A stretch of 44,984 nt of DNA. Source: Chloroflexota bacterium (GTDB lineage Bacteria; Chloroflexota; Anaerolineae; Anaerolineales; VGOW01). Location of the stretch: NCBI GenBank assembly GCA_016875735.1, contig VGOW01000029.1, positions 1-44,984 of the forward strand, read 5' to 3'. Below the pieces are notes generated by a model. The model did not search any database. It saw only the letters and a list, made by a program, of their open reading frames with translations, and had not been told where the DNA came from. This document shows, in pieces, positions 1 through 44,984 of this stretch. The first letter of the stretch is position 1, and each line of letters begins with the position of its first letter. The translations under genes and the position numbers were made by a program.

Positions 1-187
1 CTGGAGGCGCGGCGGGTTTGGGCGTTGGTTTGGGTGGAGGCGGCGGCTTGGCCGCAGGAGGTTTGGGAGGATTCGGTCGAGCGGGTGGCGGAGTCGGTTT
101 TCTTGGGGGAGGGCCTCCGGCTTTCTTGAATGAACTATCGGTTGGAGGATCAAACGGAAGGTCGGGGCGCTTACGATGGCTGTTCAT
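1..187 (-). CDS. Proline-rich protein, N-terminal part (runs off the window)
   Basis: This open frame on the minus strand starts at an ATG at 187 and leaves the window at position 1, so only the first 62 or so residues are visible. After a short charged start (MNSHRKRPDLPFDPP) the sequence is almost entirely Pro, Lys, Ala and Arg, with runs such as KPPPPPKPTPKP, which is typical of a disordered linker or a cell-envelope spacer. A GGAG lies about 11 nt upstream of the ATG and supports the start. The upstream lipoprotein gene is separated from it by a strong terminator, so it is probably expressed on its own or by read-through. No function can be assigned from this fragment. The glycine-rich frame on the other strand is its shadow. 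Confidence 0.6.
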   Translation of the reverse strand, partial: MNSHRKRPDLPFDPPTDSSFKKAGGPPPRKPTPPPARPNPPKPPAAKPPPPPKPTPKPAAPP

Positions 188-212
188 TTTTCATTGGGCT
201 CCATTGAGAAAA

Positions 213-249
213 AATACCTCTGCGCGCGTCCGTCGCGCGCAGAGGTATT
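213..249 (-). terminator. Rho-independent terminator after the lipoprotein gene
   Basis: A perfect 15-bp inverted repeat (AATACCTCTGCGCGC and its complement) encloses a short loop. On the minus strand it is followed at once by a run of T. It lies directly downstream of the lipoprotein stop codon at 277. Confidence 0.88.
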
Positions 250-276
250 CTATCTCAGTTTGCGCGGGGTGCGCAA

Positions 277-810
277 TCAGGAGACGGTGCAGTTGGAGAA
301 AACGGGGAAGGCGTCGGGGTTGATCACATACCACACGGATTCGCCTTTGCTGTTCTCGCCCTGTTGCAGTGCAACCTGATATTTGCAGGTGCGCGTTTCG
401 CTGTCGCCATCAGCATAGTTGATGCAGATGTCGATGTCCACGTTGGCGGTGGCGTTGGTGTCGTTGTATTGATTAACCTTCGTGCGGTTTTCAAGGACGG
501 TGATCTCGGTGAGCAGTCCGCCCACGTCTTGCAGAGTCTGATCGGGATTTTGATACCGCTGGCGCATGGCAAGTTTCTGCGATTGCAGGATCACTTGCGC
601 GGCGATGCTGTCGTTGACGTAGCGGGTGAATGTTTCATCGGGAGTGGCGGCGGCTTGGCTGTCGGGCGCGTTGCCCACATCTTCACCGGCGCGCGGCGTG
701 GGAATGGGGTTGCCGCCTTGCGGCAGAACTTCGTTCCCGCACGCGGCCAACGCGATGCTCACGGCCAGCGCGCACAGCATCAGGCGGAAGAGCAGTGTTG
801 TTTTGGTCAT
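277..810 (-). CDS. Putative lipoprotein of unknown function
   Basis: This encodes a 177-residue predicted lipoprotein. The start at 810 is chosen because GGAGG lies 6 nt upstream and because it gives a clean signal peptide: MTKT, then a hydrophobic stretch to the lipobox LAAC with Cys24 as the lipidated residue. Any longer version adds an implausible polar extension. The mature part begins with a Gly/Pro-rich tether. An acidic, polar domain follows, with a segment (TRYVNDSIAAQVILQSQ) that looks alpha-helical and then beta-type sequence containing a Cys pair (DICINYADG, TRTCKYQV) and a last Cys near the C-terminus. The fold resembles small NTF2-like or SH3-like lipoproteins only in a general way, and no family is recognised. 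It is monocistronic, with its own terminator. Confidence 0.75.
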   Translation of the reverse strand: MTKTTLLFRLMLCALAVSIALAACGNEVLPQGGNPIPTPRAGEDVGNAPDSQAAATPDETFTRYVNDSIAAQVILQSQKLAMRQRYQNPDQTLQDVGGLLTEITVLENRTKVNQYNDTNATANVDIDICINYADGDSETRTCKYQVALQQGENSKGESVWYVINPDAFPVFSNCTVS

Positions 811-935
811 GTGTGCCTCCAGTGTGAGTAGATGAGTGAACCAATGATGCGCACATTGTTGCATTGCTCTGCGCTCAAGCCAACGGGCTAATGGTCATGG
901 AGTCGATAGCGATCTCGGAAACGTTTCTGAAACAA

Positions 936-962
936 AACCGGGCTTCCTGTCAAAGCCCGGTT
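936..962 (-). terminator. Rho-independent terminator after prfB
   Basis: A perfect 10-bp stem (AACCGGGCTT with AAGCCCGGTT) has a 7-nt loop. On the minus strand it is followed by a T-rich run (TTGTTTC). It sits 10 nt past the prfB stop codon. Confidence 0.85.
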
Positions 963-972
963 GCAAACTCGC

Positions 973-2065
973 TTATGTGATCGCTCCAGCGTTGGCGCGA
1001 AGGTAGGCTTCCATGAAATCGTCGAGGCTGCCATCGAGCACCGCGTTCGTGTTGCCCGTTTCGTGATCGGTGCGATGATCCTTCACCATTTGATAAGGGT
1101 GAAGGACGTAGGAGCGAATCTGATTCCCGAACTCGGCCTTCACATAGTCGCCTCGCAGTGCGGCGATCTCTTTCGCTCGCTCTTCCACCCTAAGTTCGTA
1201 CAATTTGGCCCGCAACACCTTCATCGCGTTCTCGCGGTTCTGAGTCTGCGAGCGTTCGTTTTGGCAAGTGACGATGATGCCGGTGGGAATGTGCCGGATG
1301 CGGATGGCCGTTTCGTTCTTCTGCACGTTCTGCCCGCCCGCTCCCGACGATTTGTACGTTTCGATTTCGATCTCCGTCGGGTTGATCACCACTTCGTCGT
1401 CGTCTTCGAGCTGCGGCAGAACTTCGACTTGCGCGAACGAAGTGTGGCGGCGATGGGCCGAATCGAACGGCGAGAGACGCACTAGTCGGTGTACGCCCTT
1501 CTCGGCTTTGAGATAGCCGAAGGCCTGCCGCCCGGCTACGGTGAGAGTCACGCTTTTGATTCCGGCCTCTTCGCCGTCGGTGTGATCGATCTCTTCAACT
1601 TTGTAGCCGCGACTCTCCGCCCAACGCATATACATCCGCAGAAGCATCTGCGCCCAATCCTGCGCGTCCACCCCGCCCGCTCCGGAGTGAATGGAAAGAA
1701 TGGCGTCGCCGTGATCGTGCTTGTCGGTGAAGATGGATTCAAAGTCGAGGCGGGCGATCTCGGCCTCGACGGAGTCCCATTCGGAGTCGAGATCGGGGCG
1801 CAGACTCTCATCGTCGAGCGACGAGAGTTCGAGCGAGTCGGCGATGCGCCGCATCAACGATTGCCACGTGGTCACGGTCTCTCGCACTTCGGAGAGTTCA
1901 CGCATGGCGGCGCGGGCGTTCTGGGGGTTGTTCCAAAAATCGGGGGATGAAGCGGCGGCTTCGAGTTCGGCGAGGCGCTTCTCTTGATTGGGGATGTCAA
2001 AGACGCTCCAGCAAACGCTGGGCTTTCCTCTGGCTTTCGGAAAATTTTTCGACAAGGTCTTGCAT
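973..2065 (-). CDS. prfB: Peptide chain release factor 2 (programmed +1 frameshift)
   Basis: RF2 recognises UGA and UAA stop codons and triggers release of the finished peptide on the ribosome. The frame shows the RF2 stop-recognition tripeptide SPF (in RLSPFDSAHRRHTSF) and the peptidyl-hydrolysis motif GGQ (SSGAGGQNVQK). Translation starts at ATG 2065, with GGAG 9 nt upstream. It reads 22 codons ending in CTT, meets an in-frame TGA, and must shift +1 to continue as DIPNQEKRLAELE. The product is then about 363 residues, the usual RF2 length. Starting within the second frame alone would replace the conserved N-terminus with unrelated sequence. The gene follows ftsY by only 6 nt, so the two are probably co-transcribed. 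A terminator lies downstream. Confidence 0.96.
1996..2002 (-). promoter_or_regulatory. prfB autoregulatory frameshift site CTTTGAC
   Basis: On the minus strand codon 22 is CTT, followed in frame by TGA and then C. This is the classic RF2 slippery stop. A Shine-Dalgarno-like GGAG lies three bases upstream of the CTT (CTGGAGCGTCTTTGAC), the spacing known to stimulate the shift in E. coli. When RF2 is scarce, slow termination at TGA allows the +1 slip and more RF2 is made. Confidence 0.95.
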
Positions 2066-2071
2066 TACGAT

Positions 2072-2980
2072 TTACTCCAACAATCCATCCACAAAGGCTT
2101 CCGGGTCGAACGGCACAAGGTCATCCAGTTTTTCGCCCAGCCCGGCATACACAATGGGCAGGCCCAGATCGCGATGAATAGCGAAGGCCACGCCGCCTTT
2201 GGCCGAGCCATCGAGTTTGGTGAGCACCAGCCCGGTCACGCCCACCGCTTCGGTGAAGGCTTTGGCCTGCGCGAGTCCGTTCTGCCCGGTGGTGGAATCG
2301 AGCACGAGCAACACGGCGTGCGGCGCGCCGGCGCTGGCTTTGGCCGCCACACCGCGCACCTTCTTCAATTCTTCCATCAAATTGAATTTGGTGTGCAGTC
2401 GCCCCGCCGTGTCCACAATGACGAGATCGGCGCGGCGGGCGCGCGCGGCGGCAATCGCATCATACACCACCGCGCCGGGGTCGCCGTTGGGCTGACCGGC
2501 GATCACTTCCACGTTGAGTCGATGGCCCCACTCTTTGAGTTGATCGATGGCGGCGGCGCGGAAGGTGTCGGTGGCGGCGAGGATCGGGGTGACGCCGTCA
2601 CGGTCGTGGAGCAGTTTCGCCAGTTTGGCCGTCGTCGTCGTTTTGCCCGATCCGTTGACGCCCACCATCAGCAATACTGCCGGGTCGCCGAGCAAGCGCG
2701 GCAGGGGGGCGGCCTTCAATTGCGCGATCAATTCCTGCCGCAAGAACGCGCGCAGATCGTGTTCTTGCGTAACGCCTTCGTCTCGAACGTGTTTCTTCAG
2801 TCGGGCGATGAGTTCGCCCGCCACTGCCACGCCCATGTCGGCCTGAATGAGCGTGGCTTCCAATTCGTCCCACGTGTCGTCGGTGATCTCCGACGCGCCG
2901 ACGATGGAGGCGATGCGGCCAAACACCGCTTGCCGCGTGCGGGTGAGTCCTGCCGTAAAATTCTTCAATGAGTCGAGCAC
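2072..2980 (-). CDS. ftsY: Signal recognition particle receptor FtsY
   Basis: FtsY is the membrane-associated SRP receptor GTPase that docks ribosomes translating membrane proteins at the translocon. The NG domain is complete. It has a helical N domain (about residues 10-85), G1 loop [15 protein letters not shown], an [16 protein letters not shown] segment, G3 VDTAGR, G4 TKLD and the closing [18 protein letters not shown]. The start is taken as GTG 2980, giving 302 residues ([12 protein letters not shown]...). The longer frame upstream only translates repetitive spacer DNA ([14 protein letters not shown]). There is no acidic A domain, as in many non-proteobacterial FtsY proteins. A TATAAT box ends 7 nt before the GTG, so the mRNA is probably leaderless. 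prfB follows by 6 nt. Confidence 0.95.
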
Positions 2981-2987
2981 GCGCGGG

Positions 2988-2993
2988 ATTATA
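2988..2993 (-). promoter_or_regulatory. ftsY -10 box
   Basis: A perfect TATAAT lies on the minus strand, with its last base 7 nt above the first base of the GTG start. Transcription would begin at or one base before the start codon. A TTGACC exists upstream at 3016-3021, but at a 22-bp spacing, which is too long for a normal -35. Confidence 0.65.
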
Positions 2994-3054
2994 CCAGTTG
3001 GTCGAGTAGTCGAGTGGTCAAATGGCCGCTTGGCCCAGACAGTTGACCACTCGG

Positions 3055-3113
3055 CCAACAGACCCCATTGACCATTCGCCATTGTTTCATTGTTCATTGT
3101 CTCATTGTTCATT
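3055..3113. repeat. Short-period spacer repeat (CATTGTTCATTG type)
   Basis: The ftsY-moaC spacer is filled with imperfect repeats of ATTGACCATT, CATTGTTTCATTG and TTCATTGTCTCATTG. The same motif recurs at the paaC/zinc-ribbon junction (about 17911-17926) and before paaA (about 19358-19390). It is non-coding padding, but some of it reads as open frame ([10 protein letters not shown]) and can mislead start calling. Confidence 0.6.
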
Positions 3114-3119
3114 TATAAT
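3114..3119 (+). promoter_or_regulatory. moaC -10 box
   Basis: A perfect TATAAT is followed by six bases and then the moaC ATG. With the usual 7-base offset, transcription would start exactly on the A of the start codon, implying a leaderless mRNA. No convincing -35 is seen in the repetitive DNA upstream. Confidence 0.65.
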
Positions 3120-3125
3120 TTCCCC

Positions 3126-3599
3126 ATGCCTCAACTCTCTCATATTGACTCGGAGGGCCGCGCGCGAATGGTGGATGTGGGCCACAAGCCCGACACGGAG
3201 CGCGTGGCCGTGGCCAAAGGCGAAGTGCAGATGAAAGCCGAGACGCTGGCGCTTATCCGCGACGGCGCGTTGAAAAAGGGTGACGTGCTCACGGTGGCGC
3301 AGTTGGCCGGAGTGATGGCCGCCAAAAAGACATCCGAACTGATCCCGTTATGCCACCCGCTGGCCCTCACACATATCGGTGTCGAACTGGAATTGAAGGA
3401 TGGCGAATCGCCGCGAGTCGAAATCACGGCCACCGCGCGAACAACGGGAAAGACCGGCGTGGAAATGGAAGCGCTGGCGGCAGTATCCGTCGCCGCGCTC
3501 ACCGTGTACGATATGGCCAAGGCCGCCGAGAAGACGATGCGCATCACCAATGTGCGGCTGGTGGAGAAGCGCGGCGGCAAAAGCGATTACGTGGCATAA
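3126..3599 (+). CDS. moaC: Cyclic pyranopterin monophosphate synthase MoaC
   Basis: MoaC converts the 3',8-cyclo-GTP intermediate made by MoaA into cyclic pyranopterin monophosphate, the first stable molybdopterin precursor. The 157-residue product matches the usual MoaC length. Recognisable elements are [12 protein letters not shown] near the start, the LIPLCHPL motif (about 73-79), [22 protein letters not shown] (about 109-130) and the following Lys132 at the position of the catalytic lysine. The common Cys in YDMCKA is Ala here. The start at 3126 is chosen over an upstream ATG at 3090 because the extension is encoded by spacer repeat DNA. The gene begins a run moaC, moaDE, zinc-ribbon protein, fabF. 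It would help supply cofactor to the molybdenum enzyme encoded at 12.9-16.9 kb. Confidence 0.95.
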
Positions 3600-3611
3600 G
3601 CAAAATTGTTT

Positions 3612-3690
3612 ACCGCCGAGACCCAGAGCGCGCAGAGAAAACGCGGAGCGATTCAAAAAAGAATCTCCGCGTTCTCGGCATCTCTGCGGT
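3612..3690. repeat. Imperfect palindromic intergenic element (ACCGCNGAGA family)
   Basis: The left end ACCGCCGAGACC and the right end, read on the other strand as ACCGCAGAGATG, face each other. An inner ACGCGGAG pairs with CTCCGCGT. The element occupies almost the whole moaC-moaDE spacer. It looks like a REP-type extragenic palindrome and could form a long imperfect hairpin in the mRNA. It has no T-run and is unlikely to be a simple terminator. Confidence 0.65.
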
Positions 3691-3705
3691 GAATAAACGA
3701 CAAAC

Positions 3706-4491
3706 GTGAAAGTCTCCATTCTCTTCTTCGCCACCCTCAAAGATCGCGCCAAGACGAATCGCGCGGAACTCACTTTGCCCGAGTCGGCGACTCTTGCCAA
3801 CCTCAAAACGGAAATCGTCGCTCGCTTCCCCGACGTAGCCCCGGCCCTGCCCACCTGCATTGCCTCGCGCAACCATGAATTCGCCGTTGATACCGACCCC
3901 CTCGCCGACGGCGACGAGATCGGACTCTTCCCGCCCGTCAGCGGCGGAAGCGATCAGCATTCAGCCTCCAACCACCCAACCACCCCGCGCCAGCGCCCCG
4001 TAGCGCCAGCAGAGTGGGAACCACCCAACCACCCAACCCTCTTCCGCATCACTAACGAGTCCCTCGACCTCGACGCCCTCGTCGCCAGCATCACCCTGCC
4101 CAGCACCGGCGCGGCCTGCATCTTCACCGGAATGGTGCGCGGCCTCACCGCGCGTGACGATCCGCACGAAACAACGTACCTCGAATACGAAGCCTACGCG
4201 CCAATGGCCGAAGCCAAAATGAAACAAGTGGCCGATGAAATCCGCGAGCGATGGCCCACCGTCGAGGGCATCGCCATCGTTCAGCGCATCGGGCGGCTCG
4301 ACCCCGGCACGCCCACTGTGCTCATCGCCTGCTCCGCCGCCCACCGCGACACGGGCGTGTTCGAAGCCGCGCGATACGGAATCGACCGGCTGAAAGAGAT
4401 CGTGCCGGTGTGGAAGAAAGAAGTGGGGCCGGACGGGCAGGAATGGGTGGAAGGAAAATACCTGCCCGGCGAGAAAGACAAAGCACAATGA
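3706..4491 (+). CDS. moaDE: Fused molybdopterin synthase MoaD-MoaE
   Basis: Molybdopterin synthase inserts two sulfurs into cyclic pyranopterin monophosphate. MoaD carries sulfur as a C-terminal Gly-Gly thiocarboxylate and MoaE holds the active site. Both are in one 261-residue chain here. Residues 1-81 are a ubiquitin-like MoaD ending in FPPVSGG. Residues 82-110 are a low-complexity Pro/His/Asn linker. Residues 111-261 are MoaE, with GAACIFTGMVRG, LEYEAY, the RIGRLDPG and AAHRD segments and the active-site motif VPVWKKE followed by W247. The Gly-Gly (80-81) is internal, so it must be released by cleavage to be charged, as proposed for mycobacterial MoaX. The linker DNA repeats ACCACCCA and resembles spacer DNA, which suggests a fusion by loss of a stop codon. 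The end overlaps the next gene by 4 nt (ATGA). Confidence 0.93.
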   Translation: MKVSILFFATLKDRAKTNRAELTLPESATLANLKTEIVARFPDVAPALPTCIASRNHEFAVDTDPLADGDEIGLFPPVSGGSDQHSASNHPTTPRQRPVAPAEWEPPNHPTLFRITNESLDLDALVASITLPSTGAACIFTGMVRGLTARDDPHETTYLEYEAYAPMAEAKMKQVADEIRERWPTVEGIAIVQRIGRLDPGTPTVLIACSAAHRDTGVFEAARYGIDRLKEIVPVWKKEVGPDGQEWVEGKYLPGEKDKAQ

Positions 4492-5336
4492 AAAAGTGCC
4501 TCTATTGCGCCGAAGAAATCGCCGCCGATACCATCCTCTGCAAACACTGCGGCCAAACGCAACTGCCCGCCAATCGGCTCAACGTCGTCGTATCCCTTTC
4601 GATCTTCAACGTCGCCATTCTCATCGCATTGCTATACTGGATTCTGAGTCAACTGATCTGGTTGCCGCTCACGCAAACCGCATTCTATGTTGCCATCGAC
4701 TCGTTCGGCCTGCAAGAGTATGTGCCCTACTGGACGGGCGCCATCGAAATGCGCGGCCTGCTCAACGCCAATTGGCTTTTGCTCGGCGGCCTCGTTTACC
4801 TTCCGGCGATCACCATCATGACCATGCGGCTCGGACTGCGGCGCACTGCCGCCACTGCGCTCTTCGCGCCGATGCCCTTCGCCATCATGGATGTGTGGTC
4901 GTGGTGGTATCGTTCCATTGATGTGCCGCCCGGCGCGCCACCCGATGCGGTGCGGCCACTGCCGGGCATCGTGCAATTCATCGCCGTGCTCGCGGCCTCA
5001 GCCATCGTCACAGCCATCGCGCATCTTTTGCTGATGGGGATGATCACTTTGACCGCGCGAGTCCGTCTTCCGGCATTGGCGATAGAGACTCGACCTGTAC
5101 CGCCCGCCGTGACGCCGCCGCCGAAATCAACGGACACAAATGGGGTGCCGACTCCGCCCCCACCGGAACCGAGCGCCCCACCCGAGGGCGCGGAGACGGA
5201 GTCGCCGGAGAAAACGGATGGGGGTGCGCCGGGCGCCCCCGCCCGATTCGCCATTCCCGTGTGGGCCATGCTCGCCGGGTTGGGGCTCTTAATCATCATC
5301 GGCATCGTGCTGATCCTCGTCGCGCTTTGCGTGTAA
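4488..5336 (+). CDS. Zinc-ribbon multi-pass membrane protein of unknown function
   Basis: This is a 282-residue protein starting at the ATG that overlaps the moaDE stop. The N-terminus is a short zinc ribbon, MKKCLYCAEEI followed by CKHCG (Cys4, Cys7 and the Cys pair near 20-23). About four hydrophobic segments follow: near 36-60 (VVVSLSIFNVAILIALLYWI), 90-125, 160-180 and a final one at about 260-282. Between the third and the last lies a 60-residue Pro/Glu-rich stretch (TPPPPEPSAPPEGAET). The layout of cytosolic zinc ribbon, membrane core, disordered loop and C-terminal anchor is common in uncharacterised bacterial zinc-ribbon membrane proteins. The 4-nt overlap implies translational coupling to moaDE, but nothing in the sequence ties it to cofactor synthesis. 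Confidence 0.8.
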   Translation: MKKCLYCAEEIAADTILCKHCGQTQLPANRLNVVVSLSIFNVAILIALLYWILSQLIWLPLTQTAFYVAIDSFGLQEYVPYWTGAIEMRGLLNANWLLLGGLVYLPAITIMTMRLGLRRTAATALFAPMPFAIMDVWSWWYRSIDVPPGAPPDAVRPLPGIVQFIAVLAASAIVTAIAHLLLMGMITLTARVRLPALAIETRPVPPAVTPPPKSTDTNGVPTPPPPEPSAPPEGAETESPEKTDGGAPGAPARFAIPVWAMLAGLGLLIIIGIVLILVALCV

Positions 5337-5352
5337 AAAGGAGAATGAATCA

Positions 5353-6594
5353 ATGAGTCATCGAGTCGTCATCACCGGAATGGGGGCGCTGACCCCGCTG
5401 GGGTTGAACGTGAAAGAAAGTTGGGAGTCGTGCGTGAACGGCAAGAGCGGTGTGGGGCCGATCACGCTGTTCGATGCGACGAATTATTTGGTGAAGATCG
5501 GGTGCGAAGTGAAGAACTTCGACCCGGCAAAATATATGGATGCGAAAGAGGCGCGGCGGCGCGACCGCTATCAGCAACTCGGCACGGCGGCGGCCAAAGA
5601 GGCGCTGGCCGATTCGGGGCTGACGATTGACGAGAACAACGCCGGGCGCGTCGGCGTGATTTTTGGATCGGGCGGCGGCGGACTCATTTCATTGCAAGAG
5701 GCGGTGGAGACGATTGTCGCCAGCGGCCCGCGCCGAGTCGATCCCTTCACCATTCCCAAACTGATGACGAACGGCGCGAGCGGGTTGATCGCCATCGACA
5801 CCGGGGCCAAAGGCCCGACGATGGCGGTGGGGTCGGCCTGCGCGTCGGGGGCGGACAGCATCGGGCTGGCCTTCAAGTTGGTTCGCGGCGGCGAGATCGA
5901 CGCGGCGATTGCCGGAGCAAGCGAGGCCAGCATCAGCAAAGTGGGCATCGGCGCGTTTGATCGGCTGGGGGCAATGAGCCGCCGCAACGACGACTATTCG
6001 ATGACGCCGCAGCCGTTCGACAAGAATCGCGACGGGCTGGTGATGGGCGAAGGCGGCGCGGCGTTGGTGATTGAAGAACTGGATCATGCGCGCGCGCGCG
6101 GCGCGAACATCGTGGCCGAGATTGCCGGGTATGCCGCCGCCGGCGACGCCTTTCACATCACCGCGCCCGAAGAGAGCGGCGCGGGCAGCGCTTCGGCGAT
6201 GCGGTTGGCCTTGCAGGATGCGAAGGCAAACGTCGAAGGCGTGGATTACATCAACGCGCACGGCACGGGCACGCCGCTCAACGACGCCGCCGAGACTCGG
6301 GCCATCAAATCCGCCTTCGGCGAAACGGCCTACAAGATTCCGGTGTCGTCCACCAAATCAATGACCGGGCATATTATGGGCATGACCGGCGCGCTGGAGG
6401 CGATCTGGTGCGCGCTCGCCATCCGCGACGGGGTGATGCCGCCGACCATTCACTACCAGACTCCCGATCCCGATTGCGATCTCGATTGCATCCCCAACAC
6501 GGCGCGGGAGAAGAGAGTGAACGTGGCGATGAGCAACTCGTTTGGCTTCGGCGGGCACAATGCGGTGCTGGTGATTAAGCGGTTTAGCGAATAG
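5353..6594 (+). CDS. fabF: Beta-ketoacyl-[acyl carrier protein] synthase II
   Basis: FabF condenses malonyl-ACP with an acyl-ACP in the elongation cycle of fatty acid synthesis. The 413-residue product is the standard length. The thiolase-fold catalytic triad falls at the same numbers as in E. coli FabF: Cys163 in VGSACASGADSIG, His303 in NAHGTGTPLND and His340 in TGHIMGMTGALE. The N-terminus MSHRVVITGMGALTPLG and the C-terminal SNSFGFGGHNAVLV are also typical. A GGAG sits upstream of the ATG and the gap to the previous gene is 16 nt, so it is probably the last gene of the moaC transcript. A GC-rich terminator follows. No acyl carrier protein or other fab gene is adjacent. Confidence 0.96.
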   Translation: MSHRVVITGMGALTPLGLNVKESWESCVNGKSGVGPITLFDATNYLVKIGCEVKNFDPAKYMDAKEARRRDRYQQLGTAAAKEALADSGLTIDENNAGRVGVIFGSGGGGLISLQEAVETIVASGPRRVDPFTIPKLMTNGASGLIAIDTGAKGPTMAVGSACASGADSIGLAFKLVRGGEIDAAIAGASEASISKVGIGAFDRLGAMSRRNDDYSMTPQPFDKNRDGLVMGEGGAALVIEELDHARARGANIVAEIAGYAAAGDAFHITAPEESGAGSASAMRLALQDAKANVEGVDYINAHGTGTPLNDAAETRAIKSAFGETAYKIPVSSTKSMTGHIMGMTGALEAIWCALAIRDGVMPPTIHYQTPDPDCDLDCIPNTAREKRVNVAMSNSFGFGGHNAVLVIKRFSE

Positions 6595-6613
6595 CGACTC
6601 GCCCCCACCCCAT

Positions 6614-6646
6614 CCCTCCCCCGCTTCGCGGGGGAGGGTGTTTTTT
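6614..6646 (+). terminator. Rho-independent terminator after fabF
   Basis: An 11-bp stem CCCTCCCCCGC closes on a TTCG-type loop, followed by TG and six T residues. It sits 20 nt after the fabF stop and overlaps the end of the convergent transporter gene by two bases. Confidence 0.9.
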
Positions 6647-7514
6647 AGCCGAGCAACTTGATCAGAACAATACCCATTGCCACGCACGCCGCGCCGGCAA
6701 CTTTCATCGCCGTTCCCTTTTCATTCAGAAACCAGACACCCACCAGCACACCGAACACCACACTCACTTCGCGAGTCGCTCCGGCGTAACTGGCCGGGGT
6801 GCCATTGCGAATGGTGTAGAGCACAATGATGTAGGCGGCCATATTGGTGATCCCGGCAATGACACTACCCAGCCAATTGAGCCGCAGTTCGTTTTTGAGG
6901 TTGCTCCATCCCACTTCGCGCAGTGTGATGGGCGTGATGAAAACCCAAGTGATGCACAGCGCAATGTAAGTATAGAGCAGTGGGTCGAGGTGAGAAATGC
7001 CCACCCGGTCAATCACGCTGTAGAGTGAAATGCACAGCCCGGCGAGCAACGCCCAACGCGGGCCGGAGTGATTGAGCGCGCGCAGCGGCTCGCGCCACGC
7101 GCCGAGGCGGGGAAGGTTGATGAGGTAAAGTCCCGCCGCAATGGCCATCACCCCCAACGCGCCGCCAAGGCGAGGCCGCTCATTGAGCCACACGCTCGCC
7201 CAAATCATCAGCAGAACCGGCGCGGTGCCGCGCGCCAGTGGATAGATGATAGAGATTCCGTCGCCTTTGGAATAGGCTTTGGCGATGGAATAATAGTACA
7301 GCGCTTCGAACACCGCGCTGAGGATCATGATACCCAGCACTTGCAGTGACACCGGGCGCCAGTCGAAGATGAGCGCCGGGGAAAAAAGCACACAGCCCCA
7401 CAACAGCACCCACCACACCAGCGCGTTGCGGTTGGCCGCCTTTCGCAGAGCAACATGAGAGACCACGTGAATACATGCAGAAAAAAGTATGAGCGATAAG
7501 TTGGTGAGCGTCAT
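6645..7514 (-). CDS. EamA/DMT-family transporter
   Basis: This 289-residue integral membrane protein has about ten hydrophobic segments in two halves of five, the plan of the drug/metabolite transporter superfamily. The first half runs from MTLTNLSLILFSACIHVVSHVALRKAA through YYYSIAKAYSKGDGISIIYPLARGTAPVLLMIWASVWLNE to GVMAIAAGLYLI. The second repeats the pattern and ends TREVSVVFGVLVGVWFLNEKGTAMKVAGAACVAMGIVLIKLLG. The PLARGTAPVL and VWFLNE segments are the EamA hallmarks at the end of each half. The substrate cannot be predicted; relatives move amino acids, purines or polyamine-like metabolites out of the cell. It is convergent with fabF, and its start is close to the tRNA promoter on the opposite strand. 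Confidence 0.88.
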   Translation of the reverse strand: MTLTNLSLILFSACIHVVSHVALRKAANRNALVWWVLLWGCVLFSPALIFDWRPVSLQVLGIMILSAVFEALYYYSIAKAYSKGDGISIIYPLARGTAPVLLMIWASVWLNERPRLGGALGVMAIAAGLYLINLPRLGAWREPLRALNHSGPRWALLAGLCISLYSVIDRVGISHLDPLLYTYIALCITWVFITPITLREVGWSNLKNELRLNWLGSVIAGITNMAAYIIVLYTIRNGTPASYAGATREVSVVFGVLVGVWFLNEKGTAMKVAGAACVAMGIVLIKLLG

Positions 7515-7518
7515 TGCC

Positions 7519-7547
7519 TTGTCGTTTCATTTTCTATCGTTTATAAT
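7519..7547 (+). promoter_or_regulatory. Promoter of tRNA-Pro
   Basis: A -35 TTGTCG (7519-7524) and a -10 TATAAT (7542-7547) are separated by 17 bp. The predicted transcription start is about 6 nt before the mature tRNA 5' end. Confidence 0.75.
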
Positions 7548-7559
7548 GCGCTTCAGATT

Positions 7560-7635
<76 letters not shown>

Positions 7636-7641
7636 ACCCGG

Positions 7642-7674
7642 CCTCACAGATGGTGAATTGTACTATCTGTGAGG
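7642..7674 (+). terminator. Terminator after tRNA-Pro
   Basis: A perfect 10-bp stem CCTCACAGAT/ATCTGTGAGG has a 13-nt loop and is followed by a T-rich stretch (TTGTCGTTT). It lies 7 nt past the tRNA. Confidence 0.75.
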
Positions 7675-7786
7675 TTGTCGTTTAAATCGTCGCCGATTCG
7701 CCCGTTTGGAATCTCAGCGGAGTCGCATACAATTGAGGGGAGACAGCCTGCCCTGTGGCCGCCGACGAGGCGGTTCACTCCGATCC

Positions 7787-9260
7787 ATGAAGCGCATCCA
7801 CTATCGCGATTTCAAGATCGCGTTTCTATCGAAACGCGGCAAAGCCTACATCCTCACTGTCGAAGCGCCGGGGGCAAGGGCCGCAGCGAGATGAAGCTCG
7901 ATCTCGACGAGATGCTGGGCGCGTGGGTGGAATTGGGGGAATCGGTTCGGCGCGGACGGACAAGCGGGCCGGCCACCGAGGCGCCGCTCACGCCCGTCGA
8001 GCGCGCCGGCGAAACCCTGTTCGAATCCCTCTTCACCGGCAAAGTCAAAGAACTGTGGGCCTACAGTCTCGGCCAGCAATACGAAAAGACGCTGACCGAA
8101 ATGACCGGCCTGCGCGTCAAACTCGAGATGGATCCCGACGTGCCCGAAATGGCTCAATTGATGAGCCTGCCGTGGGAGTTCCTCTATCGCGCCGATGAGC
8201 GCCGCTTCCTCTGCCTCGATCCATCCACCCCGCTCGTCCGCTACCTCAACGTTCCTCAACCCATCGCGCCATATAAGTTCGCGCCTCCGCTGCGGATTCT
8301 GATGGTGATCTCCCGCGCCACTTCCGACGCCAACAAATACGCCCCGCTCGATCTGGCCACCGAACGCAAACGCATCGAAGAGGCATGGACCAACGTCCCC
8401 AACGTGGAAGTGGATTTTTTGCCGCGCGCCACTCTCACGGCCCTCCGCCCCAAACTTCTCCAGCGCGATTACCACGTTCTGCATTTCATGGGGCACGGCG
8501 ATTTTGATCTCAACGAGGGAAAGGGCGTGCTGTTGTTCGAGGACGATTCCGGCGACGCCCACCCCATCAACGGGCGTGATCTCGCCGATCAACTGATCGG
8601 CAAACAATCACTGCGGCTCGTTTTCCTCAACGCCTGCGAAAGCGCCCGCATGAGCGACGCGCCCGGCCACGACCCCTTCGCCGGAACCGCCGCCGCGCTG
8701 GTCATGAGCGGCATCCCCGCCGTCATCGCCATGCAGTATCCCATCTCCGATCGCGCCGCCATCACCTTCGCCTCCGCGTTTTACACCAACCTCGCCGGGG
8801 GATGCCGGTGGATCAGGCCACCACCGAAGGGCGATTGGCCGTGCGCGGCAAGTTTCGGAATCAAATGGAATGGGGCACGCCGGTTCTTTTCATGCGAACG
8901 GACGACGGCCAACTGTTCGACGTGGAGGCGGCCTCCCTGCCCGCGCCGCTGGATATTTCCAACGCGATGGTCGCCGCCCTCCGCGAGTGTTTCAGCGAGT
9001 CGCAACCGGCCATTGTTGCCGCTATTCCCATTCCTCAACAAGCCGAATCGATTCTGTGGCTCAAGCGCGCGCTCGACAGCGTGTTGATACTCAACGCCGA
9101 GAGCATCGCCACCCTTCGCGCCGCGCTGTCCCATTTTCGGGGTTGGCCCGAAGCCTTCGCCCTGTTTCAAGAGTTACTGCAAGAACCGCTGTTGCAGCGC
9201 CGCGCCCGCGCCGCCGGAGAATCGTTAGCCAAAGAATATGAACGCGCTGTCTTCGAGTAA
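7787..9260 (+). CDS. CHAT-domain protease-like protein, frame broken twice
   Basis: CHAT domains are caspase-like cysteine peptidases of bacterial signalling and immunity. The His and Cys of the putative dyad are visible in VLHFMGHGDFD and FLNACESARM. The N-terminal part (MKRIHYRDFKIAFLSKRG) starts at 7787, and the reading frame then breaks at a run of five G at 7870-7874. The core continues in another frame to a second run of five G at 8797-8801, after which MPVDQATTEGRLAVRGK continues the CHAT fold in a third frame to the stop at 9260. Adding one G to each run restores a continuous protein of about 491 residues. The identical nature of the two lesions points to homopolymer undercalling, though a decayed gene is possible. 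An internal ATG at 7891 could still give the dyad-bearing core. The stop is 3 nt before the kinase gene, suggesting an operon. Confidence 0.8.
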
Positions 9261-9263
9261 ACC

Positions 9264-12200
9264 ATGAACATTGGCGGGAGTATCGGCAGATACACAATCA
9301 CCGAAGAGATCGGCAGGGGCGGCATGGCCGCCGTCTTCCGCGGCTTCGATCCGAGTCTCGGTAGAAGCGTGGCGATCAAACTATTGCCGCGCGAGTTTGC
9401 CTACGGCCCCGATTTCCTCGCGCGTTTCCAACGCGAGGCCCGCACCCTCGCCACGTTAGAGCATCCCTCCATCGTGCCCATCTACGATTACGGCGAACAC
9501 GAAGGCCAGCCATATATCGTGATGCGCTACATGGAGGGCGGCTCACTGCAGGAGCGTTTGCAGAGAGGCGCCCTGGCCCGCGACGAAATTGTCCGCATCA
9601 TTTCCAGCATGGCCTCGGCCCTCGACTATGCCCATTCACGCGGCATCATCCATCGGGACATCAAACCCGCCAACATTCTTTTTGACCAAAGAGGCAACGC
9701 CTATTTGGTGGATTTCGGCATCGCCAAACTTCTTCAGGCAAGCACCACGCTTACCGGCGAAGGAATCATTGGCACACCCACTTACATGAGCCCGGAACAG
9801 GGGATGGGCAAGGCCATTGACAGCCGAAGCGACATTTACGCGCTTGGCATATTGCTGTATGAGATGCTCACCGGCCGCGCCCCCTACACTGCCGACACGC
9901 CGCTGAGCGTGATGATGAAGCACTTCACCGATCCCGTTCCGCAATTAGACTCCACCGAACTGGCGCAACTCAGACTTCCTCCCACCATCAACCTCATCTT
10001 CACCCAAGCCCTCGCCAAAAACCCCGACAGCCGATATTCGACACCCACCGCGTTCGCGGCGGACGTTGCCCGGCTATTCGCTGGCGGCTCCGCTCCCGCG
10101 CCCACTGGCCATGTGTCGCTGCCCCCGCCGCCCATCGCCCCCACTTCAACAATGGTCGGCCCTGCACTGCCCCCCATCAAGTCAGCGACTCTCCCGACTC
10201 CAGTCTCAAGAGAGAAGCAACCCTCTGCCATCGAGCGAATCGCCGAACGGCTGAAAAACATCTTCGCCCCTTCATCGACTCCCACGCCGCCGCCGGTGCG
10301 CCCCCCGCCCCCTGATGTCACCCTCGTCCGTCTCCCTCGGCCAGGGCCCACTGTTGTCTCCGCCGCGCTGCCATCGGGCACCATGTTTTTGCGGCGCGGC
10401 CTCGAAGCCGTCATTAGCCCCAGCAACGATGCCATCATCGAAGACTGGCTCGACCTCTACTCGGCAAAACAGCTGGGACAAAAACTTTTGCGAAGCGGCG
10501 AGCGCCCTCATCTTCTGCTCACCGGCTACGGCAGTTTCGGCAGCACCTCGCTCGTCAAAGGCCTCACCAAACGCATCGCCGCCGAGTCGGGCGCAGGCGA
10601 CGGCCTCCTCGCCCTGCGACTCGAATTAGGGCGGCATAGCCGCATCTCGCTGTACGTGAACGAAAGAAAAGTGGGCGCCGCCACCGTGGCCGACCCGCCG
10701 GAGCGGCGGGCGCTGGCCGCCAAAGTGGAAGCCGCTTTGCAAAGTGATGAAGACTCCGACTCCCCTCACATCGTCTCGCACAAAGCCGACGCCCTCGCCG
10801 CGCTGTTGATCGAACTTCTCGACACCCTCGACGGACAAATCAGCAACACTGCGCTCGACGCCGCCCTCAAACGCGCCTGCAAGCAGCACCCCCAACGCCT
10901 CATCATCTTTTTCGACCGCATCGACCGGCACGACCTCATGGCCGCCCTGCTCGAGTCGTGTATCGTCGATCATCCGCAGGTGTCCGCTGTCGTCATCGCC
11001 CGCCGCGAGAAATACGACGAGTGGCCGGCCGATATTCAATTGGTGTTGGACGACGCGGGATTCGACGAATGGTATGTGCGCCGGTTGTGGGATCGCGATA
11101 TCGATCTCACCCGCGAACTCAGTCAACTTCTTGTCCGCAGCCTCCCCGCCGGAGACGACGATACCCAGCAGAAGATGCTCGATCTGTTATTCGATCATCT
11201 CGCCTTCAAAGCGCGCGGATCGTTGGGCAGCGCCCTGCGCGAACTGAAAGACGAGCGCGGCTGGCTGCAAGACAACGCCGGGCAAATGCTCGATGTCTCC
11301 GGCAAGTTCATGAGCAACCGCGAAGAGATCGAACACAACGCGCACGCGCATCGATTGCTGAAGCGCAACTACGATAGCATCCTTCAGAGTCTTTTCAACG
11401 ACGCGCCGGGCGCCGACCGCGCGCTGGTGGGCGTGCACCACCTCATGGATTGGATTCGCAAACACCCGATCTTCACTCGCGCCCAGCTCAACGACGCGGC
11501 AAAAACACAGCCGATCATCGTCTCCGATCAAGAGCCCCTCGTGCGCGCCGTCACCGATAACCTCCTCCAACTTTTGCGCGCCGAAGGATACTTGGCCGGA
11601 GGGGAGGAAGAATTCCGCGTGAGTTGGCGGCAACCCGTTCAAGTCGCGCCGCCCCCGCCGCCCGCATCCAAACCTCCAGCGCCTTTTCCCGCTCCCGTCG
11701 CCGCGGCGATGGCCGCGCCTTCCACCATCGTCGCCGCGCCCCCCGCCCCTGCGCCGCCCCCGCCGCACAAAGGCCCACTGCGAATCGGACTCATCGGCGG
11801 GCAAAGCGATACGCCTTCGCGCGCCAACGCCATCGCCGCTCAATTAGCCTTCGAGATCATGGAAAGCGGTCACCGCTTGATCACCACCGACCGCGCCGGC
11901 GCTGATCTTCGACTGCATCGCAAGTTGTGGCGGTATTGGCACGCCCGCGCCGATACCATCATGCCGGGCTTTGAGCCCGTCACCATCGTGGCCGTGTCGG
12001 CTCGCCCCGCCGAGTCGCTGTATATCGCCGTCACCCGCGCCGCGAGCGCCGCAGGCCAATTAGAAGAATTGCTCGACGACAGCGACGCGCTGATCGTCGT
12101 CGGCGGCGACGCCTCTGCCGAAACCATTTTCTCGCTCGACAACATCCGCCTCGCCGCCAAACGGGGCAACGTCCCCCTCGTCCCCGTCGGCTCTGCGGAT

Positions 12201-12362
12201 GAAACCGTTGCTCGACTATGGGCGCAGACGAACGACAAACTCGGCGAACAATTCGCCGGCCGCGTCACCGGCGCGCAGTTTGCCGAAGTCGGCCCGAGCG
12301 CCGAATATATTCCCGACGTCGCTCGATCAACTTTGAAATTGATTGAAAAGATTTTGCAGTAA
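9264..12362 (+). CDS. Ser/Thr kinase - NTPase-like - SLOG-like signalling protein
   Basis: This is a 1032-residue multidomain protein. Residues about 10-270 are a PknB-type Ser/Thr kinase with an intact active site: IGRGGMAAVF glycine loop, Lys39 in VAIK, H130-R-D132 with IKPAN, DFG at 150 and the GTPTYMSPEQ activation segment. A Pro-rich linker (about 275-375) follows. A helical NTPase-like region (about 375-800) has a degenerate P-loop near 419, GYGSFGSTS, where Ser replaces the Walker A Lys, and a Walker-B-like LIIFFDRIDRHD near 550. A second Pro/Ala linker leads to a Rossmann-like C-terminus (about 836-1032) with IGLIGGQSD, an ITTDRAGAD segment and DALIVVGGDASAE. This matches the SLOG nucleotide-sensing superfamily in pattern. 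There is no transmembrane segment. It follows the CHAT gene by 3 nt, suggesting a sensor-kinase acting with a protease effector. The kinase call is firm and the SLOG call is moderate. Confidence 0.88.
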   Translation: MNIGGSIGRYTITEEIGRGGMAAVFRGFDPSLGRSVAIKLLPREFAYGPDFLARFQREARTLATLEHPSIVPIYDYGEHEGQPYIVMRYMEGGSLQERLQRGALARDEIVRIISSMASALDYAHSRGIIHRDIKPANILFDQRGNAYLVDFGIAKLLQASTTLTGEGIIGTPTYMSPEQGMGKAIDSRSDIYALGILLYEMLTGRAPYTADTPLSVMMKHFTDPVPQLDSTELAQLRLPPTINLIFTQALAKNPDSRYSTPTAFAADVARLFAGGSAPAPTGHVSLPPPPIAPTSTMVGPALPPIKSATLPTPVSREKQPSAIERIAERLKNIFAPSSTPTPPPVRPPPPDVTLVRLPRPGPTVVSAALPSGTMFLRRGLEAVISPSNDAIIEDWLDLYSAKQLGQKLLRSGERPHLLLTGYGSFGSTSLVKGLTKRIAAESGAGDGLLALRLELGRHSRISLYVNERKVGAATVADPPERRALAAKVEAALQSDEDSDSPHIVSHKADALAALLIELLDTLDGQISNTALDAALKRACKQHPQRLIIFFDRIDRHDLMAALLESCIVDHPQVSAVVIARREKYDEWPADIQLVLDDAGFDEWYVRRLWDRDIDLTRELSQLLVRSLPAGDDDTQQKMLDLLFDHLAFKARGSLGSALRELKDERGWLQDNAGQMLDVSGKFMSNREEIEHNAHAHRLLKRNYDSILQSLFNDAPGADRALVGVHHLMDWIRKHPIFTRAQLNDAAKTQPIIVSDQEPLVRAVTDNLLQLLRAEGYLAGGEEEFRVSWRQPVQVAPPPPPASKPPAPFPAPVAAAMAAPSTIVAAPPAPAPPPPHKGPLRIGLIGGQSDTPSRANAIAAQLAFEIMESGHRLITTDRAGADLRLHRKLWRYWHARADTIMPGFEPVTIVAVSARPAESLYIAVTRAASAAGQLEELLDDSDALIVVGGDASAETIFSLDNIRLAAKRGNVPLVPVGSADETVARLWAQTNDKLGEQFAGRVTGAQFAEVGPSAEYIPDVARSTLKLIEKILQ

Positions 12363-12393
12363 GCGAAGCCTGGATGAATTGAGAGAGGGCGGA

Positions 12394-12906
12394 TCAAGAC
12401 TCTGGATCGAGATAAGTGCGCGCCAACGCATGATACTTCGCTGCGCCGATCTCTACCCACTGCGACGAACTGCCATCCAACTCTTTTTTGATCTTGGCCG
12501 GGACTCCGGCGGCTAACATTCGCGGCGGCACGCTCATCCTTTCCGCCACCACACAACCCGCGGCGATCATGCTGTGCTCGCCCACTCGCGCGCCGTTCAA
12601 CACCGCCGCGTTGATTCCGATCAGCGCCCCGCGCTCGATCACACAGCCTTCCAACACCGCGCCGTGCCCAATCGTCACGTTCTCGCCGACGAGAGTCTCG
12701 CCGCCTTCCGGCACGTGAACGGTGACATTATCCTGCACATTGCTCCCCCGCCCGATCACGATGCGCCCGTGATCGCCGCGCAGCACCGCGCCGAACCACA
12801 CACTGCTGTTCTCGGCAATTTCCACATCGCCGATCAGCACTGCCGTCGGCGCGATAAAAACATTGGCCCCGATCGTTGGAAGTTTGCCGTGATGCTCGAT
12901 GATCAC
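12394..12906 (-). CDS. Gamma-carbonic-anhydrase-like hexapeptide-repeat protein
   Basis: This 170-residue left-handed beta-helix protein belongs to the gamma-carbonic anhydrase/PaaY group. The start is GTG 12906, overlapping the TGA of the upstream gene (GTGA), which implies translational coupling. Hexapeptide repeats run from IGANVFIAPTAVLIGDVEI through SSVWFGAVLRGDHGRIVIG to VLIGINAAVLNG-like turns, ending VPAKIKKEL. The Arg and Asp of RGD and two metal-ligand histidines (NVTVH and TIGHGAV) are kept. The third ligand, normally His in GHGAxLHG, is Glu here (GHGAVLEG). The protein may therefore not be a classical zinc enzyme. PaaY homologues in phenylacetate clusters act as thioesterases on dead-end CoA products, a role that would fit this operon. 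It is the last gene of the minus-strand aromatic cluster. Confidence 0.87.
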   Translation of the reverse strand: MIIEHHGKLPTIGANVFIAPTAVLIGDVEIAENSSVWFGAVLRGDHGRIVIGRGSNVQDNVTVHVPEGGETLVGENVTIGHGAVLEGCVIERGALIGINAAVLNGARVGEHSMIAAGCVVAERMSVPPRMLAAGVPAKIKKELDGSSSQWVEIGAAKYHALARTYLDPES

Positions 12907-13892
12907 GGCAGCCCCGCCGCTTCTTTCAGCGCCCGCGCCGTGAACACGTGCGCCATCTTCTTGCGATACGACAGCACCGAATCCGTGTTGTCCATCGGCT
13001 TCGCCAAACGCGCCGCCGCCTGCGCCACCGACTCGACCGACTCGGGCGTGATCCGATTCCCGATCAGAATCGACTCGGCTTGCGGCACAACCACCGGGCG
13101 CGACCCCACCGCGCCCAACACCACTTTGGCATAAGCGCACGCGCCGTCGCCGGCCAGCCTCAGCGCAACGGCCACGCCCAGAATCGGGAAGTCGAACGAC
13201 CCGCGCCGCCGCAATTTCAGATACACACTTCGCAGTCCGTTGGCGGGCGGGATCAGAATCTCGGTGAGGATTTCGTCGGCGGCTTTGGTCAAATGATCTT
13301 TGCCGTCATCGCGATACAGTTCATCCACCGGAATCACGCGCTCGCCGCGCGGCCCGATCAGCCTCACGCTCGCCCCGAGCGCAATCATCACCGGCGCCGT
13401 GTCCGACGACGAAGCCGCCCAACAGCGCGAGCCGCCCGGCGCAACGAGGCAAATGTCGCCGTCCTTCTTCATGCAAAAGCCGATGGACTTGCGCCAGTGA
13501 TAGGTTTGATTGTAATAGTTGCATCGCGTGTCGAGGCACAGGTTGCCGCCGATGGTGCCCGTGTTGCGCAGTTGCGACGTGGACACATCGCCGGCCGCGC
13601 GAGCCAATGCCGGATACGATTGCGCGATGACGGGAGGCCGACTCACTTGCGCCAGCGTGACTCCGGCTCCGATCGTCAAACCAGAGTCGGCGTCGCCCGT
13701 CACTCGTTGGAGTTCGGCGATGGCGCGCAGACTCACGAGCGACTTCGGCTCGAACTGGCGGCGCTTCATGTTGGGAAACAGATCGGTGCCGCCAGCCACA
13801 ATCATCGCCTCCGCGCCGCGCTCGGAGAGCATGGCCACGGCTTCAACAACAGTATGGGGAGAGAGATACTCGAAGGGAGGAAGTCGAAGCAT
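12903..13892 (-). CDS. hcrB: 4-hydroxybenzoyl-CoA reductase-like, beta (FAD / [4Fe-4S]) subunit
   Basis: This is the FAD-binding subunit of a xanthine-oxidase-family molybdenum hydroxylase. Signatures are the IVAGGTDLFPNMK flavin loop (about 31-43), the TIGAGVT segment and QLRNTGTIGGNL (about 107-118). An inserted loop of about 40 residues carries Cys124, Cys140, Cys148 and Cys157. That spacing (C-x15-C-x7-C-x8-C) is the extra [4Fe-4S] cluster specific to 4-hydroxybenzoyl-CoA reductase, which reductively removes the phenolic hydroxyl to give benzoyl-CoA. The start at 13892 (MLRLPPFEYLSP) is chosen because upstream sequence is repeat DNA. The 329-residue length fits the family. It lies between the Mo subunit and the gamma-CA-like gene. 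The exact substrate is inferred, and a related dehydroxylase is possible. Confidence 0.88.
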   Translation of the reverse strand: MLRLPPFEYLSPHTVVEAVAMLSERGAEAMIVAGGTDLFPNMKRRQFEPKSLVSLRAIAELQRVTGDADSGLTIGAGVTLAQVSRPPVIAQSYPALARAAGDVSTSQLRNTGTIGGNLCLDTRCNYYNQTYHWRKSIGFCMKKDGDICLVAPGGSRCWAASSSDTAPVMIALGASVRLIGPRGERVIPVDELYRDDGKDHLTKAADEILTEILIPPANGLRSVYLKLRRRGSFDFPILGVAVALRLAGDGACAYAKVVLGAVGSRPVVVPQAESILIGNRITPESVESVAQAAARLAKPMDNTDSVLSYRKKMAHVFTARALKEAAGLP

Positions 13893-13899
13893 GGTTGTT

Positions 13900-13963
13900 C
13901 GTGGAGAGTGGAGGGTAGAGGGTGAAGCGAGTCGCCACACGCCCCACGCGTCACGCTCCACGC
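13900..13963. repeat. Dispersed intergenic repeat, copy 1 (GTGGAGCGTG...CTTCACCCTC)
   Basis: On the minus strand this spacer reads GCGTGGAGCGTG, then GTGGCGACTCGCTTCACCCT and further CTCCAC units. A closely similar string occurs at 20322-20376 on the plus strand. The last codons of the Mo-subunit gene (RGA stop) lie inside the repeat, so the element touches coding sequence. Confidence 0.6.
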
Positions 13964-16335
13964 AATTTCGGCGCTTGCGGGTGCGGCTCCACCCGCACTG
14001 GCTCGGGGAAGACAAACGAGGGCACGCCCTTCGGTCCCACGCGCGGTTCTTTGCCTTCGGCTTTGAGGGCTAATGCCTTCAACACTTTGTCGGCAGTGAT
14101 CGGCAGTTCGTCGATGCGCACGCCCACCGCATCGTACACGGCGTTGGCCACGGCGGGCGGCACGGGGAGCAGAGGCCCCTGCCCGGCCTCTTTCGCGCCG
14201 AACGGCCCTTCGGGGTCAATCGGCTCGACGAGAATCGTTTCCACTTCGGGCATATCCATCATCGTGAGACTCTTGTAATCGAGCAGTGAAGGAATCTTAT
14301 GCTGGTTGCGGCGGAAGTCTTGCTCTTCCATCAGCGCTTCGCCCAGCCCCATGTACACACTGCCTTCGGTCTGACCGATCACAAGCAGGGGATTGATCGC
14401 CCGGCCGCAATCGTGCGCGATCCAAATCTTCTCCACTTTGATTTCGCCCGTCTCCGGATCCACGTCCACTTGCGCCACGCAGGCCGAATAACTGTACGCG
14501 GGACTCGGCCCCACGCCCGAGCCTCTGAACGGCCCGGCGAGTTTGGGCGGCGTGTAACTGCCCATCGCGCCCAGCCCGCCATGTTTGGCCTCGGCCAACT
14601 GCGCGGCTTGCGCGAAGGTCAGCGAGCGCCGCTCGTCGTCAATGCAATAGATCGAGTTGTTCTTCGCCGCCAACGCTTCGACGGGCAGTTGTAGTTTTTC
14701 GGCGGCGGCTTCCATAATCAACTTCTTCAGTTTCGACGCCGCCTCAATCGCCGCGTTGCCCATCATGAACGTCACCCGGCTCGAATAGCTGCCGAGATCG
14801 ATTGGCGTGAGGTCGGTGTCGGAGACGGTGAGTTGGATGGCGTCGAGGGAGACGCCAAGCACTTCGGCCACTGTGTAGGCCAACACCGAGTTCGATCCCT
14901 GCCCGATGTCGGTGGAGCCGCACAGCACGGCCACGCCGCCGCCGCGATCAATTTTGATCTGCACCGATGTGTGCGGCATGTTGTTCCAATAAATCGGCAG
15001 GCCCGCGCCGCTGAGGTAGCTGCTGCACGCGAGCCCCACGCCTTTGCCGAAAGGCAGTTTGCGGTGCTTGTCGTTGAAACCGGAGGCGGCGGCCACTTTA
15101 TCAATGCACTCGCCGAGCGCGCACGAAGTGATGCGCAAGTGATTCACCGTGTATGAGTTTTCGTCCACCACAAACTTGCGCCGGATGTCCACCGGGCTGA
15201 TGCCGATGGCTTCGGCAATTTTGTCGAGCTGTATTTCCATGCCGAAGCGCGGCTGGGGCGTGCCGTGCCCGCGCTTGGGGCCGCACGCCGGTTTGTTAGT
15301 GAAGGCGCGCATCCCTTCGAATTTATAAGTCGGAACTTTGTAAGTGACGGGTTGCAGCGCGCCGGTGTAATACGTGCTGGCGACTCCGTAGGATCCGTAT
15401 GCGCCGCCATCGAGAAACGTTTTGAAGTGCATGGCCGTGATCGATCCGTCTTTGCGAACTCCGGTTTTGGCCCACATGAGGACGGGGTGGCGGCCCCGGT
15501 GCGCGTAGAAGACTTCTTCGCGGGTGAGGGCGATCTTCACCGGGCGGCCGGTGATCATCGAAAGTTTGGCCGCCGCCACTTCATGCGGCAGTGGATCGCT
15601 TTTGCCGCCGAACCCGCCGCCCACCGGGGTGGCGATGATGCGCACACGGCTCGGCGCAATGGCGAGCGCTTTGGACAGCGCGCGATGAACATAGTGCGGG
15701 CACTGAGTGGAAGACCAAAGGGTAAGCTTGCCGTCGGCGGTGTAGTGAGCCACTACCGCGTGTTCCTCCATCGGCAGGTGCGTGTTGCCTTGATAGAAGA
15801 ACGTGTCCTCGCGGACGTAGTCGGCGGCGGCGAAACCGGACTCGGTGTCCCCGAATTCCAACGCCACCATTTTGTGGACGTTGCCCTGATCGCCGTAATC
15901 TTGAATCGGCTCGCCCTCTTTGGTCAGCACATCTTCGACCGACATGAACGCGGGCAGTTCTTCGTATTCAACGTCGATCAGATCGATGGCGCGTTCTGCC
16001 GTCTCCTCGTCCACGGCGGCCACCGCCGCAATCGGGTCGCCGACGAAACGGCCCTTGTCTCCGGCCAGCCCGGTTTCATCCTGACTCACGGGCAGGTTGC
16101 CATACTTCACCGGAAGATCGGCGCCGGTGATGATGGCGACAACGCCGGGCAGAGCCTGCGCCCGCGCCGTGCCGATGTGTTTGATCCGCGCATGAGGATA
16201 ATGACAGCCGAGTATTTTGGCGTGCAGCATTCGCGGCATTGCCAGATCGTCGGCGTATTTTGTTTCGCCGGTCACTTTGCCCAGCGCGTCCACTTTGGGC
16301 AGGGGTTTGCCGATAAGAGTGAGTTCGTCAGTCAT
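13951..16335 (-). CDS. hcrA: 4-hydroxybenzoyl-CoA reductase-like, alpha (molybdopterin) subunit
   Basis: This is the large molybdopterin-binding subunit of a xanthine-oxidase-family enzyme, 794 residues. The N-terminal a/b hammerhead domain begins IGKPLPKVDALGKVTGETKYADD. The Mo-binding domains contain TPVGGGFGGKSD, the GSTDIGQGSNSVLAYTVAEVLG region and the C-terminal GPFGAKEAGQGP with Glu716 as the expected catalytic base. Together with the iron-sulfur subunit upstream and the [4Fe-4S]-bearing FAD subunit downstream it forms a three-gene unit of the (alpha-beta-gamma)2 type. The subunit order iron-sulfur, Mo, FAD is unbroken, with spacers of about 60 nt. It needs molybdopterin cytosine dinucleotide or similar; moaC and moaDE are in this window, but no mobA/mocA or xdhC-like maturation gene is seen. 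Confidence 0.88.
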   Translation of the reverse strand: MTDELTLIGKPLPKVDALGKVTGETKYADDLAMPRMLHAKILGCHYPHARIKHIGTARAQALPGVVAIITGADLPVKYGNLPVSQDETGLAGDKGRFVGDPIAAVAAVDEETAERAIDLIDVEYEELPAFMSVEDVLTKEGEPIQDYGDQGNVHKMVALEFGDTESGFAAADYVREDTFFYQGNTHLPMEEHAVVAHYTADGKLTLWSSTQCPHYVHRALSKALAIAPSRVRIIATPVGGGFGGKSDPLPHEVAAAKLSMITGRPVKIALTREEVFYAHRGRHPVLMWAKTGVRKDGSITAMHFKTFLDGGAYGSYGVASTYYTGALQPVTYKVPTYKFEGMRAFTNKPACGPKRGHGTPQPRFGMEIQLDKIAEAIGISPVDIRRKFVVDENSYTVNHLRITSCALGECIDKVAAASGFNDKHRKLPFGKGVGLACSSYLSGAGLPIYWNNMPHTSVQIKIDRGGGVAVLCGSTDIGQGSNSVLAYTVAEVLGVSLDAIQLTVSDTDLTPIDLGSYSSRVTFMMGNAAIEAASKLKKLIMEAAAEKLQLPVEALAAKNNSIYCIDDERRSLTFAQAAQLAEAKHGGLGAMGSYTPPKLAGPFRGSGVGPSPAYSYSACVAQVDVDPETGEIKVEKIWIAHDCGRAINPLLVIGQTEGSVYMGLGEALMEEQDFRRNQHKIPSLLDYKSLTMMDMPEVETILVEPIDPEGPFGAKEAGQGPLLPVPPAVANAVYDAVGVRIDELPITADKVLKALALKAEGKEPRVGPKGVPSFVFPEPVRVEPHPQAPKLRGA

Positions 16336-16396
16336 GGGATTCAGTAGCCAGTGATCAGTAATTGGTGATTGGTGATCGCTATCCGCGATCCGTCAA

Positions 16397-16861
16397 TCAC
16401 CGCCTTTCCGCCGCCAACTCCACCGCTTCGATGATTTTGCTATAGCCCGTGCAGCGGCACAGGTTGCCGGAAAGGGCTTGGCGAATGTCGTCGCGGGCGG
16501 GATGGGGATCGTGATCGAGCAGGGCTTTGGCCGAGATGAGCATGCCCGGCGTGCAGTAGCCGCACTGCGCCGCGCTCAATTCGGCGAAGGCGGTTTGGAG
16601 CGGGTGCGGCGTGCCATTGTGAGCCAGCCCTTCCACCGTGAGAATCTCGCGGCCCTGAATCTCGATGGGCAAAGTGAGGCACGACAGAGTCGGCTCGCCA
16701 TCCACCAACACGGTGCACGCGCCGCACTCGCCCAACTCACAGCCGTGCTTCGTGCCAGTGAGATTCAAATCCTCGCGCAGCACTTCGAGCAAAGTTTTGT
16801 GAACCGGAACGTAGGCTTCGTAGTCTTCGCCGTTCACTCGTAACTTGATGAGTTGTTTCAT
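16397..16861 (-). CDS. hcrC: 4-hydroxybenzoyl-CoA reductase-like, gamma (2x[2Fe-2S]) subunit
   Basis: This 154-residue electron-transfer subunit has two [2Fe-2S] clusters. The plant-ferredoxin-type cluster uses Cys41, Cys46, Cys49 and Cys61 (CELGECGAC and, later, C61). The alpha-helical cluster uses Cys100, Cys103, Cys135 and Cys137 (CGYC and CRC). It passes electrons between the FAD subunit and the molybdenum centre. The start is ATG 16861 (MKQLIKLRVNGEDYE); the upstream extension is spacer palindrome. It is the first gene of the three-gene molybdenum enzyme unit and follows an enoyl-CoA hydratase gene by 75 nt, a gap that holds a strong GC-rich inverted repeat. Confidence 0.92.
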   Translation of the reverse strand: MKQLIKLRVNGEDYEAYVPVHKTLLEVLREDLNLTGTKHGCELGECGACTVLVDGEPTLSCLTLPIEIQGREILTVEGLAHNGTPHPLQTAFAELSAAQCGYCTPGMLISAKALLDHDPHPARDDIRQALSGNLCRCTGYSKIIEAVELAAERR

Positions 16862-16875
16862 ACTTGTTCTCCTCA

Positions 16876-16918
16876 CCCCTCCCCCTCTCCTGAACAACGC
16901 TCAGGAGAGGGGGAGGGG
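16876..16918. repeat. Perfect 18-bp GC-rich inverted repeat inside the operon
   Basis: Arms 16876-16893 and 16901-16918 are exact complements (CCCCTCCCCCTCTCCTGA), with a 7-nt loop. There is no T-run on the minus strand, so it is more likely an attenuating or processing hairpin, or a REP-type element, than a full terminator. It lies between the enoyl-CoA hydratase and hcrC genes. Confidence 0.75.
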
Positions 16919-16936
16919 CCGGGGGTGGGAGCGTCG

Positions 16937-17719
16937 TCATTTACCGGAGAACTGCGGCTTGCGCTTTTCGCGGAAGGCGCGCAAGCCCTCTTTGTGATCT
17001 TCCGTGCCGAGCAGGATGCTCTGCGCCAAACCTTCCATCATGATGCCAGTCGTCTGATCCACATTAGCAACGTTGTTCAGAATCTTTTTCGCCAGCCCGA
17101 GCGATTGCGGCGCGCGCTTGAGCAGCATCTCGGCGTATTCGCGGGTCTCGGCCATCAGCCGGTCGGCGGGAACGACTCGATTGACGAGGCCGATCCCCTG
17201 CGCTTCTTTCGCTGGAAGCATCGTTCCGGCGAAGATCAACTCTTTGGCTTTGGCTACGCCGATCAATCGCGCGAAGCGGGCGCATCCGCCGATGCCGGGA
17301 ATGAGGCCAATGTAATTTTCGCGGAAGCCGAGCGATGCTTCTTCAGATGCGAAACGGACATCGCACGCCAGCGCCAGTTCGAGTCCGCCGCCCGTCGCCG
17401 CGCCGTTGATTGCCGCAACCACTGGCTTCTCCAGCGTTTCGAGATCTTCGAAGAATTTGATCAGCCTACGGCTGTTGGCGCGGAAGTCGGGCGTGCGCCA
17501 GCCTTTCTCGAAGTGAGCGATGTCGCCGCCCGATGAGAACGCCCGCCCCGCTCCGGTGAAGATGATCACCCGCACCGCCTCGTCGAAGACCAGAGTCTCC
17601 GTGAGCGCGGTGAAGTCGTGGCGCATCTCCATGTTGATCGCGTTGAGGTGATCGGGGCGGTTGAGGATGACGGTGGCAATGCCGCCGCTCAACTCGTATT
17701 GCAGGGTCTTGAATTCCAT
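16937..17719 (-). CDS. Enoyl-CoA hydratase/isomerase family protein (PaaG/PaaF-like)
   Basis: This 260-residue crotonase-fold enzyme starts at 17719, one base after the upstream stop codon. The oxyanion-hole segments are present (AFSSGGDIAHF and INGAATGGGLELALACD). The two acidic catalytic positions of enoyl-CoA hydratases are Glu114 (GGGLELA) and Glu134 (GFRENYIG), both retained. In a phenylacetyl-CoA-type pathway such proteins either isomerise the ring epoxide to an oxepin (PaaG) or hydrate unsaturated acyl-CoAs (PaaF), and sequence reading cannot tell which. A second paralogue lies at 20377-21159 in the same operon, so the pair may divide these roles. Confidence 0.9.
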   Translation of the reverse strand: MEFKTLQYELSGGIATVILNRPDHLNAINMEMRHDFTALTETLVFDEAVRVIIFTGAGRAFSSGGDIAHFEKGWRTPDFRANSRRLIKFFEDLETLEKPVVAAINGAATGGGLELALACDVRFASEEASLGFRENYIGLIPGIGGCARFARLIGVAKAKELIFAGTMLPAKEAQGIGLVNRVVPADRLMAETREYAEMLLKRAPQSLGLAKKILNNVANVDQTTGIMMEGLAQSILLGTEDHKEGLRAFREKRKPQFSGK

Positions 17720-17720
17720 A

Positions 17721-17924
17721 TCAGTCTTCCTCAACCCACCGCACCACGTCGAACACGGTGCGACAATTGCGGCAATAGTATTGTGAGGCAAGCAAGAATT
17801 GCCCAAAGAGCGAAAAGAACTCGGTCTCGGTTGAGCCGCAAAACGGGCAGGCCACCTCCTCATCCGCCCCCCCTGAATCTTGAGGAGTTTGAGATTTGAG
17901 ATTGGAGATTGCTTCATTGTTCAT
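17721..17924 (-). CDS. PaaD C-terminal zinc-ribbon as a separate small protein
   Basis: A 67-residue protein carries CPFCGSTETEFFSLFG followed by YYCRNCRTVFDVV, a four-cysteine zinc ribbon (C-x2-C about 20 residues before C-x2-C). This is the C-terminal domain of canonical PaaD, the assembly factor for phenylacetyl-CoA epoxidase, where it normally follows a DUF59/MIP18 domain in one chain. The DUF59 part is a separate gene at 18967-19377, with paaB-like and paaC genes in between. The frame overlaps the end of paaC by 11 nt. The first 19 or so residues (NNEAISNLKSQTPQDS) are encoded by spacer-like DNA and may be dispensable. The next gene starts one base after the stop. Confidence 0.8.
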   Translation of the reverse strand: MNNEAISNLKSQTPQDSGGADEEVACPFCGSTETEFFSLFGQFLLASQYYCRNCRTVFDVVRWVEED

Positions 17925-18561
17925 TGGCTTCCATCCCGCGCTCGTTCAACAACGATTTCATTTCCACAATCCACCGCGCGCGGAGCGAGTCGGCGCTTTC
18001 GGAGAGCGTGCCGTCGGCGGTCAATGTTCCATTGTAAGCCGAGGCCAGCCATTGCGCCGTCGGCGCCCACACCCGATTCACGGCGGCTTGCGCGGCGGCG
18101 CGCGTCCCAGCGTTGGCGGCCAATCGCTTGAGCCAGCCTTCGGCGTACAGGCGATGAAATTTTTCTTCCTGCAAAATTTTGCCCGCGCGCTGGCGAAGCG
18201 GCTCGTAGCGTGACTCGCGCGCGGCTTCGAACACCAATGAAAGGGCGCGGTCGAGCAACGCGCACGCGGCCACGAACTCGGCCCAACTCGCAAACGGCGC
18301 GTCGAGCAACGAAAGGTTGAAGCGCCGATCTCGTTTCTCTTCGCGGGTGTAGGCTTCGGGCGCGTCGGGCATCGAACTGAGCGCGGCGTACAAACTGCGC
18401 GCGTGCCCCAACTCATCCTGCGTCATCGCCGCCGCCGCCACCGCCGCTTCGAGCGTCGGCGCCCCGTTCGTCCATTCGGAGAAGCGGCGGCCCAGCGCAT
18501 ATTTGTTGTCGGCCAAGCCGATGATCAAATCGGCCAACGCATTTTGAGTGACTTGAGACAC
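17914..18561 (-). CDS. paaC: 1,2-phenylacetyl-CoA epoxidase structural subunit PaaC
   Basis: This 215-residue four-helix ferritin-like protein is the non-catalytic partner of PaaA in the phenylacetyl-CoA monooxygenase. The first half-motif is QDELGHAR (Glu50, His53) and the second is QEEKFHRLYAEGW (Glu132, Glu133, His136). PaaC homologues keep traces of these ligands without a functional di-iron site. The N-terminus (NALADLIIGLADNKYALGRRFSEW) and the QWLASAYNGTL stretch are typical of the family. Genes on both sides abut or overlap, so it is translated as part of the paa unit. It could be mistaken for a second catalytic subunit, but the pairing with the PaaA-like gene at 19381 argues for PaaC. 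Confidence 0.88.
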   Translation of the reverse strand: MSQVTQNALADLIIGLADNKYALGRRFSEWTNGAPTLEAAVAAAAMTQDELGHARSLYAALSSMPDAPEAYTREEKRDRRFNLSLLDAPFASWAEFVAACALLDRALSLVFEAARESRYEPLRQRAGKILQEEKFHRLYAEGWLKRLAANAGTRAAAQAAVNRVWAPTAQWLASAYNGTLTADGTLSESADSLRARWIVEMKSLLNERGMEANEQ

Positions 18562-18566
18562 GGACT

Positions 18567-18752
18567 CTACTCCATGGGGATGACGCGAACGACCGACGAC
18601 TCGGGGGCGGCGACCATTTCGAGCCAGCCCTCGCCGAATCGTTCGCGGGCGATCCGACTCAACTCATCGGGCCCACTCTCAACCGTGATCGCGCCGAGAT
18701 ACTCCAGCGGCTGTTGATATTCTTTTCGCCCGAAGATGAGAAACGTGTTCAT
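18567..18752 (-). CDS. paaB: Short PaaB-like protein 2
   Basis: A 61-residue protein (MNTFLIFGRKEYQQPLEYLGAITVESGPDELSR...) starts at the ATG overlapping the previous stop (TGATG); a GTG three bases earlier is also possible. The pattern of a beta strand with FGRKxxxxPLxYLGxI, a helix containing ARERFG, and a final strand ending in VRVIP resembles the PaaB subunit. PaaB stabilises phenylacetyl-CoA epoxidase and is usually about 95 residues, so this version is markedly short. It is the second of two adjacent PaaB-like genes. Assignment rests mainly on position and the strand/helix pattern. Confidence 0.68.
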   Translation of the reverse strand: MNTFLIFGRKEYQQPLEYLGAITVESGPDELSRIARERFGEGWLEMVAAPESSVVRVIPME

Positions 18753-18970
18753 CACGGCGCCTCGACGATGTGAATGACTGCCCGGCGCGGCACAGCGATC
18801 ATTTCACTCCACGTCCATTCTTGATACACGGTGAAAGCATACACCCGCGCCAGTTCGACGTCCGGCGCGACGACGTTGCCCACATATCGCAATGGGTCTT
18901 CTGGTTTGATTTTGGCGAATACGTCGTACACGTCGCCCGCTGGTGATTCAGTCTTGCGGCTCTGAGTCAT
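18752..18970 (-). CDS. paaB: PaaB-like protein 1
   Basis: The 72-residue product begins MTQSRKTESPAGDVYDVFAK at an ATG overlapping the stop of the DUF59 gene by 4 nt. The core PLRYVGNVVAPDVELARVYAFTVYQEWTWSEMIAVPRR fits the PaaB fold, in which a short helix bearing an aromatic-rich segment is followed by a strand with a VP motif. PaaB is an obligatory small subunit of the phenylacetyl-CoA epoxidase complex. It is shorter than proteobacterial PaaB and is followed immediately by a second, more diverged copy. Confidence 0.75.
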   Translation of the reverse strand: MTQSRKTESPAGDVYDVFAKIKPEDPLRYVGNVVAPDVELARVYAFTVYQEWTWSEMIAVPRRAVIHIVEAP

Positions 18971-19377
18971 ATGGCTACCCCGAATCGCCGCAGACGCTCT
19001 TTGCCTTTTTCGGTCAACCGGTTTCTCGTCCACGGCGGGTCCCAAACAATTTCGATCTGCACACTGTCCACGCCCGGCTCGCGCAACAGCCGCGCGCGAA
19101 TATCCTCGACGATGAAATCCATGCACGGGCAGCCCATCGCCGTGAAGGTGAGCATGACGAACACGGCGCCCCCGTCACAGCGGAGTCCGTAGATCAACCC
19201 CATGTCCACCACACTGATCGGAAATTCGGGATCGGCCACATCATCGAGCGCGGCCCACAGCGGCAGATCGGCCGGCAGGGCAGCGGCGCGCGCAATGTGG
19301 GCGCGATTCACATGCTCGTTGCCCACCGCTTCATTGTTCACGGCAAAGCCGTCCTGTAGGATTGTTTCATTGTTCAT
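18967..19377 (-). CDS. paaD: PaaD-like DUF59/MIP18 protein lacking its zinc ribbon
   Basis: A 136-residue protein whose residues about 38-136 are a DUF59 (MIP18/SufT) domain: LDDVADPEFPISVVDMGLIYGL, the Cys-containing TFTAMGCPCMDFIVEDI, then VWDPPWTRNRLTEKGKERLRRFG. PaaD proteins contain this domain and are needed to assemble the epoxidase, probably at its metal centre. The usual C-terminal zinc ribbon is absent; a separate gene at 17721-17924 encodes it. The first 30 or so residues are partly encoded by CATTGTTCATT-type repeat DNA, so the true start may be internal. The gap to paaA upstream is 3 nt. Confidence 0.85.
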   Translation of the reverse strand: MNNETILQDGFAVNNEAVGNEHVNRAHIARAAALPADLPLWAALDDVADPEFPISVVDMGLIYGLRCDGGAVFVMLTFTAMGCPCMDFIVEDIRARLLREPGVDSVQIEIVWDPPWTRNRLTEKGKERLRRFGVAI

Positions 19378-19380
19378 CGT

Positions 19381-20316
19381 TCATTGCTTCATCGCCGCCA
19401 ACTCGCGGTGTCCGCGCTGAACATTGCCCACGAACTGAGCATTCATCGGGCCGCGCGCTTTCCATCGTTTCAATACCTCGTCCCACGAGATCGGCCCCTT
19501 CTCGAACAGCCATCGCTTGTTTTTGGCATCGAACTCGCAGGGGAAGGGGAAATCGAAAACATATTGGCCCTGCCCTTTGTCGAAGTGAACCGGCAGACGC
19601 AAGCCCAATTCCTCGCAGAGTGGCACGCCGGTACTCATCCAAATTTGCCGCAGGGTATTGTTGGTGCTGCCTTTGAAACCGTAGTCGAGCTGCTCGGTGT
19701 GCTTCTTGAGATCATCCGGCAAGCCGAACCACTCCATCGTGAGAGGGAACATCCAATCAATGGCTCGCTGAAGTTTCTCGCGCCCGCTTGGCTCCTCGAC
19801 GATCTTTCGCATCCATGTTTCGCCGTGCCGCAAGTGGAAGTTCTCTTCGCGATCCACTTTGGTGAGCGCGCGCTTCCACGGCCCGAAGGTGCTGTGCTTG
19901 AACACATCGCCGAGCAACACGTAACCAGCGCGATCATAGAAGGCGTTGGCGACGACGAGCTCCACCCACGTTTCGAGGGACACGTCGAATGCGTAGGGGT
20001 ATTTGAACTCTTCCGGCCTGCGCTCGTAGATCAACTCTTCTTTGTTCACGCCCAAATCTTCGAGCAAACGATAAGCGATATGAGCGTGCCCTAACTCATC
20101 CTGAATGATGCCCATCGCCGAAACGTAAGCGTTGATCGACGGGGCATCTTGCGCGGCATAATAGTACGCGGGGGCGCTGATCAACTCCGTGTCCGCCGAC
20201 ACGGTGAGGATGCGCTTGATGCCTTCAAGATACACCGGGCTCATCTGATCGACGGTTTCCATCAGGCGGCCTTCGGCGAGGCGGGTTTTGACGTCGGCTT
20301 CGGTGGCAGGGATCAT
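19381..20316 (-). CDS. paaA: 1,2-phenylacetyl-CoA epoxidase catalytic subunit PaaA
   Basis: PaaA uses a di-iron site and O2 to epoxidise the aromatic ring of phenylacetyl-CoA, the key step of the hybrid aerobic pathway. The 311-residue product matches the family length. Likely iron ligands are Glu44, Glu74 and His77 (QDELGHAH), Glu119 (WVELVVAN), and Glu158 and His161 (REENFHLRHGE). The AMGIIQDELGHA and AFYDRAGYVLLGD stretches are typical. The start at 20316 leaves a 60-nt spacer to the upstream hydratase gene that contains a dispersed repeat. The dedicated reductase PaaE, the ligase PaaK and the ring-opening PaaZ are not in this window, so electrons must come from elsewhere. Confidence 0.9.
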   Translation of the reverse strand: MIPATEADVKTRLAEGRLMETVDQMSPVYLEGIKRILTVSADTELISAPAYYYAAQDAPSINAYVSAMGIIQDELGHAHIAYRLLEDLGVNKEELIYERRPEEFKYPYAFDVSLETWVELVVANAFYDRAGYVLLGDVFKHSTFGPWKRALTKVDREENFHLRHGETWMRKIVEEPSGREKLQRAIDWMFPLTMEWFGLPDDLKKHTEQLDYGFKGSTNNTLRQIWMSTGVPLCEELGLRLPVHFDKGQGQYVFDFPFPCEFDAKNKRWLFEKGPISWDEVLKRWKARGPMNAQFVGNVQRGHRELAAMKQ

Positions 20317-20321
20317 GGTTC

Positions 20322-20376
20322 ACTCGTGGGGCGGGAAGGCGTGGAGCGTGGGGCGAATCGCTTCACCCTCCACACT
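20322..20376. repeat. Dispersed intergenic repeat, copy 2
   Basis: The spacer reads GGCGTGGAGCGTGGGGCGAA followed by TCGCTTCACCCTCCAC, closely matching the complement of the spacer at 13900-13963. Both copies separate genes of the same minus-strand operon, but in opposite orientation. Confidence 0.6.
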
Positions 20377-21159
20377 TTACTTACCTCGATACACGGGCGC
20401 TCGTTTCTCGGCGAAAGCGGTGAGGCCTTCCTTTGCATCTTCGGTGTCGAACAGCGGCTCGATCAATTTCCGTTCGAGCGCGAGGCCGTCGGTCAGAGTC
20501 ATGGCGACGCCTTGATACACGCATTGCTTGATTCGGGCAATCGCCAGACTCGCTCCGGCGGCCACTTTCCGCGCATAGGCTTCCGTCTCTTCCATCAGTT
20601 TATCCGCCGGAAAGACGCGGTTGATGATGCCGAGTCGGAGCGCATCATCGGGAGCCGCCGCCTCGCCAGTGAGCATCAGTTCCAATGCTTTATTCGCGCC
20701 GATGAGTCGCGGCAGGCGCTGTGTGCCGCCGTTGCCCGGCAGTAACCCCAGAGTCACTTCGGGCAGGCCCATTCGATATTTGCCTTCGGCGGCGAAACGG
20801 AGGTCGCAAGCCAGAGCCATTTCCAGCCCGCCACCCATCGCGTGGCCGTTGATCGCGGCGACGTACACTTTGTCGCTGGAGGCCATTTTGTCGAGCGCGC
20901 GGTGCGCGGTGCGAATCATTTCCATGTTGGCGGCCGTGGTGTTTGCCAAAAACGCTTTGATGTCCGCGCCGCCGGAAAAGAATTTCTCCGACGCGCTTTT
21001 GAGGATCACCACTTTCACTCCGCTCTCGGCGTTGGCCGCATCCACCGCGGCATCCAGATCGCGCATGAAGCCGATCTCGTAGCTGTTGGCCGGAGGGCGA
21101 TTGAGAGTGATGTAGCCGATAACGTCTGACTTCGAAAAAGTGACAACGGGCTCAGCCAT
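20377..21159 (-). CDS. Enoyl-CoA hydratase (crotonase family)
   Basis: This 260-residue crotonase-fold enzyme has both catalytic glutamates of true enoyl-CoA hydratases: Glu113 (MGGGLEMALACD) and Glu134 (GLPEVTLGLLPGNGG). The acyl-CoA oxyanion loops (FFSGGADIKAF, AAINGHAMGG) and the closing segment (TEDAKEGLTAFAEKR) are canonical. In this operon it most likely acts in the beta-oxidation-like steps after ring opening. It lies 45 nt after the aldehyde dehydrogenase gene; that spacer is low-complexity DNA (repeats of GAGTTTGGAGTTTGAG). Confidence 0.93.
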   Translation of the reverse strand: MAEPVVTFSKSDVIGYITLNRPPANSYEIGFMRDLDAAVDAANAESGVKVVILKSASEKFFSGGADIKAFLANTTAANMEMIRTAHRALDKMASSDKVYVAAINGHAMGGGLEMALACDLRFAAEGKYRMGLPEVTLGLLPGNGGTQRLPRLIGANKALELMLTGEAAAPDDALRLGIINRVFPADKLMEETEAYARKVAAGASLAIARIKQCVYQGVAMTLTDGLALERKLIEPLFDTEDAKEGLTAFAEKRAPVYRGK

Positions 21160-21204
21160 TGAGAGTCTCCTGTGGGTTTAGAGTTTGGAGTTTGAGTTTT
21201 GAGA

Positions 21205-22671
21205 TTACTCCCAGTCCAACCCGCCAAACACCGCGCCTTTATTTTCGAGATAGTAGTCCACCGCTTCGGGGCCATGTTCGTGCCCGATGCCCGAAGCCTT
21301 CGTGCCGCCAAATGGCAGTTCGTCATAGCCGTAATGAATCTGATTCACCCACGTGACCCCGGCTTGAATCTCGCGCACCGCGCGATTGGCCCACGACATG
21401 TTTTGAGTCCAAATGGATGAGCCGAGCCCCCACTGGCTGTTGTTGGCTTTTTGAATCGCCTCGTCGAGCGATTTCACTTTCCACACCGGCAGCACCGGCC
21501 CGAACACTTCCTCGGTGGCGAGTTTGCTATCTTCGGGAACGTCGGCCACAAGCGCCGGTTCGAAGAAGTGGCCGCTCGCCAGCGCGGGATCATCGGGGCG
21601 TTTGCCGCCGACGAGAATCTTCGCGCCTTTCGCAACCGCGTCGGCCAACTGCCCTTCGATCTCTTCACGCTGAAACGCGGTGTGCAGCGGCCCCATTCGA
21701 ATGAACGGCTTCTCCGGTTTCGTCGCCCCGTCGCCCACGCGATACCCGGCTACCTTCTCCGCCAAACTTTCCACAAACTTGTCGTACACCGACTCGAAAA
21801 CATACAGCCGCTTCACCGCGAGGCACTGCTGTCCGGCATTCCAATATCGGCCCACCACCACGCCGCTCACCGCGCGTTTCACATCGGCGTCTGGGCAAAT
21901 GATGCACGGGTCGGAGCCGCCGAGTTCGAGCGTCACGCGTTTGAAATCCGGCCCGGCCAATTGCATCACCCGCCGCCCCGTCTCCGATGATCCGGTGAGC
22001 GCAACGCGGCGCACAGCAGGGTGCGTGATCAAATGTTCGCCGACGACGCTTCCCGATCCGGTGAGGCATTGCAACACACCGGGCGGGAGTCCGGCTTCGT
22101 TGAGCAGGCCGATGATCTTGAGTGTGGCGAGCGGAGTCGTCTTCGCCGGTTTGAGGATGATGGCGTTTCCGGCGATGAGCGCCGGGCCCACTTTGGTGCC
22201 CATGAGGGTGAGCGGAAAATTCCACGGGACGATTCCGGCGCACACCCCCACCGGGCGTTTGAGGACGAGGCCGTAGGCATGTTTGCCGAGCGCGGGCGGC
22301 AGTGGAACTTGCGCGCCGCGAATCTTGCTCGCCATCCCGGCATAAAATTCCATGCCGTGCAAAAAGTGATGCAGTTCGCCCGACGCCTCGAACAGCGGCT
22401 TACCTTGCTCGGCGGTGAGCAGTGCAGCGATCTCTTTCGCCTGCGCTTCGACGGCCTGAATGCCTTTGCGGAGGAGCGCGGCGCGATCATCGGGCGAGGT
22501 GTCGGCCCATGCGGCGGAGGCGGCCTGCGCCGCCTTCACGGCGGCGTCCACGTCCTCTCTGCCCGCCAATGGAACAGAGTCCACCACGTTCCCGTTGGCC
22601 GGGCTCTTCACCTCGTACGTCTCACCGCTCGACGCATCAGCCCACTGCCCGTTGACAAACATCTTCGCCAT
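21205..22671 (-). CDS. NAD(P)-dependent aldehyde dehydrogenase
   Basis: This 488-residue aldehyde dehydrogenase superfamily protein starts at ATG 22671, which has GAGGAG upstream. The cofactor and active-site elements are complete: PWNFPLTL (about 149-156), LTGSSETGRR (about 225-234), the general base Glu249 in LELGGSDP, the nucleophile Cys283 in GQQCLAVKR, and EEVFGPVLPV near the C-terminus. It would oxidise an aldehyde to an acid. In an aromatic degradation operon, phenylacetaldehyde or the semialdehyde formed on ring cleavage are natural candidates, though the sequence alone does not identify the substrate. It is the first structural gene after the TetR regulator, 16 nt downstream. Confidence 0.93.
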   Translation of the reverse strand: MAKMFVNGQWADASSGETYEVKSPANGNVVDSVPLAGREDVDAAVKAAQAASAAWADTSPDDRAALLRKGIQAVEAQAKEIAALLTAEQGKPLFEASGELHHFLHGMEFYAGMASKIRGAQVPLPPALGKHAYGLVLKRPVGVCAGIVPWNFPLTLMGTKVGPALIAGNAIILKPAKTTPLATLKIIGLLNEAGLPPGVLQCLTGSGSVVGEHLITHPAVRRVALTGSSETGRRVMQLAGPDFKRVTLELGGSDPCIICPDADVKRAVSGVVVGRYWNAGQQCLAVKRLYVFESVYDKFVESLAEKVAGYRVGDGATKPEKPFIRMGPLHTAFQREEIEGQLADAVAKGAKILVGGKRPDDPALASGHFFEPALVADVPEDSKLATEEVFGPVLPVWKVKSLDEAIQKANNSQWGLGSSIWTQNMSWANRAVREIQAGVTWVNQIHYGYDELPFGGTKASGIGHEHGPEAVDYYLENKGAVFGGLDWE

Positions 22672-22687
22672 ATCGAATGACTCCTCG

Positions 22688-23275
22688 TTATTGTGTATTG
22701 CCCGCACCGCTGAAAAACAAATCCACCACGTAATCGGCCATCGCCGCGCGATCGCTAAAAATCTTCTGCGCGTAATCGGTGATCATCACTTCGACCAGCG
22801 CCACGTGCATCCACGCCAGCAAACGCGGGTCGGCGTCGGCCAACTCGCCGTCGCGTATTCCGTCGCGGACAATTTTCTCCACCTGCTCCGGCAATGCAGA
22901 TTGATACGCGCGCACGAGGCGCTCGCGGGTGGGGTTGCGAAAAATGTTGATGTCCCGCCGGACGAGTTTGATCAGCTCGCGTTTTTGAGGCGGCAGCTGC
23001 AAAAAACTCTCCACCACTCGCTTCATGCGTTCGCGGCAACTGCCCGCGCTCTCCGCCGCCGACTTGAATATGGCTTGCTTCTCTTTCAAATCGGCGTGCA
23101 TCATCTCAAGGTACAACGACTCCTTGCTAGGAAAATGGTGATACAACGCGCCTTTGGTCACGCCGGCCGCATCGGCAATCTCAGTCATCGTCACGTCGGC
23201 ATAATTCTTGTCGAGGAAGAGAGTCTGAGCCGCGCTCAAAATGCTGGCAATCGTCGCTGTGGATTTTGCGTACAT
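22688..23275 (-). CDS. TetR/AcrR-family transcriptional regulator
   Basis: The 195-residue protein has an N-terminal helix-turn-helix (about 10-55: ILSAAQTLFLDKNYADVTMTEIADAAGVTKGALYHHFPSKE in pieces) and a helical ligand-binding C-terminus. It is the promoter-proximal gene of the aromatic operon, like PaaR in some phenylacetate clusters, where an aryl-CoA relieves repression. A clear promoter and an overlapping inverted repeat lie just upstream, which indicates autoregulation together with control of the 13 genes that follow. The effector is unknown. Confidence 0.92.
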   Translation of the reverse strand: MYAKSTATIASILSAAQTLFLDKNYADVTMTEIADAAGVTKGALYHHFPSKESLYLEMMHADLKEKQAIFKSAAESAGSCRERMKRVVESFLQLPPQKRELIKLVRRDINIFRNPTRERLVRAYQSALPEQVEKIVRDGIRDGELADADPRLLAWMHVALVEVMITDYAQKIFSDRAAMADYVVDLFFSGAGNTQ

Positions 23276-23285
23276 GACGACAAAT

Positions 23286-23303
23286 ACATACCAATGGGTA
23301 TGT
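23286..23303 (-). promoter_or_regulatory. Predicted TetR operator
   Basis: A perfect 7-bp inverted repeat, ACATACC-AATG-GGTATGT, lies between the promoter and the TetR start codon and covers the predicted transcription start. The ACATACC/GGTATGT half-sites are a common TetR-family operator type. A bound dimer would block RNA polymerase. Confidence 0.82.
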
Positions 23304-23307
23304 TTTG

Positions 23308-23336
23308 ATAATAGCAGTTTCGGCGCGGCCTGTCAA
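23308..23336 (-). promoter_or_regulatory. Promoter of the TetR/aromatic operon
   Basis: On the minus strand a consensus -35 TTGACA (23336-23331) is followed, after 17 bp, by the -10 TATTAT (23313-23308). Predicted start of transcription is near 23301, giving a leader of about 25 nt. Confidence 0.85.
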
Positions 23337-23401
23337 GAATCAATTTCCCGGTGTGACGCCGACACTGAGCCCGGCCCTGCTCCGAATGGGACTCGGGTCA
23401 A

Positions 23402-23431
23402 TTGTGACTTCGGGGCGTGGTAACGTATAAT
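23402..23431 (+). promoter_or_regulatory. Promoter of the VWA-FHA gene
   Basis: A -35-like TTGTGA (23402-23407) and a perfect -10 TATAAT (23426-23431) are 18 bp apart. The predicted start near 23438 lies past the GTG at 23436, so translation is expected from the ATG at 23484. Confidence 0.65.
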
Positions 23432-23483
23432 TGCCGTGTCAAATCGCCACGCGCACCAACGATCCCTTTCCAATGGTTGGCCT

Positions 23484-25643
23484 ATGCGAAAACCATCAAC
23501 CCAATCCAAACTGCTAGCCCTTATCATCCTGCTCAGTCTCTTGCTCCCCGCTGTCGTATTCGCGCAGGCCGATCAGCCATCGGCCTACGTGAACGATATG
23601 CGCGGCCCCACGCAAGTGCAGAACCAAGCCGGATTGCCCGGCCTCGCGTTGGAGCTCGACTTCACCATCCTCGACGCGCAGGGCGAAGTGTTGCCCACTG
23701 CCGAAGCCGAGACTGGGTTCGTCGTTTTGGGGAACGGCGAATCGTTCAACGCGCAAATCAGCAAAGCCGAAGACCCGTGGTCAATCGTCTTTCTGCTTGA
23801 TGCAAGCAAAACGATGGCGGCCTTCAGCGCCAGCCCGGCCTTCAAAGCCGCGCGCACCGCGCTGGCCGATTCCATTGGGCAAGCGCCGCGCGGCTCGAAC
23901 TTCGCCGTCGTCACCTTCGACGATCAGCCCAAGACGGCGCAGGACTTCACCAAAGACGGCGAAAAAGTGGCCGAGACGATTCGCAAAAAGATCACGGCCA
24001 AGAACAGCGGCAATTCATGTTTGTATGCCGGAGCCTACGAAGCGGTGAGCAAACTCAGCGGCGCATCGGGGCGGCGGGCGGTCATCATCGTCACCGCCAG
24101 CACCGACACTTGCGGCAACCGTTTGCCGCAGGATGTGATCGACCTCGCCAAACAGAATCACATCATGATTTACAGTGTGGGCCTGAAAGGCTATTCGGCC
24201 ACCGAGCAGGAATTAGACTCGCTGGCTTCTGCCACTGGCGGCCTCGCTTCGATGCGCGAGCAGGATGAGTTGGTGTTCGCCTTCGAGAACATCATGAACG
24301 GCCTCAACGTGCAGTGGCGGGCGAAGGCCACCGTCTATCCGCCCGCCGGAGAACAAGCCGCGCACCTCAGCGTGACTCTGAAAGATGGCACGATCATCGA
24401 GTCTCAACCGGTCACGTTCGTGTCGAATCAAGATTTTGTGCGCCCGCCGGAGATCAGCCTCAAAGGCACGGTGCAGTCCACCGCAGGCGGCCTCACCTTC
24501 AACCTCATCATCGTCAGCCCCGATCTCATCAGCCAATTGACGATCAGCGTGGTGAGCAAGAAGACCGGCAACCCGGTGGTCACGCAAGAAGTCACCGAGT
24601 TCACCGAAACTTACAAAGTCCCGGCCAACAATCTCGATGAGGGCGAAGAGTACACGCTCATCGTCTCGGCCATCGACAGCAAAGGGCAGGTGCTATCGCA
24701 AACCGGAGCCGACTTCCAATTCGAGCCGCCCCAATCTGCGCTGGCTATCACTCAAGTTGAATTGTCCACAGGCGATCAGCCCGCATTCGTCATCGAAGTA
24801 AACAGCGAAAACTTGGAAGGCGTGGTGAAGTTCAAGATTTCGCTGGTGTCGATGACCGGCAACACCACCGTGCCGGGCAGCACTCAAACCATCCCCGCCG
24901 GAGAGCCGCTCACTATCCCAGTTGAAAACTTGGAAACGGGATCGTACAAGGTCACGGTGCAGGCTCTCGACGGCGAAAACGTGGTGCTGGCCCAGGCGAC
25001 CTCGGACGAGATTCAGTACGAGCGCCCCAACGCCCTCGATCAAGCCATCCAATGGATCAGCAAGACTCCGCTGGCGCTGGTCGGCGTCACTTTGCTCTGC
25101 GGTGTTGCGCTCATCGGCCTCGCCGTCATCGTGTGGATGGTGATGCCGAAGCCCTCAGCCAAGATGAAAACGGTGGAGATGGTGCTGCCCGAAAAGCAAC
25201 GACGCGCCGCGCCGATTGACGATTCGATGGTGATCCCAGCGCCGCGCCGCGCGCCGGAGCGCGAACCCAAACCCGTTCAGCGCCCCGCCCCGCCCGTTCA
25301 GCCTGCGGCATCGTCCCTGCCCAAAGCCTGCATCAGAGGCTATGCCCCCGCAGACCTACTGCGTATGTCGGCAGAGGTGACCAAGTCGCCATTTACAATT
25401 GGGCGTCGAGAGGACAATGATCTGGTCGTCAAAGTTGACAACACGCTCGGCGTTTCGGGACATCACGCGATGATCACTTTCACCAACGGACGCTTCCACA
25501 TCACCGACGACAAAAGCACTTACGGTGTCATCGTCAAAGACGCGAAGATACAACCGGGCGTAGCCGTTCCGCTCGAGGACGGAATGATCATCGGGCTGGG
25601 GCCAAAAGTGAAGATACAGTTCTATCTGCGGCCCTGCAATTAA
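23484..25643 (+). CDS. Secreted VWA domain - TM - cytosolic FHA receptor-like protein 1
   Basis: A 719-residue protein with a signal peptide (MRKPSTQSK then LLALIILLSLLLPAVVFAQA), an extracellular von Willebrand factor A domain (about 100-280) with a MIDAS-like DASKT at 106-110 and TASTDTCG later, and beta-sandwich-like repeats (about 300-515). A transmembrane helix lies at about 528-552, followed by a basic/Pro-rich cytosolic linker. The C-terminal FHA domain (about 630-719) contains FTIGRREDNDLVV, SGHHAM and STYGV. The FHA SRHH motif is SGHH, so phosphothreonine binding may be weakened. The topology puts an adhesion-like module outside and a phosphopeptide reader inside. It opens the secretion locus and is followed 28 nt later by a WXG100 gene. 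The start at 23484 gives the cleanest signal peptide. Confidence 0.85.
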   Translation: MRKPSTQSKLLALIILLSLLLPAVVFAQADQPSAYVNDMRGPTQVQNQAGLPGLALELDFTILDAQGEVLPTAEAETGFVVLGNGESFNAQISKAEDPWSIVFLLDASKTMAAFSASPAFKAARTALADSIGQAPRGSNFAVVTFDDQPKTAQDFTKDGEKVAETIRKKITAKNSGNSCLYAGAYEAVSKLSGASGRRAVIIVTASTDTCGNRLPQDVIDLAKQNHIMIYSVGLKGYSATEQELDSLASATGGLASMREQDELVFAFENIMNGLNVQWRAKATVYPPAGEQAAHLSVTLKDGTIIESQPVTFVSNQDFVRPPEISLKGTVQSTAGGLTFNLIIVSPDLISQLTISVVSKKTGNPVVTQEVTEFTETYKVPANNLDEGEEYTLIVSAIDSKGQVLSQTGADFQFEPPQSALAITQVELSTGDQPAFVIEVNSENLEGVVKFKISLVSMTGNTTVPGSTQTIPAGEPLTIPVENLETGSYKVTVQALDGENVVLAQATSDEIQYERPNALDQAIQWISKTPLALVGVTLLCGVALIGLAVIVWMVMPKPSAKMKTVEMVLPEKQRRAAPIDDSMVIPAPRRAPEREPKPVQRPAPPVQPAASSLPKACIRGYAPADLLRMSAEVTKSPFTIGRREDNDLVVKVDNTLGVSGHHAMITFTNGRFHITDDKSTYGVIVKDAKIQPGVAVPLEDGMIIGLGPKVKIQFYLRPCN

Positions 25644-25671
25644 CGACGACACGCAAGGAGAGCCACCACAT

Positions 25672-26937
25672 ATGTCAGCCCCCAAAGTCAGAGCCGATCA
25701 CGACTCTCTCGGCCAGATCGCTCAAATCTTCAGCCAGCAAGCCGACGCCTCGCGCCGGACTCTGCAAAACATCAAGCGTAACGTGGATACTTTGCAGGGC
25801 GGCGACTGGATCGGGCAGGGCGCGAATGCGTTTTATCGGGAGATGCATTCCGATGTCATCCCGGCATTGCAGCGATTGGTGCGCGCGATGGAGGAATCCG
25901 GCCGCGTCACCCAGCAGATCAGCCGCCTCATGCAAACCGCCGAAGACGATGTGTCGCGGTTGTTCAATCGCGGCGGCAGGGGCGATGCCGATGAGTTTGG
26001 CGAGCAATCGTTCCGAGATGCAGGGGCGGCGACGATGGCCAGTTTCGGCGGAGCGTCGGGAGGTTCGAGCGGCGGGTCATCGGGCGGCGCGGCTGGGGCC
26101 ATGGCCGGCGCGGGCGCGATGACGGGCGGCGCATCGAGCGGCGACTCTGGAGGATCATCGGGAGGCGCAGGCGATTTTGGCGGCGCGGCTGGGGTCATGG
26201 CCGGCGCGGGCGCGATGACGGGTGGCGCATCGAGCGGCGACTCTGGAGGATCATCGGGAGGCGGGTCGGGTGGATCATCGGGCGGCGGGGCCGGCGGCGG
26301 CAACCCGTTGATCTCCACTAATCCGAATCAACTCTTCACCGAGAGTTATCTCAATAATCTTGCGGTCCAGTCTTTCGAAGGCGCGAACTCGCCGGAGCTG
26401 CGGGATGCGCTGTTGGAGTTGTCGAAGAATCCCACTGGCGAAGATTTAGAAAAGGTGCTGCGCAAGATCGCCAAACTGCGCGGCAAGTCGTACGAAGAGA
26501 TCAAGTCGCAATACGAAAAGTTTCTCAAGGTGCGCGGGCAGGCGCAGTCCAACGCGGCCTCGAAGGGGTTGGCTCTGCCGCCCAACGCTTCGGGGATTCA
26601 GCCACTCTGCGCCGACAACCATTCGCCCGTGCCGGACTCCAGGTTGGCTCTGCCGCCCAACGCTTCGGGGATTCAGCCGGAGTTTCTCGGCTCCACTCAG
26701 CAAATGCAGTTCAGGCAGATTGTGGGTGAGGCGTTCGGGATCGATCCGGTGTTCGGCGCGTTGCTTAACCCGGCGGGCGGCTTGGGCGGGCCTGACGCCG
26801 GCCTCACCAATTTTGCCGATGGCAGTGTGCGGCCGGCCGCTCACGATGCCGCCGCGTATCTTTCCACTTTCCACAACGCGGGGCCGGGCGTGGCCGCTGT
26901 GGATAAGATGCTGGCCTCGTCGTCGCTCGCGCGATAG
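25672..26937 (+). CDS. Long WXG100-type protein with Gly/Ser-rich repeat tail
   Basis: This is a 421-residue protein. Residues 1-100 are a WXG100 (ESAT-6-like) helical hairpin with the turn motif GGDWIGQGANAF, very similar to the 100-residue protein at 43236-43538 (both begin MSAPxVRxDHD). Residues about 120-215 are low-complexity Gly/Ser/Ala with two near-identical 28-residue blocks. The C-terminal 200 residues contain a mixed helical segment (EDLEKVLRKIAKLRGKSYEEI) and a duplicated LALPPNASGIQP. WXG100-headed proteins with long tails are typical type VII secretion substrates, so this is the best candidate effector or surface protein of the locus. It lies between the two VWA-FHA genes, and a strong terminator follows. 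The tail matches no domain I recognise. Confidence 0.82.
   Translation: MSAPKVRADHDSLGQIAQIFSQQADASRRTLQNIKRNVDTLQGGDWIGQGANAFYREMHSDVIPALQRLVRAMEESGRVTQQISRLMQTAEDDVSRLFNRGGRGDADEFGEQSFRDAGAATMASFGGASGGSSGGSSGGAAGAMAGAGAMTGGASSGDSGGSSGGAGDFGGAAGVMAGAGAMTGGASSGDSGGSSGGGSGGSSGGGAGGGNPLISTNPNQLFTESYLNNLAVQSFEGANSPELRDALLELSKNPTGEDLEKVLRKIAKLRGKSYEEIKSQYEKFLKVRGQAQSNAASKGLALPPNASGIQPLCADNHSPVPDSRLALPPNASGIQPEFLGSTQQMQFRQIVGEAFGIDPVFGALLNPAGGLGGPDAGLTNFADGSVRPAAHDAAAYLSTFHNAGPGVAAVDKMLASSSLAR
26083..26262 (+). repeat. Two 84-bp near-identical tandem copies in the Gly/Ser tail
   Basis: The copies 26083-26166 and 26179-26262 differ at only two positions and are offset by 96 bp (32 codons). They encode the block GAAGxMAGAGAMTGGASSG and the following DSGGSSGG. 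The high DNA identity implies recent duplication and a length-variable linker. Confidence 0.85.
26567..26678 (+). repeat. 37-bp direct repeat in the WXG100 protein tail
   Basis: The 37 bp at 26567-26603 recur exactly at 26642-26678, 75 bp apart, so 25 residues were inserted in frame. Each copy encodes LALPPNASGIQP. Confidence 0.85.
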
Positions 26938-26957
26938 AGCGGCCGCTTCTGCAACGC

Positions 26958-27008
26958 ACAGGCAGAGACAATGCGCCTTCCGCCAACGGTCTCTGCCTGT
27001 ATTTTTTT
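26958..27008 (+). terminator. Rho-independent terminator after the long WXG100 gene
   Basis: A perfect 12-bp stem (ACAGGCAGAGAC/GTCTCTGCCTGT) has a 19-nt loop and is followed by A and seven T residues. The rest of the 317-nt gap up to 27254 holds a palindromic element (27081-27171) and no credible gene. Confidence 0.92.
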
Positions 27009-27080
27009 CGGGAGGCTGTTCCTCACAGGGGCTTGCAACATTTCGATAACCTCATAGAATCGCACCTTGCGCACCCGGAG

Positions 27081-27171
27081 CGGTTTTCACCACAAAAGCG
27101 CGAAGGCTCAAAGAATCACATAGTTCTTCTTGATGTTTCTTCGTGCCCCCGTGCCTTCGTGGTGAAACGGC
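27081..27171. repeat. Imperfect palindromic intergenic element (TTCACCACRAARGC family)
   Basis: The left end CGGTTTTCACCACAAAAGCG mirrors the right end, whose complement reads CCGTTTCACCACGAAGGCAC. The centre contains AAAGAA and TTTCTT runs. It is the only notable feature between the terminator and the next gene apart from a possible -10 TAGAAT at 27194-27199. Confidence 0.65.
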
Positions 27172-27254
27172 CCCGACTACTGCGTATGTGAGTTAGAATC
27201 TCTGCCAACCGGAGTGGGTCGCCCTAACCCTGCCTGTCGCCAATACGGAGAGCC

Positions 27255-29225
27255 ATGCCCAAAAAATTTCATCGCCTCGCTATTGCAATTGTATTTCTCT
27301 TCAGTCTTTTCGCCCTGCCTTTCGCTTCGCACGCGCAGAGCGGCAGCACGTTCTTCATCACCGGCGTCGATGCCAGCAACTTCCCCGATGTGCAGTTCAC
27401 CCTGCGCGCCGTTGACTTGAACAATCAGGCCATTGCCAACCTCAACAACAGCAATGTCTCGGTGTTCGAGAACGGCCAACTTGTCGAAGATATCGAAGTG
27501 ACGCCGCAGACCGGCGCTCCGGTCAATATTGTTTTTGTGATCGATCTGGGGCGGCTGGCGAATTATCAATCCTTCGGATTGAACAACATCCGCCTCGCCA
27601 TCTCAACTCTGGTGACGGGCGGTTACTTTGCCGATGGTATCGACACGGTGACGGTGCTGGGCCGCCAAAACATCGCCAGTGATCAGACTCTGGTGCTTCT
27701 GCCGCCCACGCACAGCGGCCTCGAGCTGACGAACTGGGCCGCCAACTCCAACTTCCAGCGCGGCAACGGCTCCACCAAAGGCCTGCTTGGGGTGGAAGAC
27801 GGCATGACCAAAATGGCCGAACTCGTGCCCACGCCGGGAACGCAGACGACCGCCCTCATTTTCATCACTCGCTATATCGAAGACCCCAGCAACACGGTGG
27901 CCGTGAGTTCGGCGCAGAACCTCGCCCTCACCGCCAAAGACAAGTTCATCACCATTCACACCTTCCAAACTGATCTCAGCAAATTCAACGCCCAGCCTCT
28001 GCAAGTGCTGGCCTCCGGCGCAACCGGCGTTTATGTTCCGCTGGATCGCAACACCATTGCCACCGCCACCGGCAACGTCTATCAATCCATCGCCGCGCAG
28101 CGCACGGTGTACACTGTGGCGTATCGGAGCCAGTTGGGAGAATCGGGGAAACGGCAGATCACAATCAACGCTCCGGAGCCGCCAGCCGTCGGGTTGACCG
28201 GCAGTTACGAAGTAACGGTGAAAGCGCCGACGGTGGAAATCGTCGCCCCCATTCCCGGCGACACTATCCGCCGTGAAGCGGCGCGCGGCGCAGACGGAAC
28301 GACGTTGACGTTCGATGTCAACACCGTCACCGTGCGCGCCGATGTGAGTTGGCCCGAAGGGACGAGCCCGCGCGCGATCCAATCGGCTGAGCTGTATGTG
28401 GGCGATGTGCTACAAGACAAAGTGTCGCCGCCGCCCGATGCCACGCAAGTCGAGTTCACGTGGGACATATCGGACATCGTCACCGAAGGACTGAACACCT
28501 CTCGCGTGGAAGTGCGGGTGACCGACGAGTTGAATGTCGAGGCGAGCGGCGATGCGACGGTGAATGTCGAAGTGATTCTGCCGCCGCCCCCGCCGCCTCC
28601 CGATCCCACACAAGAATTTCTGAAACAGTATGGCGCAATACTCGGCGTCGTCGTTTGCGTGGGGCTGGCGGGCGTAGTGCTGGTGGTCGGCGTTGTGGCA
28701 GTGGCGATGCGCCCCAAACAAGCCAAACAGCAAGCGGCGGCGGCCAGCGGCCCCGAGCCCATGGCCACACTCATCGGCGGCGCCCCCGTGAGAGAAAAGG
28801 GTCTGGCAACGCTGACGGTGTTGGAGGGCCCCAAAGGGGTCATCGGCGAAGAGTTCAACATTACCAAGAACATCACCATTTTGGGGCGCAACCCCAAATC
28901 GGCGCACATCGTGTTCTATCCCGGCGAAGAGAGTTCGGTGAGCCGCGTGCATTGCACCATCCAGCTCGACAACAATTCATTCATCATCACCGACAACAAC
29001 TCCAGCAGCGGCACGCGAATCAACGGCGAGTGGCTGAAGCCCAACGACCCGGTGCAGTTGCGCGACGGTGACGAGGTCATTTTGGGCGACTTGGCAAAGT
29101 TGGGCGTGAAGCTGCGCTTCAATTTGCAGGGAGGCCAAGAGCAGCCGCGCGGCTCGTCGAGCATCGACCGCACTTTCATCATCGGCGATTCGCAAGACGA
29201 CGATTGGCGGAAGTTTCAGGGGTGA
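27255..29225 (+). CDS. Secreted VWA-like - TM - cytosolic FHA receptor-like protein 2
   Basis: This 656-residue protein has the same plan as the product of 23484-25643. A signal peptide (MPKKFHRLAIAIVFLFSLFALPFASHAQS) is followed by an extracellular VWA-like domain (about 90-300), in which the MIDAS sequence is degenerate (VIDLGRL in place of DxSxS). Beta-sandwich segments run to about 450, then a poly-Pro spacer leads into a transmembrane helix at about 462-485 (AILGVVVCVGLAGVVLVVGV). The C-terminal FHA domain (about 540-625) has the full set of binding residues: ITILGRNPKS, SVSRVHCTIQL and NSSSGTRING. This FHA should bind phosphothreonine, unlike that of its partner. A PP2C phosphatase gene follows, and a kinase-like protein is encoded nearby, which fits a phosphorylation-reading role at the membrane. 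Confidence 0.85.
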   Translation: MPKKFHRLAIAIVFLFSLFALPFASHAQSGSTFFITGVDASNFPDVQFTLRAVDLNNQAIANLNNSNVSVFENGQLVEDIEVTPQTGAPVNIVFVIDLGRLANYQSFGLNNIRLAISTLVTGGYFADGIDTVTVLGRQNIASDQTLVLLPPTHSGLELTNWAANSNFQRGNGSTKGLLGVEDGMTKMAELVPTPGTQTTALIFITRYIEDPSNTVAVSSAQNLALTAKDKFITIHTFQTDLSKFNAQPLQVLASGATGVYVPLDRNTIATATGNVYQSIAAQRTVYTVAYRSQLGESGKRQITINAPEPPAVGLTGSYEVTVKAPTVEIVAPIPGDTIRREAARGADGTTLTFDVNTVTVRADVSWPEGTSPRAIQSAELYVGDVLQDKVSPPPDATQVEFTWDISDIVTEGLNTSRVEVRVTDELNVEASGDATVNVEVILPPPPPPPDPTQEFLKQYGAILGVVVCVGLAGVVLVVGVVAVAMRPKQAKQQAAAASGPEPMATLIGGAPVREKGLATLTVLEGPKGVIGEEFNITKNITILGRNPKSAHIVFYPGEESSVSRVHCTIQLDNNSFIITDNNSSSGTRINGEWLKPNDPVQLRDGDEVILGDLAKLGVKLRFNLQGGQEQPRGSSSIDRTFIIGDSQDDDWRKFQG

Positions 29226-29240
29226 CCCATCATCACGAAA

Positions 29241-29350
29241 GCGCCCTGAGCGAAGGCGGGTGCCGTTTTCGCCGCAGTCGAAGGGCGCGCATCAAAACCG
29301 CATCCTTCGACTTCGCGCCGAAAAGCATCGGCGCTTCGCTCAGGATGCTG
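29241..29350. repeat. Large imperfect palindromic element (CCTGAGCGAAG family)
   Basis: The left half has GCGCCCTGAGCGAAGGCG then CGCAGTCGAAGGGCGC. The right half, read on the other strand, has GCATCCTGAGCGAAGCGCC then CGCGAAGTCGAAGGATGC. The two halves form an interrupted 110-bp hairpin between the VWA-FHA 2 and PP2C genes. It also happens to be open as an N-terminal extension of the phosphatase. Confidence 0.7.
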
Positions 29351-29403
29351 AACGCCTAACCAACTACGAGACAGGCATCATCAACAACGCAGGAGCCGAC
29401 AGG

Positions 29404-31332
29404 ATGTCGCAAATATTGTTGGGGAGTGACAGCAACCCGGGCGGGCGAAAGTACAATGAGGATCGCTGCGCCACGACGAACATTGTCACCAGCGGTGGGC
29501 GCAAGCTGGCGGTGGCAGTGGTGTGCGACGGCGTGGGCGGCGAAGCGCGCGGGGAGCGCGCGGCTCAGCTCGCCATCGACACGTTCTTCAGCGCCATCCG
29601 GCGCAGTCTTGGCGACGACGACAAGATGGAAACGATCCGGCTGTTGGGCAACGCGCTCAAAGAAGCCAACTACGCCGTGTTCGCCGAAGCCACACGCCTC
29701 GATTTGGGCGAACGCATGGCCTGCACGATGGTAGCCGCCGCTGTCGAGAACGGCGAGCGCCTGTTTATCGCCAACGCCGGAGACAGCCGAATCTATCTCA
29801 GCCACAAAGGCAAACTGGCGCAACTCACTCGCGATCACACTTTTGCCAACGTGATGGTGTGGACGGGCAAGATGAGCGCCGAAGCCGCCGCCGCCAACCC
29901 CGACGCCAACCGGGTGATGCGCGTGCTCGGCATCAAAGATTCGATTCAAGTTGACAACGGCATTTACCTCGACACGACCGACTACGGCGCAGCCAACGAA
30001 CTCGGGCGCGACGGCATCCTCCTCGAACTGGGCGACTCGGTATTGCTCTGCACCGATGGGCTGATCAAGAAAACGTTTGCCACCAATCAGCGGCTGGTCA
30101 CCGACGAAGAAATCGTGCGCCTGCTGAACACGCAGGAAGGCGACAAAGCGGCGCGAAGCATCATGAGCATTGCGCTGGGGCGCATCCCCGTCGGCGAAGA
30201 GGTGGACAACATCACCCTCGCCATCCTGCAAACCGAAGACCCCTCGCGCTCACTCAATGAAGCGAACTTTCAACAGCAGGTCGTTCAAACCCATCAGCGC
30301 GATCAAGGCCGCCGCGCCATTTTGGTTGCGCTGGCCGTCGCCGTGCCCATGGGGTTTTTGCTCATCGTTGCGCTAGCCCTTCTTTTCTTCGGATACACGT
30401 TCTTCACCGGCATCACGGCGGGCACGGCCACCAGCCTCGCCCAAGCCACCGGTGTTGCGTTTGCCCAAACACAAACGGTGGCCGCCTTCACACCCACGCC
30501 GGAACCCACCAGCACCCTGCCCCCCACCGCCGTGCCAACCGCCGTGAGCGGCGAGATCGCCAAAGTGTTTCGCGGCGACAGCCAGCTCGATATTGTGACC
30601 GACGAGAAGCGGCAGCTGATCGTCGCCCCGCCGAGCGAAACGCGATACGTGGCCGTCACCTATCTGCGATACAACGCGCCGGAGATCACCGCCGATGGCA
30701 ACATCTATTTGCAGGGCAACACACAACTGCAATTCGAAGTCGTCACCGAGAAACTGATTCAACTCACACTGCTCACCGGAAGCGACATCGTCGTGCAGAC
30801 CGGCCCCTATTCTCGCGGGGCGGAAATCCGTCTCGCCAATTTGCCGGTGACGGTCGCCATTCGCGGATGCATGGGGCTGGCCTTCGTCACCGACAACAGT
30901 TTCACCGCCACTTGCTTCGATGGCGAGTGCGGCATCAGCACGCAGATCGGCGCAGAGTCTATTCACTTCGACAAAAGCACGCAGCTCCAAATCGAGATCG
31001 ACAAGCCCTCGCCGACCACCGGCTCGCCGATCCCATCGAACGATTTCGCCAAGTATTGGACTCTGCTTTCGCAAAACGGCGTGGGCAAAGAAGACATCAA
31101 AGCCTGCGGCATCACCAACGTTGCCGCGACACAGTCGGCGGCGGCCACCTTTCAGAGCAATGCCGCCAAAACCGCGCGCGCCGCCATCACGCCCACGCTC
31201 GAGGCCACGCCATTACCGGCGGCTGCCGATATTGCTACCACTGCCCCGCCCACCGACACGCTCCCCGCGCCCACGCTGGACGCAACCGCCGCTTGCGCCG
31301 CGTTGCAACTGGCGGGCACGCCCTGCCCGTAA
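29404..31332 (+). CDS. Transmembrane PP2C-type Ser/Thr phosphatase with extracellular domain
   Basis: The 642-residue protein begins with a cytosolic PP2C (PPM) phosphatase, about residues 1-280. Metal-binding motifs are NEDR (18-21), VCDGVGG (Asp42), ANAGDSRIYL, LLCTDG (about 216) and VDNIT (about 267). A transmembrane helix at about 303-333 follows, then a Thr/Pro-rich extracellular stalk and a beta-rich domain resembling FecR/cupin-like folds (LLTGSDIVVQTGPYSRG, VAIRGCMGLAFVTD). The tail is again Ala/Thr/Pro-rich. The start at 29404 is preferred because GGAG lies upstream and the earlier frame translates a palindromic repeat. It would reverse phosphorylation by PknB-type kinases and could tune FHA-dependent assembly of the adjacent secretion system. 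Confidence 0.9.
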   Translation: MSQILLGSDSNPGGRKYNEDRCATTNIVTSGGRKLAVAVVCDGVGGEARGERAAQLAIDTFFSAIRRSLGDDDKMETIRLLGNALKEANYAVFAEATRLDLGERMACTMVAAAVENGERLFIANAGDSRIYLSHKGKLAQLTRDHTFANVMVWTGKMSAEAAAANPDANRVMRVLGIKDSIQVDNGIYLDTTDYGAANELGRDGILLELGDSVLLCTDGLIKKTFATNQRLVTDEEIVRLLNTQEGDKAARSIMSIALGRIPVGEEVDNITLAILQTEDPSRSLNEANFQQQVVQTHQRDQGRRAILVALAVAVPMGFLLIVALALLFFGYTFFTGITAGTATSLAQATGVAFAQTQTVAAFTPTPEPTSTLPPTAVPTAVSGEIAKVFRGDSQLDIVTDEKRQLIVAPPSETRYVAVTYLRYNAPEITADGNIYLQGNTQLQFEVVTEKLIQLTLLTGSDIVVQTGPYSRGAEIRLANLPVTVAIRGCMGLAFVTDNSFTATCFDGECGISTQIGAESIHFDKSTQLQIEIDKPSPTTGSPIPSNDFAKYWTLLSQNGVGKEDIKACGITNVAATQSAAATFQSNAAKTARAAITPTLEATPLPAAADIATTAPPTDTLPAPTLDATAACAALQLAGTPCP

Positions 31333-31350
31333 TAGCTGCCTCCAAATCAA

Positions 31351-31380
31351 AACGGGGCGGACACTCCAGTCCGCCCCGTT
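31351..31380. terminator. Bidirectional terminator between the PP2C and Ubl-FHA genes
   Basis: A perfect 12-bp stem AACGGGGCGGAC/GTCCGCCCCGTT has a 6-nt loop. It is followed by GCGTTT on the plus strand and by TTGATTT on the minus strand. It lies between two convergent genes and can serve both. Confidence 0.85.
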
Positions 31381-31396
31381 GCGTTTCCCAACGTCG

Positions 31397-32026
31397 TCAA
31401 CTGATGATGTAAAACGTCAGCGTCACCCGCCCCGCGCGGATGCGCGACCCGACCGGCAGGGGATACTTCATGCCCATCTTCAACCGCTGATCGCCGAGAT
31501 AGGTTGGGTTGTTGTCGGCGATGCTCTCGATGAAGAACGCGCCATCCTTCTCGGTGATGCAAGCGTGATGCCGCGAGACGGTCGGCGGGTCTTCCGCGTC
31601 TTCCAAATCCACCGCCAGCAATTTGTTGTTCGAGGGGTTGCGCCGATCCTTCCGCCCAATGATGGCCGGCTGCCAGCGAATGTCATATTGCGCCAACTGG
31701 CGCTCTTCCAAAACATACACTTGTTTGAACCCTTTGCTGAGGGTCACCCGCTCGCCCCGTTTGATGGCGTCCAACGTGCCGCTGGCCTCCACCACGCGAG
31801 CACACACCAGCACACTCCCGTCAGCCACGCCTTCTTGATCCAATGGCGCATCCACGTGCAATGGCTTTCGGTCGCCCTTCGTCAACAGCACAAAATTGCC
31901 GTCGAGGTTGTACTTGTCTTTGATCGAGGTGAGCAAGTTGCCGACGACGAGGCTGCTGCGCACGTTGGCTCGCTTGGGGCCGATTTGGTTGGGCAAAATT
32001 TCAATGGTGATGGTCATTCTGTCCAT
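31397..32026 (-). CDS. YukD/EsaB-like ubiquitin fold fused to an FHA domain
   Basis: This is a 209-residue cytosolic protein. Residues about 4-82 resemble the ubiquitin-like YukD/EsaB component of firmicute type VII systems (TITIEILPN, then a VGNLLTSIKDKYNL helix, then LDQEGVADGSVLVCARVVE). Residues about 110-209 are an FHA domain with AIIGRKDRRN, VSRHHACIT and NNPTYL. The start at 32026 has GGAGG upstream; Met4 is an alternative. It lies 19 nt downstream of the giant ATPase gene in the same operon, so it is probably a partner of that motor. The fusion would let a phosphothreonine signal recruit the ubiquitin-like component. EccD in actinobacteria also carries a ubiquitin-like domain. Confidence 0.83.
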   Translation of the reverse strand: MDRMTITIEILPNQIGPKRANVRSSLVVGNLLTSIKDKYNLDGNFVLLTKGDRKPLHVDAPLDQEGVADGSVLVCARVVEASGTLDAIKRGERVTLSKGFKQVYVLEERQLAQYDIRWQPAIIGRKDRRNPSNNKLLAVDLEDAEDPPTVSRHHACITEKDGAFFIESIADNNPTYLGDQRLKMGMKYPLPVGSRIRAGRVTLTFYIIS

Positions 32027-32045
32027 AATCGATCATCCTCCGACC

Positions 32046-35000
32046 CTACTTCTTCTTGCCCTTCTTCGGCGCGGCCTCCGACTCGGCTTCCTTCTCTGCC
32101 GGTGTATCGCCGTTGTCGGGCGCTTCGATGGTCACACTGGCAAAGTTGGCCGGGTTGGCTTCGGCCACCTCCGCCATTTGCGCGGCCATGCCCGCCTGCA
32201 TGGCCATGAGTTTCTCCAACTCGGCCATCGCTTCATTGTGCGCCGCTGCGGCCTCTTGCACCGCCGCCGGAGCGGGAGCCGCCGCGCCTTCGCCCGCCGC
32301 CGCCGCGCCCTCGCCTTTGATCGCCGCATCGAGCGCGGCCAAATCTTTGGCGTGATAACTCCACCGCGCCTTCAGCGGATACCGCGCCCGGATGTCGCCG
32401 ATGAGGCCATCGAGTTGCTGTTCGGCCGAGAGGCCGTTCTTGCCTTCCACATACGGCGTGGCGATCTGCACCATCGAGGCAGTGACGGCTTTGATGAGGA
32501 AAGCGCGGCCCGGCGGCAGCTCTTTGTTCACCGAGAAACTGCCGCGCACGCCCATAAAGCGCACCGCCTCGAAATCGTTGAGCACCAGTGTGTACCGCGC
32601 CGACTCGGTTCGCTTGCGCAGTTCATCCATGCTGTTACGCATGATGTTCATCGAGCCGGAGATGACGAGGTGCATGTTCTTGCCCTTGCCCACCTCCGAG
32701 AGGCCCACGAGTCCCGCGCCGCCTTTGTTGAACGATTCGGCGTCGTCGTAGTGATCGATGATGACGAAGATCGATCTGGCCTGATTGTTCTGCGCCATGA
32801 ACACATCCGATTTCCCTTGCAAGCGCATGATCACTTCTTCATCGTATTCAGCGCGAAGCCGTTTCACCGTCTCGTCCATCTCTTTGGCGTTGGTCACGGT
32901 GGCCAAAACGTGCGGTAGTTTGTCGAGCGAGTTGTCGGCGCTGGCCCCGAAGTTGAAGAAGCGCCGCGACGAGTCCGATGGATCGACGAGCACCATCGCC
33001 ACTTTGTCGGGCGGGTAGCAATGCGCCAGCGCCAGCACGAGCGAACGCACGGTGGTCGTCTTGCCGGTGACGGGCGGCCCCAGCACCAGCCAGTGCGGGC
33101 CTTTGGCCCCGAACTCGATCATCGTCGGTTCGCGGTCGAGATCGTTGAGGCCCACCGGCACGGCTTTGTTGTCGATGCCCTGCCCCAGCGGCGGCAGAAC
33201 GCTGGCAACGTCGATGAACTTCGCCAGCGGCTCCACCGGCTTCGGGCGTTTGGTTCTCAGCGGCGGCGTCGCGCTTTCGAGCGCCGCCCACGCCCGCGAC
33301 ATACGGTTGGACAGTTCGCGGTAGTAATCGGTGTCGCCATCCCCAATGGGAATGGCGGTGTGGAATTCGAGCGGCTGAGGCCGTTCGTCCACCATTTCCA
33401 CCACCAGCCCGCGCCCGGGTTCGTCGTTGAACGGCACCCATCCGCGCCCGACGATGGTGCTGTAATCGGAAGCGTCGGGCAGGGTGAACGTGAGTCGCTG
33501 TGTGAGGAGATTGAACAGTTTGGTGGGAACGTCGTTGGTGAGTGTCGCCGTCACCACGAAGTACACGCCGAAGGATCGGCCATCGCGGACGAGAGCGATG
33601 AGATCGCCGAGATAGCGTTCGTAGGTTTCCTTGAATTCGGAGACGTTGTCCACCACGACGATGACCGGCGGGAAGGGCGAGTCGGGATTCTTGGCGTTGT
33701 AATCGGCCAGCGAGTCGAAGGCCTGAGTCTTCTGCTGGCGATCATCGATGATGGTGCGGATCATGCGGATGAGCCGCTCGACGCGCTCCTCTTCGCTCGT
33801 ATCCACAATACCTGCAACATGCGGCAGGTTGCGCAGGGCTTTGAGGCCGCCGCGCCCGAAGTCGAGGGCGAAGATGTGCAGATCGGCGGGCGAGCGCTGT
33901 GCGGCCAGCGCGATGAGCAGTGATTTGAGAAAGGTGGATTTGCCGCGCCCGCTCGCGCCGAAGATGACAATCGGATCGCCCGACGGGTCAATGTTGAGGA
34001 TGCGCTGTTCGGCGAGGAAGGTATTGTCCACAATGCCGATGGGCACGCCGAGGGCAACGGGCTTCGTCCAATCCTGCGCCTGCCACAGCGGCTTCGCATC
34101 GGCGTTATCGATCCACGCGGCCACCGTCGAGTTGATGATCGTCTCTTTGCCCAATCGCCCGTTTTGGATGTACTCGGAGTTGACCAACTTGTTGAGCGGC
34201 AGTTGTTCGGGCAGTGGATCGGGCCACGGCTTGAACTGCTTGGGGATTTTCTGCCGCCGGGACTCCGCCGCCAACACACCCACCAGCCAGCCGAGCAGTG
34301 AGCGCGGCGGATCGTTTTGCTTGTCGAGCGCTTCGAGAATCTCATCAATGGAATAAACGGGATCGGGCTTCGCTTCATCGTACGGCGCGCCCGACCACGC
34401 GGCTTGCACTTCCGAGAGGCCGCCGCCGCCTACCTGAATATAGCCGCGTCCGCCGATGGCCGGCAGTGTGGCGGCATCGGGGCGGCTGAGCATTTCTTTG
34501 CTGTCGTCCGCCGTTTCCACGCGCAAACAGATTCTGAACTTCATGTTGGCGCGCATCTGATCCGAGACGACGCCGGAGGGTCGCTGAGTGGCGAGGATGA
34601 GCGACACGCCGAATGAACGACCCAGCCGAGTGATGCTCTCGAACTTGGCTTTGTATTCGGGGTTCTGCGTAATCATCTCCGCAAACTCATCCACGATGAT
34701 GAAGAGATGCGGGAAGGTGTTGGGGAACGGCGAGCCGGGCTTGAGAGTCGGAATCACTTTCTTCCGATAGTCAACGAGATCGGCCACCCCAGCCTTGGCC
34801 AAAATATCCGACCGCCGATTCATCTCGGCGTTGATGGCAATGAAGATGCGTTCGACGGCGTTGCCCTGCAAGTTGGTGGCGATGTCCACGCAGTGCGGCA
34901 GTTTGCGGAACGGCTCGACTGTAGGGCCGCCTTTGTAATCCACCAGCACGAAGTTGATGATGCGCGGATCATATTTGATGGCGAGGGCGCTGATCAACGT

Positions 35001-38000
35001 TTGGATCAACTCCGACTTGCCGGAGCCGGTGGTGCCCGCCGCCATGCCGTGCACGCCGTCACCGCCCGCTTTGGCCGAGAAGATCATGTTGCGAATCTCT
35101 TTACTACTGATCAACCCGATGGGCGCGTTGAGCCATTCTTGATTTTCGGGCAGCATACTGCGCTGCCAGTTCTCGGCGATCTTGAGATCGCCGATACGGT
35201 CGATCTTGCGGCCCAAAATGATCTGATACATCTCCAGCAGGGTGATGGCGCGGGGGATTTCTGCCGAGGGGCGTTTGCCGCCCACCGCCGCCCACGCTTT
35301 ATCCATTCGTTCGGCGAGGCGCATGAACGGATCTTTCTCCGCACCCATCACCGGCACAGCCACATGAAATTCGAGCGGCTGGCCTTCGATGTTGACGAGG
35401 CCGCGCCCCGGCACGTTGGCGAGGCTGAGCGCCCCGCGCCCGACGATGTCAATGTAGGCCGTCGGGTCGGACATGGTGAAACTGTAACGCTGGGTGAGCA
35501 GGTTGTAGAGTTTGGCCGGGATGTCGTTAGTTTGGCTGGCGGTGAGGATGAAGTAGATTCCGAACTGCCGCCCGTCGCGGACGATGGTGAGCAGATCGGG
35601 CATGAGGTATTCGTAGTTTTCTTTGAACTCGGCGAAGTTGTCGATGGCGATGATCACGCACGGGAAGAGCACATCGGGGTTGTCTTTGTGCTGGGCGTTG
35701 TAATCTTCAAGCGAGGCGAAGCGGGCCAGTCGATCCTGCCGTTCGTTCATCAGCCCGCGCACGAGCCGGAAGAGAGCCTCCACACGGTCGGGCTGGCTGG
35801 CGTCAATCGTCGCGCCGCAGTGCGGCAGAAGACGCAAGGCTTTGAGGCCGCCGCGCCCGAAGTCGAGGGCATACATGTTGAGTTCCGAGGGCGGGCGTTG
35901 GGCGGCGAGGGCGAACAGCAATGATTTGATGAACGTGGTTTTGCCGCGCCCGCTCGCGCCGAAGGCGATGATGGGATCGGCGGCCAGATCGACGGTGAGC
36001 AATCGCTGGTTGGAGCGGAACGGATCATCCACGATGCCCATCGAGGCTTTGAGCGGAAGGGGATTGTCCCAATTCCACGGCTGCCACAGGCCGGAGGGCG
36101 CAACGGGGTTGGCGGCGTCCGTGCCGGCCCACGCGGCCAGCGCCGGGCTGATCACGACTCGATCTTCGGGTATCTCCGGCAGGTAACTCGCGTCCACCGG
36201 CTCGTTGATCGGCGTCCTCTCCAACATCGGATCCGGCCACGGCTTGAATTGTTTGGGGATGCCCTGCCGCTTGGCTTCGGCGGCCAACGCGCCCACGAGC
36301 CAGCCGAGCAGTGAGCGCGGCGGGTCGTTTTGCTTGTCGAGCGCCTGCAAAATTTCGTCGGCGGCGTACACCGGGTCGTTGACGGCAGAACCGTCGTACG
36401 GCGCGCCCGACCACGCCGCCTGCACTTCGGTGAGCAGATCGGTTCCCGCCTGCACGTAGCCGCGCCCGCCGATCTGCGGCAATCGCGCGGCGTCGGGGCG
36501 CTTGAGCAGTTCTTTGCTGTCCTCCGCCGTTTCCACGCGCAAACAGATTCTGAATTTCATGTTGGCCCGCATCTGATCGGTGACGACGCCCGATGGCCGC
36601 TGGGTGGCGAGAATGAGCGACACGCCGAACGAACGACCCAGCCGGGTGATGCTCTCGAACTTGCCTTTGTATTCGGGGTTCTGCGCGATCATCTCGCCGA
36701 ACTCATCGACGATGATGAAGAGGTGCGGGAAGGTGTTGGGGAACGGCGAACCGGGTTTGAGATCGGGGATGACTTTCTTCCGGTAGTCCACGAGATCGGC
36801 CACCCCGGCCTTGGCCAAAATGTCCGACCGCCGATTCATCTCGGCGTTGATGGCGATGAAGATGCGCTCGACGGCGTTGCCCTGCAAGTTGGTGGCGATG
36901 TCCACGCAGTGCGGTAGTTTGCGGAACGGCTCGACCGTGGGGCCGCCTTTGTAATCCACCAGCACAAAGTTGACGATGCGCGGATCGTATCGAATCGCCA
37001 TCGCGCTGATCAGAGTCTGGATCAACTCCGACTTGCCGGAGCCGGTGGTGCCCGCCGCCATGCCGTGCACGCCGTCGGCCTGCGCCTGAAAGACCATCGT
37101 GCGAATTTCTTTGCTACTCACGAGGCCGATCGCGCCGCGCAGCCATTCCTGATTCTTCGCCACCATGCTGTGCTTCCACTTTTCGGCGATGCCGAGATCG
37201 CCGATGACGGTGACGGGCTTGCCGTCGATGAGCGCGAACATATCGAGCAGGGTGAGCGCGCGCGGCAGTTCCGCCGAGGGGCGTTTGCCGCCCATCGCCA
37301 GCCACACCTTCTCCATTCGCTGAGCGATCTCTTGATACGGATCGAGTTTGTCGGCGTCGCCCGGTTCATCGGGCCCGCCGGGAGCGGCCACCTGAAATTC
37401 GAGCGGCACCGGCTTGTCTTTCACGGCGATAGCGATGAGGCCGCGTCCCGGAACGTTATCAAAGTTCGGCGCGCCCGAGCCGACGATGTCGCTGTAAAAC
37501 ATTCGGTCGGGCATGGTGAGGGTGAGCCGCTGGGTGAGCAAGTTGTACAGCTTGCCGGTGAGGTCGTTGGTGTTGCTGGCCGTGATCACAAAATACACGC
37601 CGAAGGCGCGCCCATCGCGGATGAGCGCCATGAGTTCGGGGATGAGATGCTCGTAGCTTTCTTTGAATTCGGCGAAGTTGTCGATGACCACGACGATGTC
37701 GGCGAAGGCCGTCGTGGGATTCTTGGCGTTGTAGTCGGCGAGGTTGATGTATTTGGCGAGTCGTTCCTGCCGCTCATTGACGAAGTTGCGCAGCATGCGC
37801 ATCATCTGATCCACCCGCGCCGTCTCCGAAGCGTCGATGGAGGCGCCGAGATGCGGCAGGGCTTTGACGGTCTTCAAGCCGCCGCGCCCGAAGTCGAGAG
37901 CGTACATGTGCAGTTCGTTCGGCGAGCGCGAAGCGGCTAACGAGATGAGCAGTGTTTTGATGAAGGTGGTTTTGCCGCGCCCCGCCGCCCCGAAGAGCAC

Positions 38001-40760
38001 CACCGGATCGGTAGAGAGATCGATGGTAAGCAAGCGTTGCTCGGCGAGATACGGGTTATCCACAATGCCGATGTCGGCGCGGAGAGGCGGCGGCGCTTTC
38101 CAATCCATCGGCTGCCACAACGACTTCTCTTCGGTGTTATTCAGCCACGCATCAATGCGCTGATCGATCACGATCTTTTTATCAACGATAGTGCGCTCGG
38201 TGTTGAGGTATTCGGCGTCCACCGGCTCGTTGAGAGGAAGGTGTTCGGGCAGGGGATCGGGCCACGGCTTCTTTTGCGGGGGGACGCCGTCTCGTTTGGC
38301 GCGAAGGGCGGCGATACCCACTATCCAATCCACCAACGTGCCGGGCTTCTCGCCGGGCTTCATGCCCAACGCTTCGGCCACTTCCAGCGCAGAATAGGCG
38401 GGCTGGTCTTGCCCATCCTTGCCGCTCATTTGCGCCTCGTCGTCGAGCCAGATCACATCGCGCAGAACTTCGGTGCGATCATCGCTGTAATCGCCTCCAG
38501 CGCGGGCAATCTGCGCACCCTGCAAAATATCGTTGCCCACTTGGATGTAGCCGCGCCCGCCGATGTTGGGCAGGAAGGCGGCGTCGGGGCGGCCCAACAA
38601 TTCTTTGCTGTCGTCGGGCGTTTCCACGCGCAGGCAGATGCGGAACTTCATATTGGCGCGCATCTGATCGGTGACGACGCCCGCCGGGCGCTGAGTGGCC
38701 AGAATCAAGGTGACGCCGAAGGCGCGGCCCAACCGGGTGACGCTCTCGAACTTCGATTTGTAATCGGGGTTGGCGGTGATCATTTCCGCAAACTCGTCCA
38801 CGATGATGAACAAGTGCGGAAAGGTTTTGGGCAGAGTCTCGTCGCGGGCGTACGGCGCTTTCTGCCGATACTCGACGAGGTCTTTCATGCCGCTGCGGGC
38901 GAGCAAGGCGCTGCGCTCGTCCATCACCGCTTGAATGGCGACAAACATGCGCTCGACGGCGTTGGCCTGCAAGTTGGTGAGAATATCGACGACGTGCGGG
39001 AGTCGGCGGAAGGGCTCGAAGGCCGCGCCGCCTTTGAAATCGACCAGCACAAAATTGACGATGCGCGGATCGTATTTGAGCGCCATCTCGGCGATGAGGG
39101 TAAGCAGTAATTCCGATTTGCCGGAACCGGTCGTTCCGGCGATCATGCCGTGCACGCCGTCGCCGCCCTCTTTGGCCGAGAAGATCAGATTGCGCACATC
39201 CTTCACGCTGATCATGCCGATGGGAGCGTTGAGCCATTCGGAGTTGCGCGGCACCATGCTCCGCTCCCAGTTTTCTTTGAAGGTAAGCTTGTCCACCGTC
39301 GCCACGCGCCGCCCGTCGATCACCGATTGCATTTGCAGAAGGTCAACCGAGCGCGGCAGGTCGGCGCCGAACGCGCGGCGCAGATCGAGCCGCCGGATGC
39401 GGGCGGCGAACTTTTGGCGCGCGTCGGCGGCGCTCATGGTGTCGGCGTCGCCGAGGTAGCGGGGGGTGTTGAGTCCGACTTCGGTGTATCGGAAGGCGAC
39501 TTTCTCGCCGACCGAAGCCACTTCCATCATTGCCACACAGTCGCTGGGAATCTTGGCCGGATCATTGGCGAGGAAAATGATGGCCGCGCCCAGTGTGGGG
39601 CCGGATTGGTTGATGGTGTGGACGACGGCTTCGGAGGCGACTTCCGCGAGGGAGGAGTTCGGCGGAGTCTCACCGAGCAGATCGACAACGACGAGCATGA
39701 ACGGCAAAGTCACATCGCCGATATTCTTTTTCTCATCGTCATCCGAATCGCGCAGTTTCACCTGCCGCGTGTCGAGTTCGCGTTTGATGCGCTTCCAAAA
39801 CGCGGTGACTTTGTCTTTCCCCGGCACGAAGCACAGTTGATCGTATTGCTTGGGTTTGGTGGCGTCGTCATCGTCGTCGCCCACGCCGCGCACGTTGCAG
39901 TGCGGCAGCCACTCGCACCACGTCCAATTGCTTTTGCCGTGCGGGTGGCCGATGACGTACAGGCGCGTATCGATGGCAGAATGGAAACAGCAGAAGTGGG
40001 CGAGCAACGCGCGGGCCACGTCGGCGGTGTGGGTGGGGTTCTTGCCAAAGATGCCGATGGTGTGGCGCGCGGGAATGGATTTGTTGCCCGGTTTATTTTC
40101 GTCACTCGAAGAGCTGCCTTGGGATTCCTCTTTGACGAACGGGCGAAGAGGGATGGTGATGGAGACGTCGGTGAGCAAGAGGGAGTCGGAGGCCAACTTG
40201 CGAGCATCTTTCCACAACGGCCCTTCGTCGAGCGGATTCCCCTGCCCGCCCAATTTGTAGATCACGGTGGATGGGCGGGCGCCGACGCCCAATCGAACTG
40301 CGCCGAAGTCACTATCGGTGGAGCGGCGCTCCCACAGCCGTGACCCGAACCGGCTCTTTTCTTTGCGGTCGGCGATCTCCAGCGCCGTATTCGCGTCGGG
40401 ATAATTGTGCTGGTAAAAGATGCGCTGGGTGTTGTGCGTGCGCACCATGTCTTGGCGCATGGCGGCCAGCATTTCTTGATACGCCTTTTGCTTCGCCAGA
40501 AACTCTTTCCGCTCGCGGCCGCTCTGAAAAATCGAGACGCCGATGGAGACGAACATCGCCAGCGCCATAGGGAGCATAAACATGAGACTGCCGCTGCCCG
40601 AAGCAAAGACGAAGCCGATGATGGTGATGAGCGGAATGAGCAGGGTGACGATCCCTTGATCACCGCCTTTGGATTGCTCGGGCGGGCTGGGGATTTCGAT
40701 TTCGGCAATCGGCAGTTCCGGTTGGACTCGCGGCGGGCGATCTATGTATTCGACAGCCAT
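32046..40760 (-). CDS. eccC: Giant EccC/EssC-type FtsK/SpoIIIE ATPase with seven P-loops
   Basis: This is a 2904-residue membrane-anchored motor of a type VII-like secretion system. Two transmembrane helices lie at about 36-80 (GIVTLLIPLITIIGFVF and MFMLPMALAMFVSIGV). Walker A motifs fall at about residues 543 (GTTGSGKSE), 927 (GAAGRGKTT), 1238 (GTTGSGKSE), 1603 (GASGRGKTT), 1910 (GTTGSGKSE), 2268 (GASGRGKST) and 2563 (GPPVTGKTT). The GTTGSGKSE copies pair with LFIIVDEF Walker B and LILATQRP. The others have IDNF, VDNV or IDHY in place of DE. Three ATPase domains therefore look active and four degenerate, whereas ordinary EccC/EssC has three or four in about 1300-1500 residues. The C-terminus is an Ala/Glu-rich helix and Lys tail. 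RBS GGAGAG precedes the ATG. Co-transcribed with the Ubl-FHA gene. Confidence 0.93.
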   Translation of the reverse strand: MAVEYIDRPPRVQPELPIAEIEIPSPPEQSKGGDQGIVTLLIPLITIIGFVFASGSGSLMFMLPMALAMFVSIGVSIFQSGRERKEFLAKQKAYQEMLAAMRQDMVRTHNTQRIFYQHNYPDANTALEIADRKEKSRFGSRLWERRSTDSDFGAVRLGVGARPSTVIYKLGGQGNPLDEGPLWKDARKLASDSLLLTDVSITIPLRPFVKEESQGSSSSDENKPGNKSIPARHTIGIFGKNPTHTADVARALLAHFCCFHSAIDTRLYVIGHPHGKSNWTWCEWLPHCNVRGVGDDDDDATKPKQYDQLCFVPGKDKVTAFWKRIKRELDTRQVKLRDSDDDEKKNIGDVTLPFMLVVVDLLGETPPNSSLAEVASEAVVHTINQSGPTLGAAIIFLANDPAKIPSDCVAMMEVASVGEKVAFRYTEVGLNTPRYLGDADTMSAADARQKFAARIRRLDLRRAFGADLPRSVDLLQMQSVIDGRRVATVDKLTFKENWERSMVPRNSEWLNAPIGMISVKDVRNLIFSAKEGGDGVHGMIAGTTGSGKSELLLTLIAEMALKYDPRIVNFVLVDFKGGAAFEPFRRLPHVVDILTNLQANAVERMFVAIQAVMDERSALLARSGMKDLVEYRQKAPYARDETLPKTFPHLFIIVDEFAEMITANPDYKSKFESVTRLGRAFGVTLILATQRPAGVVTDQMRANMKFRICLRVETPDDSKELLGRPDAAFLPNIGGRGYIQVGNDILQGAQIARAGGDYSDDRTEVLRDVIWLDDEAQMSGKDGQDQPAYSALEVAEALGMKPGEKPGTLVDWIVGIAALRAKRDGVPPQKKPWPDPLPEHLPLNEPVDAEYLNTERTIVDKKIVIDQRIDAWLNNTEEKSLWQPMDWKAPPPLRADIGIVDNPYLAEQRLLTIDLSTDPVVLFGAAGRGKTTFIKTLLISLAASRSPNELHMYALDFGRGGLKTVKALPHLGASIDASETARVDQMMRMLRNFVNERQERLAKYINLADYNAKNPTTAFADIVVVIDNFAEFKESYEHLIPELMALIRDGRAFGVYFVITASNTNDLTGKLYNLLTQRLTLTMPDRMFYSDIVGSGAPNFDNVPGRGLIAIAVKDKPVPLEFQVAAPGGPDEPGDADKLDPYQEIAQRMEKVWLAMGGKRPSAELPRALTLLDMFALIDGKPVTVIGDLGIAEKWKHSMVAKNQEWLRGAIGLVSSKEIRTMVFQAQADGVHGMAAGTTGSGKSELIQTLISAMAIRYDPRIVNFVLVDYKGGPTVEPFRKLPHCVDIATNLQGNAVERIFIAINAEMNRRSDILAKAGVADLVDYRKKVIPDLKPGSPFPNTFPHLFIIVDEFGEMIAQNPEYKGKFESITRLGRSFGVSLILATQRPSGVVTDQMRANMKFRICLRVETAEDSKELLKRPDAARLPQIGGRGYVQAGTDLLTEVQAAWSGAPYDGSAVNDPVYAADEILQALDKQNDPPRSLLGWLVGALAAEAKRQGIPKQFKPWPDPMLERTPINEPVDASYLPEIPEDRVVISPALAAWAGTDAANPVAPSGLWQPWNWDNPLPLKASMGIVDDPFRSNQRLLTVDLAADPIIAFGASGRGKTTFIKSLLFALAAQRPPSELNMYALDFGRGGLKALRLLPHCGATIDASQPDRVEALFRLVRGLMNERQDRLARFASLEDYNAQHKDNPDVLFPCVIIAIDNFAEFKENYEYLMPDLLTIVRDGRQFGIYFILTASQTNDIPAKLYNLLTQRYSFTMSDPTAYIDIVGRGALSLANVPGRGLVNIEGQPLEFHVAVPVMGAEKDPFMRLAERMDKAWAAVGGKRPSAEIPRAITLLEMYQIILGRKIDRIGDLKIAENWQRSMLPENQEWLNAPIGLISSKEIRNMIFSAKAGGDGVHGMAAGTTGSGKSELIQTLISALAIKYDPRIINFVLVDYKGGPTVEPFRKLPHCVDIATNLQGNAVERIFIAINAEMNRRSDILAKAGVADLVDYRKKVIPTLKPGSPFPNTFPHLFIIVDEFAEMITQNPEYKAKFESITRLGRSFGVSLILATQRPSGVVSDQMRANMKFRICLRVETADDSKEMLSRPDAATLPAIGGRGYIQVGGGGLSEVQAAWSGAPYDEAKPDPVYSIDEILEALDKQNDPPRSLLGWLVGVLAAESRRQKIPKQFKPWPDPLPEQLPLNKLVNSEYIQNGRLGKETIINSTVAAWIDNADAKPLWQAQDWTKPVALGVPIGIVDNTFLAEQRILNIDPSGDPIVIFGASGRGKSTFLKSLLIALAAQRSPADLHIFALDFGRGGLKALRNLPHVAGIVDTSEEERVERLIRMIRTIIDDRQQKTQAFDSLADYNAKNPDSPFPPVIVVVDNVSEFKETYERYLGDLIALVRDGRSFGVYFVVTATLTNDVPTKLFNLLTQRLTFTLPDASDYSTIVGRGWVPFNDEPGRGLVVEMVDERPQPLEFHTAIPIGDGDTDYYRELSNRMSRAWAALESATPPLRTKRPKPVEPLAKFIDVASVLPPLGQGIDNKAVPVGLNDLDREPTMIEFGAKGPHWLVLGPPVTGKTTTVRSLVLALAHCYPPDKVAMVLVDPSDSSRRFFNFGASADNSLDKLPHVLATVTNAKEMDETVKRLRAEYDEEVIMRLQGKSDVFMAQNNQARSIFVIIDHYDDAESFNKGGAGLVGLSEVGKGKNMHLVISGSMNIMRNSMDELRKRTESARYTLVLNDFEAVRFMGVRGSFSVNKELPPGRAFLIKAVTASMVQIATPYVEGKNGLSAEQQLDGLIGDIRARYPLKARWSYHAKDLAALDAAIKGEGAAAAGEGAAAPAPAAVQEAAAAHNEAMAELEKLMAMQAGMAAQMAEVAEANPANFASVTIEAPDNGDTPAEKEAESEAAPKKGKKK
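33280..39356 (-). repeat. Three tandem ~2-kb coding repeats inside the giant ATPase
   Basis: Unit 1 spans about 37264-39356, unit 2 about 35253-37264 and unit 3 about 33280-35253; limits are approximate. Each encodes a linker (LLxMxxxIxG...), a catalytic-type FtsK domain with GTTGSGKSE and a degenerate domain with GRGK. Units 2 and 3 are the closest, sharing stretches such as PFRKLPHCVDIATNLQGNAV identically. A single extra P-loop domain follows unit 3. Confidence 0.85.
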
Positions 40761-40830
40761 GGCTCAACTCTCCGGTGTTAGAAGTGGCGCGCGCCACAGG
40801 AATGGACGATGAAACGGGCGGGTGATCGAG

Positions 40831-40860
40831 TTGACAAGTCAGAAAGGCGTACCCTACAAT
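40831..40860 (+). promoter_or_regulatory. Promoter of the pseudokinase gene
   Basis: A consensus -35 TTGACA (40831-40836) and a -10 TACAAT (40855-40860) are 18 bp apart. Predicted transcription start is near 40867, which leaves a leader of about 138 nt. Confidence 0.75.
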
Positions 40861-40904
40861 AGGCGCAATCTATTCTCTCACAAGTCAAACCAAATTGCAT
40901 AGCC

Positions 40905-40976
40905 CATTTGGCTTATCGCCAAATGTGGACTGAAACTCTAAAATGCGCAAGTGCGGATGCGCGCCTCGCTGGCGCG
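40905..40976 (+). promoter_or_regulatory. Structured 5' leader of the pseudokinase gene
   Basis: Two small perfect hairpins lie in the predicted leader: CATTTGGC-TTATC-GCCAAATG at 40905-40925 and CGCGCC-TCGCT-GGCGCG at 40960-40976. Neither has a T-run. A role in translational control is only a possibility. Confidence 0.4.
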
Positions 40977-41004
40977 AACGCCCAACAACAAAGGCTGACA
41001 CCTC

Positions 41005-42135
41005 ATGAATAGATTCTGCGAACGATGCGAGCGGGTCACGAACGACGGCAACCTGTGGTGCGAGCGGGTAGACTGCCCGGCGGAGGAAGGGTTTCCCGTC
41101 CTCGTTTACGGCGAATATCTCGGCGACCTCAAAGTCCTCAAGTTGCTGAGAGTGTGGCGCACCGCCGCGCTGTATGAAGCGCAACGCGGCAAAGAGACTG
41201 TGCTGCTGAAAGTGGCGCATAAAGGCGATGATTGCGAAGAGCGGTTGAAGCGGGAGGCCATCGCCCTCGACTCCCTCGCCGACAAACCTTTCGGCCCCGT
41301 CGCCTTCATTCGATCCTTCGTGCCGACTCCGCGCCCCATGCTCCCGGCGCCGCTTCCGCCTTACCCGGTGCCCTCCAAACGACCGTACGGCGAAATCTCC
41401 TTTCGCGGCGAAACGAAATTCTACAGCGTGTTCCAACATGCTCAGGGAAAATTCCTCAGCGACCTCATGCTGGAGAACCCGCAGATATGGCACTACCAAG
41501 CGGCGTGGATCATCACCGCCGTTGCCGACTCTCTGCGACCGCTTGTAGCCCAGAACAAAAGCCACCTCTGCCTCTCGCCCGACATGATTCTGGTGGACAC
41601 CGACTCCGAGGGACACCTGCGGCCCCTCCTGCTCGATCTGGGTTTCATCGTCGGCGACAACGAAATCGAGAGCATTTACAACTGGGCCAAATTGTGCGAG
41701 CCGGCCTACACCGCGCCCGAACTGCTCAATGCCAAACGGCCCAAAAGCGTCAACACCTCCGCCGACGTTTTCTCGCTGGGCGCAATTCTGTTCGAGATGC
41801 TGGCTGGCAAGGCGGCGTTCGAGTCGAAACTTCAGCGCGACGATCAGATCCGCGAAATCGTCACACAGCATCGCGGCTCACTGCCCGTCGAACGGCCAGA
41901 GCTGGAGCACGCCGGGGTAGTGAAAATCGTCGAGCAGGCCATTGCCCCCAGCGGGCGATACCGCAACGTGACCGAACTGGCGAACGCATTGGCCGCCGTG
42001 TATTCTCGCCCTCCCGCCGAGAAGCGCCCCGTGCCCCGGCGTTTGTATGTGCTAATCGTCATCTTCGGTATCGTTTTGTTAGCCGTGCTCGGTATCGGCG
42101 CCTACATTCTCATTCAAGTTTTGTTGCGGCAGTGA
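41005..42135 (+). CDS. Zinc-ribbon pseudokinase with C-terminal membrane anchor (EssB-like plan)
   Basis: The 376-residue protein has an N-terminal four-cysteine zinc ribbon (Cys5, Cys8, Cys19, Cys24) and a protein-kinase fold at about 35-330. A single transmembrane helix sits at about 348-372 (LYVLIVIFGIVLLAVLGIGAYILI). The VLLK lysine (Lys69) and the APE-like APELL are kept, as is the SADVFSLGAILFEMLAGK helix. The catalytic loop HRDxKxxN reads H187-L-C-L-S-P-D-M, so the catalytic Asp, Lys and Asn are all lost, and DFG is DLG (Asp211). It is therefore a pseudokinase. EssB/YukC of type VIIb secretion systems is also a pseudokinase with one transmembrane helix, which makes this a plausible functional counterpart. 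It is transcribed divergently from the giant ATPase. Confidence 0.87.
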   Translation: MNRFCERCERVTNDGNLWCERVDCPAEEGFPVLVYGEYLGDLKVLKLLRVWRTAALYEAQRGKETVLLKVAHKGDDCEERLKREAIALDSLADKPFGPVAFIRSFVPTPRPMLPAPLPPYPVPSKRPYGEISFRGETKFYSVFQHAQGKFLSDLMLENPQIWHYQAAWIITAVADSLRPLVAQNKSHLCLSPDMILVDTDSEGHLRPLLLDLGFIVGDNEIESIYNWAKLCEPAYTAPELLNAKRPKSVNTSADVFSLGAILFEMLAGKAAFESKLQRDDQIREIVTQHRGSLPVERPELEHAGVVKIVEQAIAPSGRYRNVTELANALAAVYSRPPAEKRPVPRRLYVLIVIFGIVLLAVLGIGAYILIQVLLRQ

Positions 42136-42150
42136 TCGCCATCCAAAACA

Positions 42151-42184
42151 AAAAGCGCAAGCCAGCATTGGCTTGCGCTTTTTT
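42151..42184. terminator. Bidirectional terminator between the pseudokinase and WXG genes
   Basis: A perfect 13-bp stem AAAAGCGCAAGCC/GGCTTGCGCTTTT has a short loop, with T-runs on both strands (TTTTTT on plus; TTTTTGTTTT on minus). It separates the convergent pseudokinase and WXG100-cluster transcripts. Confidence 0.92.
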
Positions 42185-42197
42185 GCGTCCCATCCGG

Positions 42198-42512
42198 TTA
42201 TCGGCGCACACCTTCGCCGAAGTACCGCTTGCCCTGAATGTCGCCCCTCTTGTGATCGTTGATCGCCTGTCCGAGGTCGGAGGCGAACTCATCGCAGAGT
42301 TTAGCCAGCTTTTCCACCTTCTGCTTGATGACCTCGAGGTATTGGATGAGAGCCGGGGCCATGAAGTTACCCAGCATGGCGCTCACTCTCAAGATGCCGA
42401 TCAGCACTTCCAACACCTTGCCCACCGTCCGCAAAGTATCCCTCGCCGTAGCAAACCCTTTGGACACGTCGCTGATGACGGCATAATCCATTTGCACAAC
42501 TTGTCCGGCCAT
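42198..42512 (-). CDS. Small WXG100-like helical protein 4
   Basis: A 104-residue, mostly helical protein (MAGQVVQMDYAVISDVSKGF...). It has two predicted helices separated by a hydrophobic turn, GNFMAPALIQYLE, where the WXG motif would be. It ends in a charged tail (INDHKRGDIQGKRYFGEGVRR). AGGAGG lies about 10 nt upstream of the ATG. The size, the helical-hairpin plan and its place as the last of four adjacent small genes suggest an ESAT-6-like partner of the secretion system, but the WXG motif itself is absent, so the assignment is weaker than for its neighbours. Confidence 0.72.
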   Translation of the reverse strand: MAGQVVQMDYAVISDVSKGFATARDTLRTVGKVLEVLIGILRVSAMLGNFMAPALIQYLEVIKQKVEKLAKLCDEFASDLGQAINDHKRGDIQGKRYFGEGVRR

Positions 42513-42569
42513 AGGTCAGATCCTCCTAATCCTAATAGTAATGAACCCGTTCGCGCGTGAGGCGTCCGG

Positions 42570-42884
42570 CTAGATGCCGCCGAACAAATCACCGAGCGAC
42601 TGGGCTTGCTGCGTGCATTGGTTGTCGGCCTGATCGATGATGCCTGTGGCCTTCGTCAGGTTCAGGTTGATGCCGGCGATGGCGGCGATCAGTTCCAACA
42701 TGGCCGGAACGATTTTGCGGGCGACGTCGGAGGCGAACTCATCGGCGTCGCCGCCGATCCACGAGCCTTGCACTTTGGGCACATAGCCCTTGATCGTGTC
42801 GAGCACGCCAGAAACGATCTGCTGTTGCTGGCCCACGCCGCTCATCACGTTATCCACTTGGGAGCGAATGAATTGAAATAACAT
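42570..42884 (-). CDS. WXG100-family protein 3
   Basis: A 104-residue helical-hairpin protein with the motif GSWIGGDADEFASDV at about 41-55, matching the WxG turn of the WXG100 family. Helix 1 contains QVDNVMSGVGQQQQIVSGVLDTI and helix 2 ARKIVPAMLELIAAIAGINLN. GAGGAG precedes the ATG. Family members leave the cell folded, often as dimers, through EccC/EssC motors. A single Cys near residue 88 is unusual. It is encoded 20 nt downstream of the next WXG-type gene. Confidence 0.85.
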   Translation of the reverse strand: MLFQFIRSQVDNVMSGVGQQQQIVSGVLDTIKGYVPKVQGSWIGGDADEFASDVARKIVPAMLELIAAIAGINLNLTKATGIIDQADNQCTQQAQSLGDLFGGI

Positions 42885-42904
42885 AGTTCGATCTCCTCGT
42901 CAGT

Positions 42905-43198
42905 TTATTTGAAGCGGCTCTGAGCAGTCGAAACGCCGTCGCGAGTGGCAATGATCGCACCGTTAATGTCGCGCTCCAATTCCTGCATCTTTTCGCCGAG
43001 CGCCTTCAGCCGTTTGGCAAGTTTGCTGCGAATGGCTTCGCGGAATGCGTCTCCGGCATAGCCGAGCAGAGCGCCGTCTTCCATCAACTTAGCCACTTTT
43101 TCCATCTCGCGCGACGTCTCATCGATCTGCTGGTGGGCCTGATGGAACGTCTTCTGCATCTGTTCCATCGAGTTGTAGTTCATTCTTACATCAGGCAT
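42905..43198 (-). CDS. WXG100-like protein 2 (YAG in place of WXG)
   Basis: A 97-residue helical hairpin. Helix 1 is MEQMQKTFHQAHQQIDETSREMEKVAKLM, written here in the order seen in the gene, and helix 2 runs from GDAFREAIRSKLAKRLKALGEKMQELERDI in two heptad-rich blocks. The turn is LLGYAGDAF, so Tyr-Ala-Gly replaces Trp-x-Gly, a known kind of variation. GGAGG lies 7 nt before the ATG. It probably heterodimerises with one of the other small proteins, as EsxA does with EsxB. Confidence 0.83.
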   Translation of the reverse strand: MPDVRMNYNSMEQMQKTFHQAHQQIDETSREMEKVAKLMEDGALLGYAGDAFREAIRSKLAKRLKALGEKMQELERDINGAIIATRDGVSTAQSRFK

Positions 43199-43235
43199 GA
43201 TAGACCTCCGGTTTGCGATTTGAGAATATCAACGA

Positions 43236-43538
43236 CTACACCTTGAAGACGCCGCCGGCTTCGTTTTCCGCATTCTGGAAGAGCCGGGAAATCTGGGCCG
43301 TGACACGAGCCGCCTCCGCCAGAGCTTTTTGCAGGCGCAGCAGCGAGGGCATCACTTGCTCATCCATCTCGCTGTAGAACTTCCGCGCACCCTCGCCGAT
43401 CCAGTCCCCGCCTTTCAGCGTTTCCATGCGTGAGCGGATGTTTTGGTTCATCCGCGAGATCGCATCGGCCTGCTGACTGAACGTGTTCTGAATAGTCTGG
43501 AGTTGGTCGTGGTCACTTCGGACTGTTGGTGCTGACAT
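43236..43538 (-). CDS. WXG100-family protein 1 (100 residues)
   Basis: This is a 100-residue protein starting at ATG 43538 (MSAPTVRSDHDQLQTIQNTF), with AGGAAAGG upstream; ten more codons upstream are open but not conserved. The turn GGDWIGEGARKFYSEM carries the WXG motif at about residues 45-47. The sequence closely matches the N-terminal 100 residues of the 421-residue protein encoded at 25672-26937, so one was derived from the other or both bind the same partner. It is the first gene of a four-gene run of small secreted-type proteins that ends at a bidirectional terminator. Confidence 0.9.
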   Translation of the reverse strand: MSAPTVRSDHDQLQTIQNTFSQQADAISRMNQNIRSRMETLKGGDWIGEGARKFYSEMDEQVMPSLLRLQKALAEAARVTAQISRLFQNAENEAGGVFKV

Positions 43539-43593
43539 AGAACCTTTCCTTTCTTTTGAGATTGTCAATCCCTTTGGGGTAGATTACGCTGTC

Positions 43594-43622
43594 ATTCTAT
43601 TACCACTCCATGTGTGCCGCAA
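43594..43622 (-). promoter_or_regulatory. Possible promoter of the WXG100 gene run
   Basis: On the minus strand -10 TAGAAT (43599-43594) lies 17 bp after a weak -35 TTGCGG (43622-43617). The predicted leader is about 49 nt. The rest of the 214-nt spacer (43539-43752) shows no other feature. Confidence 0.45.
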
Positions 43623-43752
43623 TAGTACAATGGCATCATTTTAAGGATGTTGAGGGCGCGGGGCAAGCACGCTCCGTCTCGCTCGATGAGACTCGGGTAC
43701 ACCCTGCCGTACCACCTTCCCACGAGGCTGGCGGCGAACGTCGGGCGGCGGT

Positions 43753-44832
43753 TCACCCCTCCAAAGGTTGAAACCCTCGCCCCAATATCTCCTGTGCCGG
43801 GGCCACGATGATGAACGCATTGGGGTCTTCGGCTTTGGCCATTGCTTTCAACTGCTGCATCTCCGTCACCGTCACCGCAATCATCAGCACATCGCGCTCC
43901 TGTTGGGCATACATCCCCCGCCCATGCAGGGCAGTCACTCCCCGCTTCATTTCCTTCATCACCCGGTCGGCAATGCCCTTGGGCTTGGACGAGATGATCA
44001 GCGCCAGCAGCTGTTGGCGCTTGCGGGTGGTTCGCTGGGAGGGCTGGGCGGCGCGGCGGCTGAACGAGGTGGATGTTTCGGGCACTTGCATCGCACGCCA
44101 CACGGCGCTCAATATCGGAATCTCGCCACCCCACCTCGGCAGAACTTCGCCGGAGGCTTGGTTGAGTCCGGCGGTGGCAAAACCGATGATGAACAACGCG
44201 CCGTTGTAAACGAGCCCGATGATCAATATCACCCAGCCCGGCAACGGGCCGAGCGCCGACCGAACGATGAACTCGGAAAACGAGGCGACCGGCGTGGGGT
44301 GCAGAAACCCTTTGAGCGCCCATGCGGCGGCCAGCACCAAAAATATCCAAAGGTAATTGCGGCGGAAGCGCCGCCCAAACGCCTCCCACATGCTGATTGG
44401 GAAATCGGGATTCAAAAGGCTTTCGGCGAGGCTCTCGGCCCAATCGGGGCTCGGCGCAAACGGCGGCACGAGCATCGAGGCGAAGAAGTCCGTTTCCATC
44501 AATCGCACCCGATGCGACCAAAGTTCATAGTAGCGATACCGCCGCGCCTCAATCCAAAGGAAGAGAGTCACGAGCAGTGTATCGAGAATGATCACGCCGT
44601 AGTGATGATTGGGATCGGAGAGCGCAAACGAAATGGCCGCGCCAGCGGCGACGACGGCCCAATTCGTGGTGTTGTCCAATCGCGTGCGCCACGTGTTCGA
44701 GCGTTGGACTTCGCCGCGATAGAAATGCACCATCGCCGTGTTGAACTCCGCCGGGCGCATCTCGTATCCCCGAAACGTCCACACTGGCTCGGGGCCGGGC
44801 GCCTCGGCGGCGGGTGATTCAGATTGTGTCAT
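43753..44832 (-). CDS. DUF2270 membrane protein fused to DUF2179 domain
   Basis: A 359-residue membrane protein. The N-terminal half fits the DUF2270 family: MVHFYRGEVQRSNTWRTRLD, then NWAVVAAGAAISFALSD, LFLWIEARRYRYYELWSHRV and METDFFASMLVPPF, with about four transmembrane segments up to residue 225. After a charged linker, residues about 285-355 match DUF2179 (GVTALHGRGMY, VLMIAVTVTEMQQLK, DPNAFIIVAPAQEILGRGF), a domain best known from the C-terminus of YitT membrane proteins. The function of both domains is unknown. It is upstream of, and on the same strand as, the WXG100 run, but is separated by 214 nt and is not clearly part of the secretion locus. Confidence 0.8.
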   Translation of the reverse strand: MTQSESPAAEAPGPEPVWTFRGYEMRPAEFNTAMVHFYRGEVQRSNTWRTRLDNTTNWAVVAAGAAISFALSDPNHHYGVIILDTLLVTLFLWIEARRYRYYELWSHRVRLMETDFFASMLVPPFAPSPDWAESLAESLLNPDFPISMWEAFGRRFRRNYLWIFLVLAAAWALKGFLHPTPVASFSEFIVRSALGPLPGWVILIIGLVYNGALFIIGFATAGLNQASGEVLPRWGGEIPILSAVWRAMQVPETSTSFSRRAAQPSQRTTRKRQQLLALIISSKPKGIADRVMKEMKRGVTALHGRGMYAQQERDVLMIAVTVTEMQQLKAMAKAEDPNAFIIVAPAQEILGRGFQPLEG

Positions 44833-44868
44833 TCGATACTCCCGTCAAGAACCTGTCTCTAAATCCCT

Positions 44869-44984
44869 TTAGGGCAAGTCGGCCTGAACGGTCAGCCGCA
44901 TCGTGGTCAACTGACGTTGCGCCGCGCTGGTGCGCGCCAGCCACGTTTCGGCCATAGGCCGCCACGCCGGATAGTTCTCCGCCC
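44869..44984 (-). CDS. C-terminal end of an unidentified protein (partial)
   Basis: The last 37 or so codons of a minus-strand gene enter the window at 44984 and stop at TAA 44869. They read AENYPAWRPMAETWLARTSA then AQRQLTTMRLTVQADLP. The helical, Arg-rich end gives no family. The next gene starts 36 nt further on, so the two may be co-transcribed. The frame was chosen because it is the only one with a plausible composition and a stop before the next start. Confidence 0.5.
   Translation of the reverse strand, partial: AENYPAWRPMAETWLARTSAAQRQLTTMRLTVQADLP

What the first reader, a model, noticed from the sequence alone, without database searches (positions are those of the whole stretch)
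17721..19377. PaaD split into two genes, with the zinc ribbon moved past paaC
The DUF59 half lies at 18967-19377 and the four-cysteine ribbon at 17721-17924; paaB-like and paaC genes lie between. In proteobacterial PaaD the two domains are one chain. The order paaA-DUF59-paaB-paaB-paaC-ribbon shows domain separation within one operon, so the ribbon must act in trans.
Basis: partly seen in the sequence, partly recalled or inferred. Interest (0 to 1): 0.55.

Follow-up and report, generated by a model that had tools for sequence, protein, structure and literature searches.

The report
Two-gene PaaD in Paa-like oxygenase operon
A helper protein that is one chain in well-studied bacteria is made from two separate small genes in a large, overlooked branch of a ring-attacking oxygenase, and the two-gene form is probably the older one.

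Summary
On the minus strand the operon reads paaA - DUF59 - paaB1 - paaB2 - paaC - ribbon - enoyl-CoA hydratase, and DUF59 and ribbon are separate genes. This is not a local break. It defines a branch of Paa-like oxygenases with order A-D-B-C-R. Of 85 fetched loci (80 from the genome scan, 5 plasmid), 73 have separate DUF59 and ribbon, none is fused, and 12 end too early. In a survey of 400 genomes of the window's phylum, 63 carry the split form, 49 the fused form, 2 both. The window's genome is one of the two: it also has a fused PaaD in a canonical operon. Separate genes were already known from haloarchaea (NF041868, NF041869), so the arrangement as such is not new. PaaA and DUF59 trees favour fusion as the derived state, so 'split' and 'moved' are probably the wrong direction. 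The split-type ribbon lacks a cysteine that all fused and haloarchaeal ribbons examined have. No PaaE reductase lies near 136 split loci. I infer a two-piece maturation factor for the diiron oxygenase. New variant of a known kind.

The parts
17721..17924 (-). stand-alone PaaD-type zinc ribbon (67 aa; Cys 26, 29, 51, 54)
   Evidence: PF23451 3.7e-15, cut-off passed; NF041869 34.3 bits, below its cut-off of 100; three-strand ribbon in AlphaFold2 model, mean pLDDT 76.5
18967..19377 (-). stand-alone DUF59 / MIP18-like protein, the other half of PaaD
   Evidence: PF01883 6.5e-15; NF041868 105.1 bits, below its cut-off of 180
19381..20316 (-). PaaA-like catalytic diiron subunit of the split-type branch
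   Evidence: PF05138 3.1e-54; TIGR02156 108 bits, below its cut-off of 280; six ligand positions kept in the family
18752..18970 (-). PaaB-like bridging protein 1
   Evidence: PF06243 0.029; profile-profile match to canonical PaaB, probability 94.5
18567..18755 (-). PaaB-like bridging protein 2
   Evidence: no Pfam hit; profile match to PaaB 64.5 and to PaaB1 98.7
17914..18561 (-). PaaC-like subunit
   Evidence: PF05138 2.7e-40; TIGR02158 111.6 bits, cut-off 133
16937..17719 (-). enoyl-CoA hydratase/isomerase family, directly downstream
   Evidence: PF00378 1.3e-59; such a gene lies within 6 kb in 74 of 136 split loci, duplicates included
20377..21159 (-). second enoyl-CoA hydratase family gene, upstream of paaA
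   Evidence: PF00378 2e-59
21205..22674 (-). aldehyde dehydrogenase family
   Evidence: PF00171 1.5e-158
22688..23275 (-). TetR-family regulator at the head of the operon
   Evidence: PF00440 2.7e-18
16397..16897 (-). 2Fe-2S subunit of a 4-hydroxybenzoyl-CoA-reductase-like enzyme
   Evidence: TIGR03193 7.8e-57, below cut-off; NF041020 scores slightly higher
13951..16335 (-). molybdenum subunit, 4-hydroxybenzoyl-CoA-reductase-like
   Evidence: TIGR03194 1.8e-261 (869.8 bits; cut-off 994.6)
12903..13925 (-). FAD subunit, 4-hydroxybenzoyl-CoA-reductase-like
   Evidence: TIGR03195 3.1e-91 (305.9 bits; cut-off 404.6)
12394..12900 (-). hexapeptide-repeat protein, gamma carbonic anhydrase / PaaY-like
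   Evidence: PF00132 1.2e-20 for 12394-12900; NF050158 2e-44 and TIGR02287 3.7e-42 for 12394-13140

Best explanation
The DUF59 protein and the zinc ribbon are the two halves of PaaD made as separate proteins. They belong to a distinct, widespread branch of Paa-like CoA-ester oxygenases (order A-D-B-C-R). I propose that they work as a two-piece on-site maturation factor: the DUF59 protein delivers or places iron in the diiron oxygenase (PaaA, possibly PaaC) and the ribbon docks the pair on the oxygenase. The two genes are probably the older state, and the one-chain PaaD of proteobacteria and others arose by fusion. Shown by sequence: separate genes, conservation, branch, gene order, absence of a nearby PaaE. 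Inferred: metal delivery, client, docking, and direction of change.
For: Separate DUF59 and ribbon in 73 of 85 fetched loci (80 from one genome scan, 5 plasmid), 0 fused, 12 cut by contig ends; 72 of the 73 are split-branch and one (L136) is haloarchaeal A-B-C-D-R. 64 split loci in 63 of 117 survey genomes over the cut-off; 61 of 63 have no fused copy. Split PaaA is one branch (98/92, 33 rows); split, haloarchaeal and fused DUF59 are each one branch. No PaaE-type reductase within 6 kb of 136 split loci (107 unique) against 9 of 23 fused loci, and none over the cut-off in the window's genome, so PaaE is unlikely to be the necessary client here. Single in-frame joins PaaA-DUF59 (L115) and PaaC-ribbon (L107). 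Partial correlation of divergence, ribbon-DUF59 0.23 and ribbon-PaaC 0.36, 0 of 500 permutations each. Published: E. coli PaaD is needed in vivo, not in vitro, and is SufT-like (PMC4498308, passages; PMC9493321, passages).
Against: No experiment and no complex prediction. A reductase could lie elsewhere in these genomes. The joins in L115 and L107 are single cases in drafts. DUF59 co-varies more with PaaC (0.48) than with PaaA (0.10, reached by 37 of 500 permutations). The ribbon lacks the fifth cysteine of fused PaaD, so its role may differ. One fused row (L123) falls outside the fused PaaA branch.
Confidence: 0.58

Rival explanations
1. The ribbon is a lasting structural subunit of the oxygenase (bound to PaaC), not a maturation factor.
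For: It lies next to paaC in nearly all loci; PaaC-ribbon in one frame in L107; ribbon-PaaC co-variation is the strongest of the ribbon's (0.36); fifth Cys missing.
Against: Fused PaaD was not detected with PaaABC in published pull-downs (PMC9493321, passage) and was not needed in vitro (PMC4498308, passage).
Confidence: 0.2
2. The ribbon is a rubredoxin-like iron protein that replaces the missing PaaE reductase as electron donor.
For: PaaE is absent near 136 of 136 split loci and over the cut-off in the window's genome; four-Cys site.
Against: Fused systems that do have PaaE keep the ribbon too. The closest solved folds found are NrdR zinc ribbons (best Z 5.1, 1.9 A over 46 residues), on a modest model.
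Confidence: 0.1
3. A recent fission of an ordinary PaaD in this lineage.
For: Fused PaaD is the textbook form; a fused copy exists in the same genome.
Against: The window's PaaA and DUF59 sit inside branches made only of split rows from many phyla; 0 fused among the 85 fetched loci.
Confidence: 0.1
4. The two genes are redundant leftovers and the fused PaaD on contig C112 does the work.
For: Full-length PaaD is present in the genome.
Against: 61 of 63 survey genomes with the split form have no fused copy found; four Cys kept in 133 of 136 split ribbons.
Confidence: 0.02

Closest known systems
PaaD of the canonical 1,2-phenylacetyl-CoA epoxidase operon (TIGR02159)
   Same: DUF59 plus PF23451 ribbon, encoded with PaaA, PaaB, PaaC; four ribbon Cys and the DUF59 GCP motif
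   Different: One chain there, two genes here; order A-B-C-D there, A-D-B-C-R here; fused ribbons have a fifth invariant Cys, split-type ribbons do not
Haloarchaeal PaaD and 'PaaE' (NF041868, NF041869)
   Same: Separate DUF59 and ribbon genes beside paaABC (L136, L221, L223, L224)
   Different: Order A-B-C-D-R; PaaA groups with the canonical branch; fifth Cys present; window proteins score 105 against a cut-off of 180 and 34 against 100. The name PaaE collides with the bacterial reductase PaaE
SufT / CIA-type DUF59 proteins (TIGR02945, TIGR03406)
   Same: Stand-alone DUF59, metal-cluster assembly
   Different: Here the gene lies in an oxygenase operon with a ribbon; window DUF59 scores 75 against a cut-off of 143 and 83 against 203
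Zinc-ribbon partner VdcD of a UbiD-type decarboxylase (7ae7)
   Same: Small separate ribbon serving an aromatic-metabolism enzyme; weak fold match (Z 3.2, 2.3 A over 39 residues)
   Different: Different enzyme; the Z is too low to claim kinship

Membership tests
PaaD (TIGR02159) | DUF59 and zinc ribbon in one polypeptide | tested here: not met
   Two genes 1 kb apart with paaB1, paaB2 and paaC between
PaaD (TIGR02159) | score above the equivalog cut-off of 108.15 | tested here: not met
   73.3 bits (DUF59) and 34.6 bits (ribbon)
PaaD zinc ribbon domain (PF23451) | score above Pfam's cut-off of 27 | tested here: met
   55.7 bits
DUF59 / FeS_assembly_P (PF01883) | score above Pfam's cut-off of 23.5 | tested here: met
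   55.6 bits
Haloarchaeal PaaD/PaaE pair (NF041868, NF041869) | scores above 180 and 100 | tested here: not met
   105.1 and 34.3 bits
Haloarchaeal PaaD/PaaE pair (NF041868, NF041869) | fifth ribbon Cys after the FG/KG turn | tested here: not met
   Present in 4 of 4 haloarchaeal and 52 of 52 fused ribbons, 0 of 105 unique split ribbons
1,2-phenylacetyl-CoA epoxidase PaaA (TIGR02156) | score above the equivalog cut-off of 280 | tested here: not met
   108.4 bits
PaaA/PaaC diiron oxygenase family (PF05138) | family match and diiron ligands in PaaA | tested here: met
   184.4 bits; each ligand position kept in 129-130 of 131 split PaaA rows
1,2-phenylacetyl-CoA epoxidase | acts on phenylacetyl-CoA | not testable with these tools
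   No assay; neighbours only suggest a CoA-ester or aromatic substrate
Rubredoxin-like electron carrier | binds and cycles iron | not testable with these tools
   Metal identity needs protein

The most novel reading that the evidence does not exclude
A separate, unnamed class of Paa-like diiron oxygenase (A-D-B-B-C-R) that works without the PaaE reductase, has in many members a PaaC that keeps a full set of diiron ligands, acts on a CoA-ester other than phenylacetyl-CoA, and is matured in place by a two-piece chaperone whose DUF59 part sits on PaaA and whose ribbon sits on PaaC. This is the arrangement from which the familiar one-chain PaaD later arose.
Probability: 0.28. Interest if true: 0.65.

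Novelty: new variant of a known kind. Interest (0 to 1): 0.45.

Why it matters
PaaD is described as essential in vivo with no known function. A natural two-gene form lets each half be removed alone, and the nearby absence of PaaE narrows the candidate client to the diiron oxygenase. It also marks a widespread second branch of Paa-like oxygenases, with a member in Thermus thermophilus, a cultured thermophile.

Tried and rejected
Chance or frame artefact: rejected by conservation in many phyla. Recent fission and redundancy with the fused PaaD: disfavoured. PaaE hidden in the split loci: none by two reductase queries within 6 kb at E 1e-12. Solved structure of the ribbon: no significant match by sequence; fused PaaD matches only DUF59 structures. 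Fold search of the ribbon gave weak zinc-ribbon matches, no E below 0.001; no rubredoxin appears among the rows shown, which is not evidence against one. Thermus DUF59 is related to TTHB138 (2cu6) but not the same protein.

False positive dropped: L043 (G028) is a ribbon without Paa genes. L044 (G297), L131 and L132 gave no Paa map. Weak hits below the cut-off of PF23451 were not fetched. Loci of the survey and of the genome scan overlap: 136 split loci are 107 unique by DUF59 plus ribbon. The neighbour tally uses only loci with wide flanks: 19 of the 48 fused survey loci plus 4 plasmid records.

Literature: searches showed no paper on the split. Seen of papers: PMC13186573 abstract and passages, passages of PMC4498308, PMC2653477, PMC11241148, PMC6562870, PMC9493321, search listings otherwise. 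Subscription journals are mostly not held. Complex prediction was not possible: the fold tool takes one chain.

Full report
WHAT IS THERE. On the minus strand the window holds a tight catabolic operon: TetR, aldehyde dehydrogenase, enoyl-CoA hydratase, PaaA, DUF59, PaaB1, PaaB2, PaaC, zinc ribbon, enoyl-CoA hydratase, then three subunits like 4-hydroxybenzoyl-CoA reductase and a PaaY-like hexapeptide protein. The ribbon start overlaps the paaC stop by 11 bases and its stop lies one base before the next start.

THE SAME GENOME ALSO HAS A ONE-CHAIN PAAD. Four PF01883 matches occur in the genome. One, on contig C112, is a 159-aa PaaD with both domains at the end of a canonical order A-B-C-D; there PaaB carries two repeats in one chain, whereas the window has two PaaB genes. 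A third ribbon hit, on C17, is the tail of that same gene: the two contig ends overlap by 153 bases at 99% identity. So the genome has two Paa-type systems.

THE SPLIT IS A FIXED TRAIT OF A BRANCH. In 400 genomes of the window's phylum, 138 had a PF23451 match and 117 passed the cut-off. Mapping the loci gave 64 split, 48 fused, 5 ribbon only, 1 with both, 1 other, of 119; by genome, 63 split, 49 fused, of which 2 have both, and 7 unresolved, of 117. The gene order differs as well: A-D-B-C-R against A-B-C-DR. A scan of genome contigs with the split-type PaaA family kept the best 80 of 333 relatives; together with five plasmid regions, 70 of 85 have the ribbon after PaaC, 2 before PaaA, 1 is the haloarchaeal A-B-C-D-R order, 12 stop at a contig end, and none is fused. 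By record titles the hosts include Chloroflexota, KSB1, Armatimonadota, Gemmatimonadota, Acidobacteriota (Pyrinomonas) and Actinomycetota (Rubrobacter, Solirubrobacterales); the plasmids add Thermus thermophilus, two haloarchaea and an Agrobacterium. The Thermus locus has the same companions as the window: two enoyl-CoA hydratases, TetR, aldehyde dehydrogenase.

WHICH STATE IS OLDER. A PaaA tree rooted on PaaC has two deep branches: the split one (33 rows, support 98/92) and one with fused rows plus four haloarchaeal rows with separate genes in order A-B-C-D-R. Without one long-branched fused row (L123) the fused rows are one branch (100/96); with it, holding them together is not rejected (p 0.199). 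In the DUF59 tree, split, haloarchaeal and fused rows are each one branch. One fusion is therefore the simplest history. The evidence is good but not final; the DUF59 alignment has only 101 columns.

THE RIBBON IS A DISTINCT SUBFAMILY. All 52 fused and 4 haloarchaeal ribbons have a fifth cysteine after the FG/KG turn; none of 105 unique split-type ribbons has it. Four Cys are kept in 133 of 136 split ribbons and the DUF59 GCP motif in 131 of 136. The AlphaFold2 model is a three-strand ribbon of moderate confidence; the nearest solved folds are NrdR ribbons, Z 5.1 at best.

WHAT IT PROBABLY DOES. PaaD is reported as needed in vivo but not in vitro, and SufT-like, with iron insertion into PaaE or PaaA suggested (PMC4498308, passages), or maturation of the complex (PMC9493321, passages). 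Here the PaaE reductase is absent within 6 kb of all 136 split loci, against 9 of 23 fused loci that have it, and no PaaE passes the cut-off in the window's genome. DUF59 and ribbon persist without it, so I infer that the client is the diiron oxygenase. Two single draft cases join PaaA with DUF59 (L115) and PaaC with the ribbon (L107) in one frame, and another joins the ribbon to an enoyl-CoA hydratase (L067). Among 73 dereplicated loci of 131, ribbon divergence tracks PaaC (partial r 0.36) and DUF59 (0.23) but not PaaA (-0.06); DUF59 tracks PaaC (0.48) more than PaaA (0.10). That fits docking near PaaC better than near PaaA, and so tells partly against the simplest form of my model.

SUBSTRATE. 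Unknown. The companions (two enoyl-CoA hydratases, aldehyde dehydrogenase, a 4-hydroxybenzoyl-CoA-reductase-like enzyme) point to aromatic CoA-ester breakdown. Reductase-like genes (the 4-hydroxybenzoyl-CoA type) occur near 10 split loci, 8 after removing duplicates, and near none of the 23 fused loci. A canonical operon in the same genome suggests that this one has another substrate.

KNOWN OR NEW. NCBIfam already models separate haloarchaeal DUF59 (NF041868) and ribbon (NF041869, named PaaE), so separate genes as such are on record. The A-D-B-C-R branch, its spread, its four-Cys ribbon and its lack of a nearby PaaE were not found in the papers searched; a 2026 survey of the pathway does not contain the words zinc, split or Chloroflex.

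Noticed in passing
17914-18561 and split-type PaaC in related loci: PaaC keeps all six diiron-ligand positions in 92 of 131 split rows, 4 of 4 haloarchaeal and 9 of 20 fused rows, so PaaC may itself bind a diiron site in many lineages.
   Followed up: partly
12903-16897: 4-hydroxybenzoyl-CoA-reductase-like three-subunit enzyme in the same operon as a Paa-like oxygenase; also near other split loci (8 unique with the window), never near the 23 fused loci tested.
   Followed up: partly
L115 9159-10787, L107 7632-8309, L067 7926-9050: Single open frames joining PaaA with DUF59, PaaC with the ribbon, and the ribbon with an enoyl-CoA hydratase.
   Followed up: partly
L133 11332-11538, L134 10234-10467, L135 10145-10459: The ribbon open frame has no listed gene in the three annotated split-type plasmid records; the plasmid gene tables are incomplete, so this may be a gap of the table.
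   Followed up: no
NF041869 / L136 8283-8450: The haloarchaeal ribbon is named PaaE, the same name as the unrelated flavin/iron-sulfur reductase of bacterial paa operons.
   Followed up: yes
32046-40760: A very long open frame of 2904 aa on the minus strand, not examined.
   Followed up: no

What the first reader, a model, noticed from the sequence alone, without database searches (positions are those of the whole stretch)
32046..40760. A type VII-like secretion motor with an internally triplicated ATPase module (seven P-loops)
The 2904-residue protein contains seven Walker A motifs arranged as three copies of an active-type plus degenerate-type pair, then one more degenerate domain. Characterised EccC/EssC motors have three or four domains, of which one is the main engine. 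Here three LFIIVDEF-type engines sit in one chain. If the motor forms a ring, two chains could supply six catalytic sites, or the three engines could bind different WXG partners. Seen: motifs and repeat order. Known: EccC/EssC architecture. Inferred: altered stoichiometry.
Basis: partly seen in the sequence, partly recalled or inferred. Interest (0 to 1): 0.85.

Follow-up and report, generated by a model that had tools for sequence, protein, structure and literature searches.

The report
Type VII secretion motor, engine triplicated
A bacterial protein-export motor of the type VII family carries its ATP-burning engine three times in one chain instead of once; the same three-fold layout is found in about 30 Chloroflexota genomes, including the finished genome of the cultured predator Herpetosiphon aurantiacus, so it is a real machine variant that could be used to test how such motors assemble.

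Summary
Window 32046-40760 (minus strand) encodes a 2904-aa EssC/EccC-type T7SS ATPase: two TM helices, a D0-like region, then D1-D2 three times and one D3, giving seven intact Walker A motifs. It is not an assembly artefact: 30 complete proteins from separate Chloroflexota genomes (at least three classes, including closed Herpetosiphon aurantiacus) have exactly D1-D2-D1-D2-D1-D2-D3; none has two or four modules. All three D1 engines keep Walker A Lys/Ser, arginine finger and Walker B Asp-Glu in 30/30. The triple proteins form two clades whose copies are not orthologous position by position (AU p=1.4e-7), suggesting two triplications, though one origin with later homogenisation is not excluded. 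The locus is a conserved T7SSb-like set: four WXG100 genes, a membrane pseudokinase, the motor, and a YukD-like-FHA fusion. Single-module loci have the same four WXG100 genes, so engine number does not follow WXG100 number. New variant of a known kind; no description was found in the open literature searched.

The parts
32046..40760 (-). Triplicated EssC/EccC-type T7SS ATPase, 2904 aa
   Evidence: ORF and translation; PF01580 x7; TIGR03928/TIGR03924/TIGR03925 above cut-off
40530..40655 (-). Two predicted TM helices (residues 36-54 and 59-77)
   Evidence: hydropathy
39411..40253 (-). D0/DUF-like region, approx. residues 170-450 (limits inferred)
   Evidence: TIGR03924 match spans 22-747; the WTWCEWLPH segment aligns with EccC/YukB upstream of D1
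38469..39317 (-). D1a, residues 482-764; K548, R604 finger, D655-E656
37392..38156 (-). D2a, residues 869-1123; K930, R988, D1027-N1028
36378..37226 (-). D1b, residues 1179-1461; K1243, R1299, D1352-E1353
35364..36122 (-). D2b, residues 1547-1799; K1607, R1665, D1707-N1708
34362..35213 (-). D1c, residues 1850-2133; K1915, R1971, D2024-E2025
33360..34124 (-). D2c, residues 2213-2467; K2274, R2332, D2371-N2372
32487..33245 (-). D3, residues 2506-2758; Walker A GPPVTGKT, Walker B D-H
31397..32026 (-). 209-aa protein: N-terminal YukD-like ubiquitin-like domain (sub-threshold) fused to FHA; conserved directly downstream of the motor
   Evidence: FHA PF00498; YukD below cut-off in 6 of 9 family members at the same place; conserved neighbour
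41005..42135 (+). 376-aa Cys-rich (zinc-ribbon-like) + kinase-fold protein with C-terminal TM; HRD Asp absent, so probable pseudokinase (EssB/YukC-like in layout)
   Evidence: Pkinase; alignment A4; TM 347-365; codon-position GC supports + strand; PknB-like profile hits
42198..42512 (-). WXG100-like protein 1 of 4 (104 aa)
   Evidence: iterative profile
42570..42884 (-). WXG100 protein 2 of 4 (104 aa)
   Evidence: TIGR03930/PF06013 below cut-off; profile
42905..43198 (-). WXG100 protein 3 of 4 (97 aa)
43236..43568 (-). WXG100 protein 4 of 4 (110 aa)
   Evidence: PF06013 above cut-off
25672..26937 (+). 421-aa protein with N-terminal WXG100 domain, probable secreted substrate
   Evidence: PF06013, TIGR03930 above cut-off
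23436..25643 (+). VWA-TM-FHA protein, recurrent neighbour
27255..29225 (+). TM + FHA protein (656 aa)
29260..31332 (+). PP2C phosphatase with TM (690 aa)

Best explanation
It is the central membrane ATPase (EssC/EccC) of a Chloroflexota type VII secretion system in which the unit linker-D1-linker-D2 has been tandemly triplicated between a single TM/D0 head and a single D3 tail. Most likely six chains assemble as in other EssC/EccC motors, so that the extra modules lengthen the cytosolic motor: stacked rings D1-D2-D1-D2-D1-D2-D3 below the membrane, with three rings able to hydrolyse ATP in series on the same WXG100-tagged substrates. Shown: order, intact catalytic residues in all three D1 copies, conservation in 30 proteins, conserved T7SSb-like gene set. 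Inferred: hexamer of chains, stacking, serial action, substrates.
For: Architecture and family. All D1 copies keep K, S, arginine finger (56 residues after the Lys, as K678/R734 of S. aureus EssC in PMC9436818), D and E in 30/30 proteins: each D1 both offers and needs a neighbouring D1. In EssC, D1 and D2 are proposed to form two stacked rings (PMC9436818) and EssC to be a hexamer with six TM2 helices lining the pore (PMC10765036). AF2 model D1a-D2a-D1b (pLDDT 86.5, pTM 0.70) superposes on EccC 4nh0 D1-D2-D3 over 825 residues, Z 38.1, rmsd 7.0, equal to control D1c-D2c-D3 (816 residues, Z 38.0, rmsd 6.8): the next engine takes the place D3 takes in ordinary EccC. Single-module relatives use the same neighbours (four WXG100, pseudokinase, Ubl-FHA), so the membrane base is probably built to the same count.
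Against: No oligomer was modelled or measured. AF2 may reproduce the crystal pose of 4nh0 because that entry was in its training data, and 7 A rmsd leaves hinge freedom. Strict fixation at three modules, perhaps reached twice, is not explained by a stack, which would tolerate two or four.
Confidence: 0.5

Rival explanations
1. Ring in cis: the three D1 modules of one chain lie side by side, and two chains close a pseudo-hexameric D1 ring and a D2 ring.
For: Module number is exactly three in 30 of 30 complete multi-module proteins, never two or four, and position-by-position orthology between the two clades is rejected, compatible with two arrivals at three; three divides six. Each D1 keeps both halves of the composite site. 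From own knowledge, not found in the library: engineered covalent FtsK trimers are functional.
Against: Predicted D1a-D2a-D1b is a bead string with D1b in the D3 position. Only two TM pairs, two D0 and two D3 per ring would remain, although relatives use six to line the pore and the single-module loci have the same partner genes.
Confidence: 0.22
2. Beads without extra working rings: two of the modules are mainly spacers, regulators or docking platforms (for WXG100 proteins, pseudokinase, Ubl-FHA), and only one D1 ring works at a time.
For: D2c of clade B has lost the arginine finger (22 of 23) while D2a and D2b keep it, so copies do specialise; in S. aureus EssC, D2 Walker motifs are needed for assembly of the membrane complex (PMC9436818).
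Against: All catalytic residues of all three D1 copies are invariant in 30 proteins; a spacer would be free to lose them. Single-module loci have the same WXG100 cassette, so more docking sites are not required by it.
Confidence: 0.18
3. On history only: one ancient triplication followed by homogenisation of copies inside each lineage, with later collapse to one module in G008, G268 and G183, instead of two separate triplications.
For: Monophyly of all triple-protein modules is not rejected on the module tree (AU p 0.26); D1b and D1c of the window protein show raised third-position identity, a sign of exchange between copies.
Against: Single-module G008 groups with clade B on modules (SH-aLRT 95) and on flanks (100/98); monophyly is weakly rejected on flanking sequence (p 0.025); 'a' copies of both clades as one group are rejected (p 1.4e-7); it needs extra losses.
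Confidence: 0.3
4. Assembly or annotation artefact.
For: The window is a contig of a 150-contig draft assembly.
Against: Same layout in 30 complete ORFs from separate genomes, one on a contig of exactly the length of the finished H. aurantiacus chromosome; copies are only 62-85% identical in DNA.
Confidence: 0.01

Closest known systems
EssC (YukB) of T7SSb, Bacillota; TIGR03928
   Same: Two TM helices, D0, FtsK/SpoIIIE D1-D2-D3, D1 with K/R-finger/DE; neighbours resembling WXG100 (EsxA), pseudokinase with TM (EssB/YukC) and YukD
   Different: D1-D2 present three times (2904 aa instead of ~1300-1500); no N-terminal FHA domains, an FHA is found instead in a separate downstream protein fused to a YukD-like domain; no YukC (PF10140) detected
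EccC of T7SSa, Actinomycetota (4nh0, T. curvata; EccC5)
   Same: TM-D0-D1-D2-D3 order; structure prediction superposes on 4nh0 over three domains
   Different: Module triplication; four WXG100 genes rather than an EsxA/EsxB pair; EccB search gave nothing but its control was silent too
T7SSc-T7SSj subtypes (PMC11217815)
   Same: Phylum-specific re-arrangements of the T7SS around EccC/EssC and WXG100
   Different: Those are described for Bacillota and Actinomycetota only; the text does not mention Chloroflexota, and no module duplication was seen in the passages searched

Membership tests
EssC/EccC T7SS ATPase | Sequence match to curated EssC/EccC models | tested here: met
   TIGR03928 1554 bits (cut-off 778), TIGR03924 1045 (509), TIGR03925 834 (347)
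EssC/EccC T7SS ATPase | Two N-terminal TM helices | tested here: met
   residues 36-54 and 59-77
EssC/EccC T7SS ATPase | D1 with Walker A, Walker B DE and arginine finger | tested here: met
   three copies, 30/30 proteins
EssC/EccC T7SS ATPase | Exactly one D1, one D2, one D3 (as in all described members) | tested here: not met
   three D1, three D2, one D3; therefore filed as a variant
EssC/EccC T7SS ATPase | WXG100 genes alongside | tested here: met
   four small WXG100 genes next to the motor
EssC/EccC T7SS ATPase | Exports WXG100 proteins | not testable with these tools
   needs experiment
T7SSb | EssC with two N-terminal FHA domains | tested here: not met
   first TM begins at residue 36, leaving no room for N-terminal FHA domains; FHA is on the separate 209-aa protein
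T7SSb | YukC/EssB pseudokinase | tested here: inconclusive
   PF10140 absent in 10 genomes, control rang in B. subtilis; a pseudokinase with TM is present but matches Pkinase/PknB, not YukC
T7SSb | YukD/EsaB ubiquitin-like protein | tested here: inconclusive
   below cut-off but at the same place in 6 of 9 Ubl-FHA proteins; none above cut-off in 10 genomes
T7SSb | EsaA (YueB) and EssA | not tested
   not searched
T7SSa | EccB | tested here: inconclusive
   PF05108 found nowhere, control set silent too
T7SSa | EccD, EccE, MycP | not tested
   not searched

The most novel reading that the evidence does not exclude
A covalently concatenated T7SS motor: two chains, each with three engines, close a six-site ring in cis, and the number three has been fixed (possibly twice) because it completes a hexamer. 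This would be a natural counterpart of engineered linked-subunit hexamers and would change the accepted chain count of a T7SS.
Probability: 0.22. Interest if true: 0.9.

Novelty: new variant of a known kind. Interest (0 to 1): 0.7.

Why it matters
How EccC/EssC rings assemble and how many engines work at once is unsettled: the cytosolic domains are flexible beyond D0 in known complexes (PMC10765036). A natural motor with three engines per chain, kept at exactly three with all catalytic residues, gives a direct test of stacked versus in-cis rings by counting chains and knocking out engines one at a time. It also places a distinct T7SS gene set (four WXG100, pseudokinase, Ubl-FHA fusion) in Chloroflexota, a phylum for which published surveys mention only a few WXG100 sequences, and in a cultured wolf-pack predator in which such a system could deliver antibacterial proteins.

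Tried and rejected
Assembly artefact: rejected. One-to-one match of engines with WXG100 partners: rejected, four WXG100 genes occur beside single-module motors too (single-module L081 shows none in the stretch fetched). A 328-aa minus-strand ORF at 40885-41871: dropped, codon-position GC and homology show the real gene is 41005-42135 plus strand. Viral contigs gave only FtsK-like short matches. Plasmid records: ordinary EssC/EccC or FtsK-domain proteins in the rows listed. The notebook line that two triplications are established was softened. No paper on covalent FtsK trimers was found.

Full report
OBSERVATION. The 2904-aa ORF lies at 32046-40760 on the minus strand. Pfam FtsK_SpoIIIE matches in seven stretches and three curated T7SS models are exceeded roughly two-fold: EssC TIGR03928 1554 bits against 778, EccCa 1045 against 509, EccCb 834 against 347. 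Self-comparison gives D1 copies 61-83% and D2 copies 51-57% identical, D1 against D2 23-30%; profile segmentation gives D1-D2-D1-D2-D1-D2-D3. DNA repeats are spaced 2.0-2.1 kb at 62-85% identity. The TM pair is at residues 36-77.

NOT AN ARTEFACT, AND FIXED AT THREE. Searches of relatives, an own-class sample, a phylum sample and the 158 genomes held for the class of G381 found the same layout widely. Of all complete multi-module ORFs collected, 30 have exactly three modules; none has two or four; fragments that run off contigs agree. G381 contig 1 is 6,346,587 bp, the published chromosome length of Herpetosiphon aurantiacus 114-95T (PMC3368417), so the phylum is Chloroflexota and one copy lies in a finished genome of a cultured predator. 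G317 belongs to neither the window's class nor that of G381, so at least three classes are involved. Some genomes also hold shorter, ordinary EccC proteins (G013 1229 aa; G353 and G338).

CATALYTIC RESIDUES. In all three D1 copies of all 30 proteins the Walker A Lys and Ser, the arginine-finger Arg and the Walker B Asp-Glu are invariant. The finger was placed by spacing: SaEssC K678-R734 in D1 is 56 residues apart and D2 R1020-R1078 is 58 (PMC9436818); P0001 has K548-R604, K1243-R1299, K1915-R1971 (56) and K930-R988, K1607-R1665, K2274-R2332 (58). D2 has Asp-Asn at Walker B. In clade B, D2c has lost the finger in 22 of 23, whereas D2a and D2b nearly always keep it (22 and 21 of 23): copies specialise, but never by losing a D1 engine.

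HISTORY. Module trees give six clean groups, copies a, b, c of clade A and a, b, c of clade B, each with shape (a,(b,c)); all A copies group (SH-aLRT 100) and all B copies group (99) with the single-module G008 next to B (95). The tree of the parts that were not duplicated (N-terminus plus D3) agrees. Holding the 'a' copies of both clades together is rejected (AU p 1.4e-7). Holding all triple modules together is not rejected on modules (p 0.26) and weakly rejected on flanks (p 0.025). So two triplications are favoured, but one triplication with homogenisation is open. Within clades, the same copy in different species is more alike (mean 0.65-0.71) than different copies in one protein (0.54-0.64), so copies are old; D1b and D1c of the window protein show raised third-position identity, a sign of some exchange.

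NEIGHBOURHOOD. A conserved set surrounds the motor: four small WXG100 genes, a kinase-fold membrane protein, the motor, a ~209-aa FHA protein, and WXG100-domain proteins of roughly 300-450 aa. The kinase-fold protein (window 41005-42135 plus) has four invariant Cys at its N-terminus, keeps the Lys and D-x-G but lacks the HRD Asp in all 11 members aligned, and ends in a TM helix: a probable pseudokinase, the layout of EssB/YukC, whose pseudokinase domain binds EssC FHA domains in T7SSb (PMC9436818). The FHA protein carries an N-terminal segment that hits YukD below cut-off in 6 of 9 members at the same place. No YukC, and no YukD above cut-off, was found in ten genomes, with B. subtilis as working control. 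This looks like a T7SSb-like set in which EssC's FHA has moved to a separate YukD-like-FHA protein (inference). Single-module loci L080 and L082 have the same four WXG100 genes, which speaks against one engine per WXG partner.

STRUCTURE. AF2 of D1a-D2a-D1b (pLDDT 86.5, pTM 0.70) and the control D1c-D2c-D3 (85.5, 0.72) both align across three domains with EccC 4nh0: 825 residues Z 38.1 and 816 residues Z 38.0. D1b thus takes the D3 place. This fits a lengthened chain of beads and, with the published stacked-ring proposal for D1 and D2 of EssC, a taller stack. It does not exclude rearrangement on assembly, and 4nh0 (2015) was probably in AF2's training data.

JUDGEMENT. Known kind (EssC/EccC), new variant (module triplication, fixed at three, perhaps twice). 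[quoted passage not shown] one paper notes WXG100-calpain fusions in H. aurantiacus (PMC4631099). The library holds open-licence papers only, so a description elsewhere cannot be excluded. Survey outside Chloroflexota was shallow.

Noticed in passing
window 41005-42135 (+) and homologues L135:6013-7116, L140:4805-5905: Cys-rich N-terminus plus kinase fold without HRD Asp plus C-terminal TM, conserved beside the motor; candidate EssB/YukC counterpart in Chloroflexota not recognised by PF10140.
   Followed up: partly
window 31397-32026 (-): Fusion of a YukD-like ubiquitin-like domain with FHA; conserved in both triple- and single-module loci.
   Followed up: partly
window 42198-43568 (-): Cassette of four different WXG100 genes in a row beside most motors of this group, including single-module ones.
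   Followed up: partly
clade B proteins, D2c (e.g. L135 motor): Arginine finger of D2c replaced (Asp, Ser, Glu, Ala, Asn) in 22 of 23 while D2a/D2b keep it.
   Followed up: partly
G381 and G353 genomes: 17-19 WXG100-domain matches per Herpetosiphon genome, many in frames of 340-525 aa: a large set of probable secreted proteins in a predator.
   Followed up: no
window 9264-12362 (+) and 7669-9087 (+): 1032-aa Ser/Thr kinase with an AAA_16 match and a CHAT-domain protein upstream, outside the conserved set.
   Followed up: no
window 25672-26937 (+): WXG100-domain protein with a long Gly/Ser-rich repeat and a repeated LALPPNASGIQP motif in its C-terminal half.
   Followed up: no
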